This document shows positions 1 through 64,000 of a stretch of 64,000 nt of DNA, one piece after another. A program made the translations under genes and the position numbers. This DNA is from Clostridiales bacterium (lineage in GTDB: Bacteria > Bacillota > Clostridia > Lachnospirales > Lachnospiraceae): positions 26,286 through 90,285 of the forward strand of contig JAJBVE010000197.1 in the NCBI GenBank assembly GCA_020859995.1, in the 5' to 3' direction. The stretch's first letter is position 1; every line of letters starts with the position of its first letter. The notes below the pieces were generated by a model, which was not told where the DNA came from, did no database searches, and worked only from the letters and a program-made list of their open reading frames with translations.

Positions 1-87
1 GGAACTGGACAGTTCCACGTTGACAGTAATTTGCTAAAATGGTAACATATGGATTGCTCAGGGTAAAATGGGCTGCAGGAGGAATAG

Positions 88-591
88 TTGATTATGTCGA
101 TAGAGATTGTAAGAGAGCACTTAAAGAAATGGAACGTGCAGGATCGGATTCTGGAATTTCCGGTGTCGAGCGCGACCGTTGAGCTGGCGGCGGAGGCCGT
201 GGGCTGTGAGCCCGCGCGGATTGCAAAGACATTGTCCTTTCTGGTACCGGATAAGGATGAATCAAATCATGCAATTTTGATTGTTGCTGCAGGAGACGCG
301 AAGGTAGATAACAGCAAGTACAAGCATTATTTTCATACAAAGGCGAAAATGCTAAAGGGCGAACAGGTGACGGAGCTGATCGGACACGCCATCGGCGGCG
401 TCTGCCCGTTTGGCGTGAAAGAGGGGACGGAGATTTTTCTGGATGTTTCACTGAAACGGTTTGAGACAGTGTTCCCGGCCGCCGGAAGCTCGAACAGCGC
501 CATTGAGGTGACGATGGAGGAGCTGGAGCGGTTTTCTGGCAGCCGTACCTGGGTGGATTTGTGTAAGGGATGGCAGGCGGATGAGACATGA
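88..591 (+). CDS. YbaK/EbsC-family aminoacyl-tRNA deacylase-like protein
   Basis: ORF 167 aa; YbaK-like features (AKTLSFLV, KVDNSKYK, IGGVCPFG). Confidence 0.85.
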   Translation: MIMSIEIVREHLKKWNVQDRILEFPVSSATVELAAEAVGCEPARIAKTLSFLVPDKDESNHAILIVAAGDAKVDNSKYKHYFHTKAKMLKGEQVTELIGHAIGGVCPFGVKEGTEIFLDVSLKRFETVFPAAGSSNSAIEVTMEELERFSGSRTWVDLCKGWQADET

Positions 592-804
592 GTTACAAAG
601 AATGATAGCTGCCAGATGCAGATGAATTATGAATGCCGGCGTTGGCTGCGGATGAGATATAAGCAGACCTGCTGAGAACAGAACTGGCATAAACGTGGAG
701 ATATCAGCCATGGGACAAACATTGGATGAACTGCAGACTCGGCCGCGGGTTTTCGGGAGGAATTACTGCAGAAATGGCTGCGAATTTCCGGGAGGAATTG
801 TGGA

Positions 805-2679
805 ATGTGGAAATTATTGAAATATATGAAAGCTTACAGAAAGGAATCCTTCTGCGCGCCGCTTTTTAAGCTGCTGGAGGCTTCCTTTGAGCTGCTGGTG
901 CCACTGGTGATGGCACGCATCATCGACGTGGGCATTAAGAATCAGGACACGGCTTATATTCTGCGCATGTGTCTGCTGATGGTTGCGCTGGGCGTGATCG
1001 GTCTGGTATGCGCGGTTACGGCTCAGTATTTTTCTGCGAAGGCGGCGGTCGGATTTTCCGCAAAGCTGCGTGAGGTATTGTTTGCGCATGTACAGTCGCT
1101 TTCCTTCACGGAACAGGATGATATCGGCACGTCCACGCTGATTACGCGGATGACGAGTGATATCAATCAGGTGCAGTCAGGCGTGAATCTGTTTTTGCGG
1201 CTGTTTCTGCGCTCTCCGTTTATTGTATTCGGCGCAATGGCCATGGCATTTACGATTGATGTGAAGGCGGCGTTTGTATTTGTTGTGGTCATCCCGATTC
1301 TTTGTGTGATTGTCTTTGGCATCATGCTGATCAGTATCCCGATGTACCGGCGCGTACAGGAACGCCTCGACGCGGTGGTGCGCCTGACCCGCGAAAATCT
1401 GCTGGGTGTGCGTGTGATCCGGGCCTTTTGCAGGGAACCAGAGGAGGTCAGAGACTTTGAAGGAAAGAATGAGCTGCTGGTGAAAGCTCAGCTGCTCTCC
1501 GGGCGTATTTCGGCGATGATGAACCCGATGACCTACGTGGTGATCAATATGGGGCTGGTCGTGCTTTTGTATGTTGGTGCTTCACGGGTAGACTCCGGAC
1601 TGATCACGCAGGGCAGCGTCGTGGCGCTGGTCAATTATATGTCGCAGATCCTGGTGGAGCTGGTGAAGCTGGCCAACCTGATCATCACCGTGACCAAGGC
1701 GATTGCCTGCGGCAATCGGATCCAGAGCGTGCTGGAGGTGCCGGCCGGGATGGAGACACCGGAGCAGGATGCGGCATCAAAATCAGAGACGCAGACAGGC
1801 GCTGGAAGGCTTTCACAGAAAGGCTTTGCGGACTTTCCAGATAAATCGGATGAGGACAGAGAAAACGCCGTGGTCGCCTTCGACCATGTGAACTTCAGCT
1901 ATCGCAGCGCGGGCGCAGATGCTTTAAGCGACTTGACCTTTGCTGCGCACCGGGGAGAGACGATCGGCATCATCGGCGGGACCGGTTCCGGGAAAACCTC
2001 ACTGGTCAGCCTGATTCCCCGCTTTTATGATGTGCGTTCCGGCAGTGTGAAGGTTGACGGCAGGGATGTGCGTGAATATCCGCTGGAGGAGCTGCGCAGG
2101 AAGGTCGGCATTGTGATGCAGAAGCCAGTGCTGTTTAAGGGCACTATCCGCAGCAATCTGCTCTGGGGGAATGAGGACGCGACCGATGAGGATCTTATTG
2201 AGGCGGTCCGCGCTGCTCAGGCGGAGGATGTAGTACTTTCAAAGGGACTCGAAGAAGTCGCTCATTCGAAAGGGCAGGATGACACTGCGCTCCTTCGAGG
2301 TCTGGACGCGGCGGTGGAGCAGGAAGGGCGCAATTTCTCCGGCGGTCAGAAGCAGCGTCTGACGATTGCGCGCGCGCTGGTGCGCCATCCGGAAATCCTG
2401 ATTCTGGACGACAGTGCTTCCGCTCTGGATTTTGCGACCGACGCGAGGCTGCGCGGGGCGATCCGCAGGCTGAACGAAAAAGGAGACCTGACGGTATTCA
2501 TCGTTTCACAGCGCACCTCGTCCATTGCTCACGCGGACAAGATCATTGTACTGGAGGATGGACATGTGGCAGGCATTGGTACGCACAAAGAACTGCTTGC
2601 GTCCTGTGAAGTGTACCAGGAAACGCATTATTCGCAGTTTCCGAAGACAGAGACGGCTGATAAGGGGGTGTTGGCATGA
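805..2679 (+). CDS. ABC transporter, fused permease/ATP-binding protein (exporter type)
   Basis: N-terminal TM domain; Walker A GGTGSGKTS; signature FSGGQKQRL; Walker B ILILDDS. Confidence 0.93.
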   Translation: MWKLLKYMKAYRKESFCAPLFKLLEASFELLVPLVMARIIDVGIKNQDTAYILRMCLLMVALGVIGLVCAVTAQYFSAKAAVGFSAKLREVLFAHVQSLSFTEQDDIGTSTLITRMTSDINQVQSGVNLFLRLFLRSPFIVFGAMAMAFTIDVKAAFVFVVVIPILCVIVFGIMLISIPMYRRVQERLDAVVRLTRENLLGVRVIRAFCREPEEVRDFEGKNELLVKAQLLSGRISAMMNPMTYVVINMGLVVLLYVGASRVDSGLITQGSVVALVNYMSQILVELVKLANLIITVTKAIACGNRIQSVLEVPAGMETPEQDAASKSETQTGAGRLSQKGFADFPDKSDEDRENAVVAFDHVNFSYRSAGADALSDLTFAAHRGETIGIIGGTGSGKTSLVSLIPRFYDVRSGSVKVDGRDVREYPLEELRRKVGIVMQKPVLFKGTIRSNLLWGNEDATDEDLIEAVRAAQAEDVVLSKGLEEVAHSKGQDDTALLRGLDAAVEQEGRNFSGGQKQRLTIARALVRHPEILILDDSASALDFATDARLRGAIRRLNEKGDLTVFIVSQRTSSIAHADKIIVLEDGHVAGIGTHKELLASCEVYQETHYSQFPKTETADKGVLA

Positions 2680-4436
2680 AAAAGAAAAGTGGGCAGGCAG
2701 AAGTATTAAAGCGAGTGCTGCAGTGTATCCGGCCGCATGCGCCGATTGTACTGCTTTCTCTGATCATGGCGGTGATTTCGGTCGTGCTGACGCTTTATCT
2801 GCCGGTGCTGACCGGTCAGATTGTGGATCTCATCATCGGTCCTGGCGAGGTGGATTTTGAAGCAATTTTTGGGATCATGCATAAAATGGCGGCCGCAATT
2901 CTTTTCACAGCGCTGGCGCAGTGGCTGATGAATATTTTTAATAACCGGATCGTCTACCGCGTTTCGAGCGAGGTACGTCAGCAGGCCTTTCGAAAGATCG
3001 AAATTCTGCCGCTGGGGTATCTGGATACGCATTCCTCCGGAGAGATGGTCAGCCGTGTCATCGCGGATGTCGACCAGTTTTCCGACGGATTGCTGATGGG
3101 TTTTACCCAGCTGTTTACCGGCGTCGTGACGATCGTGGGCACCCTGTTTTTCATGCTTTCGGTGAATGTGCGTATCACACTGGTGGTGGTCATACTGACT
3201 CCGGTGTCTTTGCTGGTGGCGAATTTTATTGCGAAGCGGACCTATTCGATGTTCCGCAAACAGTCTGAGACGCGCGGGGAACAGACCGCACTGATTGACG
3301 AGATGATCGGAAATCAGAAGGTCGTGCAGGCCTATGGGCAGGAGGCGCGCGTGCAGGAGCAGTTTAACGAGGTAAACGCCCGGCTTTCCCAGTATTCTCT
3401 GCGCGCGATCTTTTTCTCCTCGCTCACCAACCCGTGCACACGCTTTGTCAACAGCCTGGTCTATACCGGAGTCGGCCTGACAGGCGCACTTTCAGTGGTG
3501 GGCGGTCTGATGAGTGTCGGACAGCTCTCCGCATTTTTATCCTACGCGAACCAGTACACCAAGCCATTTAACGAGATCTCCGGCGTGGTGACGGAGCTGC
3601 AGAACGCGATTGCCTGTGCGGGCCGGATTTTTGAACTGATTGATGCCCAGGCAGAAAAGCCGGACGCCGCTCCGGCAAAGGAGCTGCCGTCCGATCCGGG
3701 TGCAGTCACTCTGGATCATGTGAGCTTTTCCTATTCAAAAGAAGCGCCTTTGATTGAGAACTTTAATCTCGCCGTGCATCCGGGGCAGCGGGTTGCGATC
3801 GTCGGCCCGACCGGCTGCGGCAAGACAACCATGATCAACCTGCTGATGCGGTTTTATGACGTGGACGGAGGAAGCATTTCTATTGAAGAAAGAGATATCC
3901 GCAGCCTCAAACGCTCTGACCTGCGCAGCGCCTACGGAATGGTGCTGCAGGATACCTGGCTGCGGGCGGGCACCATCCGGGAAAATATCGCCATGGGGCG
4001 TCCGGACGCGACGGAAGAGGAGATTATTCAGGCAGCGAAGGATTCCCATGCACACAGCTTTATCCGCAGGCTCCCCCAGGGCTATGACACCGTGATCGGC
4101 GAAAACGGCGGCAATCTCTCCCAGGGACAGAAGCAGCTGCTGTGCATCGCCCGCGTGATGCTGACTCTGCCGCCGATGCTGATTCTCGATGAGGCGACCT
4201 CCTCCATCGATACCCGTACGGAAATCCGCATCCAGCAGGCCTTCCAGAAGATGATGCAGGGCCGTACCAGCTTCATTGTGGCGCACCGACTCTCTACCAT
4301 TCAGAACGCGGACGTGATTCTGGTCATGAAGGACGGCCATATCATCGAACAGGGGACGCATCAGGAGCTTCTTGAAAAAGCCGGTTTCTATGCGAATCTT
4401 TATAACAGCCAGTTTGTAATGCCGGGACAGGTGTGA
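2676..4436 (+). CDS. ABC transporter, fused permease/ATP-binding protein (exporter type), probable heterodimer partner
   Basis: Overlaps previous gene by 4 nt; Walker A GPTGCGKTT; LSQGQKQLL; ILDEATSSID. Confidence 0.93.
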   Translation: MKKKSGQAEVLKRVLQCIRPHAPIVLLSLIMAVISVVLTLYLPVLTGQIVDLIIGPGEVDFEAIFGIMHKMAAAILFTALAQWLMNIFNNRIVYRVSSEVRQQAFRKIEILPLGYLDTHSSGEMVSRVIADVDQFSDGLLMGFTQLFTGVVTIVGTLFFMLSVNVRITLVVVILTPVSLLVANFIAKRTYSMFRKQSETRGEQTALIDEMIGNQKVVQAYGQEARVQEQFNEVNARLSQYSLRAIFFSSLTNPCTRFVNSLVYTGVGLTGALSVVGGLMSVGQLSAFLSYANQYTKPFNEISGVVTELQNAIACAGRIFELIDAQAEKPDAAPAKELPSDPGAVTLDHVSFSYSKEAPLIENFNLAVHPGQRVAIVGPTGCGKTTMINLLMRFYDVDGGSISIEERDIRSLKRSDLRSAYGMVLQDTWLRAGTIRENIAMGRPDATEEEIIQAAKDSHAHSFIRRLPQGYDTVIGENGGNLSQGQKQLLCIARVMLTLPPMLILDEATSSIDTRTEIRIQQAFQKMMQGRTSFIVAHRLSTIQNADVILVMKDGHIIEQGTHQELLEKAGFYANLYNSQFVMPGQV

Positions 4437-4662
4437 TGCTGGCGTTGGTCCGGACAGGCTTTCGAAAGCGTAACCGTTGTCTTTTTAATTTTACAACAAT
4501 TTCCCTTGAAATTTCGGCTCAAATCTATTACCATGAGGATAGCAGATGAGCGTTTTCGGGATATCTGTGCGTTACACATTTTGGCGCCGGCTATATGTGC
4601 GGCAAAGACACATGTACCGGATTTGACCAGGCGGATGGAACCGCCGGAATGGAGGGATTCCT

Positions 4663-5103
4663 ATGGCAATTGGTATGCAGGCTTTTCTCTGGCTGGCTTT
4701 GCTGGTGCTTTTGCTGCTGATTGAGGCTATCACTCTGGGACTTACGACGATCTGGTTCGCCGGGGGCGCACTGGTCGCGTTTATTCTGGCAATTTTGCGG
4801 ATGAGTCCGGCTGTGCAGGCCGCTGCATTCTGCCTGGTATCGGTGCTGCTGTTGGTATTTACCAGGCCAGTCGCTGCCCGCTGGCTGAACCGGGACCGGA
4901 CGCGGACGAATGTGCAGAGCCTGATCGGAGAGAGGGCAGTGGTCACAGAGAAAATTGACAATCTGGCAGCTGCCGGACAGGTGCAGGTGCACGGACAGTA
5001 CTGGACGGCGCGCGCGGCGGAAGAGTCAGGAGTCATTGAAACAGGGAAAAATGTTATGATTGAAGAAATCAGCGGGGTAAAGCTGATCGTAAAGGAGGTT
5101 TAA
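4663..5103 (+). CDS. NfeD-like membrane protein
   Basis: TM helices followed by OB-like C-terminus (LIGERAVVTEKI...V..GQYWTARA); precedes SPFH gene. Confidence 0.85.
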   Translation: MAIGMQAFLWLALLVLLLLIEAITLGLTTIWFAGGALVAFILAILRMSPAVQAAAFCLVSVLLLVFTRPVAARWLNRDRTRTNVQSLIGERAVVTEKIDNLAAAGQVQVHGQYWTARAAEESGVIETGKNVMIEEISGVKLIVKEV

Positions 5104-5105
5104 AA

Positions 5106-6062
5106 ATGGTGAATGGAAACAGCAGCTGGGTAAGCTTTGGCATCGGAACGGTTTTAGTAATTATTTTGATTTTGGTAGCACTATGGATTCTCGCGTCCTG
5201 CATCAAAATTGTACCGCAGGCACAGGCGATTGTCCTGGAGCGTCTGGGAGGCTATCAGGCGACCTGGGATGTGGGACTGCATTTTAAAGTGCCGTTCATC
5301 GACCGCGTGGCCAGACGTGTGAATTTAAAGGAGCAGGTTGTGGACTTTGACCCGCAGCCGGTGATTACCAAGGATAATGTTACCATGCAGATCGATACGG
5401 TTGTATTTTTCCAGATCACAGATCCGAAGCTCTACGCCTACGGCGTGGAAAATCCGATCATGGCGATTGAAAACCTGACCGCTACAACGCTGAGAAACAT
5501 CATCGGCGATATGGAGCTGGATCAGACGCTGACCTCGCGTGAGGTGATCAATACACAGATGCGCGCGACACTGGACGTGGCGACAGACCCCTGGGGCATC
5601 AAAGTCAACCGGGTTGAGCTGAAAAACATCCTGCCGCCGTCACAGATCATTGACGCGATGGAGAAGCAGATGAAGGCCGAGCGTGAGCGCCGTGAGGCGA
5701 TCCTGAAAGCCGAGGGTGAAAAGAAATCCTCTATCCTTGTAGCCGAGGGACAGAAGCAGTCGGCAATCCTGGACGCGGAGGCAGAAAAGCAGGCAGCGAT
5801 CCTCCGCGCGGAGGCGCAGAAGGAAAAAATGATCCGCGAAGCCGAAGGTGAGGCAGAGGCGATTCTGAAGATCAATCAGGCAAAGGCAGAGGGCATCCGG
5901 CTGATCCGGGAGGCGGAAGCAGACCAGGCTGTGCTGACGCTTAAGAGCTTTGAGGCACTTGAGAAGGTTGCAGACGGCCAGGCAACGAAGATTATTATCC
6001 CGTCGGATCTGCAGAATGTTGCCGGACTGGTTACAGCGGCTGTGGAAGTCGCGAAGAGTTGA
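5106..6062 (+). CDS. SPFH/Band 7 (stomatin/QmcA-like) protein
   Basis: N-terminal TM, VPQAQAIVLERLGGYQATWDVGLHFKVPFIDRV, Ala/Glu-rich coiled coil. Confidence 0.93.
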   Translation: MVNGNSSWVSFGIGTVLVIILILVALWILASCIKIVPQAQAIVLERLGGYQATWDVGLHFKVPFIDRVARRVNLKEQVVDFDPQPVITKDNVTMQIDTVVFFQITDPKLYAYGVENPIMAIENLTATTLRNIIGDMELDQTLTSREVINTQMRATLDVATDPWGIKVNRVELKNILPPSQIIDAMEKQMKAERERREAILKAEGEKKSSILVAEGQKQSAILDAEAEKQAAILRAEAQKEKMIREAEGEAEAILKINQAKAEGIRLIREAEADQAVLTLKSFEALEKVADGQATKIIIPSDLQNVAGLVTAAVEVAKS

Positions 6063-6236
6063 ACTGAATGCAGTGCAGGACATCCTTGTGGATTTTAAGG
6101 CGATCAGTACGAGGAAATATTGTGCGGCACTGCCAGATAAAGATATCATATATCGGACCCGTAGACAGGTATGATGTCTGTCCCGGTATGCAAAACTAAG
6201 AGAGTACACACACGAAGTTTTTTCGTGACAGAACGA

Positions 6237-6282
6237 GAGCGCGCCTGCAGTGAAATTGCCTTCGGCAATGGGCAGGTGCGCT
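6237..6282 (+). other. GC-rich hairpin upstream of argF
   Basis: gcgcctgcagtgaaattgcc-ttc-ggcaatgggcaggtgcgc; inner stem ATTGCC/GGCAAT, outer stem CCTGC/GCAGG. Confidence 0.5.
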
Positions 6283-6309
6283 GGTGGTAAGGAAAGAGGA
6301 CGAGTAATC

Positions 6310-7296
6310 ATGAACTTAACAGGCAGAAATTTTCTGACACTAAAGGATTATACACCGCAGGAGATCGAGTATCTGCTGGATCTGGCGGCAGAATTGAAAG
6401 CGAAGAAAAAGGCGGGAGTAGTAGAACAGCCGCTTGCCGGGAAAAATATTGCGCTGATCTTTGAAAAAACCAGCACCCGCACCCGCTGCTCCTTTGAGGT
6501 GGCTTCTCATGACCTGGGGGCACATGTGACTTATCTGGATCCGTCAGGCTCCCAGATCGGCAAAAAGGAGAGCATCCGCGACACGGCCCGTGTGCTGGGG
6601 AGGATGTTTGACGGTATCGAGTACCGCGGCTACGGCCAGGAGATCGTTGAAGAGCTTGCGAAATATGCAGGGGTTCCGGTATGGAACGGCCTGACAAATG
6701 AGTATCATCCGACTCAGATTCTTGCGGATCTGCTTACCGTGCGTGAGCATTTAGGGGAGCTGAAGGGCAAAAAGTTTGCTTATTTTGGCGATGCCCGCTA
6801 CAATATGGGAAATTCTTTGATGATCGGCTGCGCAAAGATGGGCATGCATTTCATAGCCTGCACAGCGAAGGAATATTTTCCAAATCCGGAGCTTGTCGCA
6901 TTGTGTCAGACCTACGCATCAGAAAGCGGCGGCTCGGTGACGCTGACTGATTCCGTGGAGCAGGGCGCCGTGGACGCGGATATCCTTTATACGGACGTCT
7001 GGGTATCCATGGGCGAGCCTGACGAAGTCTGGGCAGAGCGGATACAGGCTCTTCTGCCCTATCAGGTCAACGCAAAGGTACTTTCACTGGCGAAAAAGGA
7101 CGCGATCTTCATGCATTGTCTGCCCGCTTTCCACGATTTGAAGACGACGATCGGACGGCAGGTTTATGAGAAATTCGGCCTGACTGAGATGGAAGTGACA
7201 GATGAAGTGTTTGAGTCGCCTCAGTCCGTTGTATTTGACGAGGCGGAAAACCGCATGCATACGATCAAGGCAGTCATTGCGGCGACACTTTCGTAA
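6310..7296 (+). CDS. argF: ornithine carbamoyltransferase
   Basis: [36 protein letters not shown] motifs; internal ATG preferred over the ORF-track start. Confidence 0.96.
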
Positions 7297-7409
7297 ATAC
7301 TTGTGTGCCGTTGTGACCAGAATGTATGCGTAGGTACTTCGCTGCCTGGCTGCCGTGTAAAGGTGTTATCGTCATTCCGGCACAGAAGGTAAAGAATAAG
7401 AGGGATACC

Positions 7410-7700
7410 ATGCGAAAAAGCAGGAGAAAAGCCGACATTAAAATAGAAGAGGCGGATATCCGCAGAGGCGAATGGTTTGGAAGCGTAACCGCAGTTTTGC
7501 TTATCGCGCTGAGTATCTTCTTTATGAGCGGATTTCTGCAGAATTTCTGGGTGCTGAGTTTTATTCAGCTGCTGGGGATTCTTATGAATCTGGCTGTCTG
7601 CCTGGTGTCCCTGGTACGAAGGAACATGTTTGTCACAGGACTTTCTTTGCTGCTGCTTTTAGGAGAAGCAGTGGCAATTGTTTATTTTATATTGTTTTGA
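7410..7700 (+). CDS. small hypothetical membrane protein
   Basis: 97 aa with two or more hydrophobic segments. Confidence 0.6.
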   Translation: MRKSRRKADIKIEEADIRRGEWFGSVTAVLLIALSIFFMSGFLQNFWVLSFIQLLGILMNLAVCLVSLVRRNMFVTGLSLLLLLGEAVAIVYFILF

Positions 7701-7742
7701 AAAGAACAGGGAACTCCCTGTATGAAGTCGGAAGGATTGGCT

Positions 7743-8729
7743 ATGAAAGAAAAAATATTGTCTTTGCTGGGCGAGAATGGAGAATATGTGTCCGGACAGG
7801 CACTCTGCAAAGAGCTTGGCGTTTCGCGTACAGCCATCTGGAAGGTGATCAATCAGCTCAAAGAAGACGGATATGAGATTGAGTCCGTGGCAGGCAGGGG
7901 CTACCGGATCCTGCAGCGTCCGGACTGTATTACCGCAGAAGAGATTACGAGTCGGCTGCATACGCAGTGGGCCGCCAGGACGGTCTGCTTTTTTGAGCAA
8001 ATCGATTCGACAAACAGTGAGGCAAAGCGCCAGGCTGAGCAGGGAGCAGGCAATGGCCTGCTGGTTGTCGCCGAAGAACAGACGCAGGGAAAAGGGCGGC
8101 GCGGGCGCAGCTGGATGACGCCCTCTGGCACCGCGATCGCAATGAGTCTGTTGCTGCGCCCGGGGACGGACCTTCATCCTGATCGGGCGCCGATGCTGAC
8201 ACTTGTGATGGGAATGGCAGTCGCAGCGGCCTGCCGCGATGTCTGCGGTGTGGAGGCTGGCATTAAATGGCCCAATGACGTGGTCGCGGAAGGGAAAAAA
8301 ATCTGCGGAATCCTCACCGAGATGAGCTGCGAGGTTGACTACATCAATTATGTAGTCATCGGTATCGGCATCAACACCGGGATTCATCAGTTTCCGCCTG
8401 AACTGGAAAAAACAGCTGTTTCTCTGCATACTTTGATGGGAAACAAACCAGACCGGGCCAGACTGATCGCGGCTTGTATGAGAAAATTTGAACTTTACTA
8501 CAGCCGCTTTATGAAAACACAGGACTATTCACTTCTAATGGACGAATACAACACGATTCTGGCCGGAAAAGGCGGGAGAGTCCGGGTTCTTGCTCCCGGA
8601 AATGAGTTTGAGGGTATTTCCGAAGGCATCAATCCCAAAGGGGAACTGCTGGTTCGCCGGGATGATGGGAGCGCAGAAGCGGTTTTTGCCGGAGAAGTGT
8701 CTGTACGCGGGATTTACGGATACGTTTGA
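7743..8729 (+). CDS. birA: bifunctional biotin operon repressor / biotin-[acetyl-CoA-carboxylase] ligase
   Basis: N-terminal HTH, EQTQGKGRRGRSW, KWPNDV motifs. Confidence 0.95.
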   Translation: MKEKILSLLGENGEYVSGQALCKELGVSRTAIWKVINQLKEDGYEIESVAGRGYRILQRPDCITAEEITSRLHTQWAARTVCFFEQIDSTNSEAKRQAEQGAGNGLLVVAEEQTQGKGRRGRSWMTPSGTAIAMSLLLRPGTDLHPDRAPMLTLVMGMAVAAACRDVCGVEAGIKWPNDVVAEGKKICGILTEMSCEVDYINYVVIGIGINTGIHQFPPELEKTAVSLHTLMGNKPDRARLIAACMRKFELYYSRFMKTQDYSLLMDEYNTILAGKGGRVRVLAPGNEFEGISEGINPKGELLVRRDDGSAEAVFAGEVSVRGIYGYV

Positions 8730-8847
8730 CCGGAAAGAATGAGAATGAAAACAACATGGCAATCGACGGACATCTGTGCCTGTACGAATGGGCAGACATA
8801 CCTGGCTGCCTGTTTTGCTGATTTGCGGGAAAAGGAAGTAGATACAT

Positions 8848-9225
8848 ATGGAAAAAAAGAAAGATATTTCCTCTCAGACAGGCGCTTCTGTCGTGCTCTG
8901 CGGGGCGAGTGCTTACGAGCAGAAATATTATCTGAATGAAGCATTTCAAAACCTGCCGGAACAGATTCGCGAGGAGCTGCAGATCATGTGCGTCCTTTTT
9001 ACCGAGGACATCGGCGGAGTTTTTCTGCTCGAATTTGACGGGAATGGTTCTCTGCAATTTTGCACTGAGGCGCGGGAAGATGATTTTTCTTATGATGAGA
9101 TCGGCTGTGCTTTGAAAATTAAGGAGCTGCGTCGGACTAAGGCGGATCTTCTGCGTTCTCTGGAGCTCTACTATAAAATCCTGACCGGAAAAATCAAACC
9201 GGAGGATATTCCGAAAGCAGAATGA
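8848..9225 (+). CDS. conserved hypothetical protein (possibly DUF6145)
   Basis: 125 aa ORF between birA and dusB; family recalled from memory. Confidence 0.6.
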   Translation: MEKKKDISSQTGASVVLCGASAYEQKYYLNEAFQNLPEQIREELQIMCVLFTEDIGGVFLLEFDGNGSLQFCTEAREDDFSYDEIGCALKIKELRRTKADLLRSLELYYKILTGKIKPEDIPKAE

Positions 9226-9345
9226 ATCCGCGATTTTTACATGATAGAAGCAAAGCGTTTGCGGAAGACATCACGGTTTTGTTTTTTGCTGTATGCTGCC
9301 AAGGAGACTGCCGGGCAGGGTAGACGGCAAGATAGAGGGAAACGA

Positions 9346-10302
9346 ATGAAAATCGGAAACGTGTCATTAGATAACAATATCATACTTGCGCCTATGGCAG
9401 GGGTTACCGACCTGCCATTTCGGCTGTTATGCCGGGAACAGGGTGTAGGACTGGTATGCACAGAGATGGTGAGCGCGAAGGCGATCTACTATCACAACAG
9501 GAATACCAGCGTGCTGATGGCTGTTTCGCCAGAAGAACACCCGGTATCCGTACAATTGTTTGGCTCTGATCCGGATATTATCAGCGAGATGGCGGCAGCC
9601 ATAGAAGAAGAACCTTTTGATATCCTGGATTTTAATATGGGCTGTCCTGTGCCGAAGGTAACGAAAAATGGCGAAGGTTCCGCACTGATGCGTTCTCCGA
9701 AGCTGGTGGAGGAAATTATCACTAAGACTGCGCGCAGAATTCACAAGCCGATGACTGTCAAGATCCGCAAAGGCTTTACAGAAGACGAAGTCAACGCGGT
9801 CGAGATCGCCCGGATTGCGGAAGCCTCCGGTGCTGCGGCGATCGCCGTCCACGGGCGCACCAGAGAGCAATATTATTCGGGCAGGGCGGACTGGGAGATT
9901 ATCCGCCAGGTGAAGGAAGCGGTAAAAATACCGGTGATCGGAAATGGAGACGTGGATTCCGTTCAGGCTGCGAAACGCATGCTTGACGAGACGGGCTGCG
10001 ATGGGGTGATGGTCGGCAGGGCGGCAAAAGGAAATCCCTGGCTGTTTCGCCAGATACGGGCCTATCTGGCAGATGGAACACTGCTTCCGCCGCCATCCTC
10101 CCAGGAGGTAAAGGCTATGATGCTTCGCCACGCGCAGATGGAGGTCGCTTTCAAAGGAGAGTATACCGGGATCCGGGAGATGCGCGCGCATATTTCCTGG
10201 TACACGGCCGGATTTCCTAATTCATCCAGACTGCGCGCTGCCGTCAATCAGGCAGAAACGTATTCCGAACTGGAACAGCTGATAAACCAGGGATTTGGAT
10301 GA
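9346..10302 (+). CDS. dusB: tRNA-dihydrouridine synthase
   Basis: LAPMAGVTDLPFRLLCRE, NMGCPVPKV, AVHGRTREQYYSG, VMVGRAAKGNPW. Confidence 0.95.
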   Translation: MKIGNVSLDNNIILAPMAGVTDLPFRLLCREQGVGLVCTEMVSAKAIYYHNRNTSVLMAVSPEEHPVSVQLFGSDPDIISEMAAAIEEEPFDILDFNMGCPVPKVTKNGEGSALMRSPKLVEEIITKTARRIHKPMTVKIRKGFTEDEVNAVEIARIAEASGAAAIAVHGRTREQYYSGRADWEIIRQVKEAVKIPVIGNGDVDSVQAAKRMLDETGCDGVMVGRAAKGNPWLFRQIRAYLADGTLLPPPSSQEVKAMMLRHAQMEVAFKGEYTGIREMRAHISWYTAGFPNSSRLRAAVNQAETYSELEQLINQGFG

Positions 10303-10346
10303 GTCAAATCATTATATTTTTTGTCAAAATAAAAAATTATATTTTC

Positions 10347-10375
10347 TTGACAAAGCGGGGGCAATCCATTACAAT
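10347..10375 (+). promoter_or_regulatory. sigma-A promoter upstream of greA
   Basis: TTGACA (10347-10352), 17 nt spacer, TACAAT (10370-10375). Confidence 0.75.
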
Positions 10376-10524
10376 ACATTAATTGTGAAGCGCAGGCATG
10401 ATAGGTACGGAAGAAAAGTTCCGGCGGATGATGCCCGCGCTTGTCATAGTTATGGTCGGTGCATGGCGCGTGCCACAAGCACGCGGCACACTTCCTTACC
10501 ACAGATCATGGAAGGTGAATTGTA

Positions 10525-11016
10525 ATGGAAAATGTAGAAGAAAAGAAGAATCTAATGACCTACGCGGGCCTGCGTAAGCTCGAAGAAGAACTGCATGAGC
10601 TTAAAGTTGTCCGCCGCAAGGCAGTCGCTGAGAAGATCAAGGAAGCCAGAGAGCAGGGCGATATCTCAGAGAACGCGGAGTATGACGCGGCGATGGATGA
10701 ACAGCGTGATATTGAGGCTCGGATCGAGGAGATCGGCAAGCTTCTGAAAAACGCGGAGGTTGTAGTTGAAGACGATTTCGAGGCCGGCAAGATCAATGTC
10801 GGATGCACTGTGCGGCTTTACGACGAGGAATTCGAAGAGGAAGTGGAGTATTGCATCGTTGGTTCCTCCGAGGCAAACAGCCTGCAGGGTAAGATTTCCA
10901 ATGAGTCCCCGGTAGGCAAAGCCCTGATCGGACATACCATCGGTGAAACGATCGCTGTAGAGACCCAGGCAGGCATTGCAGAGTACAAGATACTTGGTAT
11001 TGAGCGTACCGCATGA
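10525..11016 (+). CDS. greA: transcription elongation factor GreA
   Basis: KKNLMTYAGLRKLEEELHELK, coiled coil, SPVGKALIGHTIGE. Confidence 0.95.
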   Translation: MENVEEKKNLMTYAGLRKLEEELHELKVVRRKAVAEKIKEAREQGDISENAEYDAAMDEQRDIEARIEEIGKLLKNAEVVVEDDFEAGKINVGCTVRLYDEEFEEEVEYCIVGSSEANSLQGKISNESPVGKALIGHTIGETIAVETQAGIAEYKILGIERTA

Positions 11017-11211
11017 GCATGCAGCAGGGACGATAAAAATTCCTGAAGGAACTATCGGAGAAGCTACCGGAAAATTATCCGTGACAATTGTGGAAACAGA
11101 GCAGGAAGAAACACTCAGGCCGGATTGTGCCAGGCAGGATTGCCTGCGGGATCCAGAGCATGATTGAAATCACAGGAATATCAGAAAATAACATTAAGGA
11201 GGCAGAGCAAA

Positions 11212-12690
11212 GTGGCAGAACAGAAGACCGTAGACACAAAACAGCTGCTGAAGGTACGCCGTGACAAGCTGAAGGAATTGCAGGAAGGCGGAAATGATCC
11301 GTTTCAGATCCGCAAATACGACGTAACCAGTCACAGCAAAGAGATCACAGATCATTTTGAACAGCTTGAGGGAAAAAATGTCAGCGTGGCAGGTCGTCTG
11401 ATGTCAAAACGGGTTATGGGAAAAGCCTCCTTCTGCAACGTGCAGGATCTGCAGGGAAGCATTCAGGCCTATGTCGCCCGCGACGCGGTCGGTGAGGAGG
11501 AGTATAAGGCCTTCAAAAAGATGGACATCGGCGATATCGTCGGCCTGGAAGGCACGGTTTTTAAGACCAAGACCGGAGAAGTCTCCATCCACGCGACGAA
11601 AGTACTCTTGCTTTCCAAGAGCTTGCAGATCCTTCCGGAGAAATATCACGGACTGACCAACACGGACACACGTTACCGTCAGCGCTATATTGACCTGATC
11701 ATGAACCAGGAGGTAAAGGACACCTTCGTAAAGCGCTCAAGGATTATCAGTGCGATCCGCCGCTATCTTGACGGACAGGGGTTCCTTGAAGTTGAGACTC
11801 CGATGCTCGTAGCGAATGCGGGCGGAGCCGCTGCGCGGCCATTTACCACACACTATAACGCGCTGGACGAGGACGTAAAGCTTCGCATTTCTCTGGAGCT
11901 TTATCTGAAACGTCTGATCGTCGGCGGCATGGAACGTGTTTATGAGATCGGACGCGTCTTCCGCAACGAAGGACTGGACACCCGGCACAATCCGGAGTTT
12001 ACCCTGATGGAGCTTTATCAGGCTTTCACGGACTATCATGGTATGATGGATCTGACCGAAAATCTGTACCGCCATGTAGCTCAGGAGGTACTTGGCACCA
12101 CCACGATCACCTATCAGGGCACGGAGATGGATCTCGGAAAGCCTTTTGAACGCATCACCATGGTAGATGCCGTGAAAAAATACGCAGGTGTAGATTTTAA
12201 CGAGATTCATAGCCTTGAAGAAGCCCAGGCGGCGGCAAGTGAGCACCACCTGGCATTCGAAAAGCATCACAAAAAAGGCGACATCCTGAACTTGTTCTTT
12301 GAAGAATTCGTCGAAAAACATCTGATTCAGCCAACTTTTGTGATGGATCACCCGATCGAGATCTCACCGCTCACCAAGAAAAAGCCGGAAAATCCGGACT
12401 ATGTAGAACGCTTCGAGTTCTTCATGAATGGCTGGGAGATGGCCAACGCATACTCCGAGCTCAACGATCCGATCGACCAGCGCGAGCGTTTCAAGGCGCA
12501 GGAAGAGCTGCTCGCTCTTGGCAACGAGGAAGCCAACACGACTGATGAAGACTTTCTCTACGCCCTGGAGCTCGGCATGCCCCCCACAGGCGGCATCGGC
12601 TTCGGTATTGACCGGATGGTGATGCTGCTTACGGACTCTCCTGCAATAAGAGATGTTCTGCTGTTCCCGACAATGAGAAGCACGAATTAA
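11212..12690 (+). CDS. lysS: lysyl-tRNA synthetase (class II)
   Basis: GTG start with AAGGAGG upstream; class II aaRS motifs; C-terminus [30 protein letters not shown]. Confidence 0.96.
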
Positions 12691-12728
12691 AAGAATTCAG
12701 CATTTATGCGGGTTCGCGGCATATTCTC

Positions 12729-12766
12729 TGAACCAAAAAACAGGATTTTGAACCAATTTTGAACCA
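12729..12766. repeat. TGAACCA x3, candidate integrase arm-type repeats
   Basis: TGAACCA at 12729, 12749 and 12760 just after the lysS stop. Confidence 0.5.
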
Positions 12767-12837
12767 TTTTTCAAAAGATTTCTGCAGAGTTACGGAGATT
12801 TAAGGAAAAATGAAGCATATTATGATGTAGAAATGGA

Positions 12838-12870
12838 AGGGCCTGAACCGTTGTGTTCGGGCCTTTCTAC
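12838..12870 (+). terminator. rho-independent terminator-like hairpin downstream of lysS
   Basis: AGGGCCTGAAC cgttgt GTTCGGGCCTttct. Confidence 0.7.
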
Positions 12871-12947
12871 GTCTGCGGAGACGTTCACAGCAATCAATCC
12901 GGGTGAATGAGTATCAACTATTAGCCGCAAGGAAAGGAAGATATCAG

Positions 12948-14066
12948 ATGAAAAAGATAGAAGGTCGTTATGCGAAAGCAAAAATATTTACGGATAATGT
13001 AGAGGATTATGCACTGGCACAGGTGAAGCTGATCTGTGATCAGAAGGGAGCGGAAGGAAGTGTTATCCGTCTGATGCCGGATGTACATCCGGGTAAGGTT
13101 GGGCCGATTGGTTTAACTATGACGGTAAACGATATGGTACTGCCGAACATTGTCGGGATTGATATCGGCTGCGGCATTACCATAGCGAGGCTGAAACAGA
13201 GAAAACTGGAATATCAGAAACTGGATACAGTGATTCGGGAGCGGATTCCGTCTGGATTCCATATTCGCAGTAAGCCTCACCGCTTTGCGGAGAGCTTTCC
13301 CTTTGAGGAGTTGAAGTGTTACAGACATATTAGTCTGGACAGAATTATGCGGAGTATGGGGTCTCTTGGAGGCGGCAATCATTTTATCGAAGCTGACCGT
13401 GGGGAGGACGGCAGTCTCTATGTTGTAATCCATAGCGGAAGCCGGCATCTTGGAAAGGAGGTTGCGGAGTATTATCTGAATCAGGGACAGCGTATTCTGA
13501 AAGAACAGGAAGTTGATATTCCATATGAACTGACCTATCTGGAAGGTTCGCTGATGGAAGACTATCTCCACGATCAGTGTGTGGTACAGAGCTTTGCTTC
13601 ACAGAACCGCGCTGCTATGTTGGACGAGCTGATAAAGGGAATGAAACTCAAAGTGGAGGAAGAATTCTCTTGCGTCCACAATTATATCGAGATCGGCACA
13701 GATTACAAGATGCTGCGCAAAGGTGCGATTTCCGCAAAATCCGGAGAGAAAGTGATTATTCCGATTAATATGCGTGATGGTGTTATTCTTGGCATTGGGA
13801 AAGGCAACCCCGACTGGAATGATTCAGCTCCGCACGGTTCCGGACGCATTCTGAAACGTGCAGATGTGCAGAATCATTATACGGTGTCAAATTACAAGAA
13901 AGAGATGAAGGGTATTTACAGCAGCTGTATCGGTAAGGATACGCTGGATGAAGCACCGTTCGCATATCGGGGCATATCAGAGATTGCCGGAGCGATTTCG
14001 GATACAGTGGAGATTCAGCAGATTTTAAAGCCAGTCTATAATTTCAAGGCTGGCAGTAATGAGTAG
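12948..14066 (+). CDS. rtcB: RtcB-family RNA ligase (short, RtcB2-like)
   Basis: GIDIGCGI, MGSLGGGNHFIE, HSGSRHLG, APHGSGR motifs. Confidence 0.93.
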   Translation: MKKIEGRYAKAKIFTDNVEDYALAQVKLICDQKGAEGSVIRLMPDVHPGKVGPIGLTMTVNDMVLPNIVGIDIGCGITIARLKQRKLEYQKLDTVIRERIPSGFHIRSKPHRFAESFPFEELKCYRHISLDRIMRSMGSLGGGNHFIEADRGEDGSLYVVIHSGSRHLGKEVAEYYLNQGQRILKEQEVDIPYELTYLEGSLMEDYLHDQCVVQSFASQNRAAMLDELIKGMKLKVEEEFSCVHNYIEIGTDYKMLRKGAISAKSGEKVIIPINMRDGVILGIGKGNPDWNDSAPHGSGRILKRADVQNHYTVSNYKKEMKGIYSSCIGKDTLDEAPFAYRGISEIAGAISDTVEIQQILKPVYNFKAGSNE

Positions 14067-14124
14067 TGACGTACAGTGGTCATATACAGTAGAAAACATA
14101 TGACTGAAACGAGGTGATAAGAAG

Positions 14125-14715
14125 ATGATTATACAGATAAGCTCCGGTCAGGGTCCTGCGGAATGCGAGCTTGCGGTCGGCAAATTATACGAAGCTCTAT
14201 GCAAGGAATTTCCTGACATTGAATTATTGTCGAGCCACAGGTCGAGACATAGTGGGTTATATACGTCCGTCTTGTTATCGACAGAGGCAGATTTGACTGA
14301 GCTGGACGGTTCTGTACAGTGGATTTGCAAATCGCCGTTCAGACCTCATCATGACAGGAAGAATTGGTTTATTGATGTGAGTATTGTTCCGGAGGTGCAG
14401 AATATATGCAGTGAGCAGGATATCCGCTTTGAAAGTTTCCGCTCTGGCGGCAAGGGTGGGCAGAATGTAAATAAGGTTGAAACCGGAGTGCGCCTGATAC
14501 ATATCCCCACGGGCATTGCGGTTACATCGACATCGCAGAGAAGCCAATACCAGAATAAGCAGGATGCATTTCGAAAGATGAACGCGATTCTTGCCGATAT
14601 GCGGTCGACAGAGACGGCAAAGCAGGCGCACAAAGCCTGGAGTGAGAAGAATCAGCTGGTGAGGGGAAATCCGATAAGAATTTATGAAGGGATGGAATTT
14701 AAACGTAAGAGGTAG
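14125..14715 (+). CDS. prfH: peptide chain release factor H-like protein
   Basis: [23 protein letters not shown] (GGQ domain), 196 aa, directly downstream of rtcB. Confidence 0.9.
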
Positions 14716-14757
14716 TTAGTGAAGCATTTACATTGGAAAACCAGATAATCAGGACAT

Positions 14758-14790
14758 AGGGTCAGGCTTAATGCCTGGCCTTTGTTATTA
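14758..14790 (+). terminator. terminator-like hairpin after prfH
   Basis: GGTCAGGC ttaat GCCTGGCC followed by tttgtta. Confidence 0.65.
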
Positions 14791-14972
14791 TGCGCAGGGT
14801 CGGGCAGGGAGTTTTGCGGCTAAAGCCGCATCTGGCCCGCGCGTGCGAGTAAGAGGTGACAAGCCGCCTCCCACTCGATCAGCAATTCAGAGCGGCAAAA
14901 TACAAGAGCAATTTGCGTCCTGCTGTTTTGAACCGCTGCCCAAATTTAAAAATCAAAAAGGAGGTTGCTTCA

Positions 14973-15275
14973 ATGAGTATTATGGAAGAACTGTATAATG
15001 GCAAAATCTATCCGTCCGAGCAGGTATTACCGGCAGATAAGGGTTACAGAGAGGCAAATAGGAAAGTGGATCAACTAATATCGGAACTGGAAGAAAATCT
15101 CAGTAAAGAAGATTATGCAAAAATTGATAAAATCTGTGATTGCTTAACAGATACTCAGGACATCATGTGCATGGAGTTTTTCAGGTTGGGTCTTTCTATG
15201 GGACTACTGTTAATGAAGGAGGCAGTTGATAACCCATATTTGTCAAAGAATAAAAATGAGAATTATGATTTATAA
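14973..15275 (+). CDS. small conserved protein (DUF6809-like)
   Basis: AGGAGG then ATG; MSIMEELYNGKIYPSEQ...; family recalled, not searched. Confidence 0.65.
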   Translation: MSIMEELYNGKIYPSEQVLPADKGYREANRKVDQLISELEENLSKEDYAKIDKICDCLTDTQDIMCMEFFRLGLSMGLLLMKEAVDNPYLSKNKNENYDL

Positions 15276-15314
15276 AAAAATTGAATGTAGCGTTGTCTAT
15301 TAAGAATGCACAAT

Positions 15315-15355
15315 TGATAATCCCCATGGAGCCTCAGGCTCCATGGGGATTATCA
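15315..15355. repeat. 41-nt perfect palindrome (20-bp arms, 1-nt centre)
   Basis: TGATAATCCCCATGGAGCCT-c-AGGCTCCATGGGGATTATCA between convergent genes. Confidence 0.9.
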
Positions 15356-15361
15356 TGATGT

Positions 15362-15553
15362 TTATAAAATCAGCTTACTTTTTCTGGAAATATATTCTGA
15401 AACAGCTGCTTTTGGTATTTTCCAACAACGGCCTATTTTGAAAGCTTTAATTTCTCCAGAATTCAGAAGCCGATATGCAGTAGAGTGTCCTATTTTTAAA
15501 AGCTTCTCAAACTCTTCTAATGTTATTAAATCATCTGACAGTTCGTTTGGCAT
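15362..15553 (-). CDS. excisionase-family helix-turn-helix protein
   Basis: LITLEEFEKLLKIGHSTAYRLLNSGEIKAFKIGRCWKIPKAAVSEYI. Confidence 0.8.
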   Translation of the reverse strand: MPNELSDDLITLEEFEKLLKIGHSTAYRLLNSGEIKAFKIGRCWKIPKAAVSEYISRKSKLIL

Positions 15554-15777
15554 TATATCAGTCCTCCTGCTATTACCGTTATTTATTTCAATGTTAGTAC
15601 TGTTTTTTGATAAGATCAGGATAGTAATTGATGATTTATATTTCTCATACAAATGCATATATAAAGAGAAATAAGAAATAATGAGATAATATAACGATAT
15701 AAAATCATTGATAGCATTATAAATTAATAGATAACAAAACAGACATATAATTCCAAATGAAATCAGGGGTGAATTAT

Positions 15778-18579
15778 ATGATAATACAGGTGAATGTGGA
15801 CAATATAGGATACTATCAAAAACCAGTTAAGCGTGAAATAATAAAAATAAGAAAAAGAATGGCAAATAATTGGTATCGGATAGACTTAGCTGAGTTTGCT
15901 GATATGGTGGGTAATAAGGGGCGTTCATTTACTCCTGGATGTTTAACTGGCGGAATTAAGGCAGACAACTGTGTGGCAATGCAGCTTTTAGTATTAGACT
16001 TTGATCATGGGACAACTTTTCAAATGATAAAAGAAAGATGCGAACTGATTGGATTGAATATTTCTTTTGCCTATCATACTTTCAGTTCATCAGAAGCAGA
16101 AGAAAAATTCAGGATAGTATTTGTACATGAGTATTTGATAGATGATCCCTATATTATAAAAATAGCAATACATATGCTGCAGAAAATATTTCCAGAGTGT
16201 GATCCAGCTTGCAAAAATCTTGACCGATTATTTTTAGGTGGGAAAGAACTGATTTATATGGATAATGTCGCACGTATTGCTTTAATGCAAGTGTATGGGG
16301 CGTTCTTCGAGGCAATCTCTAAAAATGGTAATCGTTCAAGAAATGTTGATGCGTTTTGTAATACCTTTAAAATATATAAAGATAACAGATCTCCTGCAAT
16401 TGGTTCAAACTATTGCATGACAAAATATAGCGAAAATGACGAGATCAGGGCTTCTACTATATTACATAAAATAGAAGATGCCACGAATTCGTCATTTTTT
16501 GTGTTAGAGGCTAAAGTATCTACTCCACACGCACACATACATAAAAGCAATACGTGCGAGCAAAAACTCAAAAGAACTGAAATAAAATCAAACACAAATT
16601 GCCAGCTCTTAAATGATTTTAATAATGGTGAAAGCTTAAGCCATAATGAAAGGTTCTTAATATATACTAATATGCTCCAGATCAAAGGAGGCCAGAGTCA
16701 CTTCTTTGAAATATTAAGTCGATATTATCACCAGAGTGTTTTTGAAAAATGGAAAAAAGATGCATTCTATATGAACAATTATAAGGCACAAAGATGTTCG
16801 GAAGAAAACTGTCCGTACTATCTGTTGTGCGACAATAAAGGAACAATAGTTGACACATTGACGAGTGACAGACAAATCAGATATTGCAGAGACAGAGAAA
16901 AATATTTGAGTTTGGAGGAAGCTTATGATTGCCTTTGTAATAATTTGAAAAAAGCAATCGAAAGTAATGATAATGGAATACATCTTATAAAAGCCCAAAC
17001 TGCTTTGGGAAAGACAAATGCTTACATATCATATATAAGTGAACATAAAGAAACGAGATTCTTAATTGCTGTTCCTACAGTTACTCTAAAGAATGAAATT
17101 TATAAGCGGCTTATTTCCACTGCAGGCGTTTGTGAGAAGGAAGTTTTTATGACTTTAAGTACCTATGATACTATCGTAAAGGATACCTTCCCGCCTGAAA
17201 TAATAAAGGCAATATCAGATAACCATAATAGAGGAATTCATTGGGAGACAAAAACGGTTCTGAAAAAATATCTGGAAATATTACGAACGGATAATTCTGA
17301 ATTAAATGCAACGATACAAATCTGTGAGAAGATTTTGAAAGGTTTGGAAGCAATTAAGGACGAAAGAATTATTGTGACGACACATGCGTCTCTGTTACAG
17401 ATGCCAGAGAAATTTCTAAATAATTATACTGTGATAATTGATGAAGATATCTGGAAGCTTCATATATCCAAACAGATGAAGCAGGTGAGCTTGTCCTCTT
17501 TAGAAAAAATAGAAAAGAGGAATTTTAAAGGTTTCTCAGAAATAGCAAGCATAGTTTTGCAGGCTGAGGAAGGCAAATACATTAGATTTACAAAAAAGTG
17601 CTATGGGGAAGCTTTGAAGGAAAAGGTGCTGGATGAATTGGAAATATACGATAATGTTAATGATATGCTTAGTATGACTGCTTTTGTTAAGATGAAGGAG
17701 GAAGGGTGCGTTAATTATTTTGCTCCATCTAAATTACCTGATGTTAAATGTGTAATACTGTCGGCAACTTTAAATGCTGAAATATATCAACAATACTTCA
17801 GTGACCGTATGGTATATACTTATCCAGAACAAAACGCTGCGTATATCGGAAGATTAATTCAATATACTTATCATTCTCTGAGTAGAATTGATCTTGAAGA
17901 GAAAAATGATATTTTCGATATACTTAAAAAAAGATTTGACAGTAGAGGTATACCTTTTATTACATTTAAAAAGTATGAGCATTTGACGGACGGAAGAAGT
18001 CAAGGGTTACATTATGGAAACACGGCTGGTATAGATGAATTTGCAGGTAAAGATATTGTAGTGATTGGCACGCCGTTTGGTAGGGAATTAGATTATAAAT
18101 TAATCGCCTGCTATTTGGGGACAGATGTTAATACAAAGGAAGATTCCAGACCCAGGCGTAGAAGGATAGATTATAATGGATTTAGCTTTGTATTTACAAC
18201 CTATTCTGATCAGTTGTTGAGAACTGTCCAGCTGCATGATATTCAAAGCGAACTTGAACAGACTGTTGGTCGTGCACGACTTTTGCGTAAGAATTGTACA
18301 GTATATTTATTTTCTTCATTCCCCTGCGAGCAAGCCAGAATATATACAGATAATTATTTGTTGGAGAATGGTTGTGATAGCTTTTTGAACGAGATAACAA
18401 AAATGGAGGTGGCTAATAATAGCGAAGAAGCGGCATGCGAGAGCGCCAAAGAAAATAATGAAAAGGAACTCTTTGAGAATTATTATTGTACGAAAGAAGG
18501 TGATTTAAGTACGGATGACGGATTAACTGTTGGTAAAAAACAGGAAGTAGTAGATGTGATAGAGGTAATCAACAGATAA
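15778..18579 (+). CDS. primase-like / SF2-type helicase protein, probable element replication protein
   Basis: N-terminal LLVLDFDHG and FRIVFVH (primase-like); Walker A-like KAQTALGKTNAYI; IIDEDIW; QTVGRARLL (SF2 motif VI-like). Confidence 0.7.
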   Translation: MIIQVNVDNIGYYQKPVKREIIKIRKRMANNWYRIDLAEFADMVGNKGRSFTPGCLTGGIKADNCVAMQLLVLDFDHGTTFQMIKERCELIGLNISFAYHTFSSSEAEEKFRIVFVHEYLIDDPYIIKIAIHMLQKIFPECDPACKNLDRLFLGGKELIYMDNVARIALMQVYGAFFEAISKNGNRSRNVDAFCNTFKIYKDNRSPAIGSNYCMTKYSENDEIRASTILHKIEDATNSSFFVLEAKVSTPHAHIHKSNTCEQKLKRTEIKSNTNCQLLNDFNNGESLSHNERFLIYTNMLQIKGGQSHFFEILSRYYHQSVFEKWKKDAFYMNNYKAQRCSEENCPYYLLCDNKGTIVDTLTSDRQIRYCRDREKYLSLEEAYDCLCNNLKKAIESNDNGIHLIKAQTALGKTNAYISYISEHKETRFLIAVPTVTLKNEIYKRLISTAGVCEKEVFMTLSTYDTIVKDTFPPEIIKAISDNHNRGIHWETKTVLKKYLEILRTDNSELNATIQICEKILKGLEAIKDERIIVTTHASLLQMPEKFLNNYTVIIDEDIWKLHISKQMKQVSLSSLEKIEKRNFKGFSEIASIVLQAEEGKYIRFTKKCYGEALKEKVLDELEIYDNVNDMLSMTAFVKMKEEGCVNYFAPSKLPDVKCVILSATLNAEIYQQYFSDRMVYTYPEQNAAYIGRLIQYTYHSLSRIDLEEKNDIFDILKKRFDSRGIPFITFKKYEHLTDGRSQGLHYGNTAGIDEFAGKDIVVIGTPFGRELDYKLIACYLGTDVNTKEDSRPRRRRIDYNGFSFVFTTYSDQLLRTVQLHDIQSELEQTVGRARLLRKNCTVYLFSSFPCEQARIYTDNYLLENGCDSFLNEITKMEVANNSEEAACESAKENNEKELFENYYCTKEGDLSTDDGLTVGKKQEVVDVIEVINR

Positions 18580-18677
18580 GCTCTGCTCAGAACGGGTTAG
18601 AGATTATACAGAATCTTCTTGAATAGCTGAGCTTATAAAGATGTATTAGAACTGGACATTAGAAGAAAAGTAATAAT

Positions 18678-18716
18678 GGCGGACAGGGGAGATTGAATTC
18701 CCCTGTCCGCTTTCCA
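18678..18716. terminator. hairpin terminator (possibly bidirectional)
   Basis: GCGGACAGGGGA gattgaat TCCCCTGTCCGC ttt. Confidence 0.75.
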
Positions 18717-18771
18717 GGTTAAATGGAATTTCTGCCCAAGTGTAGAGTAAAAACACATGCCCATTGTCTGC

Positions 18772-19056
18772 TCATATATCGTACCTCTTGTGCAGTATTT
18801 CGTCCACTTCGTCTGCAGTGTACACTCCATCGGTCTTTATAGATTCAACTCCTTTTGCAAGCTCTGCATCTATCTGCTCTGTAGTGAGTGCGCCGATAGC
18901 AGTCGGCTTTTTCGATGGCAGACGTAAATCAAAAGGCATTCCACCTTGAAGTACTATCTGGCTGTAAAGCATTTGTATTGCACCTGACGGTGAGATTCCA
19001 AGCTGGGAAAGAATGTTTTCTGCTTTCTCTTTCAGGTTCGTAGAAGGCTCAGATTT
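18772..19056 (-). pseudogene. RelB/DinJ-family antitoxin remnant lacking its N-terminus
   Basis: Frame reads *KSEPSTNLKEKAENILSQLGISPSGAIQMLYSQIVLQGGMPFDLRLPSKKP...; TAG at 19057-19059 and no N-terminal DNA-binding segment. Confidence 0.75.
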
Positions 19057-19218
19057 CTATATGCAGTGAAATTACTTAGAATAGCTTTTTAAAATTGTTT
19101 ACGACACGACAGGTATTCCTCAGCTGATGTAATGCGCCAGTATAGGAAGTGAAAAATTGTGGGAAAATGAATGTGTGGTGGATGACATTAGTCATCCACC
19201 ACAGATATGGAGAAATAA

Positions 19219-19485
19219 TTAGCTGTCTTCGTAATGCCCCTTGCACTGTTCCACCATTACTGTGTCATTTTCAAAGCGATAGACCAGACGGTCTTCGTGA
19301 TTGATTCGTCTGCTCCACATGCCGCGCAGGTCGCCTTTCAGGGGTTCTGGCTTACCAGTGCCTTCAAATGGTGTCCTCTGGATTTCTTTGAGAAGCGCAT
19401 TGATTTTTCTCAGCGTTTTCTTGTCATGGGAGAGCCAGTAGAGATATTCTTCCCATGCATCTTCGGCGAATTGGATTTTACTCAT
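19219..19485 (-). CDS. yoeB: Txe/YoeB-family mRNA interferase toxin
   Basis: AWEEYLYWLSHDKKTLRKINALLKEI, KPEPLKGDLRGMWSRRINHEDRLVYR. Confidence 0.92.
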   Translation of the reverse strand: MSKIQFAEDAWEEYLYWLSHDKKTLRKINALLKEIQRTPFEGTGKPEPLKGDLRGMWSRRINHEDRLVYRFENDTVMVEQCKGHYEDS

Positions 19486-19750
19486 CAGCGATAGCCTCCA
19501 ACTCTGCGAATGATTTTTCTATGATACGCCCATCCTGTAACTGTTTATCAGCCTTTTTTAACTGGCGAAGGTTTGCGTCAGAATAAAAAGGGTCTTTTGG
19601 AGCTGCAATCTCAAAAGGAATGCGTCTGTCTCGGAGCGCCTTTTTGGTGTAGATCATATAGAACGTGCTGATATTCATACCCATGTCTGCACACATTTCT
19701 TCCAGTTCTCTTTTGTCATTATCGTCCAGTCTTATACTGATAGTAGTCAT
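19478..19750 (-). CDS. RelB/DinJ-family antitoxin
   Basis: MTTISIRLDDNDKRELEEMCADMGMNISTFYMIYTKKALRDRRIPFEI; overlaps toxin start by 8 nt. Confidence 0.88.
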   Translation of the reverse strand: MTTISIRLDDNDKRELEEMCADMGMNISTFYMIYTKKALRDRRIPFEIAAPKDPFYSDANLRQLKKADKQLQDGRIIEKSFAELEAIADE

Positions 19751-20044
19751 AACATTCACCTCAATCAAAGATATACGGTAAATATACTATAAAATGAAGC
19801 AATTTGCAACTATTTTTATTCTCATGTATATTAAATTGCTTCGATTTTATGATAATGGCTGCATATATACCTGACCATTTATTCCGTACATAGTGTACCT
19901 CCTCCATTGTATTTGTGCTGCGTATTCCTTTACGCATTATTTCAATGTATGGGGCATTATGAAATGTTATAAAAGCACTTTACAGATTTACAATTATAAG
20001 CGGATATCAACATTCGCGTAATAATAAGTGAGGAGGAACTGATC

Positions 20045-20233
20045 ATGTTTGATGCTTACGAAGACGTGGTAAAGATAGAAGATGTCTGTGAAATGTTGAA
20101 CATTGGAAAAAATAAAGCGTACAGTCTGCTGATGAAAGGTGAACTTCATGGGTTTAAGATAGGACGTATCTGGAAGATATCAAAGAAATCGATTATAGAG
20201 TATATAGAACATAACACAAAGCAATATCAGTAA
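20045..20233 (+). CDS. excisionase-family helix-turn-helix protein
   Basis: VVKIEDVCEMLNIGKNKAYSLLMKGELHGFKIGRIWKISKKSIIEYI. Confidence 0.82.
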   Translation: MFDAYEDVVKIEDVCEMLNIGKNKAYSLLMKGELHGFKIGRIWKISKKSIIEYIEHNTKQYQ

Positions 20234-20236
20234 GCT

Positions 20237-20275
20237 GAAATAAGCCATCACCGGGCGTGATGGCTTATTTATTTT
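20237..20275. terminator. bidirectional rho-independent terminator
   Basis: AATAAGCCATCAC cgggc GTGATGGCTTATT tatttt between convergent genes. Confidence 0.85.
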
Positions 20276-20606
20276 CGCGTATCTTTTTGAACAACAGGAA
20301 GTATTCCTGCAGGAGCTGTTTTTGAGATTCATCGTCAGAGCGGAACAGTTCAACAATGTAGCTGGGGATATCAGCCTCTGCTTTCTCTCTGTGGTCTATG
20401 CCTCTGATGAGATAGTCCATATCGGTTGAGAGAATCTCGCAGAGCAATACAAGCTTTTCCATAGAAAGGCAGGTCAACCCTCGTTCAGATTCGCTCATAT
20501 GTTTGACGGAGATATCCAGTTTTTCAGCGAGTTGCGCTTGCGTAAGACGGTTTTCGTGCCTGAGCTGCGCGATGCGGCAGCCAATATCGGTATACAGATC
20601 ATTCAT
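20265..20606 (-). CDS. XRE-family (Cro/CI) helix-turn-helix regulator
   Basis: IAQLRHENRLTQAQLAEKLDISVKHMSESERGLTCLSMEKLVLLCEIL. Confidence 0.92.
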   Translation of the reverse strand: MNDLYTDIGCRIAQLRHENRLTQAQLAEKLDISVKHMSESERGLTCLSMEKLVLLCEILSTDMDYLIRGIDHREKAEADIPSYIVELFRSDDESQKQLLQEYFLLFKKIRENK

Positions 20607-20813
20607 TGGCAATTTTCCCCCTTACCAGCAGTATATAAACTGCAGCCGATCAATAAAACACCATAAAAGGTTATTTACAATTGAACCTTTTGAGTGTATA
20701 ATTCTGTCAAATACCTTTCCTGAATATCATATATATTGCGATAAAGTGTTGCGTTTTATGCGTGAATCAGGTAGGAATGGAAACCCGAGAAAAATTCTGT
20801 CAGGCAGGTGTCT

Positions 20814-23384
20814 ATGAAAGACTATTATAAAACTCTGGAAATAACCAGTTCAGCCTCTACGGAGGTTATTAAGGCTGCATATAAAGCCTTAGTAAAAAAA
20901 TATCACCCAGACAACAACGGGGATAGTGTGGATGATAAAATTCAGGAGATCAATGAAGCCTATTCTGTACTATCAGATGAAAAGAAAAGAGAGGAATATG
21001 ATCGGGCACTTTTCGGCAATAGCAGTGAAAAAAATGATGGAGGAGATTTCCAGGAATATTCTGCTGGATATCAAGAAACATCAAGGCGTAAAAGCCCGGT
21101 TCAGTCTGATCCTAAAAGGCGTTCGGTGCAAGGCTTGATTTACAAGGGTCATAAATTATATGAAATAGCTCCCGTATGCTATTATCTTAATTTTAAAGAA
21201 GAGTTGGAGGCATTTCGGAAGAGATTGGGACGTAAAAAAGACTCCCTGAAATTTCTTCCGGGGCAGGATAATTTTGACAGCTTGTCTCATGCCTATGTAG
21301 AACTGCTAAATGATCTGTTATCAATTTTCCAACGGGCTTGCAATAATCTGGGATTTGTTGATGAAGCAGCGGCTCTCTTTTTGGAAGACATTGATGATGC
21401 AACAATCAACGATTTACTGTCGGGAACAACCTACAATGCATTTGGAAGCCAAATGTATGACCTTATGGAATACTATCCAGATCCCTCACCCGAACTGGAT
21501 CAGCAGGAAATAGAACTGTGCAAAAATTATATCCGTCCACTTTTAATGAATATAATGTATGGGATACGCATGCTGGAATTGTGCTACATTTCTATTTTGA
21601 AGGATATGTGGCCTAATGCGATTCTGTTTATGTATGAGGAAAAAAGGTTCAATGAGCAATTTGAAATAAAATATAATAAAGATCAGGAAGACGCAGTACT
21701 TGAATTCTGCGTTATGGTAATATGTAGCTGTCCATACTGGCCAGGTGCATATAATCAAATCTTAACAAAATTTGGAGACGAAGAAGGAACTTTACAAAAA
21801 TATGCTGCCGGATATGGAATAGATTTGACGGAGTATAAAGAAAAACTTTTCCAGAAACGTCTAAGTGAATTCTCGTCAGATAATTTATTGAAGTTAGATG
21901 CAATGCTTCATATGGAAAAGCGTCTTCACTATAAGAAAGTATCGTTTCACAACGAAACATGCAAGCGATATATTACAACTTTGATTAAAGAATATCAGGA
22001 TTGGACGCCTGCGGGGGTAACTTCCTTAATAAAAACCTTAGATCAGTTTGACAAAAAATATGAGTATGATTCATCTAAAGAACGAACTACTCTCCAATCT
22101 GAGATTATCGCGAGAAAAGGATTCGATTTAAAATCAGAAGAAATAGAAACAATAAAAGAGAATATTTCTTCAATAAAAGCTTTGGAATCGGAATACGGAT
22201 TTGAATTCACCTTATATTTGAGTGAACAAAAGAAGCTTCTTTCAGAAAGAATACACCAGGAAGAACAAAAAAGAAGAAAAGCTGAGGAGGAAAAAAGAAC
22301 CGTTCTCTATGTTAAGGCATATAAGCTGAAAGATAAGCGATTTATTGAAGAAAAAATAGTATTACCTAAATTAGATGATATACAGCCATTTCAAAAGGTG
22401 ACAGAACAAATCAAGAATCTATGTTTACCACTTTCGTTCGAAACACCCGTAGACGAATGGCTGAACACAACAAAGCAAATACTGGCTGTATTTAAGGAAA
22501 ACGACTATCCCAATGTAGGTTTTGTATATGATCTAAATAAACAGTACTCTGAGGTGGATTATATTTGCGGTTATGACATTTCAAGCAAAAAAGTGTCTAC
22601 AAAGAAAACAACTGTTCAAAAGCTGGAAGATGTCGATAACTTCAAAAAAGCAACTAAAAAGATTGAAAGTATTTGCCAGTCACTTTCATTTGAAATGGAA
22701 GCAAGCGAATGGTCTTCTCTTGTTAAAGAATTGTTAGAAATTTGTGAGCAAAACAAATATCCGGAAACGGATTGGATTAAAAAGCTGGATGCAAAATTTT
22801 CGGAGCTTGACAAAGAAAAACGAACTTTCAATCACACGGTCTACAAAACCAGAGAGGAGGCTCAGCTTGCAAGAGAAGATAAGGAAATTGTCGATCAGAT
22901 AGACAAGGATACTTATGACAGTCCTGTTGAAAGATTGAGGAGGTATAAGCAGGCAGGCTTTCGTTCTGAATATGGGCTAAAAAGAACAAATACGTTAGAA
23001 AAACAGATAATATCGGGATATTCAATGAAGGAAAAAAATGCTATCAATCATTTCTTTTCCAGTATAGTTTCAGTCCCTGTAAAATTAGTTGAATATGCTG
23101 CTTATGCATTACAGATAATTTGTATCGTGCTAGGCGTTATCAGTATACTCATGATAGGTATTAAAAGCGCAATAGCGATATTTATTGTTGCATATATATT
23201 CTATTTGATAAAAAATACAGCTGCTAAATATAAGCGCACATCAAAACCGGTTGATTATAGTGGAATTACCGTAATGAACGGAAAAATTATTTGGAAAGGC
23301 TCCTGTCAAAAATGTTTAAACTGGGTTGATCCTAAGTGCAGTTACTGCCCGCATTGCGGAGCAAAAATAGATAAGTACATTTAA
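20814..23384 (+). CDS. large J-domain protein with internal repeat, TM segments and C-terminal zinc ribbon
   Basis: J domain KDYYKTLEITSSASTEVIKAAYKALVKKYHPDNNG; C-terminal CQKC...CSYCPHCG; hydrophobic stretch before it. Confidence 0.88.
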   Translation: MKDYYKTLEITSSASTEVIKAAYKALVKKYHPDNNGDSVDDKIQEINEAYSVLSDEKKREEYDRALFGNSSEKNDGGDFQEYSAGYQETSRRKSPVQSDPKRRSVQGLIYKGHKLYEIAPVCYYLNFKEELEAFRKRLGRKKDSLKFLPGQDNFDSLSHAYVELLNDLLSIFQRACNNLGFVDEAAALFLEDIDDATINDLLSGTTYNAFGSQMYDLMEYYPDPSPELDQQEIELCKNYIRPLLMNIMYGIRMLELCYISILKDMWPNAILFMYEEKRFNEQFEIKYNKDQEDAVLEFCVMVICSCPYWPGAYNQILTKFGDEEGTLQKYAAGYGIDLTEYKEKLFQKRLSEFSSDNLLKLDAMLHMEKRLHYKKVSFHNETCKRYITTLIKEYQDWTPAGVTSLIKTLDQFDKKYEYDSSKERTTLQSEIIARKGFDLKSEEIETIKENISSIKALESEYGFEFTLYLSEQKKLLSERIHQEEQKRRKAEEEKRTVLYVKAYKLKDKRFIEEKIVLPKLDDIQPFQKVTEQIKNLCLPLSFETPVDEWLNTTKQILAVFKENDYPNVGFVYDLNKQYSEVDYICGYDISSKKVSTKKTTVQKLEDVDNFKKATKKIESICQSLSFEMEASEWSSLVKELLEICEQNKYPETDWIKKLDAKFSELDKEKRTFNHTVYKTREEAQLAREDKEIVDQIDKDTYDSPVERLRRYKQAGFRSEYGLKRTNTLEKQIISGYSMKEKNAINHFFSSIVSVPVKLVEYAAYALQIICIVLGVISILMIGIKSAIAIFIVAYIFYLIKNTAAKYKRTSKPVDYSGITVMNGKIIWKGSCQKCLNWVDPKCSYCPHCGAKIDKYI

Positions 23385-23552
23385 GCATTACCGAAATTAT
23401 TTTTGGGCTTTACTAGATTTTATATGGCAAGTAGATAAAAGTATAGTAGTTGAAAAATTCATGATAGGTTAGCCATAAAGTTATGATATGCAATGTAGCA
23501 GAATGTTTTGTCTCGCAGAATAACTAATAGCAGATATTAAGGAGGTAGAGTA

Positions 23553-23735
23553 ATGGGTGGATTACTTGGTAACATGAGGAAGAAGAATGAAGCAAAGATG
23601 ATCAACAATGCAATGAGAAATGCAGAAACAAAAAGAGTATGGTGCCCTAGGTGTGGGAAGGGCTATACGGTAAGATTTCTTGGGCCAAATGATACTAAAA
23701 CATGTACATGCGGCTATAAAATTCATAACAGCTGA
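23553..23735 (+). CDS. small zinc-ribbon protein
   Basis: 60 aa with CPRCGKGY and CTCGYKI; AGGAGG upstream. Confidence 0.65.
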   Translation: MGGLLGNMRKKNEAKMINNAMRNAETKRVWCPRCGKGYTVRFLGPNDTKTCTCGYKIHNS

Positions 23736-23849
23736 TATGAATTTTATGAGATTATAAAGCAGACAAAATATTCTATTTCAGGAAAAAGGCATCACTGATA
23801 GCTTGGATAAATAAGAATATCTCTCAGATTTTAATTGCATACTATAACT

Positions 23850-23892
23850 ATGAAAGAGCAGTCGATTGTGTTCGGCTGCTCTTATCTTTTGC
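23850..23892 (+). terminator. hairpin terminator-like element
   Basis: AAGAGCAG ... CTGCTCTT followed by atctttt. Confidence 0.55.
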
Positions 23893-23906
23893 AGTAGGAG
23901 GTGCCT

Positions 23907-23984
23907 ATGGAGGATATTTTGATCGCAATAATCGAGGCGATCCTCAAGGAAACGTTGAAAGGAAAAGACGATTCAAAAAAGTAG
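23907..23984 (+). CDS. putative 25-aa small protein
   Basis: taggagg-tgcct-ATG; MEDILIAIIEAILKETLKGKDDSKK*; below the ORF-track size cutoff. Confidence 0.45.
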   Translation: MEDILIAIIEAILKETLKGKDDSKK

Positions 23985-24038
23985 CACGGCAACAATAGCA
24001 CAAATTCATATTCAATTCAAAGAAGGAGGAACAGTACT

Positions 24039-24968
24039 ATGGCAGCAAATGTAGAGAGTATGTTTTATGTAAGGGAAGCACCCTGGCATGGGCTGGGGAC
24101 AATGGTTATGCAGGCACCGGATTCAGCAAATGCCCTGAAAATGGCAGGCCTGGACTGGCAGGTATTGCAGGAACCGATTTATACGGACGGCAGATATATC
24201 GAGGGCTATAAAGCAAATGTCCGCAGTAATGACCGCAAGGTGCTTGGTGTCGTAACGGACAGATATAAGGTCGTTCAGAATGATGAAGCGTTTGCTTTTA
24301 CAGACGAGCTTCTTGGTGAGGGCGTCCGCTACGAGACGGCCGGGAGTCTGCAGGAGGGACGCAAGGTCTGGATTCTGGCAAGAATGCCGAGAGAATATGT
24401 GATGATGGGTGAGCATATCAGCCCATATCTCGTCTTTTCTAATTCCCATGACGGCTCCGGCGCAATCCGGGTTGCGATCACTCCTATCCGTGTTGTGTGC
24501 AACAATACGCTGAATCTTGCCCTTGATACGGCAAAACGTTCTTGGTCTATGATCCATACGGGCGATGTCAGGGAGAAAATGACGGAGGCAAGGGATACGC
24601 TGTTCATGGCGGAGAAGTATATGACCAATCTTGGCAAAGAGTTTGAGAACCTTCGGCAGAAGCAGCTGACGGACGATAAGGTGCAGGAGTATATCGAAGT
24701 CCTTCTGCCTTATGAGGATGATTCCACGCCAATCCAGAAAAAGAATGTGCGCCGCCTGCGTGAAGATTTACGGCAGCGTTATTTTGATGCGCCGGATTTG
24801 AAGGACGTTGGGAATAATGCCTATCGTTTTGTCAATGCTGTTTCGGATTTCGCTACCCATGCCGACCCGATACGCAGGACGAAGAATTATAAAGAGAACC
24901 TGTTTTCAAGAACTGTGGATGGCAATCCGCTGATTGACAAGGCTTATCAGCTTGTGGCGGCGGCGTAA
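24039..24968 (+). CDS. DUF932 phage/plasmid-like protein
   Basis: APWHGLGTMV, GRKVWILARMP, ITPIRVVCNNTLNLAL. Confidence 0.88.
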   Translation: MAANVESMFYVREAPWHGLGTMVMQAPDSANALKMAGLDWQVLQEPIYTDGRYIEGYKANVRSNDRKVLGVVTDRYKVVQNDEAFAFTDELLGEGVRYETAGSLQEGRKVWILARMPREYVMMGEHISPYLVFSNSHDGSGAIRVAITPIRVVCNNTLNLALDTAKRSWSMIHTGDVREKMTEARDTLFMAEKYMTNLGKEFENLRQKQLTDDKVQEYIEVLLPYEDDSTPIQKKNVRRLREDLRQRYFDAPDLKDVGNNAYRFVNAVSDFATHADPIRRTKNYKENLFSRTVDGNPLIDKAYQLVAAA

Positions 24969-25083
24969 AAGGGAATGGCTGAAATACAGTTTACAGTTCT
25001 ACAGTAGTGCTGAACATATAAGCGGTTTGATGCGGCATTGCAGATGCACAATAAATTATTGCCTATATCAAGAAAGGAGAAAT

Positions 25084-25308
25084 ATGAACCGCAATCGGAG
25101 AAAAAGACTGAGTTCGGCGTTTGATATGGTTGCCGATGCAAAAGGTATTCTGGAGGCTGTGAAGGAGGAAGAAACAGAATCGTATGATAATCTTCCGGAT
25201 CAGATTCGGTATAGCAACCGTGGAGAAGAAATGGTCGGGTATATAGAGATGCTTGGAGAGGCTTATGATTATCTTGACGATGCGAATTCAGTGATTGAAC
25301 AGATTTAG
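25084..25308 (+). CDS. small hypothetical protein
   Basis: 74 aa, AGGAG upstream, in cluster with DUF932. Confidence 0.6.
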   Translation: MNRNRRKRLSSAFDMVADAKGILEAVKEEETESYDNLPDQIRYSNRGEEMVGYIEMLGEAYDYLDDANSVIEQI

Positions 25309-25385
25309 GAGCATTCGTATATGGAACCAGAACAATCCGGGCAGGCCTGAATGTCTGCTCGGAGTTCTTTTTTATGGAGGTGCTT

Positions 25386-26315
25386 ATGATAACAGTAGTT
25401 AAGACAGCAGATATGTCAAGGGAGGACTGGCTGAAATGGAGAACTCGTGGGATTGGTGGTTCGGATGTATCAGTCATTGCAGGAATAAATCCCTTTAAGT
25501 CCGCTCATCAGCTTTGGCTTGAAAAGACAGGACAGATGGAACCAGAAGAAACAAACAGCGAGTATACACACTTCGGTACGGTGCTGGAGCCAGTTGTCCG
25601 GAAGGAGTTTATGGAGCGGACTGGTATCAAGGTCAGGCAGAAGCATATGCTCTTGCAGAGCGAGCAATATCCGTTCATGTTTGCAAATCTGGACGGTGTG
25701 ATCAATGACAATGGTGAGATGGCTATTTTTGAAGCAAAGACAGCATCCGCTTATAAGCAGGAAATATGGGAAGATGGAACCCCGGCGGTATATATTTTGC
25801 AGGTTCAGCACTATATGGCAGTGACAGGGGCAAAGAAAACTTACATCGCTGCTCTGGTCGGCGACAATCATTTTTACATCCATGAGATTGAACGGGATGA
25901 TGAAATGATTGGAAAGATCATTGCCATGGAGAAATATTTCTGGGAGACCCACGTTCTGGGCGGCGTAGAGCCGGTGCCGGATGGTTCGGATGCGACAACC
26001 GATTATTTTAACCGCAGGTTTAGTAAATCGGATGGGACAACGATTGAGCTTCCAGATGAAGCTCTGCGTATCTGCGAAGAATATGACCGTATCTCTCAGG
26101 AAATGAAGCAGCTGGAGACGGCTAAGGCAGCGGCGGCGAATCAGCTGAAAAGCTATCTGAAGGAAGCGGAAACAGGGAGAGTTGGTGACAGGGTGGTTTC
26201 ATGGAAACAGGTCAGCAAGAATACACTGGACACAAAGCGCTTGAAAGCGGAGAAGCCGGATATTTATAACGGTTTCCTTGCCCAGAGCAGCTACAGGCGG
26301 CTTCTGGTAGCGTAA
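25386..26315 (+). CDS. YqaJ-family viral recombinase / exonuclease
   Basis: WLKWRTRGIGGSDVSVIAGINPFKSAHQLWLEKTG, FEAKTAS, QVQHYMAVTG. Confidence 0.93.
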   Translation: MITVVKTADMSREDWLKWRTRGIGGSDVSVIAGINPFKSAHQLWLEKTGQMEPEETNSEYTHFGTVLEPVVRKEFMERTGIKVRQKHMLLQSEQYPFMFANLDGVINDNGEMAIFEAKTASAYKQEIWEDGTPAVYILQVQHYMAVTGAKKTYIAALVGDNHFYIHEIERDDEMIGKIIAMEKYFWETHVLGGVEPVPDGSDATTDYFNRRFSKSDGTTIELPDEALRICEEYDRISQEMKQLETAKAAAANQLKSYLKEAETGRVGDRVVSWKQVSKNTLDTKRLKAEKPDIYNGFLAQSSYRRLLVA

Positions 26316-26380
26316 ACGAGGTTTTGATGAACAGAATCATTATAATAGGAAGATTTAAGGCAATGCCGGAAAGGAGCTGA

Positions 26381-27145
26381 ATGATGGAACAGAAAACAAT
26401 CCGTCTGTTGCGGTCAGATGAAATTGAATGCAGGATTGGAACGATTAGCGAAAAGGGATTATCTCTCCTGCTCTACAAGGATGCGAGGGCTGATATGAAG
26501 ATTCTGGATGAAGTGTACGGTCCGATGGGCTGGCAGCGCCGTCATGAACTGATCGGCGGTAACCTCTACTGCATTGTCAGCGTGTGGGATGAAGCCAAAC
26601 AGCAGTGGATATCCAAGATGGATATCGGTACGGAAAGCTATACAGAAAAAGAGAAAGGCCAGGCATCCGATTCTTTTAAGCGTGCCTGTGTGAGCCTGGG
26701 TATTGGACGCGAATTATATACCGCGCCGTTTATATGGGTGAGTGCCGCCAAAGTGAAAATTGAGAATCGCAATGGCAAGCCCATGACATACGATAAGTTT
26801 AAAGTCTTTGATATCTCCTATAATGAGAACCGCGAAATCGTGGGGCTTACTATTTTAAACCAGGATGGGAAAATGGTATACAACCTCCGCGAAAAAGTGA
26901 GCGCCATGAAAACTACAGGAGAATCGGCAACTCCGGATTCCAGAACAAAAGCAGGTAATCAGACGTCCGATAGGAAAGCTGTGGCGAATAAGGAACAGGA
27001 AATCAATCGGGAGCTTGAACGCACTGGAGTAGCCCTTGATACGGTTCTCAGCCGCTATGGGGTAGGCAGTATCCAGGAAATGGCGGAGGATACTTACCGC
27101 AAGGCGATAAACAGTCTGAAACGTACAAAGACAAAAGCTGCATAG
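26381..27145 (+). CDS. Rad52/DUF1071-like single-strand annealing protein
   Basis: VYGPMGWQRRHELIGGNLYCIVSVWDE, KGQASDSFKRACVSLGIGRELYTAPFIW; next to YqaJ nuclease. Confidence 0.75.
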   Translation: MMEQKTIRLLRSDEIECRIGTISEKGLSLLLYKDARADMKILDEVYGPMGWQRRHELIGGNLYCIVSVWDEAKQQWISKMDIGTESYTEKEKGQASDSFKRACVSLGIGRELYTAPFIWVSAAKVKIENRNGKPMTYDKFKVFDISYNENREIVGLTILNQDGKMVYNLREKVSAMKTTGESATPDSRTKAGNQTSDRKAVANKEQEINRELERTGVALDTVLSRYGVGSIQEMAEDTYRKAINSLKRTKTKAA

Positions 27146-27248
27146 TAAGGGCGAATAATGCAAAATAATTTGACCGGCGGCGGAAAGGAAGAGACAGCCT
27201 GACTGTATAAGCCACTTTTACATTCTTTCTGCTGCCTGATGTAAAACG

Positions 27249-28175
27249 ATGGAGGATGAAACTAATATGAATTACAGGGAATTTGTAGACGTGATAGCTG
27301 GGGAACTGCAGAAAAAACTGGGTGGAGACTATCGTATCCGGGCAGTAGAGGCAAAAAAGAATAATGGTAATATCCTGACCTCGTTAGAGATCAGGAATTC
27401 AAAATCAAATGTATCACCCTGTATTTATCTGGAATTCTATTACATTTGTTACATTATGGGAAAAGCGTCGATTCCGGATGTGGTCGCAAGTATTGAGGCA
27501 GGGTACAGAAAACGTGCGGTAGAGGCGCCGGTTAACACATCATTCCTTACCGACTATACCAAAGTCAGGCCGAAGCTGCGCGGCAAGCTAATTAATACGG
27601 AAATGAACCGAGATTTCCTGGAAACTGTGCCGCACAGAGAGTTTCTTGATTTGTCCCTTGTTTACCTGGTATCTGTTCCCAAAGAGATGTTTGGATGTAA
27701 TGGGACGGTACAGGTCTTGAATAAGCATATGAAGATATGGGGCGTCACAGAGCAGGATTTGTATGAGGTTTTTATGGGTAACATCGAATCGAGTGATGAT
27801 GCTGAGCTGAAAAACATTGATGATATACTGGCAGAGCTGATTGAGGCTGAAATTGATTTCGACATGGACACCCTGAAAGCATCACCGAAGCTGTACGCTG
27901 CAGGAACGAACCGGTGGCTGGATGGAGCTGTTGAAATGCTAAATGGCAGATTCCTCAAAAAATCATCGGACTATTTCGGAGAGGATTTCTTCATCCTTCC
28001 ATCATCTATTCATCAGCTGCTGTTCCTTCCGGTATCAGAGACGGATATGGATTACGATGCTCTGGCGGATGTTGTAAAGGAGATGAACGATACGGAAATC
28101 ATGGAGGACGAGGTCTTGAGTAACCATGTTTATTATTATAGTAGCAAATCGGGCAAAGTAAGTATAGCGGCCTGA
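27249..28175 (+). CDS. DUF5688-family protein
   Basis: DUF5688-like C-terminus FILPSSIHQLLFLPVSE...LSNHVYYYSS; family recalled. Confidence 0.7.
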   Translation: MEDETNMNYREFVDVIAGELQKKLGGDYRIRAVEAKKNNGNILTSLEIRNSKSNVSPCIYLEFYYICYIMGKASIPDVVASIEAGYRKRAVEAPVNTSFLTDYTKVRPKLRGKLINTEMNRDFLETVPHREFLDLSLVYLVSVPKEMFGCNGTVQVLNKHMKIWGVTEQDLYEVFMGNIESSDDAELKNIDDILAELIEAEIDFDMDTLKASPKLYAAGTNRWLDGAVEMLNGRFLKKSSDYFGEDFFILPSSIHQLLFLPVSETDMDYDALADVVKEMNDTEIMEDEVLSNHVYYYSSKSGKVSIAA

Positions 28176-28343
28176 GAACGAAACCAGTTGGGTATGTCAA
28201 AAATATAGCGGTTTGTACTTATGCAGAATCTGCTAATTGTTTTATTCTGGTGTTCTCTTGAAGAGAGACAGATCTGACAGCAGATAAGCCTGCTGCATGA
28301 AACTGAATGACAACGAAAAGCAACGGTGACTTAGGAGGCACGT

Positions 28344-28892
28344 ATGAAGAAACCAATCACGACATCGGAATATTTTCAACTGATATGCGACCATTTGAGA
28401 GCCAGGGGACAGATGCCGGATGAGATTTTGGATTATTCTTTGGCGGCATATAATCCTGTACCAATCAGGATCTATCAGTTTGACATCCGAAACAATCTTG
28501 ACTACGGAAGTAGCGAAGGTATCTATCTTGATCTGGCGATCGAATATTATGAAAACGATAAAAGAGAAAGCAAAGCACTTGGAACGTTCAAAACCTTACG
28601 GGACAGTCCGGAAGCAATGAGAACGATGGCGCAGCTGCTGGCAGATTTTATCGTGGAAGAACGGGCCTATGTAAATGCTCATCTGGATGATTTCACATGG
28701 ACGGGAGTGGATGTTTATGCCGTAAAAGAGGATGGGACGAGAACCGGATGGGGATATTCCTGCAGAAACAGGGAAATTGCATTGAAGCATAAGGACGAGC
28801 TGTTAGAAAAATACGACCGGGTCATCGTCCGGGATAACGCCACAAGGAAGGAAAAATGCTATCAGAATAGTAGCAAATCTGATGTAGCATGA
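28344..28892 (+). CDS. hypothetical protein
   Basis: 182 aa ORF; AGGAGG upstream. Confidence 0.6.
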   Translation: MKKPITTSEYFQLICDHLRARGQMPDEILDYSLAAYNPVPIRIYQFDIRNNLDYGSSEGIYLDLAIEYYENDKRESKALGTFKTLRDSPEAMRTMAQLLADFIVEERAYVNAHLDDFTWTGVDVYAVKEDGTRTGWGYSCRNREIALKHKDELLEKYDRVIVRDNATRKEKCYQNSSKSDVA

Positions 28893-28908
28893 AAAAGTAG
28901 TAAAATCA

Positions 28909-28968
28909 CTGCCGGGTGAACTGATTATCAGTGAAGCTGGCAGTGGCATTTCTGACGGTCGTCAGATT
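28909..28968 (+). other. tandem hairpins, possible terminator or structured RNA
   Basis: CACTGCC...GGCAGTG enclosing CTGAT/ATCAG, then CTGACG-gt-CGTCAG. Confidence 0.4.
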
Positions 28969-29050
28969 AGGTACGTTTGGGAACGCGATTCCTTAAACGA
29001 CGGAAGTGATTGAATGACAGTAAATAAGCGTGAAATTGGAGGTAATGATC

Positions 29051-29437
29051 ATGCGTTATGACGCAAAGACAGAAAGATGGACCCCTATGGAGATAAGGGG
29101 TGTAAAAGGATTCTTCTCAGACGTGAGGATTGACAGGGAGACTGTGCCGGAAGTGTTCCGGCTCTGGGAGCTTGCTGATGGAGACAGTGATGGAATGCCA
29201 TGCCGGTACAGGCCGGGGATTCTGGTTAATTTCTTCGGCACATTTATCACAACCGGTGATATGCCGGTTGATGATGAAAAAAGCCGGAGCGGATATATTG
29301 AGCCGGAAGATTGGATCTTTATTGGGAGTTATTCGTATCCATTCCGCTTTGTAATGGATTGCATATCAGAAAAGGAAGTGAAACAGGATGAGGATTTATG
29401 GCTACTGCCGTATTTCAACAGGCAAACAGAACATTGA
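29051..29437 (+). CDS. LPD28-like domain protein
   Basis: MRYDAKTERWTPMEIRGVKGFFSDVRIDRETVPEVFRLWELADGDSDGMPCRYRPGILVNFFGTFIT; family recalled. Confidence 0.6.
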   Translation: MRYDAKTERWTPMEIRGVKGFFSDVRIDRETVPEVFRLWELADGDSDGMPCRYRPGILVNFFGTFITTGDMPVDDEKSRSGYIEPEDWIFIGSYSYPFRFVMDCISEKEVKQDEDLWLLPYFNRQTEH

Positions 29438-30068
29438 ACGCCAGGTCAGGAACATACATTCTGCGTTCCCAAAAGCTGTTATTGTGAAGGAAGTATACAC
29501 AGGAACAAAGTTTCAGGGGCGCAGGGAGTTAGATAAACTGCTTGCGAAAGTACAGTCAAATGATATAATTGTATTTGATTCGGTCAGCAGAATGTCGAGA
29601 AATGCGGAAGAGGGATTCCAGCTTTACGAAGAGCTTTTCCATAAGGATGTATCACTCGTGTTCCTGAAAGAGCCGCATATCAATACTGAGACTTACAAGA
29701 AGGCCATCGGGAATCAGATATCGCTTACAGGCGATAAGGTCGATTACATTCTGGAAGGGATAAACCGCTATCTCATGGAATTAGCCAAAGAGCAGATACG
29801 GCTTGCCTTTGAACAGGCAGAGAAAGAAGTTGCAGACCTTCATCAGAGAACGAAGGAGGGCCTAGAGACAGCGCGTCTCAATGGGAAGCAGATCGGGCAG
29901 CGGAAAGGTGCTACATATGAGACAAAGAAGGCGGCTGCCGCGAAACAGGTAATCCGGCAGCATAACAAGGCTTTTGGCGGGAGCTTGAACGATATAGAAA
30001 CGATGAAGTTGGCTGGATGTTCGCGGAAGAGTTATTATAAGTATAAAAAGGAATTATCTTCTTTATAA
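29388..30068 (+). CDS. serine recombinase / resolvase family protein
   Basis: MRIYGYCRISTGKQNIERQ, DSVSRMSRNAEEGFQLYEEL; overlaps previous gene by 50 nt. Confidence 0.9.
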   Translation: MRIYGYCRISTGKQNIERQVRNIHSAFPKAVIVKEVYTGTKFQGRRELDKLLAKVQSNDIIVFDSVSRMSRNAEEGFQLYEELFHKDVSLVFLKEPHINTETYKKAIGNQISLTGDKVDYILEGINRYLMELAKEQIRLAFEQAEKEVADLHQRTKEGLETARLNGKQIGQRKGATYETKKAAAAKQVIRQHNKAFGGSLNDIETMKLAGCSRKSYYKYKKELSSL

Positions 30069-30198
30069 GGATAACGGGCGAAATGAGTGGTGGCTATCCA
30101 TTAAAAAAATGGATAGCCGTATTGTGTAGCATGTGTGTTGTGGTAGTATTGCTATAATAAATCCGCGGATGAATATAATGAAGGGAATATTGGTTAAT

Positions 30199-31494
30199 AT
30201 GGAACGGTATAGTATCCTGAAACAAATGAGATTTGGCGATAAAGAAATATGGGACAATACACAGACTTATGAAAATGCATGTGTGGATACATTAAATAAG
30301 AATAGTGTGATTGCTAATGAAGAATGGGCAAAAATGAGGAGAGAGGTTGAGGACATTGAATATCATGAAGATAGAGACGATATGGCAGTAAGACCGACAT
30401 CCTTAGACGTTTTCAATTCTAATAACGCTACAATTTGTATGGATATTTCCTCAAATAAGTATGATGCAAAAATAACAGACATTTTATTCCGTAATGTAAA
30501 TCTTCATGTAAAGAATGCTTTTAGAAACATAATTCAGTATTTGGAGTATAAAATTGATGTAATGAATGAGATATATCTTTACACAGCATTTCAATCGGAC
30601 AAGCTCGTACCTATTTTTTTTGGCATGAAGAATTTATCTGATTTGAAACAGGATGATATTTATAGCGAATGGGAAAAGCGCTATAGTAGTTTAAATAAAT
30701 TCCCTCCAAAAATGATGCCATTTACGATCCCTTCTAAATACAGTAGAAAAATGAAAACGAAATTAGTTGGATGTGGGATTGTCCGTACTTGGCTATATTC
30801 AAAAGAATTTCAGAGGCTCTTTAAAAGGATAACTGGATTGTCTGATAAATATAAGTGGACTAATATTATGAAACAGTTGGAAGAGGGACTATTTACAGAT
30901 GCTGAAAAAGATGAAAATGAAATAGAAGTGGAGATTGCTTCTGAGTCGGAAGCAATCATTTTGGAAAAGTTATTTGGCTTTAATACCATTATTTGCTTTA
31001 ATAGGTATATTCGATCATATGTGAAAGACTTTTCGGAAAAGGATCTTGAAGTAGTTCATGATTTGATGAAAAAAGTAATGGAGTATGAGGGGTGTTATGG
31101 CAGGTGCGTGATACTTCAGATTATAGGACGTGAGCTAATGATAGTACCAAATTCGCCGGTTGAGTATCGAAAAAGAATGTTTTGCCTGTACAAAGATTAC
31201 CTTGAGGAAGTACTTCCGCAAATGAATGAGGATTTTAAAAATTTAGTCAAGATATACGCTTACGATATATTGAAAAGAGAGAGTCAGGATTCTGTATTGC
31301 CATTATTAAAATCGGATAAAGAGATGTGCTTTCAGACAATTGAGCTTCGTGAAAAAAGGCAATATTGTACGGATTTCAAAGAATTAACGGATTTCAAGGA
31401 TAAGGTTGATGACGATTCAGCATCTACAAGAATGATACAAATTATCATAGATGGTAATTTGAACAGATATTTCGATAATGGCAGTGATTCATGA
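30199..31494 (+). CDS. hypothetical protein
   Basis: Long ORF with AT-rich island composition; no family recognised; start uncertain. Confidence 0.6.
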   Translation: MERYSILKQMRFGDKEIWDNTQTYENACVDTLNKNSVIANEEWAKMRREVEDIEYHEDRDDMAVRPTSLDVFNSNNATICMDISSNKYDAKITDILFRNVNLHVKNAFRNIIQYLEYKIDVMNEIYLYTAFQSDKLVPIFFGMKNLSDLKQDDIYSEWEKRYSSLNKFPPKMMPFTIPSKYSRKMKTKLVGCGIVRTWLYSKEFQRLFKRITGLSDKYKWTNIMKQLEEGLFTDAEKDENEIEVEIASESEAIILEKLFGFNTIICFNRYIRSYVKDFSEKDLEVVHDLMKKVMEYEGCYGRCVILQIIGRELMIVPNSPVEYRKRMFCLYKDYLEEVLPQMNEDFKNLVKIYAYDILKRESQDSVLPLLKSDKEMCFQTIELREKRQYCTDFKELTDFKDKVDDDSASTRMIQIIIDGNLNRYFDNGSDS

Positions 31495-31576
31495 GTGATC
31501 CTTGGTGCTAACCTAATGACAAAGAATGCCATGCGTCATTACTATGCACAACAGAATAAGTATATATCGTAGTGTT

Positions 31577-31615
31577 TAAATCACTTCTGGACTGAACTGG
31601 AAGTGATTTTTTTTT
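31577..31615 (+). terminator. rho-independent terminator
   Basis: AAATCACTTC tggactgaact GGAAGTGATTT tttttt. Confidence 0.85.
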
Positions 31616-31895
31616 GAATAAATTTGGTTCCGTGGTAATTAAAAGGATAAAGTGATATATAGATTTATGACACGTTAAGCAGAACAAAGTATTTCTTTGG
31701 TGACTTTTGGAAGGAGGGGCGCATTTAATACGTAGTAATTTGCAGTGACAATTGAATATTGGAAAAGAAATAATTAATGCCCGGCTTTTTTTTATTTGTA
31801 AATTCAAAAAATAGTGTTTTTCAGGCAAAAGGAGGTGTTTTTTTAAACGAAAATTTAAAAAGTCGGGCGGTGGATAAACAGGAGGGTGAATTTAA

Positions 31896-32765
31896 ATGAA
31901 TAGAAATATGGTATACGGCTCAGATTTCAGCAACGTAACCGGGAGATCTCTTACAGAAATGGTCAGAAATGTTAATAAAACCAACCGCACTACAAGTGTG
32001 AATCCTGAGATGGTTTCTCCAGAGAATAGTGCAAACCAAACTGTTCCACAGAAGGTAGGGAATGGAGCTCTAATTAAAAATAGAATGCTGTCTCAGGAAT
32101 CCCCTATATCGTCATCTGTCGTAGATTCAGATCAAACTGTTCTTCCATACACCAGAGAATGCGAGAGGCTACAGTTCAAAATGTATGAAAACCAGATGGA
32201 TACAGTACATGCTCTTGATAAAAAGGAGGCGTTATATCGACAACAGATAGAGCATGAGGCAGAGAGCGAATTCTTTAAAATGCAATTAAAAGAGAAAGCG
32301 GAAGAACACAGGAGAGGACAATATGAGGATATAGTGTTTGCATCGGATGGTACTATCCAGTGTAAAACAATGGGTACCATTACAGAGACGAAGATAAGAT
32401 ACATAGTTAATATTAAATTTCCGAAGTTGTTCATATTAAAAAGTACATCCGGAGAGTCTGGATATTATGAATTAGACTTCGAGATTGGAAGAAAACCTAA
32501 AAGAATTTATTTGGATGCAAATAAGTGTGATAGTGGAAAGTATCTTCTTAAAAAATTGGTGAAAGCGGGGGTTGTTTTTAAATGTAACAAAAAAGCGACG
32601 CAAATAGATTATGTAGAAAAAATTTGGGCTGCGTTGTTGAATTATGAACCAGAGCGGATAACTATTGCTGCTCACACTGGTTGGGTTAAGATAGGAGAAC
32701 ATCAGTACAGATTTGTCGAGGAGGATGAGCTGGTATGGAATCAGGTGATAGAATTTGCACTTTAA
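31896..32765 (+). CDS. hypothetical protein, possibly DUF927-like C-terminus
   Basis: C-terminal ALLNYEPERITIAAHTGWVKIGEHQYRF resembles DUF927-type proteins (weak); overlaps next gene. Confidence 0.5.
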   Translation: MNRNMVYGSDFSNVTGRSLTEMVRNVNKTNRTTSVNPEMVSPENSANQTVPQKVGNGALIKNRMLSQESPISSSVVDSDQTVLPYTRECERLQFKMYENQMDTVHALDKKEALYRQQIEHEAESEFFKMQLKEKAEEHRRGQYEDIVFASDGTIQCKTMGTITETKIRYIVNIKFPKLFILKSTSGESGYYELDFEIGRKPKRIYLDANKCDSGKYLLKKLVKAGVVFKCNKKATQIDYVEKIWAALLNYEPERITIAAHTGWVKIGEHQYRFVEEDELVWNQVIEFAL

Positions 32766-34909
32766 AAAATCTGCCGTATGTTTTATTTGTGCATGGGCAT
32801 ATGGACTATCCTCTGAACGAAGAACTGGGAAGCCTTGATAATGGCTTGGTAGCAGTGACAGATAATCCTAGAATTGCCGGACAGTTTTCAATAGGCTATT
32901 GTGAGGCAAATGACAGTAATGGAATTTTATTTAGTTGCTGGAATTCCAGAGTGAAAAGGCCTGACAATTATCAGATTGGCTTCTTAAATCTGACAAATGA
33001 TATGAAGCAAATAAATGTTGAGCGCTTCCTTGCAGAGAAATCCTTTGCTACAGTTTTGATGACAGGCGGAGCAATACCTGATTATCTGATAGGAAGTGAG
33101 TACCTGATTAAACTGGATGAAAAGGATAATAACCTTGTAAGAAGTACGGCGTTTTCCGAGGTGATTCAAAAACTTCAGATTTATATGAAAGAAAATGTTG
33201 ATGAAATCTGCAATATGCTGCAGAATTTTCAAACTTCAAGGGTGATGACAGAGTATTCTGGGGAACAGGAGATGAAACTTTTTTATAGTCGTATTATGGC
33301 TGTCGGAAAAATATTACAGATGTTTATCAGACAAACGACGACAGAAGAAACAGCCGAGAAGTTTTTCAAAGAGTTTTATCTGGAATGGGCAAATAGAATA
33401 GCATCTATTCCGACGCTTGTAACAGATAGCAGGGATATTGTAAAAAGATTCAGCAAAGCATTTTCAGAATATCTACAGTTGCACCCGGAAATACAGACAG
33501 GCAGGAGTGAACTTGTAGAAGCGGATTTAATGAGTGCGGCAGGTGATAGATGTGCCATATTATACGATGACGAATTTATTTACTGCACGGAAGAACAATT
33601 TACGGAGATAACGGCCTCTTTGCGGATCACGATTTCTTCTGTAACGCTGAAAAAGCTGTGTGCAGAAAGCGGCCTTATAAAGAAGGATGCAGAAGGATAT
33701 TCGCCCAAAAAGCAATATACGAATGCGTATGGTATACCTGTAAGAAAGCATTTTGTGTGGATATATAAGAATATTTTGCTGGATGAAGCAGATGCTTTTT
33801 TGTGGAGAGTATTTGGTGACAGCCGTTCGGCAGAAAGCAGTAACTCATATACTTATGAGACGGGACAGCCGGATTGTTCAACTAAGTTTTATGTAGGGCT
33901 TAATGATCGCGAGCAGGCTGTGACAATATCAAAGAATTCTCCAAATTACAGCGTCCTCATAACGGGAATCAGCGGTTCGGGAAAATCTTATGCGATTGAC
34001 GGAATAGAGCATAAGATTGTCCAAAACGGAGGGACGGTATTGGAGATTGATATTAATGGTAATCGGCAGAATGAACAGGAGGATATTTATCATATTATCT
34101 TGGCCAATAAGATCGGTTTGAGCGAGGAGTTTGTTGCTGGTTATGTTTCTTCGGAAAGTATGCAATATGAGTGTTGTTCGCAGAGTATTGTTGAAATCTT
34201 AAGTGCATCTTTGTCTGCTTTAGGACGTGTACTTGGAGAAGCTCAGCTTAATTCTTTACGAGCTGTTGTGGATGATTCTCTCAGAGATAATCAAAGCAAC
34301 TATGGGATTATATTGCAAATACAACGCAGATTAAAGGAAGGTGATGAAACTGATAGAAAAGTATACGATAAACTACAGGTATTATTATCTTCCAATGTTT
34401 TCAGAAGGGATGGTGGGAATATCGAATCTGGGAAGATTAATATTGTTTCTTTTGCTGGAATGGACGAAGAAGTTCGAAAAATGACGATAGAGATTCTTCT
34501 GACATCCATAATGAGAAAAAGGCGTGACGATTCAGATGCAAATGAAGGGCTGAGTATAGTGGTAGACGAGTTTCAGCATCTGTCACTAAAAAGGAGTTTG
34601 TCTTTACATCAAATTCTGACCGAGGGACGAAAATATGGACTTAATTTGATATTGGCGACACAGTTTGTGGCATGTTTTGACCGTGAGCAGCAGGCTGTAA
34701 TTAACCAGGCAGCGTCACGAGTATATTTCAAGCAGGCATCTTCGGAGGTGAGAAATGCCGCAAGGAATATTTCTGCCGCAAGGAGAGATTCCTGGGAGAT
34801 GAAACTCAGAGGGTTAGGTATAGGAGAAGCTGTAGCTGTGGGTGATTTTTGTGTTGAAGGCAGGGAAGTACAAGCCCCGATTGTAATCCATTCGGAATGC
34901 AAGCCGTGA
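32735..34909 (+). CDS. FtsK/HerA/VirB4-like P-loop ATPase
   Basis: Walker A LITGISGSGKSYAI; Walker B LSIVVDEFQHL; TEGRKYGLNLILATQ. Confidence 0.82.
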   Translation: MESGDRICTLKNLPYVLFVHGHMDYPLNEELGSLDNGLVAVTDNPRIAGQFSIGYCEANDSNGILFSCWNSRVKRPDNYQIGFLNLTNDMKQINVERFLAEKSFATVLMTGGAIPDYLIGSEYLIKLDEKDNNLVRSTAFSEVIQKLQIYMKENVDEICNMLQNFQTSRVMTEYSGEQEMKLFYSRIMAVGKILQMFIRQTTTEETAEKFFKEFYLEWANRIASIPTLVTDSRDIVKRFSKAFSEYLQLHPEIQTGRSELVEADLMSAAGDRCAILYDDEFIYCTEEQFTEITASLRITISSVTLKKLCAESGLIKKDAEGYSPKKQYTNAYGIPVRKHFVWIYKNILLDEADAFLWRVFGDSRSAESSNSYTYETGQPDCSTKFYVGLNDREQAVTISKNSPNYSVLITGISGSGKSYAIDGIEHKIVQNGGTVLEIDINGNRQNEQEDIYHIILANKIGLSEEFVAGYVSSESMQYECCSQSIVEILSASLSALGRVLGEAQLNSLRAVVDDSLRDNQSNYGIILQIQRRLKEGDETDRKVYDKLQVLLSSNVFRRDGGNIESGKINIVSFAGMDEEVRKMTIEILLTSIMRKRRDDSDANEGLSIVVDEFQHLSLKRSLSLHQILTEGRKYGLNLILATQFVACFDREQQAVINQAASRVYFKQASSEVRNAARNISAARRDSWEMKLRGLGIGEAVAVGDFCVEGREVQAPIVIHSECKP

Positions 34910-35058
34910 GCAGCTAATTAAACGGTAAAAGAGATACTGGTGTGAAAGTCCGCAAATGAAATTGTATATTATAACTATGATACAGCCAAAGAGAATTGCA
35001 GAAGCATTCTTGGTAAAACCAAAGAAAGATCACGTTTTGAGAAAGGAGAAGCAAAAAC

Positions 35059-35343
35059 ATGATTAAATTAGGAACAAACGATTCTGAAACTGTGAAAGTG
35101 GCAACAGCAGATCAGCTTATTGAAAGGAGGGTAACAGTTAAAAGAAAGCGCACGGAAGTACCGCTCTGGCAGAAAGGCTTGCTTACATTAGAAGAAGCTG
35201 CGGAATACACGGGGCTGGGGCTTCAGAAACTCCGTGAACTGAGTAATGACGACAGGTGTGAGTTTGTCTTGTGGAACGGCGCAAAACGGATGTTTAAGCG
35301 TAGGAAACTGGAAGAATATCTGGATAATCAGTTTTCTATCTGA
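35059..35343 (+). CDS. xis: excisionase
   Basis: VPLWQKGLLTLEEAAEYTGLGLQKLRELSNDDRCEFVLWNGAKRMFKRRKLEEYL, upstream of int. Confidence 0.85.
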   Translation: MIKLGTNDSETVKVATADQLIERRVTVKRKRTEVPLWQKGLLTLEEAAEYTGLGLQKLRELSNDDRCEFVLWNGAKRMFKRRKLEEYLDNQFSI

Positions 35344-35401
35344 AATATTGGGGAAGGCGGCTGCCGATGGCTGGCCGCCTTCTCTTAGAAAGGAGCCTGT
35401 T

Positions 35402-36649
35402 ATGGCAAAACGGTATGACAATAGACACCGGCTGTTAAAAGCCGGGGAACGTCAACGAAAGAGCGGCACCTATGAATATCGCTGGACAACGAGGGGAGGC
35501 ATCACGAAATCAGTATCCGCGCCGACGCTCGAAGAACTAAGGGCAAAAGAAGAACAGGTGTTTAAGGACAAAGCGGATGGTATCAAAACAGACGCTCAGA
35601 ATGTGAAACTCGATGATCTGTATGACCTTTGGGCATATATGAAGCGTGGGTTGAAAGACAACACATTTCAGAATTACAAATATATGTATGAAATGTTTGT
35701 CAGACCCAGTATCGGGCAGTTTCGCTTAAGTACCATGAAGCGTTCCGACATCAAGAAGCTGTATAACTATCTTTTGGAAGAACGCGGATTGAAAATTGCA
35801 ACAATTGATTGTGTACATACAGTGCTGCATCAGATTTTGAATGTGGCTGTGGAGGAGAATTATATGAGAGTAAATATTGCGGATAATCTATTGAAGGAAT
35901 TAAAGCAGAGCCATAATATTGAAAATGATCACCGCAGGGCATTGACGGTTCCGGAGCAGAATCTGTTTATGGATTTTCTGAGGTCGGAGAAGACGCAGTA
36001 TCATCACTGGTATCCCATTTTTGAGGTTATGATCGATACTGGAATGCGGGTAGGAGAGATTACAGGACTTCGCTGGAGTGATATTGATCTGGAAGAAGGC
36101 ATGATTACTGTAGATCACACGTTGGTTTATTACAATCACGCCGAGAATGGCTGCTATTTTAACGTGCATCAGACAAAGACGAGAGCCGGAACACGTACCA
36201 TTCCGATGATACCGGAGGTAAAAGAAGCTTTTCTTATGGAAAAGGCGTATCAGGAATTTAACCAGATAAAATGTCAGTCTGTGATTGATGGATATACAGA
36301 TTTCATTTTCATCAACAGATTCGGAAATGTGCAGCATCAGGGCACGCTCAATAAAGCACTCAGGCGCATAATCCGTGAGTGTAATGATGCGCAGCTTAGC
36401 AAAGGGCTGAAAAATCCGGTATTGCTGCCGAAATTCTCCTGTCATTCCCTGCGCCATACATTTACGACTCGTCTGGTAGAAGCTGGAGTCAACATGAAGG
36501 TCGTTCAGGATGTACTCGGTCATGCGGATTTTTCAACGACGATGGATATTTACACAGATGTCACGAAGGAACTGAAACAGAGAGAATTTGATAATCTGGA
36601 GGGTAAGTTGAAAGCACAGCGTAAGCCGAAGGAAGAAGAGGGTGAATAG
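35402..36649 (+). CDS. int: Tn916-type tyrosine site-specific integrase
   Basis: GMRVGEITGLRWSDID, HSLRHTFTTRLVEAG, LGHADFSTTMDIYTDV. Confidence 0.95.
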   Translation: MAKRYDNRHRLLKAGERQRKSGTYEYRWTTRGGITKSVSAPTLEELRAKEEQVFKDKADGIKTDAQNVKLDDLYDLWAYMKRGLKDNTFQNYKYMYEMFVRPSIGQFRLSTMKRSDIKKLYNYLLEERGLKIATIDCVHTVLHQILNVAVEENYMRVNIADNLLKELKQSHNIENDHRRALTVPEQNLFMDFLRSEKTQYHHWYPIFEVMIDTGMRVGEITGLRWSDIDLEEGMITVDHTLVYYNHAENGCYFNVHQTKTRAGTRTIPMIPEVKEAFLMEKAYQEFNQIKCQSVIDGYTDFIFINRFGNVQHQGTLNKALRRIIRECNDAQLSKGLKNPVLLPKFSCHSLRHTFTTRLVEAGVNMKVVQDVLGHADFSTTMDIYTDVTKELKQREFDNLEGKLKAQRKPKEEEGE

Positions 36650-36800
36650 CCCTCTTCTTTTAAAAATCAGCTTGCCATGTATAGCGATTCTGGCGTATAA
36701 TAAAATACACATCCCAATCCAGCAAGCGATTCAGATTTGTAAAGATTTTGACGTGTTAAAGAAATATCTGGAATTCAGAGAAAGAGAGGTGGTGGATGTT

Positions 36801-37007
36801 ATGATGCCGTTATATGACAGAGAAGAAATCATGCGAGTTCACGATTTTAATGTTGCGCGAGATGCTGCAATTATGAATGTCGTGGCAGTTTTGAAGGATA
36901 TAGGCTTATCATTTGATGAAATTGTAGTGAAGGTTAAGGCTCAGTTTGATTTATCAGAAGAAAGAGCAAAAGCGGAAGTCGAAGAATATTGGGATGGTTC
37001 GGTCTGA
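36801..37007 (+). CDS. small hypothetical protein
   Basis: 69 aa MMPLYDREEIMRVHDFNVARDAAIMNVVAVLKDIGLSFDEIVVKV. Confidence 0.55.
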   Translation: MMPLYDREEIMRVHDFNVARDAAIMNVVAVLKDIGLSFDEIVVKVKAQFDLSEERAKAEVEEYWDGSV

Positions 37008-37092
37008 GCATTCTGTTTATTGGTGTTTTCAGAGACTATTGACGTATTTTCATGAGTACGTTATATTGTAAAAACAAGGAGGCCGAGACGAT

Positions 37093-37533
37093 TTGAGAGT
37101 CTATATGGATAATTGCTGCTTTAACAGGCTTTTAGATGATCGAAGTTATTTCCAGATATATTATGAAAGAAATTCGGTTATGCTAATTTTAGAATTAGTA
37201 GAGCATTCAGAAATTTTGTTGTTGGGCAGTCAGATGCTTGTTAGAGAAATAAGTGAAACAAAAGATGCATACAGACGTTCAATACTGCAAATGGTTTATA
37301 GCCTGTGTTCGGAAGAGATACAGATAAATGAAGACATTCTGGACAGGGCAGAACAGGTAAGACACATATCAAATATCAAATATAAAGATAGCATCCATCT
37401 TGCATGTGCTGAAGCGGCGAAAGCAGATGTATTGTTGACAACAGATAGAAAATTTATGAATAATTGTAACAGGATTAAGACATTTACCAGAGTCATGAAT
37501 CCGAATCAGTGGTTATTGGAGGTGTTATATTAA
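37093..37533 (+). CDS. PIN-domain protein (putative toxin)
   Basis: MRVYMDNCCFNRLLDD...; IKYKDSIHLACAEAAKADVLLTTDRKF; TTG start with AAGGAGG. Confidence 0.82.
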   Translation: MRVYMDNCCFNRLLDDRSYFQIYYERNSVMLILELVEHSEILLLGSQMLVREISETKDAYRRSILQMVYSLCSEEIQINEDILDRAEQVRHISNIKYKDSIHLACAEAAKADVLLTTDRKFMNNCNRIKTFTRVMNPNQWLLEVLY

Positions 37534-37742
37534 TGGTAGCAACAAGATTAAATATAAAAACAAATGCGGAGATTCAGAAGAACGGTTTAAGTGCATTGCA
37601 GGAGAAACTGGGTGTCACGGGAACCATTAGATTTCTTGAGCAGTATGATCATGGCGGCGAGGGCGATTACACAGCAGAAAAGTATATGAATGAGGAGCCT
37701 GAACCATCTGATGCTGAAATCAGACGGATGTTTGGATTTTAA
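37533..37742 (+). CDS. small protein coupled to PIN gene (putative antitoxin)
   Basis: TAATG overlap with PIN stop; 69 aa. Confidence 0.55.
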   Translation: MVATRLNIKTNAEIQKNGLSALQEKLGVTGTIRFLEQYDHGGEGDYTAEKYMNEEPEPSDAEIRRMFGF

Positions 37743-37767
37743 ATCCGGCGCAGATTTCTACTCACTT

Positions 37768-37810
37768 TGCCCATTTGGGATTTGCCCAAATCGTGCCCAG
37801 AATTTGCCCA
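37768..37810. repeat. TGCCCA x4, candidate integrase arm-type repeats
   Basis: TGCCCA at 37768, 37783, 37794 and 37805. Confidence 0.5.
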
Positions 37811-38037
37811 ATACAGAGCGGAAAATATGTAGATTTTCAGAGAGTCAGGCGAATTACTGAGGCGCGGAAATCCTTGAAAAATAAGGCTTTGTCGGGTTAT
37901 GGGCAGTTGTAAAATCCCATGTTCTTACACTCCCGACGATGCGGCACATTGAGCAGTAAGACCCCAGAGTTGATCTGCAACTTGACTACTGGCTTGCAGG
38001 TCTGTATTATTAAAAACTGAATAGAAAAATTTTCGCA

Positions 38038-38080
38038 GGAAGCTGTCAGTATGCATTTTTTACTGGCAGCTTTTTTCTTT
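38038..38080 (+). terminator. rho-independent terminator
   Basis: AGCTGTCAGTA tgcattttt TACTGGCAGCT tttttc. Confidence 0.8.
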
Positions 38081-38320
38081 GAGAAAAACCAATATTGGAG
38101 GCGTTTGGCAAATGATTGATTGCTGAGCGCTTTTTACATTTTTTTACATAGATTTTTCCTGAATTTTATGACTGCATGATATTTCAAAATTCATTTTCCT
38201 GTTATTGTAGCGGGCAGAGAATAGCTTTTGCGCGGGCAATCGTGATTGTGATGGTTTCCTTTTTCACCGCCGGAGCATTAAAAGGCTTTCGATCTGAGAA
38301 AAGACGGAAAGGTGGAGAAC

Positions 38321-40696
38321 ATGAACAGTAATATGGTTACAATAGCAGGGTATCTGATTGCAGCCGCAGTTCTGGCAGTTATGATTTCTGTGGCTGCTGT
38401 GAAGACGAATCGAAAGTTTAAGAAAATGGAGCGGGAAAGGCGAAATGCGGAAGAGATCCCGCACATGTCTCAAAAGGATGAGCTTCAGAAAGAACTATTT
38501 CCGGAAGAAGTGTGTCTGGAAAAGAAAACTATGGAGAACGCAAACGGAAATGGCTGCGCAGAGAATGCCGGACGCTCAGCAGCGCCGGATCCGTTTATGA
38601 TTGCAGCGACCAAAGGGCGGACAGAGAAAAGCAGGAGAATGAAAATGAAGGACACTGGATGCTATCAGAACAGGGAATTATCCTGGCTGAAATTTAATGA
38701 ACGGGTACTGGAGGAAGCGGAATCTGAGCAGAATCCGCTGTGTGAAAGACTGAATTTTCTGTCGATATACCAGAGTAATCTGGATGAGTTTTTTATGGTG
38801 CGGGTGGGGTCGCTTCATGACCGGATGCTCCTGAAAAAAGAAGAGCGTGAGAATAAGACCAATATGACCGCGGAAGAACAGACGGAGGCGGTACTTGCCG
38901 AAGTCCATACGATGAATGAGAGGAAAGACAAGGTATACCAGGAATTGATGGAAGAACTGGCCGGGCAGGGGATTCAGATTCTGAAATTCGCGTCGCTGAA
39001 TGAGGAAGAGGAAGCTGAACTGGGCCGGTATTTTGCACAGGAGATTCAGCCCCTGCTGCTGACCATGGTGGTGGGGCGAAAACAGCCGTTTCCATTTTTG
39101 AAAAGCAAGGATATTTATGCGGTCGCGGTGCTCAGCACAAAGAAAGAAAAAGGAAAGCTGGCGATCATTCCATGCGGAAATGAAGTCCTGAACCGGCTTG
39201 TCCCGATACCGTCTCATCCAGGGTGTTATATGCTTGCGGAAGAGTTGATTCTCCATTTTCTGCCGTTGGTATTTCAAAAATATACCATTACGCAGAAATC
39301 CCTGATCCGGATTACGCGGAATGCGGATATTGACGCGGACAGCATTTTTGATGAGGAATTGAATTACAGGGATCATATGGCGGAAGTGATTAAGCTGCGC
39401 AGAAAACTCTGCCCGGTGCGCCTGGAAATTTCCAGGGAACTGAATGTCGAGATTGTCGCTCAGCTTTGCAGGGAGCTTGGACTGAGACCGGAGCAGATCT
39501 TTTCCACGGAAGCGCCGATGGACCTGTCTTTTTTGTATCAGATTCAGGATAAGCTGCGTCAGAAACCGGAACTGTTCTATGAGAAGCGGATTCCGCAGAA
39601 AAGTCCTATGGTTCAGGATGACAGGCCTATGCTTCGCCAGGTGCTGGAGCACGATATTCTGCTCTCTTACCCTTATGAAAGCATCAATGCGTTTCTGCGC
39701 ATGCTGAATGAAGCAGCTGCAGATGAGACGGTAATGTCTATTAAAATGACGCTCTACCGGCTGGCAAAAAACAGTAAAGTAGTGGAGGCTCTTGTAGCTG
39801 CGGCTGAAAACGGGAAACAGGTGGATGTCCTGGTAGAACTGAAAGCGCGGTTTGATGAGGAAAACAATATTGAATGGTCGCGCCGGCTGGAGGATGCAGG
39901 CTGCCATGTGATTTATGGGCTGGATGGCTTGAAAGTGCATTCCAAACTCTGCCTGATTACCATTCGGGATCAGGGACGTATTCGGTACGTAACGCAGATC
40001 GGAACAGGCAATTATAATGAAAAAACCTCGCGCCTTTATACCGACCTGTCCCTGCTCACTGCGGATGAGGAGATTGGAAAAGAAGCGGGAGAAATATTTA
40101 CGGCGTTGTTTATGGGTGAAACAGTCGACCACATGGAACAGCTTCTGGTAGCACCGAAATGTCTGCAGAACCGGGTAATTGATATGATTGACGAGGAGAT
40201 CCGCGAGCAGAAAGAGGGCAGGGAGGCGTATATAGGAGTAAAGATCAATTCACTGACAGACAAGCAGATCATTGATAAGCTGATCGAGGCCTCCGAAGCC
40301 GGGGTGCGTGTCGATATGATCATTCGCGGCATCAATTGTATTCAGTCCGGCATCGAAGGAAAAACCGATCATATTCATATCATCAGCATTGTTGGACGGT
40401 ATCTGGAGCATTCCCGCATCTATATCTTCGGCTGCGGGGAGCGGGAAAAGCTGTATCTGTCCTCTGCTGACTTCATGACCCGGAATACGCTGCGCCGCGT
40501 CGAGGTAGCCGTTCCTGTGCGGGATCCGGCACTTCGGCAGCGGCTGCATACCATGTTTGATGTGATGCTGCGGGATAATATAAAAGCGAGAGACCAACTG
40601 CCCGACGGCACTTATCTGAGAAGGACCGTGCCGGAAACGGAAGAGGCGCTGAACGCGCAGGAATATTTTCTGGCGTGCGCGTATGGGCAGAAATAA
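38321..40696 (+). CDS. ppk1: polyphosphate kinase 1 with N-terminal TM extension
   Basis: NRELSWLKFNERVLEEA, SNLDEFFMVRVG, HSKLCLITIR, IGTGNYNEKTSRLYTDLSL; N-terminal MVTIAGYLIAAAVLAVMISVAAV. Confidence 0.94.
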   Translation: MNSNMVTIAGYLIAAAVLAVMISVAAVKTNRKFKKMERERRNAEEIPHMSQKDELQKELFPEEVCLEKKTMENANGNGCAENAGRSAAPDPFMIAATKGRTEKSRRMKMKDTGCYQNRELSWLKFNERVLEEAESEQNPLCERLNFLSIYQSNLDEFFMVRVGSLHDRMLLKKEERENKTNMTAEEQTEAVLAEVHTMNERKDKVYQELMEELAGQGIQILKFASLNEEEEAELGRYFAQEIQPLLLTMVVGRKQPFPFLKSKDIYAVAVLSTKKEKGKLAIIPCGNEVLNRLVPIPSHPGCYMLAEELILHFLPLVFQKYTITQKSLIRITRNADIDADSIFDEELNYRDHMAEVIKLRRKLCPVRLEISRELNVEIVAQLCRELGLRPEQIFSTEAPMDLSFLYQIQDKLRQKPELFYEKRIPQKSPMVQDDRPMLRQVLEHDILLSYPYESINAFLRMLNEAAADETVMSIKMTLYRLAKNSKVVEALVAAAENGKQVDVLVELKARFDEENNIEWSRRLEDAGCHVIYGLDGLKVHSKLCLITIRDQGRIRYVTQIGTGNYNEKTSRLYTDLSLLTADEEIGKEAGEIFTALFMGETVDHMEQLLVAPKCLQNRVIDMIDEEIREQKEGREAYIGVKINSLTDKQIIDKLIEASEAGVRVDMIIRGINCIQSGIEGKTDHIHIISIVGRYLEHSRIYIFGCGEREKLYLSSADFMTRNTLRRVEVAVPVRDPALRQRLHTMFDVMLRDNIKARDQLPDGTYLRRTVPETEEALNAQEYFLACAYGQK

Positions 40697-40780
40697 CAGT
40701 TTTCCGGGAAAAAAGATTTTAAAAGATTTGTTTTGTAATCAGGTAATTGCCAAATAAGTTCGCGGAATCCTTTGCGGATC

Positions 40781-40809
40781 TTGAAAGATAAATCAAAATA
40801 TGCTAGAAT
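40781..40809 (+). promoter_or_regulatory. sigma-A promoter upstream of LLM gene 1
   Basis: TTGAAA (40781), 17 nt, TAGAAT (40804) with TGC just upstream. Confidence 0.6.
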
Positions 40810-40881
40810 ATGAAAACGTTTATGTAGAATATATTTTTTACATGGTGTGAAAAATGAAACTCATAGAATTCATGCCAATGT

Positions 40882-40920
40882 GGGCAAAGCTATCATTTAC
40901 CAGCTTTGCCCTTTGTTTTA
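40882..40920 (+). promoter_or_regulatory. leader hairpin A, terminator/attenuator-like
   Basis: GGGCAAAGCT atcatttacc AGCTTTGCCC tttgtttta. Confidence 0.7.
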
Positions 40921-41003
40921 CGCGCACGGCTGCATAAGGAATTAGTACGGGCATATCCCAGAGAACAGTCCGTGTGCCGCGACAGCAGAAAGGGAGGAAC
41001 AAA

Positions 41004-42005
41004 ATGGGGACGATTCGTAATCTTGGATTTGGATTTTTGGGGCGCCATACGGCGAAGCAGACCATTGAGCTGGTACAGCGCGCGGAGGCGCTGGGATTTT
41101 CCAGCGCGTGGGTAGCGGAGGATTATTTTTATGGAGGGGCATTTGCTACTGTGTCGGCCTGCGCGGCCGCGACGACGAACATTCAGCTGGGCATTGGTGT
41201 AATTAATCCCTATACGCGTCACCCGGTACTGTCGGCTATGGAGGCGGCGGCGCTGGATTCTCTCTGTGGCGGACGGCTGATGCTGGCCATGGGCGCGAGC
41301 AATAAACGCTGGATGGAGCAGCAGATGGGGATTCCCTACCGCAAACCTCTGACTGCCACCTGCGAAGCCGTGGATATTATCAAAACACTGCTGCGGGACG
41401 GTCAGATCGACTACAGCGGCGAATTATTCCAGGCGGGGCCTCTGGAGCTTTCATTTGAACCGCTGCGGCGGGACATGCCGGTATACATGGGCGTGAAAGG
41501 GGATCGGGCGCTCTATATGGCCGGGCAAAAGGCGGATGGTGTACTGCTCTCCGTTGGCTGTACGCTGGAATATATTCAGCACGTCCGCGAGCGTATCACC
41601 GCGGGCGCAAACAGTGTGGGAAGGGATCCTTCGGAAATTCATATTGCTGCCTATCTGCCAACCTGCATCTGCGACAGCAGCGCGGAGGCAGTGGAGCGGA
41701 TGCGTTCGGAAGCCAGACGCTGCATTGGAATGCATGGTGCCCAGCCGATCCTGACATGCGGCGGATTCGCACCTGAGCAAGTACAGCCTTTCCGCGACGC
41801 GGTGATGGAAGGAAAAGTCTGTGATCTGCCGGTGACGGACGAGATGGTGCGTAAAGTGGTGATTGCCGGTACCCCGGATGAATGCCGCGAGCGTATTGAG
41901 GCATATGTGGCTGCAGGGGTAGAAATGCCGATTTGTTTTGAACTGAGCTGTGATACGGACGCAGTGTCAACTCTGGAGAATCTGAGCAGGTATTTGTTGC
42001 AGTAA
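41004..42005 (+). CDS. LLM-class flavin/F420-dependent oxidoreductase 1
   Basis: GFLGRHTAKQTIELVQRAEALGFSSAWVAEDYFYGG; ALDSLCGGRLMLAMGASN. Confidence 0.88.
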   Translation: MGTIRNLGFGFLGRHTAKQTIELVQRAEALGFSSAWVAEDYFYGGAFATVSACAAATTNIQLGIGVINPYTRHPVLSAMEAAALDSLCGGRLMLAMGASNKRWMEQQMGIPYRKPLTATCEAVDIIKTLLRDGQIDYSGELFQAGPLELSFEPLRRDMPVYMGVKGDRALYMAGQKADGVLLSVGCTLEYIQHVRERITAGANSVGRDPSEIHIAAYLPTCICDSSAEAVERMRSEARRCIGMHGAQPILTCGGFAPEQVQPFRDAVMEGKVCDLPVTDEMVRKVVIAGTPDECRERIEAYVAAGVEMPICFELSCDTDAVSTLENLSRYLLQ

Positions 42006-42071
42006 GGGCCAAATGTGTCACGGATAGATGCTATAACGGAAAAATAAAATTTATTTCAGTGCAATTTCTTG

Positions 42072-42099
42072 TTGCATAAAAATAAATTTATGCTATAAT
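42072..42099 (+). promoter_or_regulatory. sigma-A promoter upstream of RidA gene
   Basis: TTGCAT (42072), 16 nt, TATAAT (42094) with TGC just upstream. Confidence 0.65.
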
Positions 42100-42136
42100 G
42101 TCAAAAGACGGCACAAAAAAATTTCTTGGCCAATGG

Positions 42137-42177
42137 AGGCAAAGCCATTATTTCGTCGGCTTTGCCTTTTATTTTTT
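42137..42177 (+). promoter_or_regulatory. leader hairpin B, terminator/attenuator-like
   Basis: AGGCAAAGCC attatttcgtc GGCTTTGCCT tttatttttt. Confidence 0.75.
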
Positions 42178-42391
42178 CAAAAATGTCTTTTGCGGGAGAA
42201 CATCAGTCCATGGACTGGAGACAAAAGACAAAAAATATCCCCAAAAGTCCGTGAGAATGGATCATACAGGAGAAGAGGGAGCATTTAAGCGAATTCTTAC
42301 ACTGAACAGAATGAAAAATTAAATAAAATAAATTTCATTTTAATTCACTCCGCGGCGAATAGAAAAAGAGATGAGAAAGGTGGAAAAATTT

Positions 42392-42769
42392 ATGGAAAAG
42401 GTACAGACAAACCAGGCACCGGCGGCGATTGGCCCTTACTCACAGGGAATTGTTTACAAGGATATGGTATTTACATCGGGCCAGATACCGTTGGATCCTG
42501 TAACGGGAACGGTAGTGGGAGATGAGATCCGCAGTCAGAGCGAGCAGGTGATGAAAAATCTGGCTGCTGTGCTTGAGGCAGCCGGCTCTTCTCTGGAATG
42601 TGTGATAAAGACAACCTGCTTTTTAGCTGATATGTCAGATTTTGCTGCCTTCAATGAAGTATATGGCGGCTATTTCACGGGCTGCCCGGCGCGCTCCTGC
42701 GTAGCGGTAAAGGCTCTGCCAAAGGGTGTTCTGGTTGAAGTGGAGGCTATCGCTGTAAAGAACGCGTGA
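42392..42769 (+). CDS. RidA-family protein
   Basis: [55 protein letters not shown]. Confidence 0.95.
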
Positions 42770-42852
42770 ACGTGGAGCAATCCGTAAATCAGCTCTGCTG
42801 CCGGATGATGCTGCGTATAGATATTCGGGAACGGGTAATTCACGAGGATGAA

Positions 42853-44121
42853 ATGGAGACGGAGATGAAGACTTTACTGATTGTATGCGGCAAACTGTTT
42901 GACGGCATTCATGACACACTTCAGCCGGGCATGGAAATCCTGGTTGCGGGAGACCGAATCGAGGCGGTAGGCCGGGATTTGCCGCGCGGGGAAGAATGCC
43001 AGGTGATAGATCTTTCAGAGAAAACGGTTACTCCCGGTATGATTGACGCTCATGTTCATGCCGACGCGTTTGACAATGACAACATGTTTCAGGAAACCAT
43101 TTTCGCGTCTTCGACCTGGCGCAGCCTTGGCACTTTGCATACCGTGCAGCACGCGCTGCGGCGGGGATTTACGACCATCCGTGTTCCAGGTACGATCGAA
43201 CCCTTTGATTATGGCATCGCGGATGTGGCCCGTTCCGTTGAGAGGGGCTATTTTTCCGGATCCCGTCTGGTTTACACATTCGCCGCGCTTGGCGCGCCGG
43301 GAGGACACACCGATTTAAGTCAGCGCCTGTATCAGAACCCGAGACTGGCTGAACTTTACGCCAGTCAGGTAGAGGGAATGGGCAGCGGCGCGGATTATTT
43401 CCGGGACGCGGTGCGCAAACAGGTAAAGTATGGCGCGCAATTCATTAAGATAATGGCGAGCGGCGGCTTTGCCTCTCCGAACGACAGCCCGGAAGACAAA
43501 CAGCTTTCCGATGAGGAACTGGCCGCTATTATTGATACGGCTCATCAGCTGAATCGCCCCTGTACAGCCCATGTATACGCGCCTTACGTGATGCAGTGTC
43601 TGCTGCGTCTGGGAATTGACGGGATGGAGCATGGCTCCCTGATGGATGAGGAAACCGCGGGGATGTTTGAGGAGAGCGGCGCGTATCTGGTGCCTACTTT
43701 TCTGCCCTATGAAGAGATCGTGCATCCGGATGAGGAAAAATTAAAGAAAAAAGAGCCGGTATTTCAGCGCAAGCTCCGTTCTTATCAGAGACGGCTTCAG
43801 GAAAGTCGGGAGATTATACGGAAAAGCAATATTCGCCTGGGCTATGGTACGGATCTGGTGGCAGTGTATCAGCCCTATGAAAACGGCAGGGAATATGCCT
43901 GCTGGCTGCGCAGCGGGATGGATCCATTCCGGGCGCTTAAGGCAGCCACAAGCGTAAACGCGGAAATTCTGGGAATTGATGATATAGGGGTAATCGCGCC
44001 GGGAAAACGAGCGGACATCGCTGCCTGGAACCGTGATCTGCTGAGCGATGAGAACGCGCTTCTGGACTGTGCCTTTGTGATGAAGGACGGCGTGGTCTAT
44101 GAGACAGAATGCGGTCTCTAA
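42853..44121 (+). CDS. metal-dependent amidohydrolase (imidazolonepropionase/prolidase-like)
   Basis: VTPGMIDAHVHAD, FIKIMASGG, GMEHGSLM, GYGTDLVA, GVIAPGKRADIAAW. Confidence 0.9.
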   Translation: METEMKTLLIVCGKLFDGIHDTLQPGMEILVAGDRIEAVGRDLPRGEECQVIDLSEKTVTPGMIDAHVHADAFDNDNMFQETIFASSTWRSLGTLHTVQHALRRGFTTIRVPGTIEPFDYGIADVARSVERGYFSGSRLVYTFAALGAPGGHTDLSQRLYQNPRLAELYASQVEGMGSGADYFRDAVRKQVKYGAQFIKIMASGGFASPNDSPEDKQLSDEELAAIIDTAHQLNRPCTAHVYAPYVMQCLLRLGIDGMEHGSLMDEETAGMFEESGAYLVPTFLPYEEIVHPDEEKLKKKEPVFQRKLRSYQRRLQESREIIRKSNIRLGYGTDLVAVYQPYENGREYACWLRSGMDPFRALKAATSVNAEILGIDDIGVIAPGKRADIAAWNRDLLSDENALLDCAFVMKDGVVYETECGL

Positions 44122-44184
44122 AAGAAGTTTAGAACAGACGATTGTATTATTTATAGAAGAAAGACAGGACAGGAGGATGACAGC

Positions 44185-45618
44185 ATGAGTCGAAAAGAAG
44201 AGATCGACATACTTGTGGAGGAGAGTGCTCCCATATTTGAGGATGTCTCCGACCAGATCTGGGGATTCGCGGAATTGTGTTATGAGGAAAAACAGTCTTC
44301 TGCGCTGCAGAAGAAGGTTTTACGCGAAATGGGATTTACGATTGAAGAGATCAAAGATATGCCAACCGCGTTTATTGCTTCTTACGGGCAGGGACATCCG
44401 GTTATCGCGATTTTGGGAGAGTATGACGCGCTGGCGAATCTGAACCAGCAGGCGGACTGTACCTGGCATAATCCCTTGGAGCCGGGAAAGCCCGGACATG
44501 GCTGCGGACATAATCTGCTGGGCGCGGGATCCATGTGCGCGGTAAATGCTGTAAAGCGGTATATGGAAGCCAATCATGTTACCGGCACGATTCGATACTA
44601 TGGATGCCCGGCCGAAGAAGGTGGAAGCGCCAAGACTTTTATGGTGCGGGACGGCTATTTTAAGGATTGCGACATTGAACTTTCCTGGCATCCGGCACAG
44701 TTTAATTACGGCTGGAATGGTCTGGACTGTCTGGGCACTTACAATGTTCTGTTTAAATTTGAAGGAATTGCCGCGCACGCGGCTGCCTGCCCGCAGCTGG
44801 GCCGCAGCGCACTGGATGCCTGCGAGCTGATGAATGTAGGCGTGAACTATCTGCGGGAGCATATCATTCCGGAAGCCAGGGTTCATTACGCGTATCTGGA
44901 CTGCGGCGGTACGGCGCCAAATGTTGTGCAGGCGAACGCGGAGCTGAGCTACGTGATCCGCGCTCCGAGAATGAGCGCTATGTATGATATTGCTGACCGT
45001 GTGATTGACTGCGCGAAGGGCGCGGCGCTTATGACCGGCACAAAGATGACTTATAAAGTCGTATCCGGGACCTCAAATCTGATTTCGACAAAGATCGTGC
45101 GGGATCGGTTTGATGAAAATCTGAAAGCATATCTGCCGGTGGCTTACACCCCGGAGGAAATAGCTTACGCGGAAAGCTTCCGGCAGACGCTGGATCCGAG
45201 CGATGAAAAAAGGCTGCTGGACAGCATTCGCGGCTCTTATCCGGAAAAAAGTGCTGCTGAGATCCGCGCGATGTATGAAGAGCCTATGGCAAACTGGTAT
45301 TGCCACGAGTACGGCAACGCGGCGTCTACTGATGCCGGGGATGTCTCCTGGGTAGTACCTGGCTGCCAGCTTCATGTGGCCTGCTATCCTGCGGGTGTGC
45401 CATTCCATTCCTGGCAGATGGTGGCAATGGGCAAGTCTTCTCTGGCTAAGCAGGGAATGAAGCTTGCCGCTAAAGTATTGGCGATGACTGCTCTGGACTT
45501 TATGCTGGATCCGTCCAGACTCAGCCAGGCTCGTAAGGATTACCAGGATGCTCTGGAGGGCGAGACTTACCGCTGCCCGCTGCCGGACACCCTGAAGCCG
45601 GGAGATAAGACTCTTTAA
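44185..45618 (+). CDS. M20-family amidohydrolase (AbgB-like)
   Basis: VIAILGEYDAL, GHGCGHNLLGAGS, YGCPAEEGGSAK, STDAGDVSWVVP. Confidence 0.92.
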   Translation: MSRKEEIDILVEESAPIFEDVSDQIWGFAELCYEEKQSSALQKKVLREMGFTIEEIKDMPTAFIASYGQGHPVIAILGEYDALANLNQQADCTWHNPLEPGKPGHGCGHNLLGAGSMCAVNAVKRYMEANHVTGTIRYYGCPAEEGGSAKTFMVRDGYFKDCDIELSWHPAQFNYGWNGLDCLGTYNVLFKFEGIAAHAAACPQLGRSALDACELMNVGVNYLREHIIPEARVHYAYLDCGGTAPNVVQANAELSYVIRAPRMSAMYDIADRVIDCAKGAALMTGTKMTYKVVSGTSNLISTKIVRDRFDENLKAYLPVAYTPEEIAYAESFRQTLDPSDEKRLLDSIRGSYPEKSAAEIRAMYEEPMANWYCHEYGNAASTDAGDVSWVVPGCQLHVACYPAGVPFHSWQMVAMGKSSLAKQGMKLAAKVLAMTALDFMLDPSRLSQARKDYQDALEGETYRCPLPDTLKPGDKTL

Positions 45619-45670
45619 GCGGACAGCCGCCGCGAGGTTTTTTGTTTACTGGAATTGCAAAGGAGTAGAT

Positions 45671-46699
45671 ATGAGTGATTCTGTTGCTTTTGGCGTGGGG
45701 ATACCCACCGGTACGGAGGGACTGATGTATCCGATCCCTTTTGTGCGCGATGTGCGTGACAACATTCGGATCGCGGAATTCGCGGAGCAGCTGGGATATG
45801 ACTCCGTTTGGGGCAACGACCATGTCGCGTCTCAGAAATATGTGACGGAGGAGTTTGGCCGCTCGCCGAATTATTACGCGCCGCTGCTGACTTTGGCGGC
45901 GATCGGAGAGCATACGACCCGGCTGAAGCTGGGCACGGCGCTGCTGGTATTGCCGTTCAGACAGCCTGGCATACTGGCGAAGGAGCTGGCGACTCTGGAT
46001 CATCTGTGCGGAGGCAGACTTCGCGTGGGAGTGGGCATTGGTGCCTACCGGGAGGAATTTGAGTCCCTGTTCGGAGATGCTGCCAGAGGCAAAAATCGCG
46101 GCGCCATGCTGGATGAATCGCTGGAAATGCTTCACCAGCTGTTTACGCGGGAGGAAGTTACCTTTCATGGCAATTATTTTCAGGTGGATCACCTTAGCGC
46201 CAACCCGAAACCGGTCAGTAATCCGTTCCCGTTTTATATAGGGGGAAACAGCCCTGCCGGGATGCGGCGCGCGGCGCGCTATGGTACCGGGTGGCTGCCG
46301 AGCGGATTTACGGTAGAGGAGATGCGGGAGCGCGTGGAGCAGCTGCGGGAACTGTTAGAGCAGCAGGGACGTAGCCCGGATGCTCTGGATATCGCCCCTC
46401 AGTTCAGCGTGGCTCTGGGCCGGACGCATGAGGAGGCGGTGGAGAAATATCGGAATTCTCAGCAATACAAACACATGTGTTCTTTGTCACAGTCGACGAT
46501 GCAGGGCCTGGATCTGGGTGACTGTACATCAAGGGATCTGATCGGAACTCCCCAGGAGATCCTGGAGCGCATAGAGGCGTACCGGGAAGCGGGAGTCACC
46601 AGTTTTCCGGCGCTGCTGTTCACCGCGAATGATATGGAAGGCTTTCTGCAGGAAATGCAGATGTTTGCGGAAGACGTCATGTCCAGGGTAGAAAGCTGA
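45671..46699 (+). CDS. LLM-class flavin/F420-dependent oxidoreductase 2
   Basis: AEQLGYDSVWGNDHVASQ, LDHLCGGRLRVGVGIGAYREEFE. Confidence 0.92.
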   Translation: MSDSVAFGVGIPTGTEGLMYPIPFVRDVRDNIRIAEFAEQLGYDSVWGNDHVASQKYVTEEFGRSPNYYAPLLTLAAIGEHTTRLKLGTALLVLPFRQPGILAKELATLDHLCGGRLRVGVGIGAYREEFESLFGDAARGKNRGAMLDESLEMLHQLFTREEVTFHGNYFQVDHLSANPKPVSNPFPFYIGGNSPAGMRRAARYGTGWLPSGFTVEEMRERVEQLRELLEQQGRSPDALDIAPQFSVALGRTHEEAVEKYRNSQQYKHMCSLSQSTMQGLDLGDCTSRDLIGTPQEILERIEAYREAGVTSFPALLFTANDMEGFLQEMQMFAEDVMSRVES

Positions 46700-46729
46700 A
46701 ACTCATCTGAAAAGAAAGGATGGCGAATC

Positions 46730-47743
46730 ATGAATGTCAAATATGTGATCAAAAGATTGCTGTATGCTCTGGTGGCCATATTGTTGGTAATTATCATTGT
46801 TTTTTTCCTGACCAGGATTATGCCGGGAGATCCGGCGCGTATGTATCTGGGTGAACAGGCAACGGATGAGCAGATTGCGCAGCTCAACGAAGAGTGGGGA
46901 CTGAACAAACCTCTCTGGGTACAGCTATTTAACTACATAAAGGGACTGACGCAGGGCGATCTTGGCTATTCGAATCATACTCATGCTTACGTGGTGGATG
47001 ATTTCGCGACGCGGCTGCCGGCAAGTCTGGAGCTTGCGATCTGCGCTCTTGGCCTGGCAGTGCTGATCGGCATTCCTCTTGGGATTGTCTCCGCAACCCA
47101 TAAGAATTCACTGATCGATCATCTTGCCCGTGTATTGTCCATGATGGGAGCCACCATGCCGGTGTTCTGGGTCGGGCTGATGCTGATTATGATCTTTTAC
47201 GCGAGGCTGGGATGGGCGCTGGCTCCGGTGGGGCGCCTCAGCCTGGGGCTGACTGCTCCGACGACCATTACTGGTCTGTATGTGCTGGACAGTATCCTCA
47301 CCGGTAATCTGGTGACTCTGAAAGACGCGGCTTCCCATCTTGTGCTGCCGACGATCACACTGAGTCTTCCCTCCATGGCGGTGATCGCCCGCATGACCCG
47401 ATCGAGTATGCTGGAAGTCCTGGGACAGGATTACATCCGCACGGTCCGCGCGAAGGGAATGTCTGAGCGGGTACTTGTCTACCGGCACGCGTTCCGCAAT
47501 GCTCTGATACCAATCCTGACTGTGCTGGGCGGACAGTTTGGTTCTCTGATGGGCTATACGGTCGTGGTGGAGACCATTTTCTCCTGGCCGGGTATCGGCT
47601 ATTATGTAACGGACTCAATCCTGAACGTGGATTACAACCCGGTACAGGCATTCGCACTTTTCAGCGCGGTTTTGTACGTTATCATCAACCTTGTTCTGGA
47701 TATTGTAAACTCGATGGTGGATCATCGGGTGAAATACGAATAG
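46730..47743 (+). CDS. peptide ABC transporter permease (DppB-like)
   Basis: RIMPGDPARMYLGEQAT, EVLGQDYIRTVRAKGMSERVLVYRHAFRNALIPI. Confidence 0.94.
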   Translation: MNVKYVIKRLLYALVAILLVIIIVFFLTRIMPGDPARMYLGEQATDEQIAQLNEEWGLNKPLWVQLFNYIKGLTQGDLGYSNHTHAYVVDDFATRLPASLELAICALGLAVLIGIPLGIVSATHKNSLIDHLARVLSMMGATMPVFWVGLMLIMIFYARLGWALAPVGRLSLGLTAPTTITGLYVLDSILTGNLVTLKDAASHLVLPTITLSLPSMAVIARMTRSSMLEVLGQDYIRTVRAKGMSERVLVYRHAFRNALIPILTVLGGQFGSLMGYTVVVETIFSWPGIGYYVTDSILNVDYNPVQAFALFSAVLYVIINLVLDIVNSMVDHRVKYE

Positions 47744-47768
47744 AACCGTACAAAAAGGAGGAAATACT

Positions 47769-48671
47769 ATGGAATCAACAGGGAAAACAACTGTCGATAC
47801 AGGAGCTGCCGCAGAGGCTCCCCGTCATGCTACAAGCTGGCAGATCTTCTGCAGAAACAAGATGGCGCTGGTCGGTCTGGCATTTATTCTGTTCTGGGTA
47901 GTGATTGCGCTTCTGGCGCCTTATATCGCTCCCTATAACCCTCTGGAGCTGAATTTTGGCGATAAACTTGTCCCTCCGGGAACCAATGGTCACTGGCTGG
48001 GGACCGATCAGTACGGAAGAGACATTTTGAGCCGGATCATGTATGGCGCGCGCATCAGTATCTGGTGCGGCGTGATTTCCGTGGGAATCTCTCTGGTAAT
48101 CGGGACAACCCTGGGCGGGATTGCCGGCTACTACGGCGGAGGCGTCAGCATGGTGATTATGCGTATTATGGATGCTCTGAGCGCGTTCCCGTCCCTTCTG
48201 CTGGCGATTGTAATTTCCACGATCATCGGCGGCGGTATGGTCAGTGCGATGATCGCGGTAGGTGTGGTCAGCATCCCGGATTACGCGAGACTGATGTTTT
48301 CCCAGACAGCCAGTATCCGCTCACGCCCTTATATTGAGGCAGGCGTAGCGGTGGGTCTGAAAAACAGCCAGCTGATTTACCGGCATATACTGCCGAACTG
48401 CATGAGTCAGCTGCTGGTGAAAGCTACGCTGGGTCTTGGCAGCGCGATCCTCACACTCTCCAGTCTGAGTTTCCTGGGAATGGGAGTGCAGCCTCCGACA
48501 CCGGAGTGGGGCAATATGATTTCGGAAGCGCGCAGCTATATCATTTCCGGAGAATGGTGGATGGCTACTTTTCCGGGAGTCGCGATTGTGACTTCGATCC
48601 TCGGTTTCAATCTGGTAGGAGACGGTGTCCGGGATATTCTGGATCCCCGCAACCGCTCCAGTCTGAACTGA
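47769..48671 (+). CDS. peptide ABC transporter permease (DppC-like)
   Basis: LGTDQYGRDILSRIMYGARIS, SSLSFLGMGVQPPTPEWGNMISEAR. Confidence 0.94.
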   Translation: MESTGKTTVDTGAAAEAPRHATSWQIFCRNKMALVGLAFILFWVVIALLAPYIAPYNPLELNFGDKLVPPGTNGHWLGTDQYGRDILSRIMYGARISIWCGVISVGISLVIGTTLGGIAGYYGGGVSMVIMRIMDALSAFPSLLLAIVISTIIGGGMVSAMIAVGVVSIPDYARLMFSQTASIRSRPYIEAGVAVGLKNSQLIYRHILPNCMSQLLVKATLGLGSAILTLSSLSFLGMGVQPPTPEWGNMISEARSYIISGEWWMATFPGVAIVTSILGFNLVGDGVRDILDPRNRSSLN

Positions 48672-48714
48672 GGTTGAAGAATATAAATGGAAATTAAAAA
48701 AGGAGGAACTAAAC

Positions 48715-50295
48715 ATGAAAAGAAAACTGGCATTCGTAATGGCAGCTGTGATGCTGGCCACAGTGCCTGCCGGCGTTGTGTGCGCGGATGAAGCGGAATC
48801 TGCTTCCGGCGGAAACATTGTAATCGCGGCGTCTTCTCTGGGCAGCACCCTGAATCCCTGGGATCAGACGGACGCTACGACATCCGCTTTCCAGTATGCT
48901 CTGTATGACAGACTGGTAAAGTATGACATTATCACAGACGAGGATGGAAACCTGGTAGCTGATACAGACACTCTGGTCGGCAGCCTCGCCGAATCCTGGG
49001 ATACCAGTGAGGACGGTCTGACCTGGACCTTCTACATTGATCCGGACGCGACCTTTGCTAATGGCGATCCGGTTACCGCGCAGGATGTCATCTGGTCCTT
49101 TGAACAGTGCCGCGACAACGCGAACTCCAGCTTCTTCTTCACCCTGACCAATATCACGGAGATGGAAGCAACGGATGATTCTACCGTAGTACTTACGCTG
49201 AGCAGCAAATGCAACATGTTCCTGCGTCTGCTGGAGATCTACAGCTTCTGCATCGTAGATCAGTCGGCGGCTGAGGAGGCAATGGCTACGGATTCTGAGT
49301 ATCTGACGACAAATGTATGCGGATCCGGCCCTTATGAACTGGTGACCTATGATACGACCAGCCAGGTAGTATTGCAGGCTCGTGACGATTACTGGGATAC
49401 AGATGCTCTGGCAGTGAATGATACAGTTACCTATCTGCTGGTGCAGGAAGCATCCGACCGTCAGATGATGCTGGAAAAGGGCGATGTGGATGTTGCCCTG
49501 GATCTCGAAGACAAGAATGTTCAGGAGCTTTCTGAGATGGAAGGCATCAACGTGGAACAGTTCGCTTCCAACAAGCATCTTTTCCTGTGCCTGAACTGCA
49601 ACATTGAGCCGTTTGACAATGAGCTGGTACGCCAGGCAATCGCTTACGCGATTCCGTATGACACGCTGGTGGATGAGATCATGTATGGCAACGCGACCGT
49701 GACCACATCCATGCTGCCGGAGGGCGTTACCGGACACATCGAGGATGAGAACACGCACTATGAGCAGGATATTGAGAAGGCGAAGGAACTTCTGGCAGAG
49801 GCAGGCTACGCGGATGGCTTCAGCTGCACAATGACTCTCGGCAATGGTTTCACTGACTGGGAGGAGAGCGCGGTTGTTATCCAGGCAGCGCTGGCGGAAA
49901 TCGGCATCAACATGACGATCAATGAGATTGACCGCGCTACGTTCCTGACACAGGCCGCGGAAGGCAATCTGGAAATCTTCCTGAACCGTTTCAATCCGTT
50001 CATCGGCGATCCGGGCTATCTGGTAAACTGCCTGTATACCACCGAGTCCAGCTACAACTATTATAACTACAGCAATGAGGAGTTCGATGCTCTGTATGAA
50101 GAGGCGGAAGCTGCCGCGACAGAAGAAGAGCGTCTGGCTATTTATGAAGAAATGCAGTATATCTTCGCTGAGGACTGCCCGGTAGTCGAGCTTTATACCT
50201 ACAGCTTCGCGTACTGCGGACGTGATAATGTGGAAGGCTTCGCGTACTTCCCGGATGGCACGATTCGTTTCCAGTATCTGAGCAAGACGGAGTAA
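48715..50295 (+). CDS. peptide ABC transporter substrate-binding protein (SBP family 5)
   Basis: Signal peptide; SLAESWDTSEDGLTWTFYIDPDATFANGDPVTAQDVIWSFE. Confidence 0.95.
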   Translation: MKRKLAFVMAAVMLATVPAGVVCADEAESASGGNIVIAASSLGSTLNPWDQTDATTSAFQYALYDRLVKYDIITDEDGNLVADTDTLVGSLAESWDTSEDGLTWTFYIDPDATFANGDPVTAQDVIWSFEQCRDNANSSFFFTLTNITEMEATDDSTVVLTLSSKCNMFLRLLEIYSFCIVDQSAAEEAMATDSEYLTTNVCGSGPYELVTYDTTSQVVLQARDDYWDTDALAVNDTVTYLLVQEASDRQMMLEKGDVDVALDLEDKNVQELSEMEGINVEQFASNKHLFLCLNCNIEPFDNELVRQAIAYAIPYDTLVDEIMYGNATVTTSMLPEGVTGHIEDENTHYEQDIEKAKELLAEAGYADGFSCTMTLGNGFTDWEESAVVIQAALAEIGINMTINEIDRATFLTQAAEGNLEIFLNRFNPFIGDPGYLVNCLYTTESSYNYYNYSNEEFDALYEEAEAAATEEERLAIYEEMQYIFAEDCPVVELYTYSFAYCGRDNVEGFAYFPDGTIRFQYLSKTE

Positions 50296-50316
50296 GGGCG
50301 GACCGTGTAAGATAAA

Positions 50317-50381
50317 ACGACTTCGTCGTTTATAAAGGAACTGTCGATGATTCCCCGCCGGACTAACATTCCGGCGGGGGA
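50317..50381 (+). other. two intercistronic hairpins between SBP and ATPase genes
   Basis: AAACGACttcGTCGTTT; CCCCGCCGG actaacatt CCGGCGGGG. Confidence 0.65.
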
Positions 50382-50401
50382 GACAACAGAACAAAAAGGT
50401 G

Positions 50402-51394
50402 ATGAATGTGGCAGAACCGATTTTGAAAGTAAGCGGGCTTTGTACCGAATTTCGGACAATTGACGGGGCAGTACGGGCAGTGGACGGCGTGGATTTTGAG
50501 CTCTATGCGGGGGAAACGCTGGGCATTGTTGGAGAATCGGGCTGTGGCAAAAGCGTAACTGCCCTTTCGATCATGCAGCTGCTCCAGAAGGGCGTCGGCA
50601 AGGTCGTAGAAGGAGAGATCCTGTTTGACGGGCGCGATATGCTCCGTATTTCTGAAAAAGAACTGAGAGATATTCGTGGCCGTGATATCGCGATGATTTT
50701 TCAGGACTCTATGACATCGCTCGATCCGGTGTTTACGATCGGGTTTCAGATGTCTGAGGTGCTGCGGCGGCACAAAGGAATGAAGAAAAAGGAAGCTATG
50801 GCTCAGGCTGTAAAGCTTCTGGAGGCGGTAGGCATCTCACGGCCGGATGAGATCGTCCGCAGCTATCCGCATGAATTATCAGGCGGAATGCTTCAGCGTG
50901 TAATGATTGCCATGGGACTTTCCTGTGATCCCAGGCTTCTGATTGCTGATGAGCCGACCACTGCGCTCGATGTAACGATTCAGGCGCAGATTCTGGATTT
51001 GATGAGCAACTTAAAAACGGAATATAATACCGGCATTCTGATGATTACACATAATATGGGCGTAGTCGCTGAGGTTTGCGATCGAGTGCTGGTTATGTAC
51101 GCGGGGTATGTGGTAGAAGTCGCCGAGGTGAAGGACTTGTTTGCCCGTCCCAGCCACCCATACACCCTGGGACTGCTTCAGTGTATCCCCAGACTGGATG
51201 AGGACCGGGAGGTGCTGGATACGATTTCCGGAACGGTACCGCCTCCCTATGCGATGCCGGCGGGATGCCGGTTTGCGCCGCGCTGCCCTTACGCGAAGCC
51301 GGAATGTGAAGCGTCGCGTCCCGAGCTTTATCCGATTGGAAACGGTCATCTTTGCCGCTGTTTCCGTTATAAGGAGGGAACCACAAATGCCTGA
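50402..51394 (+). CDS. peptide ABC transporter ATPase (DppD-like)
   Basis: [46 protein letters not shown]. Confidence 0.94.
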   Translation: MNVAEPILKVSGLCTEFRTIDGAVRAVDGVDFELYAGETLGIVGESGCGKSVTALSIMQLLQKGVGKVVEGEILFDGRDMLRISEKELRDIRGRDIAMIFQDSMTSLDPVFTIGFQMSEVLRRHKGMKKKEAMAQAVKLLEAVGISRPDEIVRSYPHELSGGMLQRVMIAMGLSCDPRLLIADEPTTALDVTIQAQILDLMSNLKTEYNTGILMITHNMGVVAEVCDRVLVMYAGYVVEVAEVKDLFARPSHPYTLGLLQCIPRLDEDREVLDTISGTVPPPYAMPAGCRFAPRCPYAKPECEASRPELYPIGNGHLCRCFRYKEGTTNA

Positions 51395-52397
51395 TATGCC
51401 TGTAAAAGAAAAGACTGCCGGCACAGAAAACCAGCTGTTGACGGTAGATCATCTGAAGACCTATTTTACAAGCCGGAAAGGACTGTTTGGACGTGACACC
51501 AGCGTGGTACGGGCCGTGGATGATGTGTCCTTTACGGTAAGCCGGTGTGAGACACTGGGCATTGTGGGTGAGTCCGGCTGTGGAAAATCTACAATGGGAC
51601 GTTCTGTGCTGCGCCTGATCGAGCCAACGGAGGGAAGCGTGGTTTTTGACGGTGTGGATGTCAGAGGTTTGAGTCCGGAAGAAATGCGTAAGTTCCGCAA
51701 GCGGATGCAGATTGTTTTTCAGGATCCACTCTCTTCCCTGGATCCGCGCTATACGATTGAGCGGACATTAGCTGAACCGCTGCGGCAGCATACGAATATG
51801 AGCAAGGCGGAGATTCATGACCGGGTGCTGGAGCTGATGGACCGGGTGGGACTGCAGGCATTTCATGCAGCCAAATATCCGCATGAGTTTTCGGGCGGAC
51901 AGCGTCAGCGTATTGGCATCGCGCGCGCGATTTCTCTGGAGCCGGATTTCATTGTCTGTGACGAACCGGTATCCGCGCTGGATGTTTCTATTCAGTCTCA
52001 GGTGCTGAATCTGCTGAGGGAGCTCCAGCATCAGATGAATTTGTCATACCTTTTCATTTCCCACGATCTTTCGGTGGTGAAGTACATCAGCGACCGGGTC
52101 GCGGTAATGTATCTGGGTCATATTGTTGAGATGGCGGAGTCTAAGGAGTTGTTTGCTCATAAGCTGCATCCATATACGCAGGCTCTGACCAGCGCGATAC
52201 CGATTCCGGATCCGCTCCAGAAAAAGGATCGGATTGTGCTGGAGGGCAATGTGCCGAATCCCGCGAATCCGCCTGCCGGATGTCCTTTCCACGAACGATG
52301 CAAGCAGTGCATGGCTGTCTGTCAGGAGCAGATGCCTGCTATGCGGGAGGCAGCGCCGGGGCATTACGTCAGCTGTCATCTGTATGATACGCATTGA
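51387..52397 (+). CDS. peptide ABC transporter ATPase (DppF-like)
   Basis: [28 protein letters not shown]; overlaps previous gene. Confidence 0.94.
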
Positions 52398-52401
52398 GTG
52401 A

Positions 52402-52439
52402 GGGGCAAACGAACCTGAGCAGTCAGGTTTGCTTGCCCC
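52402..52439 (+). other. intercistronic hairpin
   Basis: GGGGCAAACGAACCTGA gcag TCAGGTTTGCTTGCCCC. Confidence 0.6.
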
Positions 52440-52493
52440 AGATTGCTCTGTGATGTGAAGGAAAATATATTGAGTCAGAAAGGGTGGTACAGG

Positions 52494-54485
52494 ATGAAAA
52501 CACTGGAGATGGAGGATTTTCTGCAATACAAGTATCTTTCTGGTCTGAACTGCTCGCCGGACGGCCGAACCGCGGCCTGGCTGGTTCGTACTGCGGATTT
52601 GGAGAAAAACGGTTATAACGCGGCTCTCTGGATACAAAGTGGAGATGAACAAAAATGCTTGGCATTCCATATTGGAGCAGGCGGGTTCTGCTGGGAAGAT
52701 GAAACACATCTATTGTATCATGAAGCGTTGGCCGAAAATAAGAATAATGGAAGCACCCGCCTGAACCGTGTTGACGTTGTTACCGGTGAGGCGAGTGAGG
52801 CGTTTATTCTGCCTTTTGCCGCCAGCGAGATAGCGGTGCTGGACGAGGAACGCCTGCTTGCGCTAAGTCTGATTGATGCCGGCGAGCCGGACGCGTATCG
52901 TATGAGTGAAGAGGAGCGAAATGCGGCGGCGCTGCGCGCGGAAAAAGAAAAAGATTTTCAGGTCATAGATGAGCTGCCTTACCGATTTAACGGCCGCGGC
53001 TACATCAACAAGCGGCGAAACGCGCTGTTTACAGTGGACCGCTCTTCCGGCACCGCAAAGCGGATCAGCGGAGCGCTTCAGGATGTGAACTCGTACGCGG
53101 TGATGGATGGAAAGCTGTATTACTGCGCGGAGACGTTTCAGACAAAAATGCTTTATCGGCAGGACATTTTCTGCTATGATCCTGCTCTGGATACTACCCG
53201 CTGCCTGTATGATGGCGGCGCTTATCAGATCGAATATCTGATGCCTTTCCAGGGTGCGCTGATCTTTGCGGGCGGTACGCAGGAACGATATGGTTATAAT
53301 GAAAACCCGATGTTCTACCGCGTTGATACGGCCGACGGAACGGTGACTCTGTTTTCGGATAACCCGGACTCTTTGCATCCGGCGGTTGCCAGTGACTGCC
53401 GTCTGGGCAGGACACGTCTGTCGCAGGTTTGCGGAGACCAGATTTATTATCTGGCCACACGGGAGACATCGGTGTGTCTGATGAGGATGGACGCGGAAGG
53501 AAACCGCACGGAAGTAATCGGGGATGAGGGCAGTGTGGATGACTTTGCTGTCTGCCCGGAAATGGGTGGCATTCTGGTGGTCGGCATGTATGACAACAGA
53601 CTGCAGGAGCTGTATGCGTTTGATTGCAATGGACAGAAACGCAGGCAGATCAGTGATTTTAACACTGAGATTCTGGAAGGAAAATATGTGGCATCCTGTG
53701 AGAGAATCCGATTCCCGTTTGCTGACTACGAGCTGGACGGCTGGGTGCTGTGTCCGGCCGATTATGATCCGGAAAAAACTTATCCGGCTATCCTGGATAT
53801 TCACGGCGGCCCCAAAATGACCTATGGAGAGACGTTCTATCATGAAATGCAGGTGTGGGCGAACCGGGGCTATTTTGTATTTTACTGCAATCCGGTCGGA
53901 TCAGACGGGCGCGGCAATGATTTCGTGGATATGCGTGGAAAATATGGCACGGTGGATTATGACAGCCTGATGTGTTTCACGGACACTGTGCTGGCGCGTT
54001 ACCCGCAGATCGATCCGAACCGCCTGGCTGTCACCGGAGGAAGCTATGGCGGCTACATGACGAATTGGATGATCACACATACGAATCGTTTCGCCTGCGC
54101 GGCGTCACAGAGAAGCATCACCAACTGGCTGAGTTTTTATGGGACCTCTGATCTGGGCTATAATTTTAACACGGACCAGATGGCGGCTACCCCATTTGAC
54201 GGTCCGGAGCAAATGTGGAACGCTTCTCCTCTGAAGTATGCGGCAAACGCCAAAACCCCTACGCTTTTTATACACTCGGATGAAGATTACCGCTGCCCGC
54301 TTGGTGAGGGCCTGCAGCTTTATACAGCCCTTGTAGATCATGGAGTACCTGCGAGAATGTGTATTTTTAAAGGAGAAAACCATGAACTGAGCCGGTCCGG
54401 CCGTCCGAGAGGAAGACTGCGCCGTCTGCAGGAAATTACTGCCTGGATTGAACATTATACAAAATCGGAACAAAAAGGAGAATGA
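52494..54485 (+). CDS. S9-family (prolyl oligopeptidase-type) peptidase
   Basis: YPAILDIHGGPKMTYG, LAVTGGSYGGYMTNWM, IHSDEDYRCPLGEGLQ, GENHELSRSGRP. Confidence 0.94.
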   Translation: MKTLEMEDFLQYKYLSGLNCSPDGRTAAWLVRTADLEKNGYNAALWIQSGDEQKCLAFHIGAGGFCWEDETHLLYHEALAENKNNGSTRLNRVDVVTGEASEAFILPFAASEIAVLDEERLLALSLIDAGEPDAYRMSEEERNAAALRAEKEKDFQVIDELPYRFNGRGYINKRRNALFTVDRSSGTAKRISGALQDVNSYAVMDGKLYYCAETFQTKMLYRQDIFCYDPALDTTRCLYDGGAYQIEYLMPFQGALIFAGGTQERYGYNENPMFYRVDTADGTVTLFSDNPDSLHPAVASDCRLGRTRLSQVCGDQIYYLATRETSVCLMRMDAEGNRTEVIGDEGSVDDFAVCPEMGGILVVGMYDNRLQELYAFDCNGQKRRQISDFNTEILEGKYVASCERIRFPFADYELDGWVLCPADYDPEKTYPAILDIHGGPKMTYGETFYHEMQVWANRGYFVFYCNPVGSDGRGNDFVDMRGKYGTVDYDSLMCFTDTVLARYPQIDPNRLAVTGGSYGGYMTNWMITHTNRFACAASQRSITNWLSFYGTSDLGYNFNTDQMAATPFDGPEQMWNASPLKYAANAKTPTLFIHSDEDYRCPLGEGLQLYTALVDHGVPARMCIFKGENHELSRSGRPRGRLRRLQEITAWIEHYTKSEQKGE

Positions 54486-54488
54486 CCT

Positions 54489-55682
54489 ATGGAACTGAAA
54501 GAGTATCGTCTGTCCCGCCTGAAAAAGTTGGCCGCTGATATGGGCGCGGAAATGATCGTGGCAACCTTGCCGGCAAATATCAATTACCTGACTGGCGGCT
54601 ATATCAGTGTTAACCAGGAAGTGCTGACACGGTCAGAGTGCGCCATTGCCTATCTGCCGGGAAAAGATAAGTATGTTTATATTGTGGGCTACGCGGATCT
54701 GCCTACGGTATTTGAATTTGCCGGAGTCGACGCGGAGGTTTATTTCAACGGCGGCGCGTTCTGTTTTGAGCGGGGCGCAGATCAGGATCCTTTTGTAGAG
54801 CGGATTATGAATTGCCAGAAACTGGCGTATCCAACTTCAGCGGACGCGTGGGAAGCCGCGATTCGGAACAATCTTCCGGCCAATGCCGCAATCGCGGTAG
54901 ATGAGAGCCGGATTTTCCCGAGCGCGCTGGCGCAGATACAGAGTAAGCTGCCGGACTATCGTTTTCTGGATGGAACCGCTCTGTTTATGGAGGCCAGGAA
55001 AATCAAGCATCCGGATGAGGTTGCGGGCGTGGAACGCTCCGCTCGCTGCGCGGCGGAATCGCTGATGGCGGCGCTGGCTGATTTTAAACCTGGCATGACA
55101 GAGTATGAGATTGGTATGAGCTATAACGTAGAACTGGCAAAGCGAGGCGCAAAACCCTATTTCTGTACGGTTACCTCTCAGAAGCGGGCAGCTTTTTCGG
55201 ATACGACCAATGACCGGGTACGCCCGATTGTCAGCGGAGATATGATCCGCTTTGACTTTGGCTGCATCCTGGAAGGTTATTGCTCAGATCTGGGGCGCTT
55301 TGCCGTAGTAGGGGAGCCCACGGATAAAATGAAAAATTATTATGCCGCGCTGAAAGCCGGAGTGGACGCGGCGGCCGCGGCGGCAAAGCCTGGAATTACA
55401 GCCGGGGAGCTGTTTGATACCGCTATGAAAGCAGTCCGTGAAAATGGTATTCCGCACTATCGCCGTCATCACACCGGACATGGCATCGGCCTGGAGTGCT
55501 ATGATGAGCCTACAGTAGCGAGCGGTAATCGTACCCCGATTCTGGAAAATATGACCTTCAATCTGGAGACCCCTTACTATGAGCTGGGCTGGGGCGGAAT
55601 GATGATTGAGGATACCTTTGCGATGACTTCTTCCGGAGTCAGAATGCTGGATCACACAACGCGTGATATCATCAGATTGTAA
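54489..55682 (+). CDS. M24-family Xaa-Pro peptidase
   Basis: IRFDFGCILEGYCSDLGR, HHTGHGIGLECYDEP, NLETPYYELGWGGMMIEDTF. Confidence 0.94.
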   Translation: MELKEYRLSRLKKLAADMGAEMIVATLPANINYLTGGYISVNQEVLTRSECAIAYLPGKDKYVYIVGYADLPTVFEFAGVDAEVYFNGGAFCFERGADQDPFVERIMNCQKLAYPTSADAWEAAIRNNLPANAAIAVDESRIFPSALAQIQSKLPDYRFLDGTALFMEARKIKHPDEVAGVERSARCAAESLMAALADFKPGMTEYEIGMSYNVELAKRGAKPYFCTVTSQKRAAFSDTTNDRVRPIVSGDMIRFDFGCILEGYCSDLGRFAVVGEPTDKMKNYYAALKAGVDAAAAAAKPGITAGELFDTAMKAVRENGIPHYRRHHTGHGIGLECYDEPTVASGNRTPILENMTFNLETPYYELGWGGMMIEDTFAMTSSGVRMLDHTTRDIIRL

Positions 55683-55708
55683 AAACTTAAAGCAGGAGGA
55701 AGAAGCAT

Positions 55709-56488
55709 TTGAGAGCCATTACGTTTTATCCTCTGGAAGGACTTCCGGAGGTGCGCTGTGGAGATGATCTGGCCGAATTGCTGCTTCGCGCGCTCTCACC
55801 GCTGTGTCCTGTGCCGGGAGATATTCTGGTTGTCACACACAAGATTGTTTCTAAGGCGGAGGGCGCGGTGCGTACACTTGAGGAGATTCGCCCGACCACG
55901 CAGGCGGAAGCGATCGCTGTCCGCACTGAGAAGGATCCTCGCCAGGTGCAGGCGATTCTGGACTGTTCGAGTCATGTATGGGCCTGTGAAAGGGGGATTG
56001 TGATGGCGGAGCGGCCGGATGGATGGGTCTGCGCGAACGCCGGTGTAGACGCTTCCAATGCCGGAGGTGACGGACGTCTGGTATTGCTTCCAGACGATTG
56101 TGACGCGATCGCGCGCCGGCTGGGCCTTGCGCTTGCAGAGCATTTGGGGATGGAGCTGCCGGTGATTATCTGTGATACGCATGGCCGAGCTCTCCGAAAT
56201 GGCGCGGTCGGAGTCTGCGTAGGCTGCTACGGGCTGGAGACGATGCGCCGCTATCGGGGGAGTGCTGACCGGGATGGAAGGATGCTTATGCATACCTCGG
56301 AAGCCGTTGCCGATGAAGTGGCGGCCGGTGCGACCCTGGTGATGGGACAGGGCAGCGAGGGAGTGCCCGCTGTACTGGTGCGGGGGTGCGGTCTGGCTTT
56401 TGCAAAGAGCGGAAGCGAAGACCTGAAGCGTTCGGAAGAACAGCGTCTGTATACGATAAAGCCAGAGTGTTGTAAAATGAGCATTTAG
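55709..56488 (+). CDS. coenzyme F420-0:L-glutamate ligase-like protein (CofE/FbiB N-terminal family)
   Basis: PGDILVVTHKIVSKAEGAV, VCANAGVDASN, LLPDDCDAIARRL, VIICDTHGRALRNGAVGVCVG; TTG start with AGGAGG upstream. Confidence 0.85.
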   Translation: MRAITFYPLEGLPEVRCGDDLAELLLRALSPLCPVPGDILVVTHKIVSKAEGAVRTLEEIRPTTQAEAIAVRTEKDPRQVQAILDCSSHVWACERGIVMAERPDGWVCANAGVDASNAGGDGRLVLLPDDCDAIARRLGLALAEHLGMELPVIICDTHGRALRNGAVGVCVGCYGLETMRRYRGSADRDGRMLMHTSEAVADEVAAGATLVMGQGSEGVPAVLVRGCGLAFAKSGSEDLKRSEEQRLYTIKPECCKMSI

Positions 56489-56537
56489 CAGCAGAGTGAA
56501 ATTTGAAGAATACAAAGAAAAGGTGGATACATAATAA

Positions 56538-57095
56538 ATGAAACTGGATTTAAAACCTTTAAGAAGAATGATTTACATTGCGATGCTGGCTGCAATTGCC
56601 ATGGTAATTATGCATATGGGATTTTCGATTATCCCTGCGGCTTCTTACCTGAAATATGAGCCGAGCGGAGCGGTAATCCTGCTGAGCGGTCTGCTGTTAG
56701 GTCCGGGCGCGGCCGCAGAATGCGCGCTTGTAAAGTGTGTGTTGTATTTCTTTACGCACGGCGGCAGTCCGTATGGGCATTTAAGTGATCTGATCGCAAT
56801 GCTGTCTTTTTCCTGTACTGTTTCCGGCCTGTTTCATCATTTTGGAGTGAAACAGATCAGGCGGCTGGCTCTGTGTTGTGTGGCAGGGTGCGCTGTGGTG
56901 ACTCTGGTGATGATCCCTGCGAATTATGTTATCCTGCATCTGCAATATGGAATGACTCCGGCAGCGGTCAGCGCTACTATGATTTATGTGATTCCTTATA
57001 ATCTGCTGAAATCCGGATTGAACAGTGTCATCGCGGTGGCGCTGTATCCGCGGGTGGAGAGCAGTCTGCGAAAGCTGAGCGGCAAGGGTGAGTGA
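56538..57095 (+). CDS. ECF transporter S component, RibU-like
   Basis: Hydrophobic 185 aa; SYLKYEPSGAVILLSGLLLGPGAAAECALVKCVLYF and LVMIPANYVIL resemble RibU/FmnP. Confidence 0.78.
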   Translation: MKLDLKPLRRMIYIAMLAAIAMVIMHMGFSIIPAASYLKYEPSGAVILLSGLLLGPGAAAECALVKCVLYFFTHGGSPYGHLSDLIAMLSFSCTVSGLFHHFGVKQIRRLALCCVAGCAVVTLVMIPANYVILHLQYGMTPAAVSATMIYVIPYNLLKSGLNSVIAVALYPRVESSLRKLSGKGE

Positions 57096-57116
57096 CGCGC
57101 GGCGGAAAGGAGTTTT

Positions 57117-57881
57117 ATGGAAGAAAACAGGGCTTATCAGAACCTGATGCAGCGCAAGTCTGCAAGGGATTTTCTGGACAAAGAGGTGGAGCCGGAAAAG
57201 AAAGAGAAGATTTTTGCTGCTCTGATGGCTGCTCCTACAACGGAAAATATGATGATGTTCAGCGTAATCGAGGTATCGGATCGGGATATCCGCGATAAGC
57301 TTTCCCGTCAGCCTGCTATCCGGAAAGCGCCTCTTGTATTGGTTTTCTGCGCGGACTATCGGAGATGGACCAGACTGTTTGACGGCCTGAGCGCAAGCGG
57401 ACGCCGCCCGCAGCTTGGCGAGTACCAGTTGGCTTTGATTGACGCGGTGCTGGCGGCACAAAACGCGGTAGTGGCAGCGGAAAGTCTCGGACTCTCGTCG
57501 GTGTATCTTGGAGATATTATGGAGCATAGTGAAGATCGGGCGGCAGCGCTTGGACTTCCGTGCGGAGTAACGCCGGTGGTGACGCTCTGTATTGGCTATG
57601 CCACGCAGGCGCAGCTGGAACGTCAGCCGACCCGCCGATATGAGCAGCGCTACCTGATTTCGGAAAATGCCTACCAGGATTACAGCCGGGAAGAGCTGGA
57701 ATCCATGGTGCAGCATAGACTTGGACATGAGAGTCTGGAGCAGACACAGGAGTGGCTGCGAAAATTCGCGAAACGCTGCGTGGATGGGAAAGGCGCTCTG
57801 GAGCGTACACGCTCAATTGAGTCCGCCCTGAGCAGCTGGGGTGAGATTTCTTTCGACACGGATTCTAAGGAGAAGGACTAA
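57117..57881 (+). CDS. nitroreductase-family FMN protein
   Basis: NLMQRKSARDFLDKEV, AAPTTENMMMF, LALIDAVLAAQNAVVAAESLGLSSVYLGDI. Confidence 0.9.
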   Translation: MEENRAYQNLMQRKSARDFLDKEVEPEKKEKIFAALMAAPTTENMMMFSVIEVSDRDIRDKLSRQPAIRKAPLVLVFCADYRRWTRLFDGLSASGRRPQLGEYQLALIDAVLAAQNAVVAAESLGLSSVYLGDIMEHSEDRAAALGLPCGVTPVVTLCIGYATQAQLERQPTRRYEQRYLISENAYQDYSREELESMVQHRLGHESLEQTQEWLRKFAKRCVDGKGALERTRSIESALSSWGEISFDTDSKEKD

Positions 57882-57922
57882 GAAAAATCAATTATTATGA
57901 TAAATAAAAGGAGGTTTTGTCA

Positions 57923-58936
57923 ATGAAAGCGAAATTTGGTATTGGAGTGGCTACTGGTACAGAAGGATTGATGTATCCAATCCCTTATTCATCAGCGAGA
58001 GATGTCGTAGAACTTTCTGTCTACGCAGAACAGCTGGGGTTTGATTCTGTCTGGGGAAATGATCATATTACCACTCAGAATTATGTCCGTGAGGAGTTTG
58101 AGACGGCGCCGCGTTATTATTCTCCGCTGTTGCTGATGTCCGCGATCGCTGAGCGTACTACGAAGCTGAAGGTAGCTACGGCTCTGCTGGTAGTTCCATT
58201 CCGCCATCCGCTGGTGATGGCCAAGGAGATCGCGACGCTGGATCAGCTCTGCAACGGCCGTTTTATGCTGGGTGTAGGCCTTGGCGCTTATCGGGAGGAG
58301 TTTGAGGCACAGTATGGCGCTCAGGCCAAAGGAATGGTGCGCGGGAAAATGTTTGATGAGTCCATTGAGATTATGCACAGGCTCTTTACGGAGGATAATG
58401 TGACATTCCATGGCAAATATTATGATGTCTGCAATGCGCAGAGCTTCCCACATCCGGTGCAGGATCCGTTCGCGTTTTATTTTGGCGGCAACAGTACAAA
58501 TGGATATGAGCGTGTGGCTAAGTGGGGTACGGGCTGGCTTCCGGCGCTGCTGACTCCGGACGAGATCCGCGCAGGAGTAGAGGCTCTTGGCGAGGCGTGC
58601 GCGAATCATGGCCGCAGTATCAGTGAAATTGATATTGCGCCGCAGCTTTCCGTATCCATCGCGAAGACTCATGAAGAGGCGGTAGAGCGATATGAGAAGT
58701 CACAGATTTACCGTCACAGCTGCTCACTGGGCAAATCAACCATGAAAGGGAAAGACGCAACGAACTATCTGGAACGCAACCTGATTGGATCCGCTGAGGA
58801 AGTGCGGGAACAGGTGGCCCGGTATATCGAGGCAGGCGTTACTACTTTCTCGGCATTGATTTTTGCGGACAATACGCTCGAAGAGACCAGAGAACATATG
58901 CAGTTTTTTGCTGAAGAGGTTATCCAGAAGTTCTGA
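57923..58936 (+). CDS. LLM-class flavin/F420-dependent oxidoreductase 3, paralogue of 45671-46699
   Basis: GTEGLMYPIPYSSARDVVELSVYAEQLGFDSVWGNDHITTQ, GVGLGAYREEFE. Confidence 0.92.
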   Translation: MKAKFGIGVATGTEGLMYPIPYSSARDVVELSVYAEQLGFDSVWGNDHITTQNYVREEFETAPRYYSPLLLMSAIAERTTKLKVATALLVVPFRHPLVMAKEIATLDQLCNGRFMLGVGLGAYREEFEAQYGAQAKGMVRGKMFDESIEIMHRLFTEDNVTFHGKYYDVCNAQSFPHPVQDPFAFYFGGNSTNGYERVAKWGTGWLPALLTPDEIRAGVEALGEACANHGRSISEIDIAPQLSVSIAKTHEEAVERYEKSQIYRHSCSLGKSTMKGKDATNYLERNLIGSAEEVREQVARYIEAGVTTFSALIFADNTLEETREHMQFFAEEVIQKF

Positions 58937-59100
58937 CGTGTATGCGTATTTTGCCGCGCATAAGTAAGAAAGGGTATCTGAGGTCTTGCGTGTCCGCGTC
59001 ATGGGACTGGAAATTTACAGGAACAGGAATCAGATAAAAAAGAATCAGATAAAAGAATCAGAGAAAGGAATGTCGAGCATGTCTGCTCGATCGGAGTGTT

Positions 59101-60351
59101 ATGAATCACTATAAAGAAATGGTCTGCATCCGCTGCGGTCATCCTCTGGGCAGCGGAAACCTTTATGAAGGCTGCCCTGTCTGCAAGGCTCAGGGAGTAG
59201 GGGCGAATTATACGACAGTTTATGATCTCAATGGTGCTAGTCTGCCGGAAGCCGGCGGCCAGCCGGGCATTTTTCGCTGGCGGGATTTCTACCCACTGGC
59301 GGAGGACGCGGTGCCGGTGAGTATTGGAGAGGGAAATACACCGCTGCTGCATCTTTCCAGACTTGGAGAAGAGATTGGTCTCCCAAATCTGTATGTGAAG
59401 GATGAGACCAGGAACCCTACACTATCTTATAAGGATCGTATTTGCTCTTTGCTTGTATCCATGGCCCGCTACGACGGCGCGCCTGCTGTGACAATATCTT
59501 CTACTGGAAATCACGGCGCTGCTGCCGCTGCATACGCAGCCGCGGCCGGTCTGCCCTGCATTGTGTTTACGGTACCGCAGGTTCCCCAGACAATGAAAAC
59601 GCTGATGCAGGTCTATGGTGCCTGCGTAATAGTCACACCTACCGCTAAGGATCGGTGGACCATCATGAAGCAGTGTGTGGAACAGCTTGGCTGGGCACCG
59701 CTGAGTGGCTATCAGTCACCGGCTATCGGTACCAGTGCCTGTGGAATTGACGCTTATAAATCGATTTCATTTGAGATTTATGAACAGATGGGTGGAAAGA
59801 TGCCTAAAGCGATTTCAGTGCCTGCCTGCTATTCGGACGGTCTGTACGGCACCTATAAGGGAGCCTGTGATCTGAAAGCAATGGGATATATAGAGGAACT
59901 GCCTCAGTTTGTAGCTGCCGAAGTGTTCGGCTCTTTGCAGACTACAGTGGAATCCGGAGAAAAGGATCCGGTTGTGGTGCCGTCTGACTGGTCTGTTTCG
60001 TTCTCTATCGCCAACGGACAGTGTACCTGGCAGGGGCTTCAGGCTGTGAGAGGTTCCAACGGATGGGCAAGATCTTCCAGCGACAGCGAGACGCTGAAAA
60101 TGCAGCGATTGCTGGCGTCCAAAGAAGGAATTTACGCGGAGGCAAGTTCCGTCACCAGCCTTGTGGCATTGCAGAAGTTGGCGGCTGAAAAGAAGCTGAA
60201 TCCAGACGACAAGGTGGTAGCGGTGCTGACTTCTACCGGATTGAAAGATCCGGAGACAACAGCGAAGGAGCTTGCTCCTGTTCCCCAGATTGCTCCGGAG
60301 ATGTCGGAGCTTCGAGCTGTATTGCGGGATACTTACGGGCTGCGGATTTGA
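59101..60351 (+). CDS. threonine synthase-like PLP-dependent enzyme
   Basis: IRCGHP...CPVC N-terminal Zn motif, IGEGNTPLLHLSRLG, NPTLSYKDR, ISSTGNHGAAAAAYAA. Confidence 0.88.
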   Translation: MNHYKEMVCIRCGHPLGSGNLYEGCPVCKAQGVGANYTTVYDLNGASLPEAGGQPGIFRWRDFYPLAEDAVPVSIGEGNTPLLHLSRLGEEIGLPNLYVKDETRNPTLSYKDRICSLLVSMARYDGAPAVTISSTGNHGAAAAAYAAAAGLPCIVFTVPQVPQTMKTLMQVYGACVIVTPTAKDRWTIMKQCVEQLGWAPLSGYQSPAIGTSACGIDAYKSISFEIYEQMGGKMPKAISVPACYSDGLYGTYKGACDLKAMGYIEELPQFVAAEVFGSLQTTVESGEKDPVVVPSDWSVSFSIANGQCTWQGLQAVRGSNGWARSSSDSETLKMQRLLASKEGIYAEASSVTSLVALQKLAAEKKLNPDDKVVAVLTSTGLKDPETTAKELAPVPQIAPEMSELRAVLRDTYGLRI

Positions 60352-60356
60352 AAATA

Positions 60357-60388
60357 TCGGATAGGGGAAAGCTTTTTCCCTATCCGGC
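60357..60388. terminator. hairpin downstream of PLP gene
   Basis: CGGATAGGGGAAAGC / ttTTTCCCTATCCGG. Confidence 0.7.
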
Positions 60389-60422
60389 ACGGCTGTGTCC
60401 GGCGGCAGCTCTGTGTAAAATA

Positions 60423-60460
60423 AAAGAGCAGGAGACGGTTTTTGCCTCCTGCTCTTTTTC
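60423..60460. terminator. bidirectional rho-independent terminator
   Basis: AAAAGAGCAGGAG acggtttttg CCTCCTGCTCTTTTT between convergent operons. Confidence 0.85.
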
Positions 60461-60476
60461 TATTCACATTATCACA

Positions 60477-61265
60477 TTATCGCATCACAATCGCCTTGGA
60501 AGGGCATTTTTCGGCGCATTTGCCGCATCCGACGCATTTCTCGTAATCGATATGCGCCAGATTGTTTTCAAGCGTGATAGCGCCATGTTCGCACTGCTTG
60601 ACGCAGAGACTGCAGCCGATACAGCCGATGTCGCAGCTCTTGCGGACGGCCGGTCCCTTGTTTTTGCTGGAGCAGCGCACCGCATAAGCGGCTTTGTCCG
60701 GGACAATCTCGATCAGATGCCTCGGGCAGGCTGCCACACATTTGCCGCAGGCCTTGCACAGATTGCGGTCTACGACGGCGACGCCGTTGATGACGTGAAT
60801 CGCGTTGAACGGACAAGCCTTTTCACAGGTGCCAAGCCCCATGCAGCCATAGTCGCATTTCCAGGGGGAGATGCCGGTGGCCGCAGCTGCGGAGCAGTCG
60901 TGGATACCGACATAATTGCTTTTTAAAGACGTGTGCTCACAGCTGCCGTTGCATTTGACGAAGGCAACCTTCTTTTCCACACCGTCCGCGCTTACGCCCA
61001 TGACCTGGCTGATTTTTTCCGCTACAGGAGCACCGCCCACCGGGCAGCCGTTGACGGGCGCTTCGCCTTTGACAATGGCCTCAGCCATCGCGTCGCATCC
61101 GGCGTAGCCGCATCCGCCGCAGTTGTTGCCGGGCAGATATTCGCGGACCGCGACCTGTTTTTCATCTACTTCTACTTTAAACTTTTTGCCGACTGTGATC
61201 AGGAGCATTCCCATCACAAAGCCGATCACCGCCACGGTGACTGTGGCGACCAGGATTGCATACAT
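60477..61265 (-). CDS. rnfB: Rnf complex subunit B
   Basis: LPGNNCGGCGYAGCDAMAEAI, multiple CxxCxxCxxxCP clusters. Confidence 0.95.
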   Translation of the reverse strand: MYAILVATVTVAVIGFVMGMLLITVGKKFKVEVDEKQVAVREYLPGNNCGGCGYAGCDAMAEAIVKGEAPVNGCPVGGAPVAEKISQVMGVSADGVEKKVAFVKCNGSCEHTSLKSNYVGIHDCSAAAATGISPWKCDYGCMGLGTCEKACPFNAIHVINGVAVVDRNLCKACGKCVAACPRHLIEIVPDKAAYAVRCSSKNKGPAVRKSCDIGCIGCSLCVKQCEHGAITLENNLAHIDYEKCVGCGKCAEKCPSKAIVMR

Positions 61266-61297
61266 ATTCGACCTCCTCTATGTAAACGTTGGCTGTT

Positions 61298-61876
61298 TCA
61301 GAACGACAGTCCGGAAAATCCCATAAACGCAATGGACATCAGGGCAGCGGAGAGCAGGACAACCGGCGCGCCCCGGAAGGGAGCCGGAACTGCGGATTCG
61401 TCGATGCGCTCGCGGATGCCTGCCAGAAGCACGATGGAGATGGTATATCCGACGGCGGTACCGAAGCCCGCGGTTACGCTTTCTACGAAACCATAGCCAT
61501 CCTGCACATTGGTCAGTGCCACGCCGAGTACGGCGCAGTTGGTGGTGATCAGCGGCAGATAGATGCCCAGCGCCTGATACAGCGGCGGAGCTACCTTTTT
61601 CAGGAACATTTCCACGATCTGCACCAGAGTCGCGATGACCAGGATGAAGACAATCGTATTCAGGTAGGTCAGATCCAGGGGCTCAAGAATAAAAGTATAC
61701 AGCAGGTTTGCCACGGCCGAGGCGATCGTCATGACGAAGATGACTGCCGCACCCAGGCTGGCTGAGGTTTTGATCTGCTTTGACACGCCGAGGAAGGAGC
61801 AGATGCCCAGGAACTGGCTCAGCACGACATTGTTGACCAGAGCAGTGGTGATAATAATTAATACCATGGAATTCAT
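61298..61876 (-). CDS. rnfA: Rnf complex subunit A
   Basis: NNVVLSQFLGICSFLGVSKQIKTSASLGAAV, LPLITTNCAVLGVAL. Confidence 0.95.
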   Translation of the reverse strand: MNSMVLIIITTALVNNVVLSQFLGICSFLGVSKQIKTSASLGAAVIFVMTIASAVANLLYTFILEPLDLTYLNTIVFILVIATLVQIVEMFLKKVAPPLYQALGIYLPLITTNCAVLGVALTNVQDGYGFVESVTAGFGTAVGYTISIVLLAGIRERIDESAVPAPFRGAPVVLLSAALMSIAFMGFSGLSF

Positions 61877-62568
61877 GCTTTCTTCGCCTCCTTATCCGTG
61901 CCGCAGCTTTCAGGGTCATGGCTGATCTGACAGGTCGCGCAGCAGCCGTCGCAGCCTTCTACCTTCTTATTGGCTTCTGTGTGAATATGTACTGCGTTCA
62001 TGATCGCGATAATAAAGGCAATGACCAGGAACGCGCCCGGCGCTTTTACAAAGATCGCGACTGGCGGAATGGAATCCGGGATCACGGTTTTGCCAAAAGC
62101 GGTACCGGCTCCGAAGAACTCACGCAGCAGGCCGATGACGGTCAGCGCGATGGTGAACCCTAAGCCCATGCCGATGCCGTCAAAAGCGGCCAGATCCGGT
62201 GTGTGCTTGTTGGCGTAGGCCTCCGCGCGGCCGAGGATGATGCAGTTTACGACGATCAGCGGGATGTAGATGCCCAGAGAGTCGTAAAGTCCCGGCGTAT
62301 AGGCCTGCATCAGCAGGTCTACGACCGTCACAAGTGAGGCTGTGATGACGATATAGGCTGGCAGCCGCACCTGATCTGGGATGATGTTGCGCATCGCCGA
62401 GATGATAATGTTAGAAAAAATCAGTACGATCATGGAGGAGATTCCCATGCCGAGGCCATTGATGGCGGAGGTGGTCACCGCGAGGGTGGGGCACATACCA
62501 AGCATCAGGACCAGGCAGGGGTTTTCTTTCACCACGCCGTTATAAATCCGTTCCAGATATTGGTTCAT
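61873..62568 (-). CDS. rnfE: Rnf complex subunit E
   Basis: NGVVKENPCLVLMLGMCPTLAVTTSAINGLGMG, IPLIVVNCIILGRAEA. Confidence 0.95.
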   Translation of the reverse strand: MNQYLERIYNGVVKENPCLVLMLGMCPTLAVTTSAINGLGMGISSMIVLIFSNIIISAMRNIIPDQVRLPAYIVITASLVTVVDLLMQAYTPGLYDSLGIYIPLIVVNCIILGRAEAYANKHTPDLAAFDGIGMGLGFTIALTVIGLLREFFGAGTAFGKTVIPDSIPPVAIFVKAPGAFLVIAFIIAIMNAVHIHTEANKKVEGCDGCCATCQISHDPESCGTDKEAKKA

Positions 62569-62667
62569 TATTTAATCCTCCTTATATTGTCCTGCATCGT
62601 CTTTTGATGCAGGACGTAGGCCATGCCCATCGCGCGAAAGCGCGATTTCAAATGGCATGGCTCTCCG

Positions 62668-64000
62668 CTATCCAATATATGTTGCAAAGAATGCCAGCGC
62701 GGTGTTGACTGCGTTGACCACAGCACCGGAAGAGGTGGATGCGCCGGAGACGGTGTCGATCTCGTTTTCTTCCGTAGAATCACCGGATTTGTTGAGGACA
62801 AACGCATCTGTATTGACGCCTTCGAACTGTCCTTTGAATGCGTCTTCGTCCACACGCATGCCCATGCCGGCGGTTTCACTCAGGGTCGTAAAGGCGAGTT
62901 TGATGACGGTGCCGTCCGTGGTCAGTCCGACGGAGAGTGTGATGTCGCCGTCATAGCCGTCTCCGCTGGTGACGCTGATCACGTAGCCAGCGATTTCGCC
63001 GCTCTCGTCATAGCCGACGACGACGGTGTTCACATAGGTCTTGCCGAAGGAGGAGTCGTAGATGTCTTCACCGAGCGCTTCAACCGCCGCGTCCAGATCA
63101 TCGTCCGTCTTAAAGGAAACCGCGTCCGGGCAGACCTCCTGATAGGAAGCGAGGTTGTCCGCCAGCTCCTGTTCCTCAATCTTGGTCTTGGTCATTGCGT
63201 ACACGCCGCTCAAAGCCAGGCCTGCGACCAAGGTGATCACGGTCAGATTGACAGCAGCCTTCGGGAATTCACGCTCCTTGTATTCGCCGCCCTTGTAGCC
63301 CAGCGGCTTCGGGATCGGCAGCTTGTCGATAAACGGAACCATCATATTTGAGATAATGATCGCATAGCTGAAGGAGTCCGCGGAGGAACCGTACACACGG
63401 AACAGTGCGCCGAGAATACCGACGATTGCTCCGTAGAGAATATGCCCTCGTGAAGTTACGGGACTGGTCACCGGGTCGGTCGCCATAAAGAAGGCGCCCA
63501 TCAGAAGACCGCCGCCGCAGATCTGTGCGATCAGATATGCCGGTGCAAATCCGCCTTCCCCGAAGATTCCCATGAACAGGGTAAAGGCTACGATGCAGGA
63601 AACCGGGATTTCCAGCGTGATGCCTCCGGCTGCCCACAGATAGAGGCCGCCGATCAGCAGAGCCAGTGCGGAACCGCCGATTACACCGCTTGTAGTACCC
63701 AGATAGATTTTTGCTACATTCACCGTATCCCCGGCATTTAAAGCTGCCAGAGGAGTCGCGGAGCTCACACCGTCCACGCTGAAATTCGTCATGGCTGTGC
63801 CGAAGGAAATCAGCAGGAAGCAGCGCGCGGTCAGCGCCGGGTTCAGAAAGTTTTTGCCCAGTCCGCCAAAGAAGCATTTTACCACCAGGATGGCAAAGAC
63901 GCTGCCGAGGATTGGCAGATAAAGAGGCGCTTTGGGCGGAAGAGAGAGTGCCAGCAGCAGACCGGTCACGACTGCGCTGCCATCTTTTATTGTATTTTTC
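62668..64000 (-). CDS. Rnf subunit D-G fusion, N-terminus beyond window
   Basis: RnfD segment VTGLLLALSLPPKAPLYLP...VSSATPLAAL continuing in frame into RnfG segment ...IDTVSGASTSSGAVVNAVNTAL; frame open to the window edge. Confidence 0.9.
   Translation of the reverse strand, partial: KNTIKDGSAVVTGLLLALSLPPKAPLYLPILGSVFAILVVKCFFGGLGKNFLNPALTARCFLLISFGTAMTNFSVDGVSSATPLAALNAGDTVNVAKIYLGTTSGVIGGSALALLIGGLYLWAAGGITLEIPVSCIVAFTLFMGIFGEGGFAPAYLIAQICGGGLLMGAFFMATDPVTSPVTSRGHILYGAIVGILGALFRVYGSSADSFSYAIIISNMMVPFIDKLPIPKPLGYKGGEYKEREFPKAAVNLTVITLVAGLALSGVYAMTKTKIEEQELADNLASYQEVCPDAVSFKTDDDLDAAVEALGEDIYDSSFGKTYVNTVVVGYDESGEIAGYVISVTSGDGYDGDITLSVGLTTDGTVIKLAFTTLSETAGMGMRVDEDAFKGQFEGVNTDAFVLNKSGDSTEENEIDTVSGASTSSGAVVNAVNTALAFFATYIG

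Follow-up and report, generated by a model that had tools for sequence, protein, structure and literature searches.

What might a lone gene for the F420-0:L-glutamate ligase CofE do in a member of the Lachnospiraceae: serve the salvage of a cofactor made by other organisms, or some other reaction? The gene lies in a stretch of 64,000 nucleotides (the window). Three plus-strand ORFs within positions 55709–57881, all complete and in frame, encode a CofE-like ligase, an ECF transporter S component and a nitroreductase, in this order; the family assignments of an earlier note on this DNA were confirmed by matches to PF01996/TIGR01916, PF12822 and PF00881, respectively. The trio, with intergenic gaps of 20–50 bp, sits toward the end of an all-plus-strand gene run (40974–60351) in which the gaps around the trio are short and which is bounded by ppk and an opposite-strand Rnf operon (Table 1, genes in their order in the run). 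The trio had also been described as flanked by genes for luciferase-like (LLM) oxidoreductases; this holds downstream, where LLM3 adjoins, but the upstream neighbour encodes an M24 peptidase, and the other two LLM genes belong to the same run without being adjacent. The cofE gene starts with TTG and has AGGAGG upstream, and the best start of LLM3 is the ATG at 57923. The riboflavin-degradation (fin) locus of Lachnospiraceae was considered as the identity of the operon and rejected, as it consists of different genes.

Table 1. Genes of the run 40974–60351, with the models or structures on which each assignment rests.
Feature	Position	Strand	Basis
LLM1, Mer-like luciferase-like oxidoreductase	40974..42005	+	PDB Mer 1z69 E=6e-40
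RidA enamine/imine deaminase	42371..42769	+	TIGR00004 170 bits, above cut-off; PF01042
Amidohydrolase, Xaa-Pro dipeptidase / arginine carboxypeptidase-like	42766..44121	+	PF01979; NF051886 243 bits (under cut-off); PDB 3mkv, 3feq
M20-type amidohydrolase (Xaa-Arg dipeptidase / HmrA-like)	44185..45618	+	TIGR01891 226 bits, above cut-off; PDB 8xzc, 3ram
LLM2, luciferase-like oxidoreductase, TIGR03619 group	45671..46699	+	TIGR03619 218 bits (cut-off 166.9)
Five-gene dipeptide/oligopeptide-type ABC importer: two permeases, solute-binding protein (48715-50295), two ATPases	46730..52397	+	Solute-binding protein PF00496 E=4e-92; permeases and ATPases identified by translation
S9 prolyl-oligopeptidase-family peptidase	52488..54485	+	PF00326 E=3e-52
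M24 (Xaa-Pro peptidase-like) metallopeptidase	54489..55682	+	PF00557 E=2e-44
CofE, F420-0:L-glutamate (gamma-glutamyl) ligase, 259 aa	55709..56488	+	TIGR01916, PF01996, structure model
S component of an ECF transporter, RibU-like, apparently a diverged second copy	56538..57095	+	PF12822, PDB RibU
NfsA/NfrA/Frp-type nitroreductase / NAD(P)H:flavin oxidoreductase	57117..57881	+	PF00881, NF008033, PDB 5uu6
LLM3, luciferase-like oxidoreductase, TIGR03619 group	57923..58936	+	TIGR03619 190 bits (cut-off 166.9)
Threonine-synthase-like PLP enzyme	59101..60351	+	PF00291; top model NF006050 under its cut-off

The codon usage of the gene run fits that of the host chromosome (r = 0.87–0.92, compared with about 0.1 for the low-GC region at 15–36 kb), and a chimeric contig was therefore judged unlikely. 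The low-GC segment 15700–36700 (33–47% GC) contains ORFs that resemble genes for helicases, recombinases and recombination proteins, together with a tyrosine integrase (35246–36649), and looks like an integrated mobile element. The gene run was not found next to the Rnf operon in the five relatives examined, nor was the same run present in any of the 80 best CofE loci; viral contigs gave no match to CofE or LLM3, and no riboswitch (FMN or other) was found in the part of the window from 36 to 64 kb. In one relative (locus L159, 16065–18827), a gene for a 920 aa protein with repeated FMN-binding-domain-like units adjoins the Rnf operon.

The CofE-like protein scored 244 bits against TIGR01916 (equivalog cut-off 180.65) and matched PF01996 with E=5e-64. 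Its AlphaFold model (pLDDT 91, alignment of 32 sequences) superimposed on CofE of Archaeoglobus fulgidus (PDB 2phn and 7uld) with a TM score of 0.89–0.92 at 42% identity, and there was no other structural match. In the A. fulgidus structures the F420 ring is contacted by the backbone of G153–C155, by F92 and by R234 of the partner chain, and glutamate is added to the carboxylate of the phospholactate in F420-0 (PMC10861534). Residues retained in the window protein (A. fulgidus numbering) are D109, N112, D150, T151, G153, R154, R219 and R234, including two metal ligands (D109 and D150), the F420-ring contacts G153/R154 and the stacking Arg (R234). Position 92 is hydrophobic, typical of most CofEs, and E208 is replaced by Q, the commonest residue there among CofEs; the equivalents of S128 and D239 are I and R. 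The active-site residues had been singled out in the earlier note as a point to check, and those of the F420-ring, metal and GTP sites are present in a model with the CofE fold. Judged by sequence and predicted structure, 55709–56488 encodes a true CofE with an intact F420-ring site. Folate could instead be the substrate of this ligase, as has reportedly been proposed from comparative genomics for a chlamydial COG1478 protein of the same superfamily; however, the folate-type model TIGR04132 gave 76 bits (cut-off 350), compared with 244 for the CofE model, and folate genes were not recognised in the operon, which makes this reading very improbable.

Profile searches of the genome (4.4 Mb, 239 contigs, 97% complete, so that up to 3% may be missing) gave no match to CofC (PF01983), CofD (PF01933) or CofH (TIGR03551), although each of these models finds homologues in control genomes. 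The lack of pathway homologues noticed earlier in the window is thus repeated at genome scale. Since CofC and CofD, which are needed to convert Fo to F420-0, were not found, imported Fo could not feed CofE, and a salvaged molecule would therefore have to carry the phospholactate already. The proposal that uptake of Fo would be enough for use of an F420-like cofactor is accordingly dropped, as the CofE acceptor is the phospholactate of F420-0. The organism might still make F420 itself, with cofC, cofD and cofG/cofH in the unassembled part of a genome of 239 contigs. The literature treats F420 as a cofactor that its users make themselves, and known producers are described as inheriting CofE along with the other pathway genes (PMC8498797); the latter would agree with such a reading. 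It is decidedly unlikely, however: three separate families are all missing in spite of the positive controls, and a standard CofE was found in none of the sampled relatives in the family, where PF01996 otherwise matched fragments or another protein, about 400 aa long.

PF01996 matched 1 of the 47 genomes of the genus and 92 of 397 in the family, nearly all of the latter through this different protein of about 400 aa and a few through fragments. Compared with CofE, the longer COG1478 protein contains about 160 inserted residues; it is present in about one-fifth of the sampled family genomes (about 80 matches); in the one gene examined (locus L002, 1477–2670) it adjoins the threonyl-tRNA synthetase gene thrS. 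Identity of the window CofE with this common protein was rejected. Used as a query, the window CofE found a counterpart in 1 of 392 genomes of the order (its own; 0 of 391 others) and in 11 of 399 genomes of the phylum, the closest sequences being CofEs of Chloroflexota, archaea and others (36–50% identity). Proteins of the LLM3/LLM2 type were equally confined to the host within the family sample (1 of 348 genomes; 0 of 347 others), and in the phylum sample the two genomes that, apart from the host, match CofE best are also the top two for the LLM. The strongest contextual evidence is this occurrence of two rare F420-linked genes in one gene run, and the combination of an orphan CofE with F420-type oxidoreductases is real and rare. 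That cofE was left over from, or carried along by, horizontal transfer and now has no role would fit its long branch (see below), the absence of neighbouring F420 biosynthesis genes and the absence of CofE from the sampled relatives, but intact reading frames, tight spacing, host-like codon usage and the retained catalytic residues make this quite improbable.

The LLM proteins bear on what the product of the ligase would be used for. LLM1 found its best structural match in Mer (1z69), the next family being Fgd (E=7e-13). Its scores lie under the Mer cut-offs (PRK02271, 190 vs 276 bits; TIGR03555, 184 vs 349), and in the alignment to Mer it has Gly in place of a Glu that we take to be catalytic (an entry for a mutant Mer structure was among the matches); on both grounds, the identification of LLM1 as a Mer was rejected. 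In a tree it clusters, with support of 100/99, with Chloroflexota LLMs encoded near CofE. LLM2 and LLM3, which are 54% identical and both exceed the TIGR03619 cut-off, have mixed F420 and FMN enzymes as structural relatives, and their clade includes two LLMs of CofE-less genomes. Among plasmid records, the top match of LLM3 comes from a Paraburkholderia plasmid whose cof cluster is complete; haloarchaeal matches rank next. The top models for all three window LLMs are F420 models, in agreement with the earlier suggestion of F420-type enzymes; among ten control LLMs from outside the window, all eight from CofE-less Bacillota genomes scored best on non-F420 models and both from CofE-bearing genomes on F420 models. 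At the level of these family comparisons, F420 use appears likely for LLM1 and has a fair case for LLM2 and LLM3.

The window CofE itself has diverged. Five of its substitutions (R92A, S134I, A207G, D246R and F248Y) fall at positions at least 90% conserved in relatives; it departs at 5 of 43 highly conserved columns, a count near the top of the range for true CofEs, and in a quick tree its branch length is 1.77 against a median of 0.49. Constraint on the protein may have changed or been relaxed. R234 and R219 are lost in two non-canonical COG1478 sets, a Bacillus thuringiensis plasmid cluster and family f73 (loci L034 and L036), and the two such homologues that were scored both fell under the TIGR01916 cut-off. 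On the B. thuringiensis plasmid pCT127 (locus L174, 5974–6744), the genes beside an orphan CofE-like ligase without the F420-stacking Arg encode a TIM-barrel protein and a shikimate dehydrogenase-like one. Family f73 has a divergent CofE-like gene whose product is missing the F420-ring residues; it adjoins a nitroreductase gene, and a gene for a TIM-barrel protein (sugar-phosphate isomerase-like) lies next to it.

The existence of these orphans without nearby cof genes, one set of them beside a nitroreductase, and the long branch and unusual substitutions of the window CofE lend some weight to the main rival of F420 salvage. According to it, CofE would have been recruited as a general, GTP-using ligase forming an amide between glutamate (or some other amine) and a different carboxylic acid that the operon makes or degrades, and the LLMs would work with FMN from the flavin reductase-like nitroreductase. 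The resemblance of the operon to peptide/amide catabolism and the NADPH:flavin reductase-type gene next to LLM3 point the same way. Yet the window CofE keeps both arginines and passes the CofE cut-off, unlike the orphan homologues, the LLMs score best on F420 models, and FMN-dependent LLM monooxygenases need oxygen, which would make them unlikely in an apparent anaerobe. We regard such a repurposing as possible but doubtful.

The S component matched PF12822 with 52 bits (cut-off 30.7), PF07155 being just under its cut-off, and its best solved relatives are RibU of Thermotoga maritima and Staphylococcus aureus (PDB RibU E=5e-19). The RibU motif S[ED][IV]P reads SGAV, one invariant Asn is Asp, and the last helix retains its N..K; an ordinary RibU is encoded elsewhere in the same genome. 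By motif comparison the window protein appears to be a diverged second RibU paralogue, for which a changed ligand is plausible. Its single-sequence structure model (pLDDT 43) was unusable. A second RibU copy alone proves nothing about the ligand, because 12.5% of Lachnospiraceae are reported to have one (PMC12934955). RibU of Listeria is required for growth on FMN or FAD (PMC9973259), which indicates that RibU proteins can carry phosphate-tailed flavins. The nitroreductase scored 62 bits against PF00881, 112 bits against NF008033 (below the cut-off of 223) and 31 bits against the FbiB C-terminal model (cut-off 250), with PDB 5uu6 as a structural match; these scores place it with the NfsA/NfrA/Frp-like proteins and not with the FbiB-C/FbiE type. 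A split FbiB arrangement, which the earlier note had read into the trio, therefore does not apply.

Taken together, we favour, at a little short of an even chance, an operon for F420 salvage and F420 use in a bacterium that has no F420 synthesis of its own and obtains the cofactor from its neighbours. The host appears to be anaerobic and is probably gut-dwelling. F420-0 or short-tailed F420 with its phospholactate attached, released for example by methanogens, would enter the cell, either by way of the RibU-like S component or, conceivably, with the help of the peptide ABC importer. With GTP, CofE would then build a gamma-glutamyl tail from glutamate or extend one already there; as expected from the CofE family, this would retain the cofactor in the cell and fit it to its enzymes. 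The three LLMs may take the cofactor as hydride carrier in the breakdown of an imported peptide-like compound, on which the peptidases, amidohydrolases, RidA and PLP enzyme would also act. The scheme in its full detail, an F420 auxotroph supplied by methanogens through a repurposed RibU-type ECF transporter, with the tail rebuilt by CofE and the cofactor used in peptide catabolism, is more tentative, and we hold it, taken as a whole, to be rather unlikely. Neither an F420 review nor the open-access literature searched describes F420 uptake or salvage. If salvage is true, F420 would be a cross-fed, vitamin-like shared cofactor, entailing a new bacterial dependence on methanogens, and the orphan CofE, F420-type LLMs and RibU-like S component would form a searchable genomic signature; if CofE has been repurposed instead, a well-studied ligase would gain a new substrate.

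Compared with known systems, the window CofE shares with the A. fulgidus enzyme the fold, D109, D150, G153/R154 and R234, but differs at E208 (Q), S128 (I) and D239 (R) and belongs to a genome without CofC, CofD and CofH. Mycobacterial FbiB unites a CofE domain with an FMN-binding nitroreductase-fold domain; in the window, CofE and a nitroreductase are likewise encoded close together, but the two genes are not fused, the S component gene lies between them, and the nitroreductase is NfsA/Frp-type. The riboflavin importer ECF-RibU provides the nearest solved relatives of the S component and shares its last-helix N..K, whereas the window protein has SGAV for S[ED][IV]P and Asp for a second invariant residue, an Asn. 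Among F420-dependent LLMs, Mer is nearest to LLM1, which nevertheless lacks the catalytic Glu and falls under the Mer cut-off, and LLM2 and LLM3 lie above the cut-off of the TIGR03619 group. The plasmid F420 clusters of Paraburkholderia (PGU19) and Agrobacterium rubi resemble the window in combining CofE and LLM oxidoreductases on one element, but carry cofC, cofD, cofH and npdG beside cofE, whereas the window genome is without cofC, cofD and cofH.
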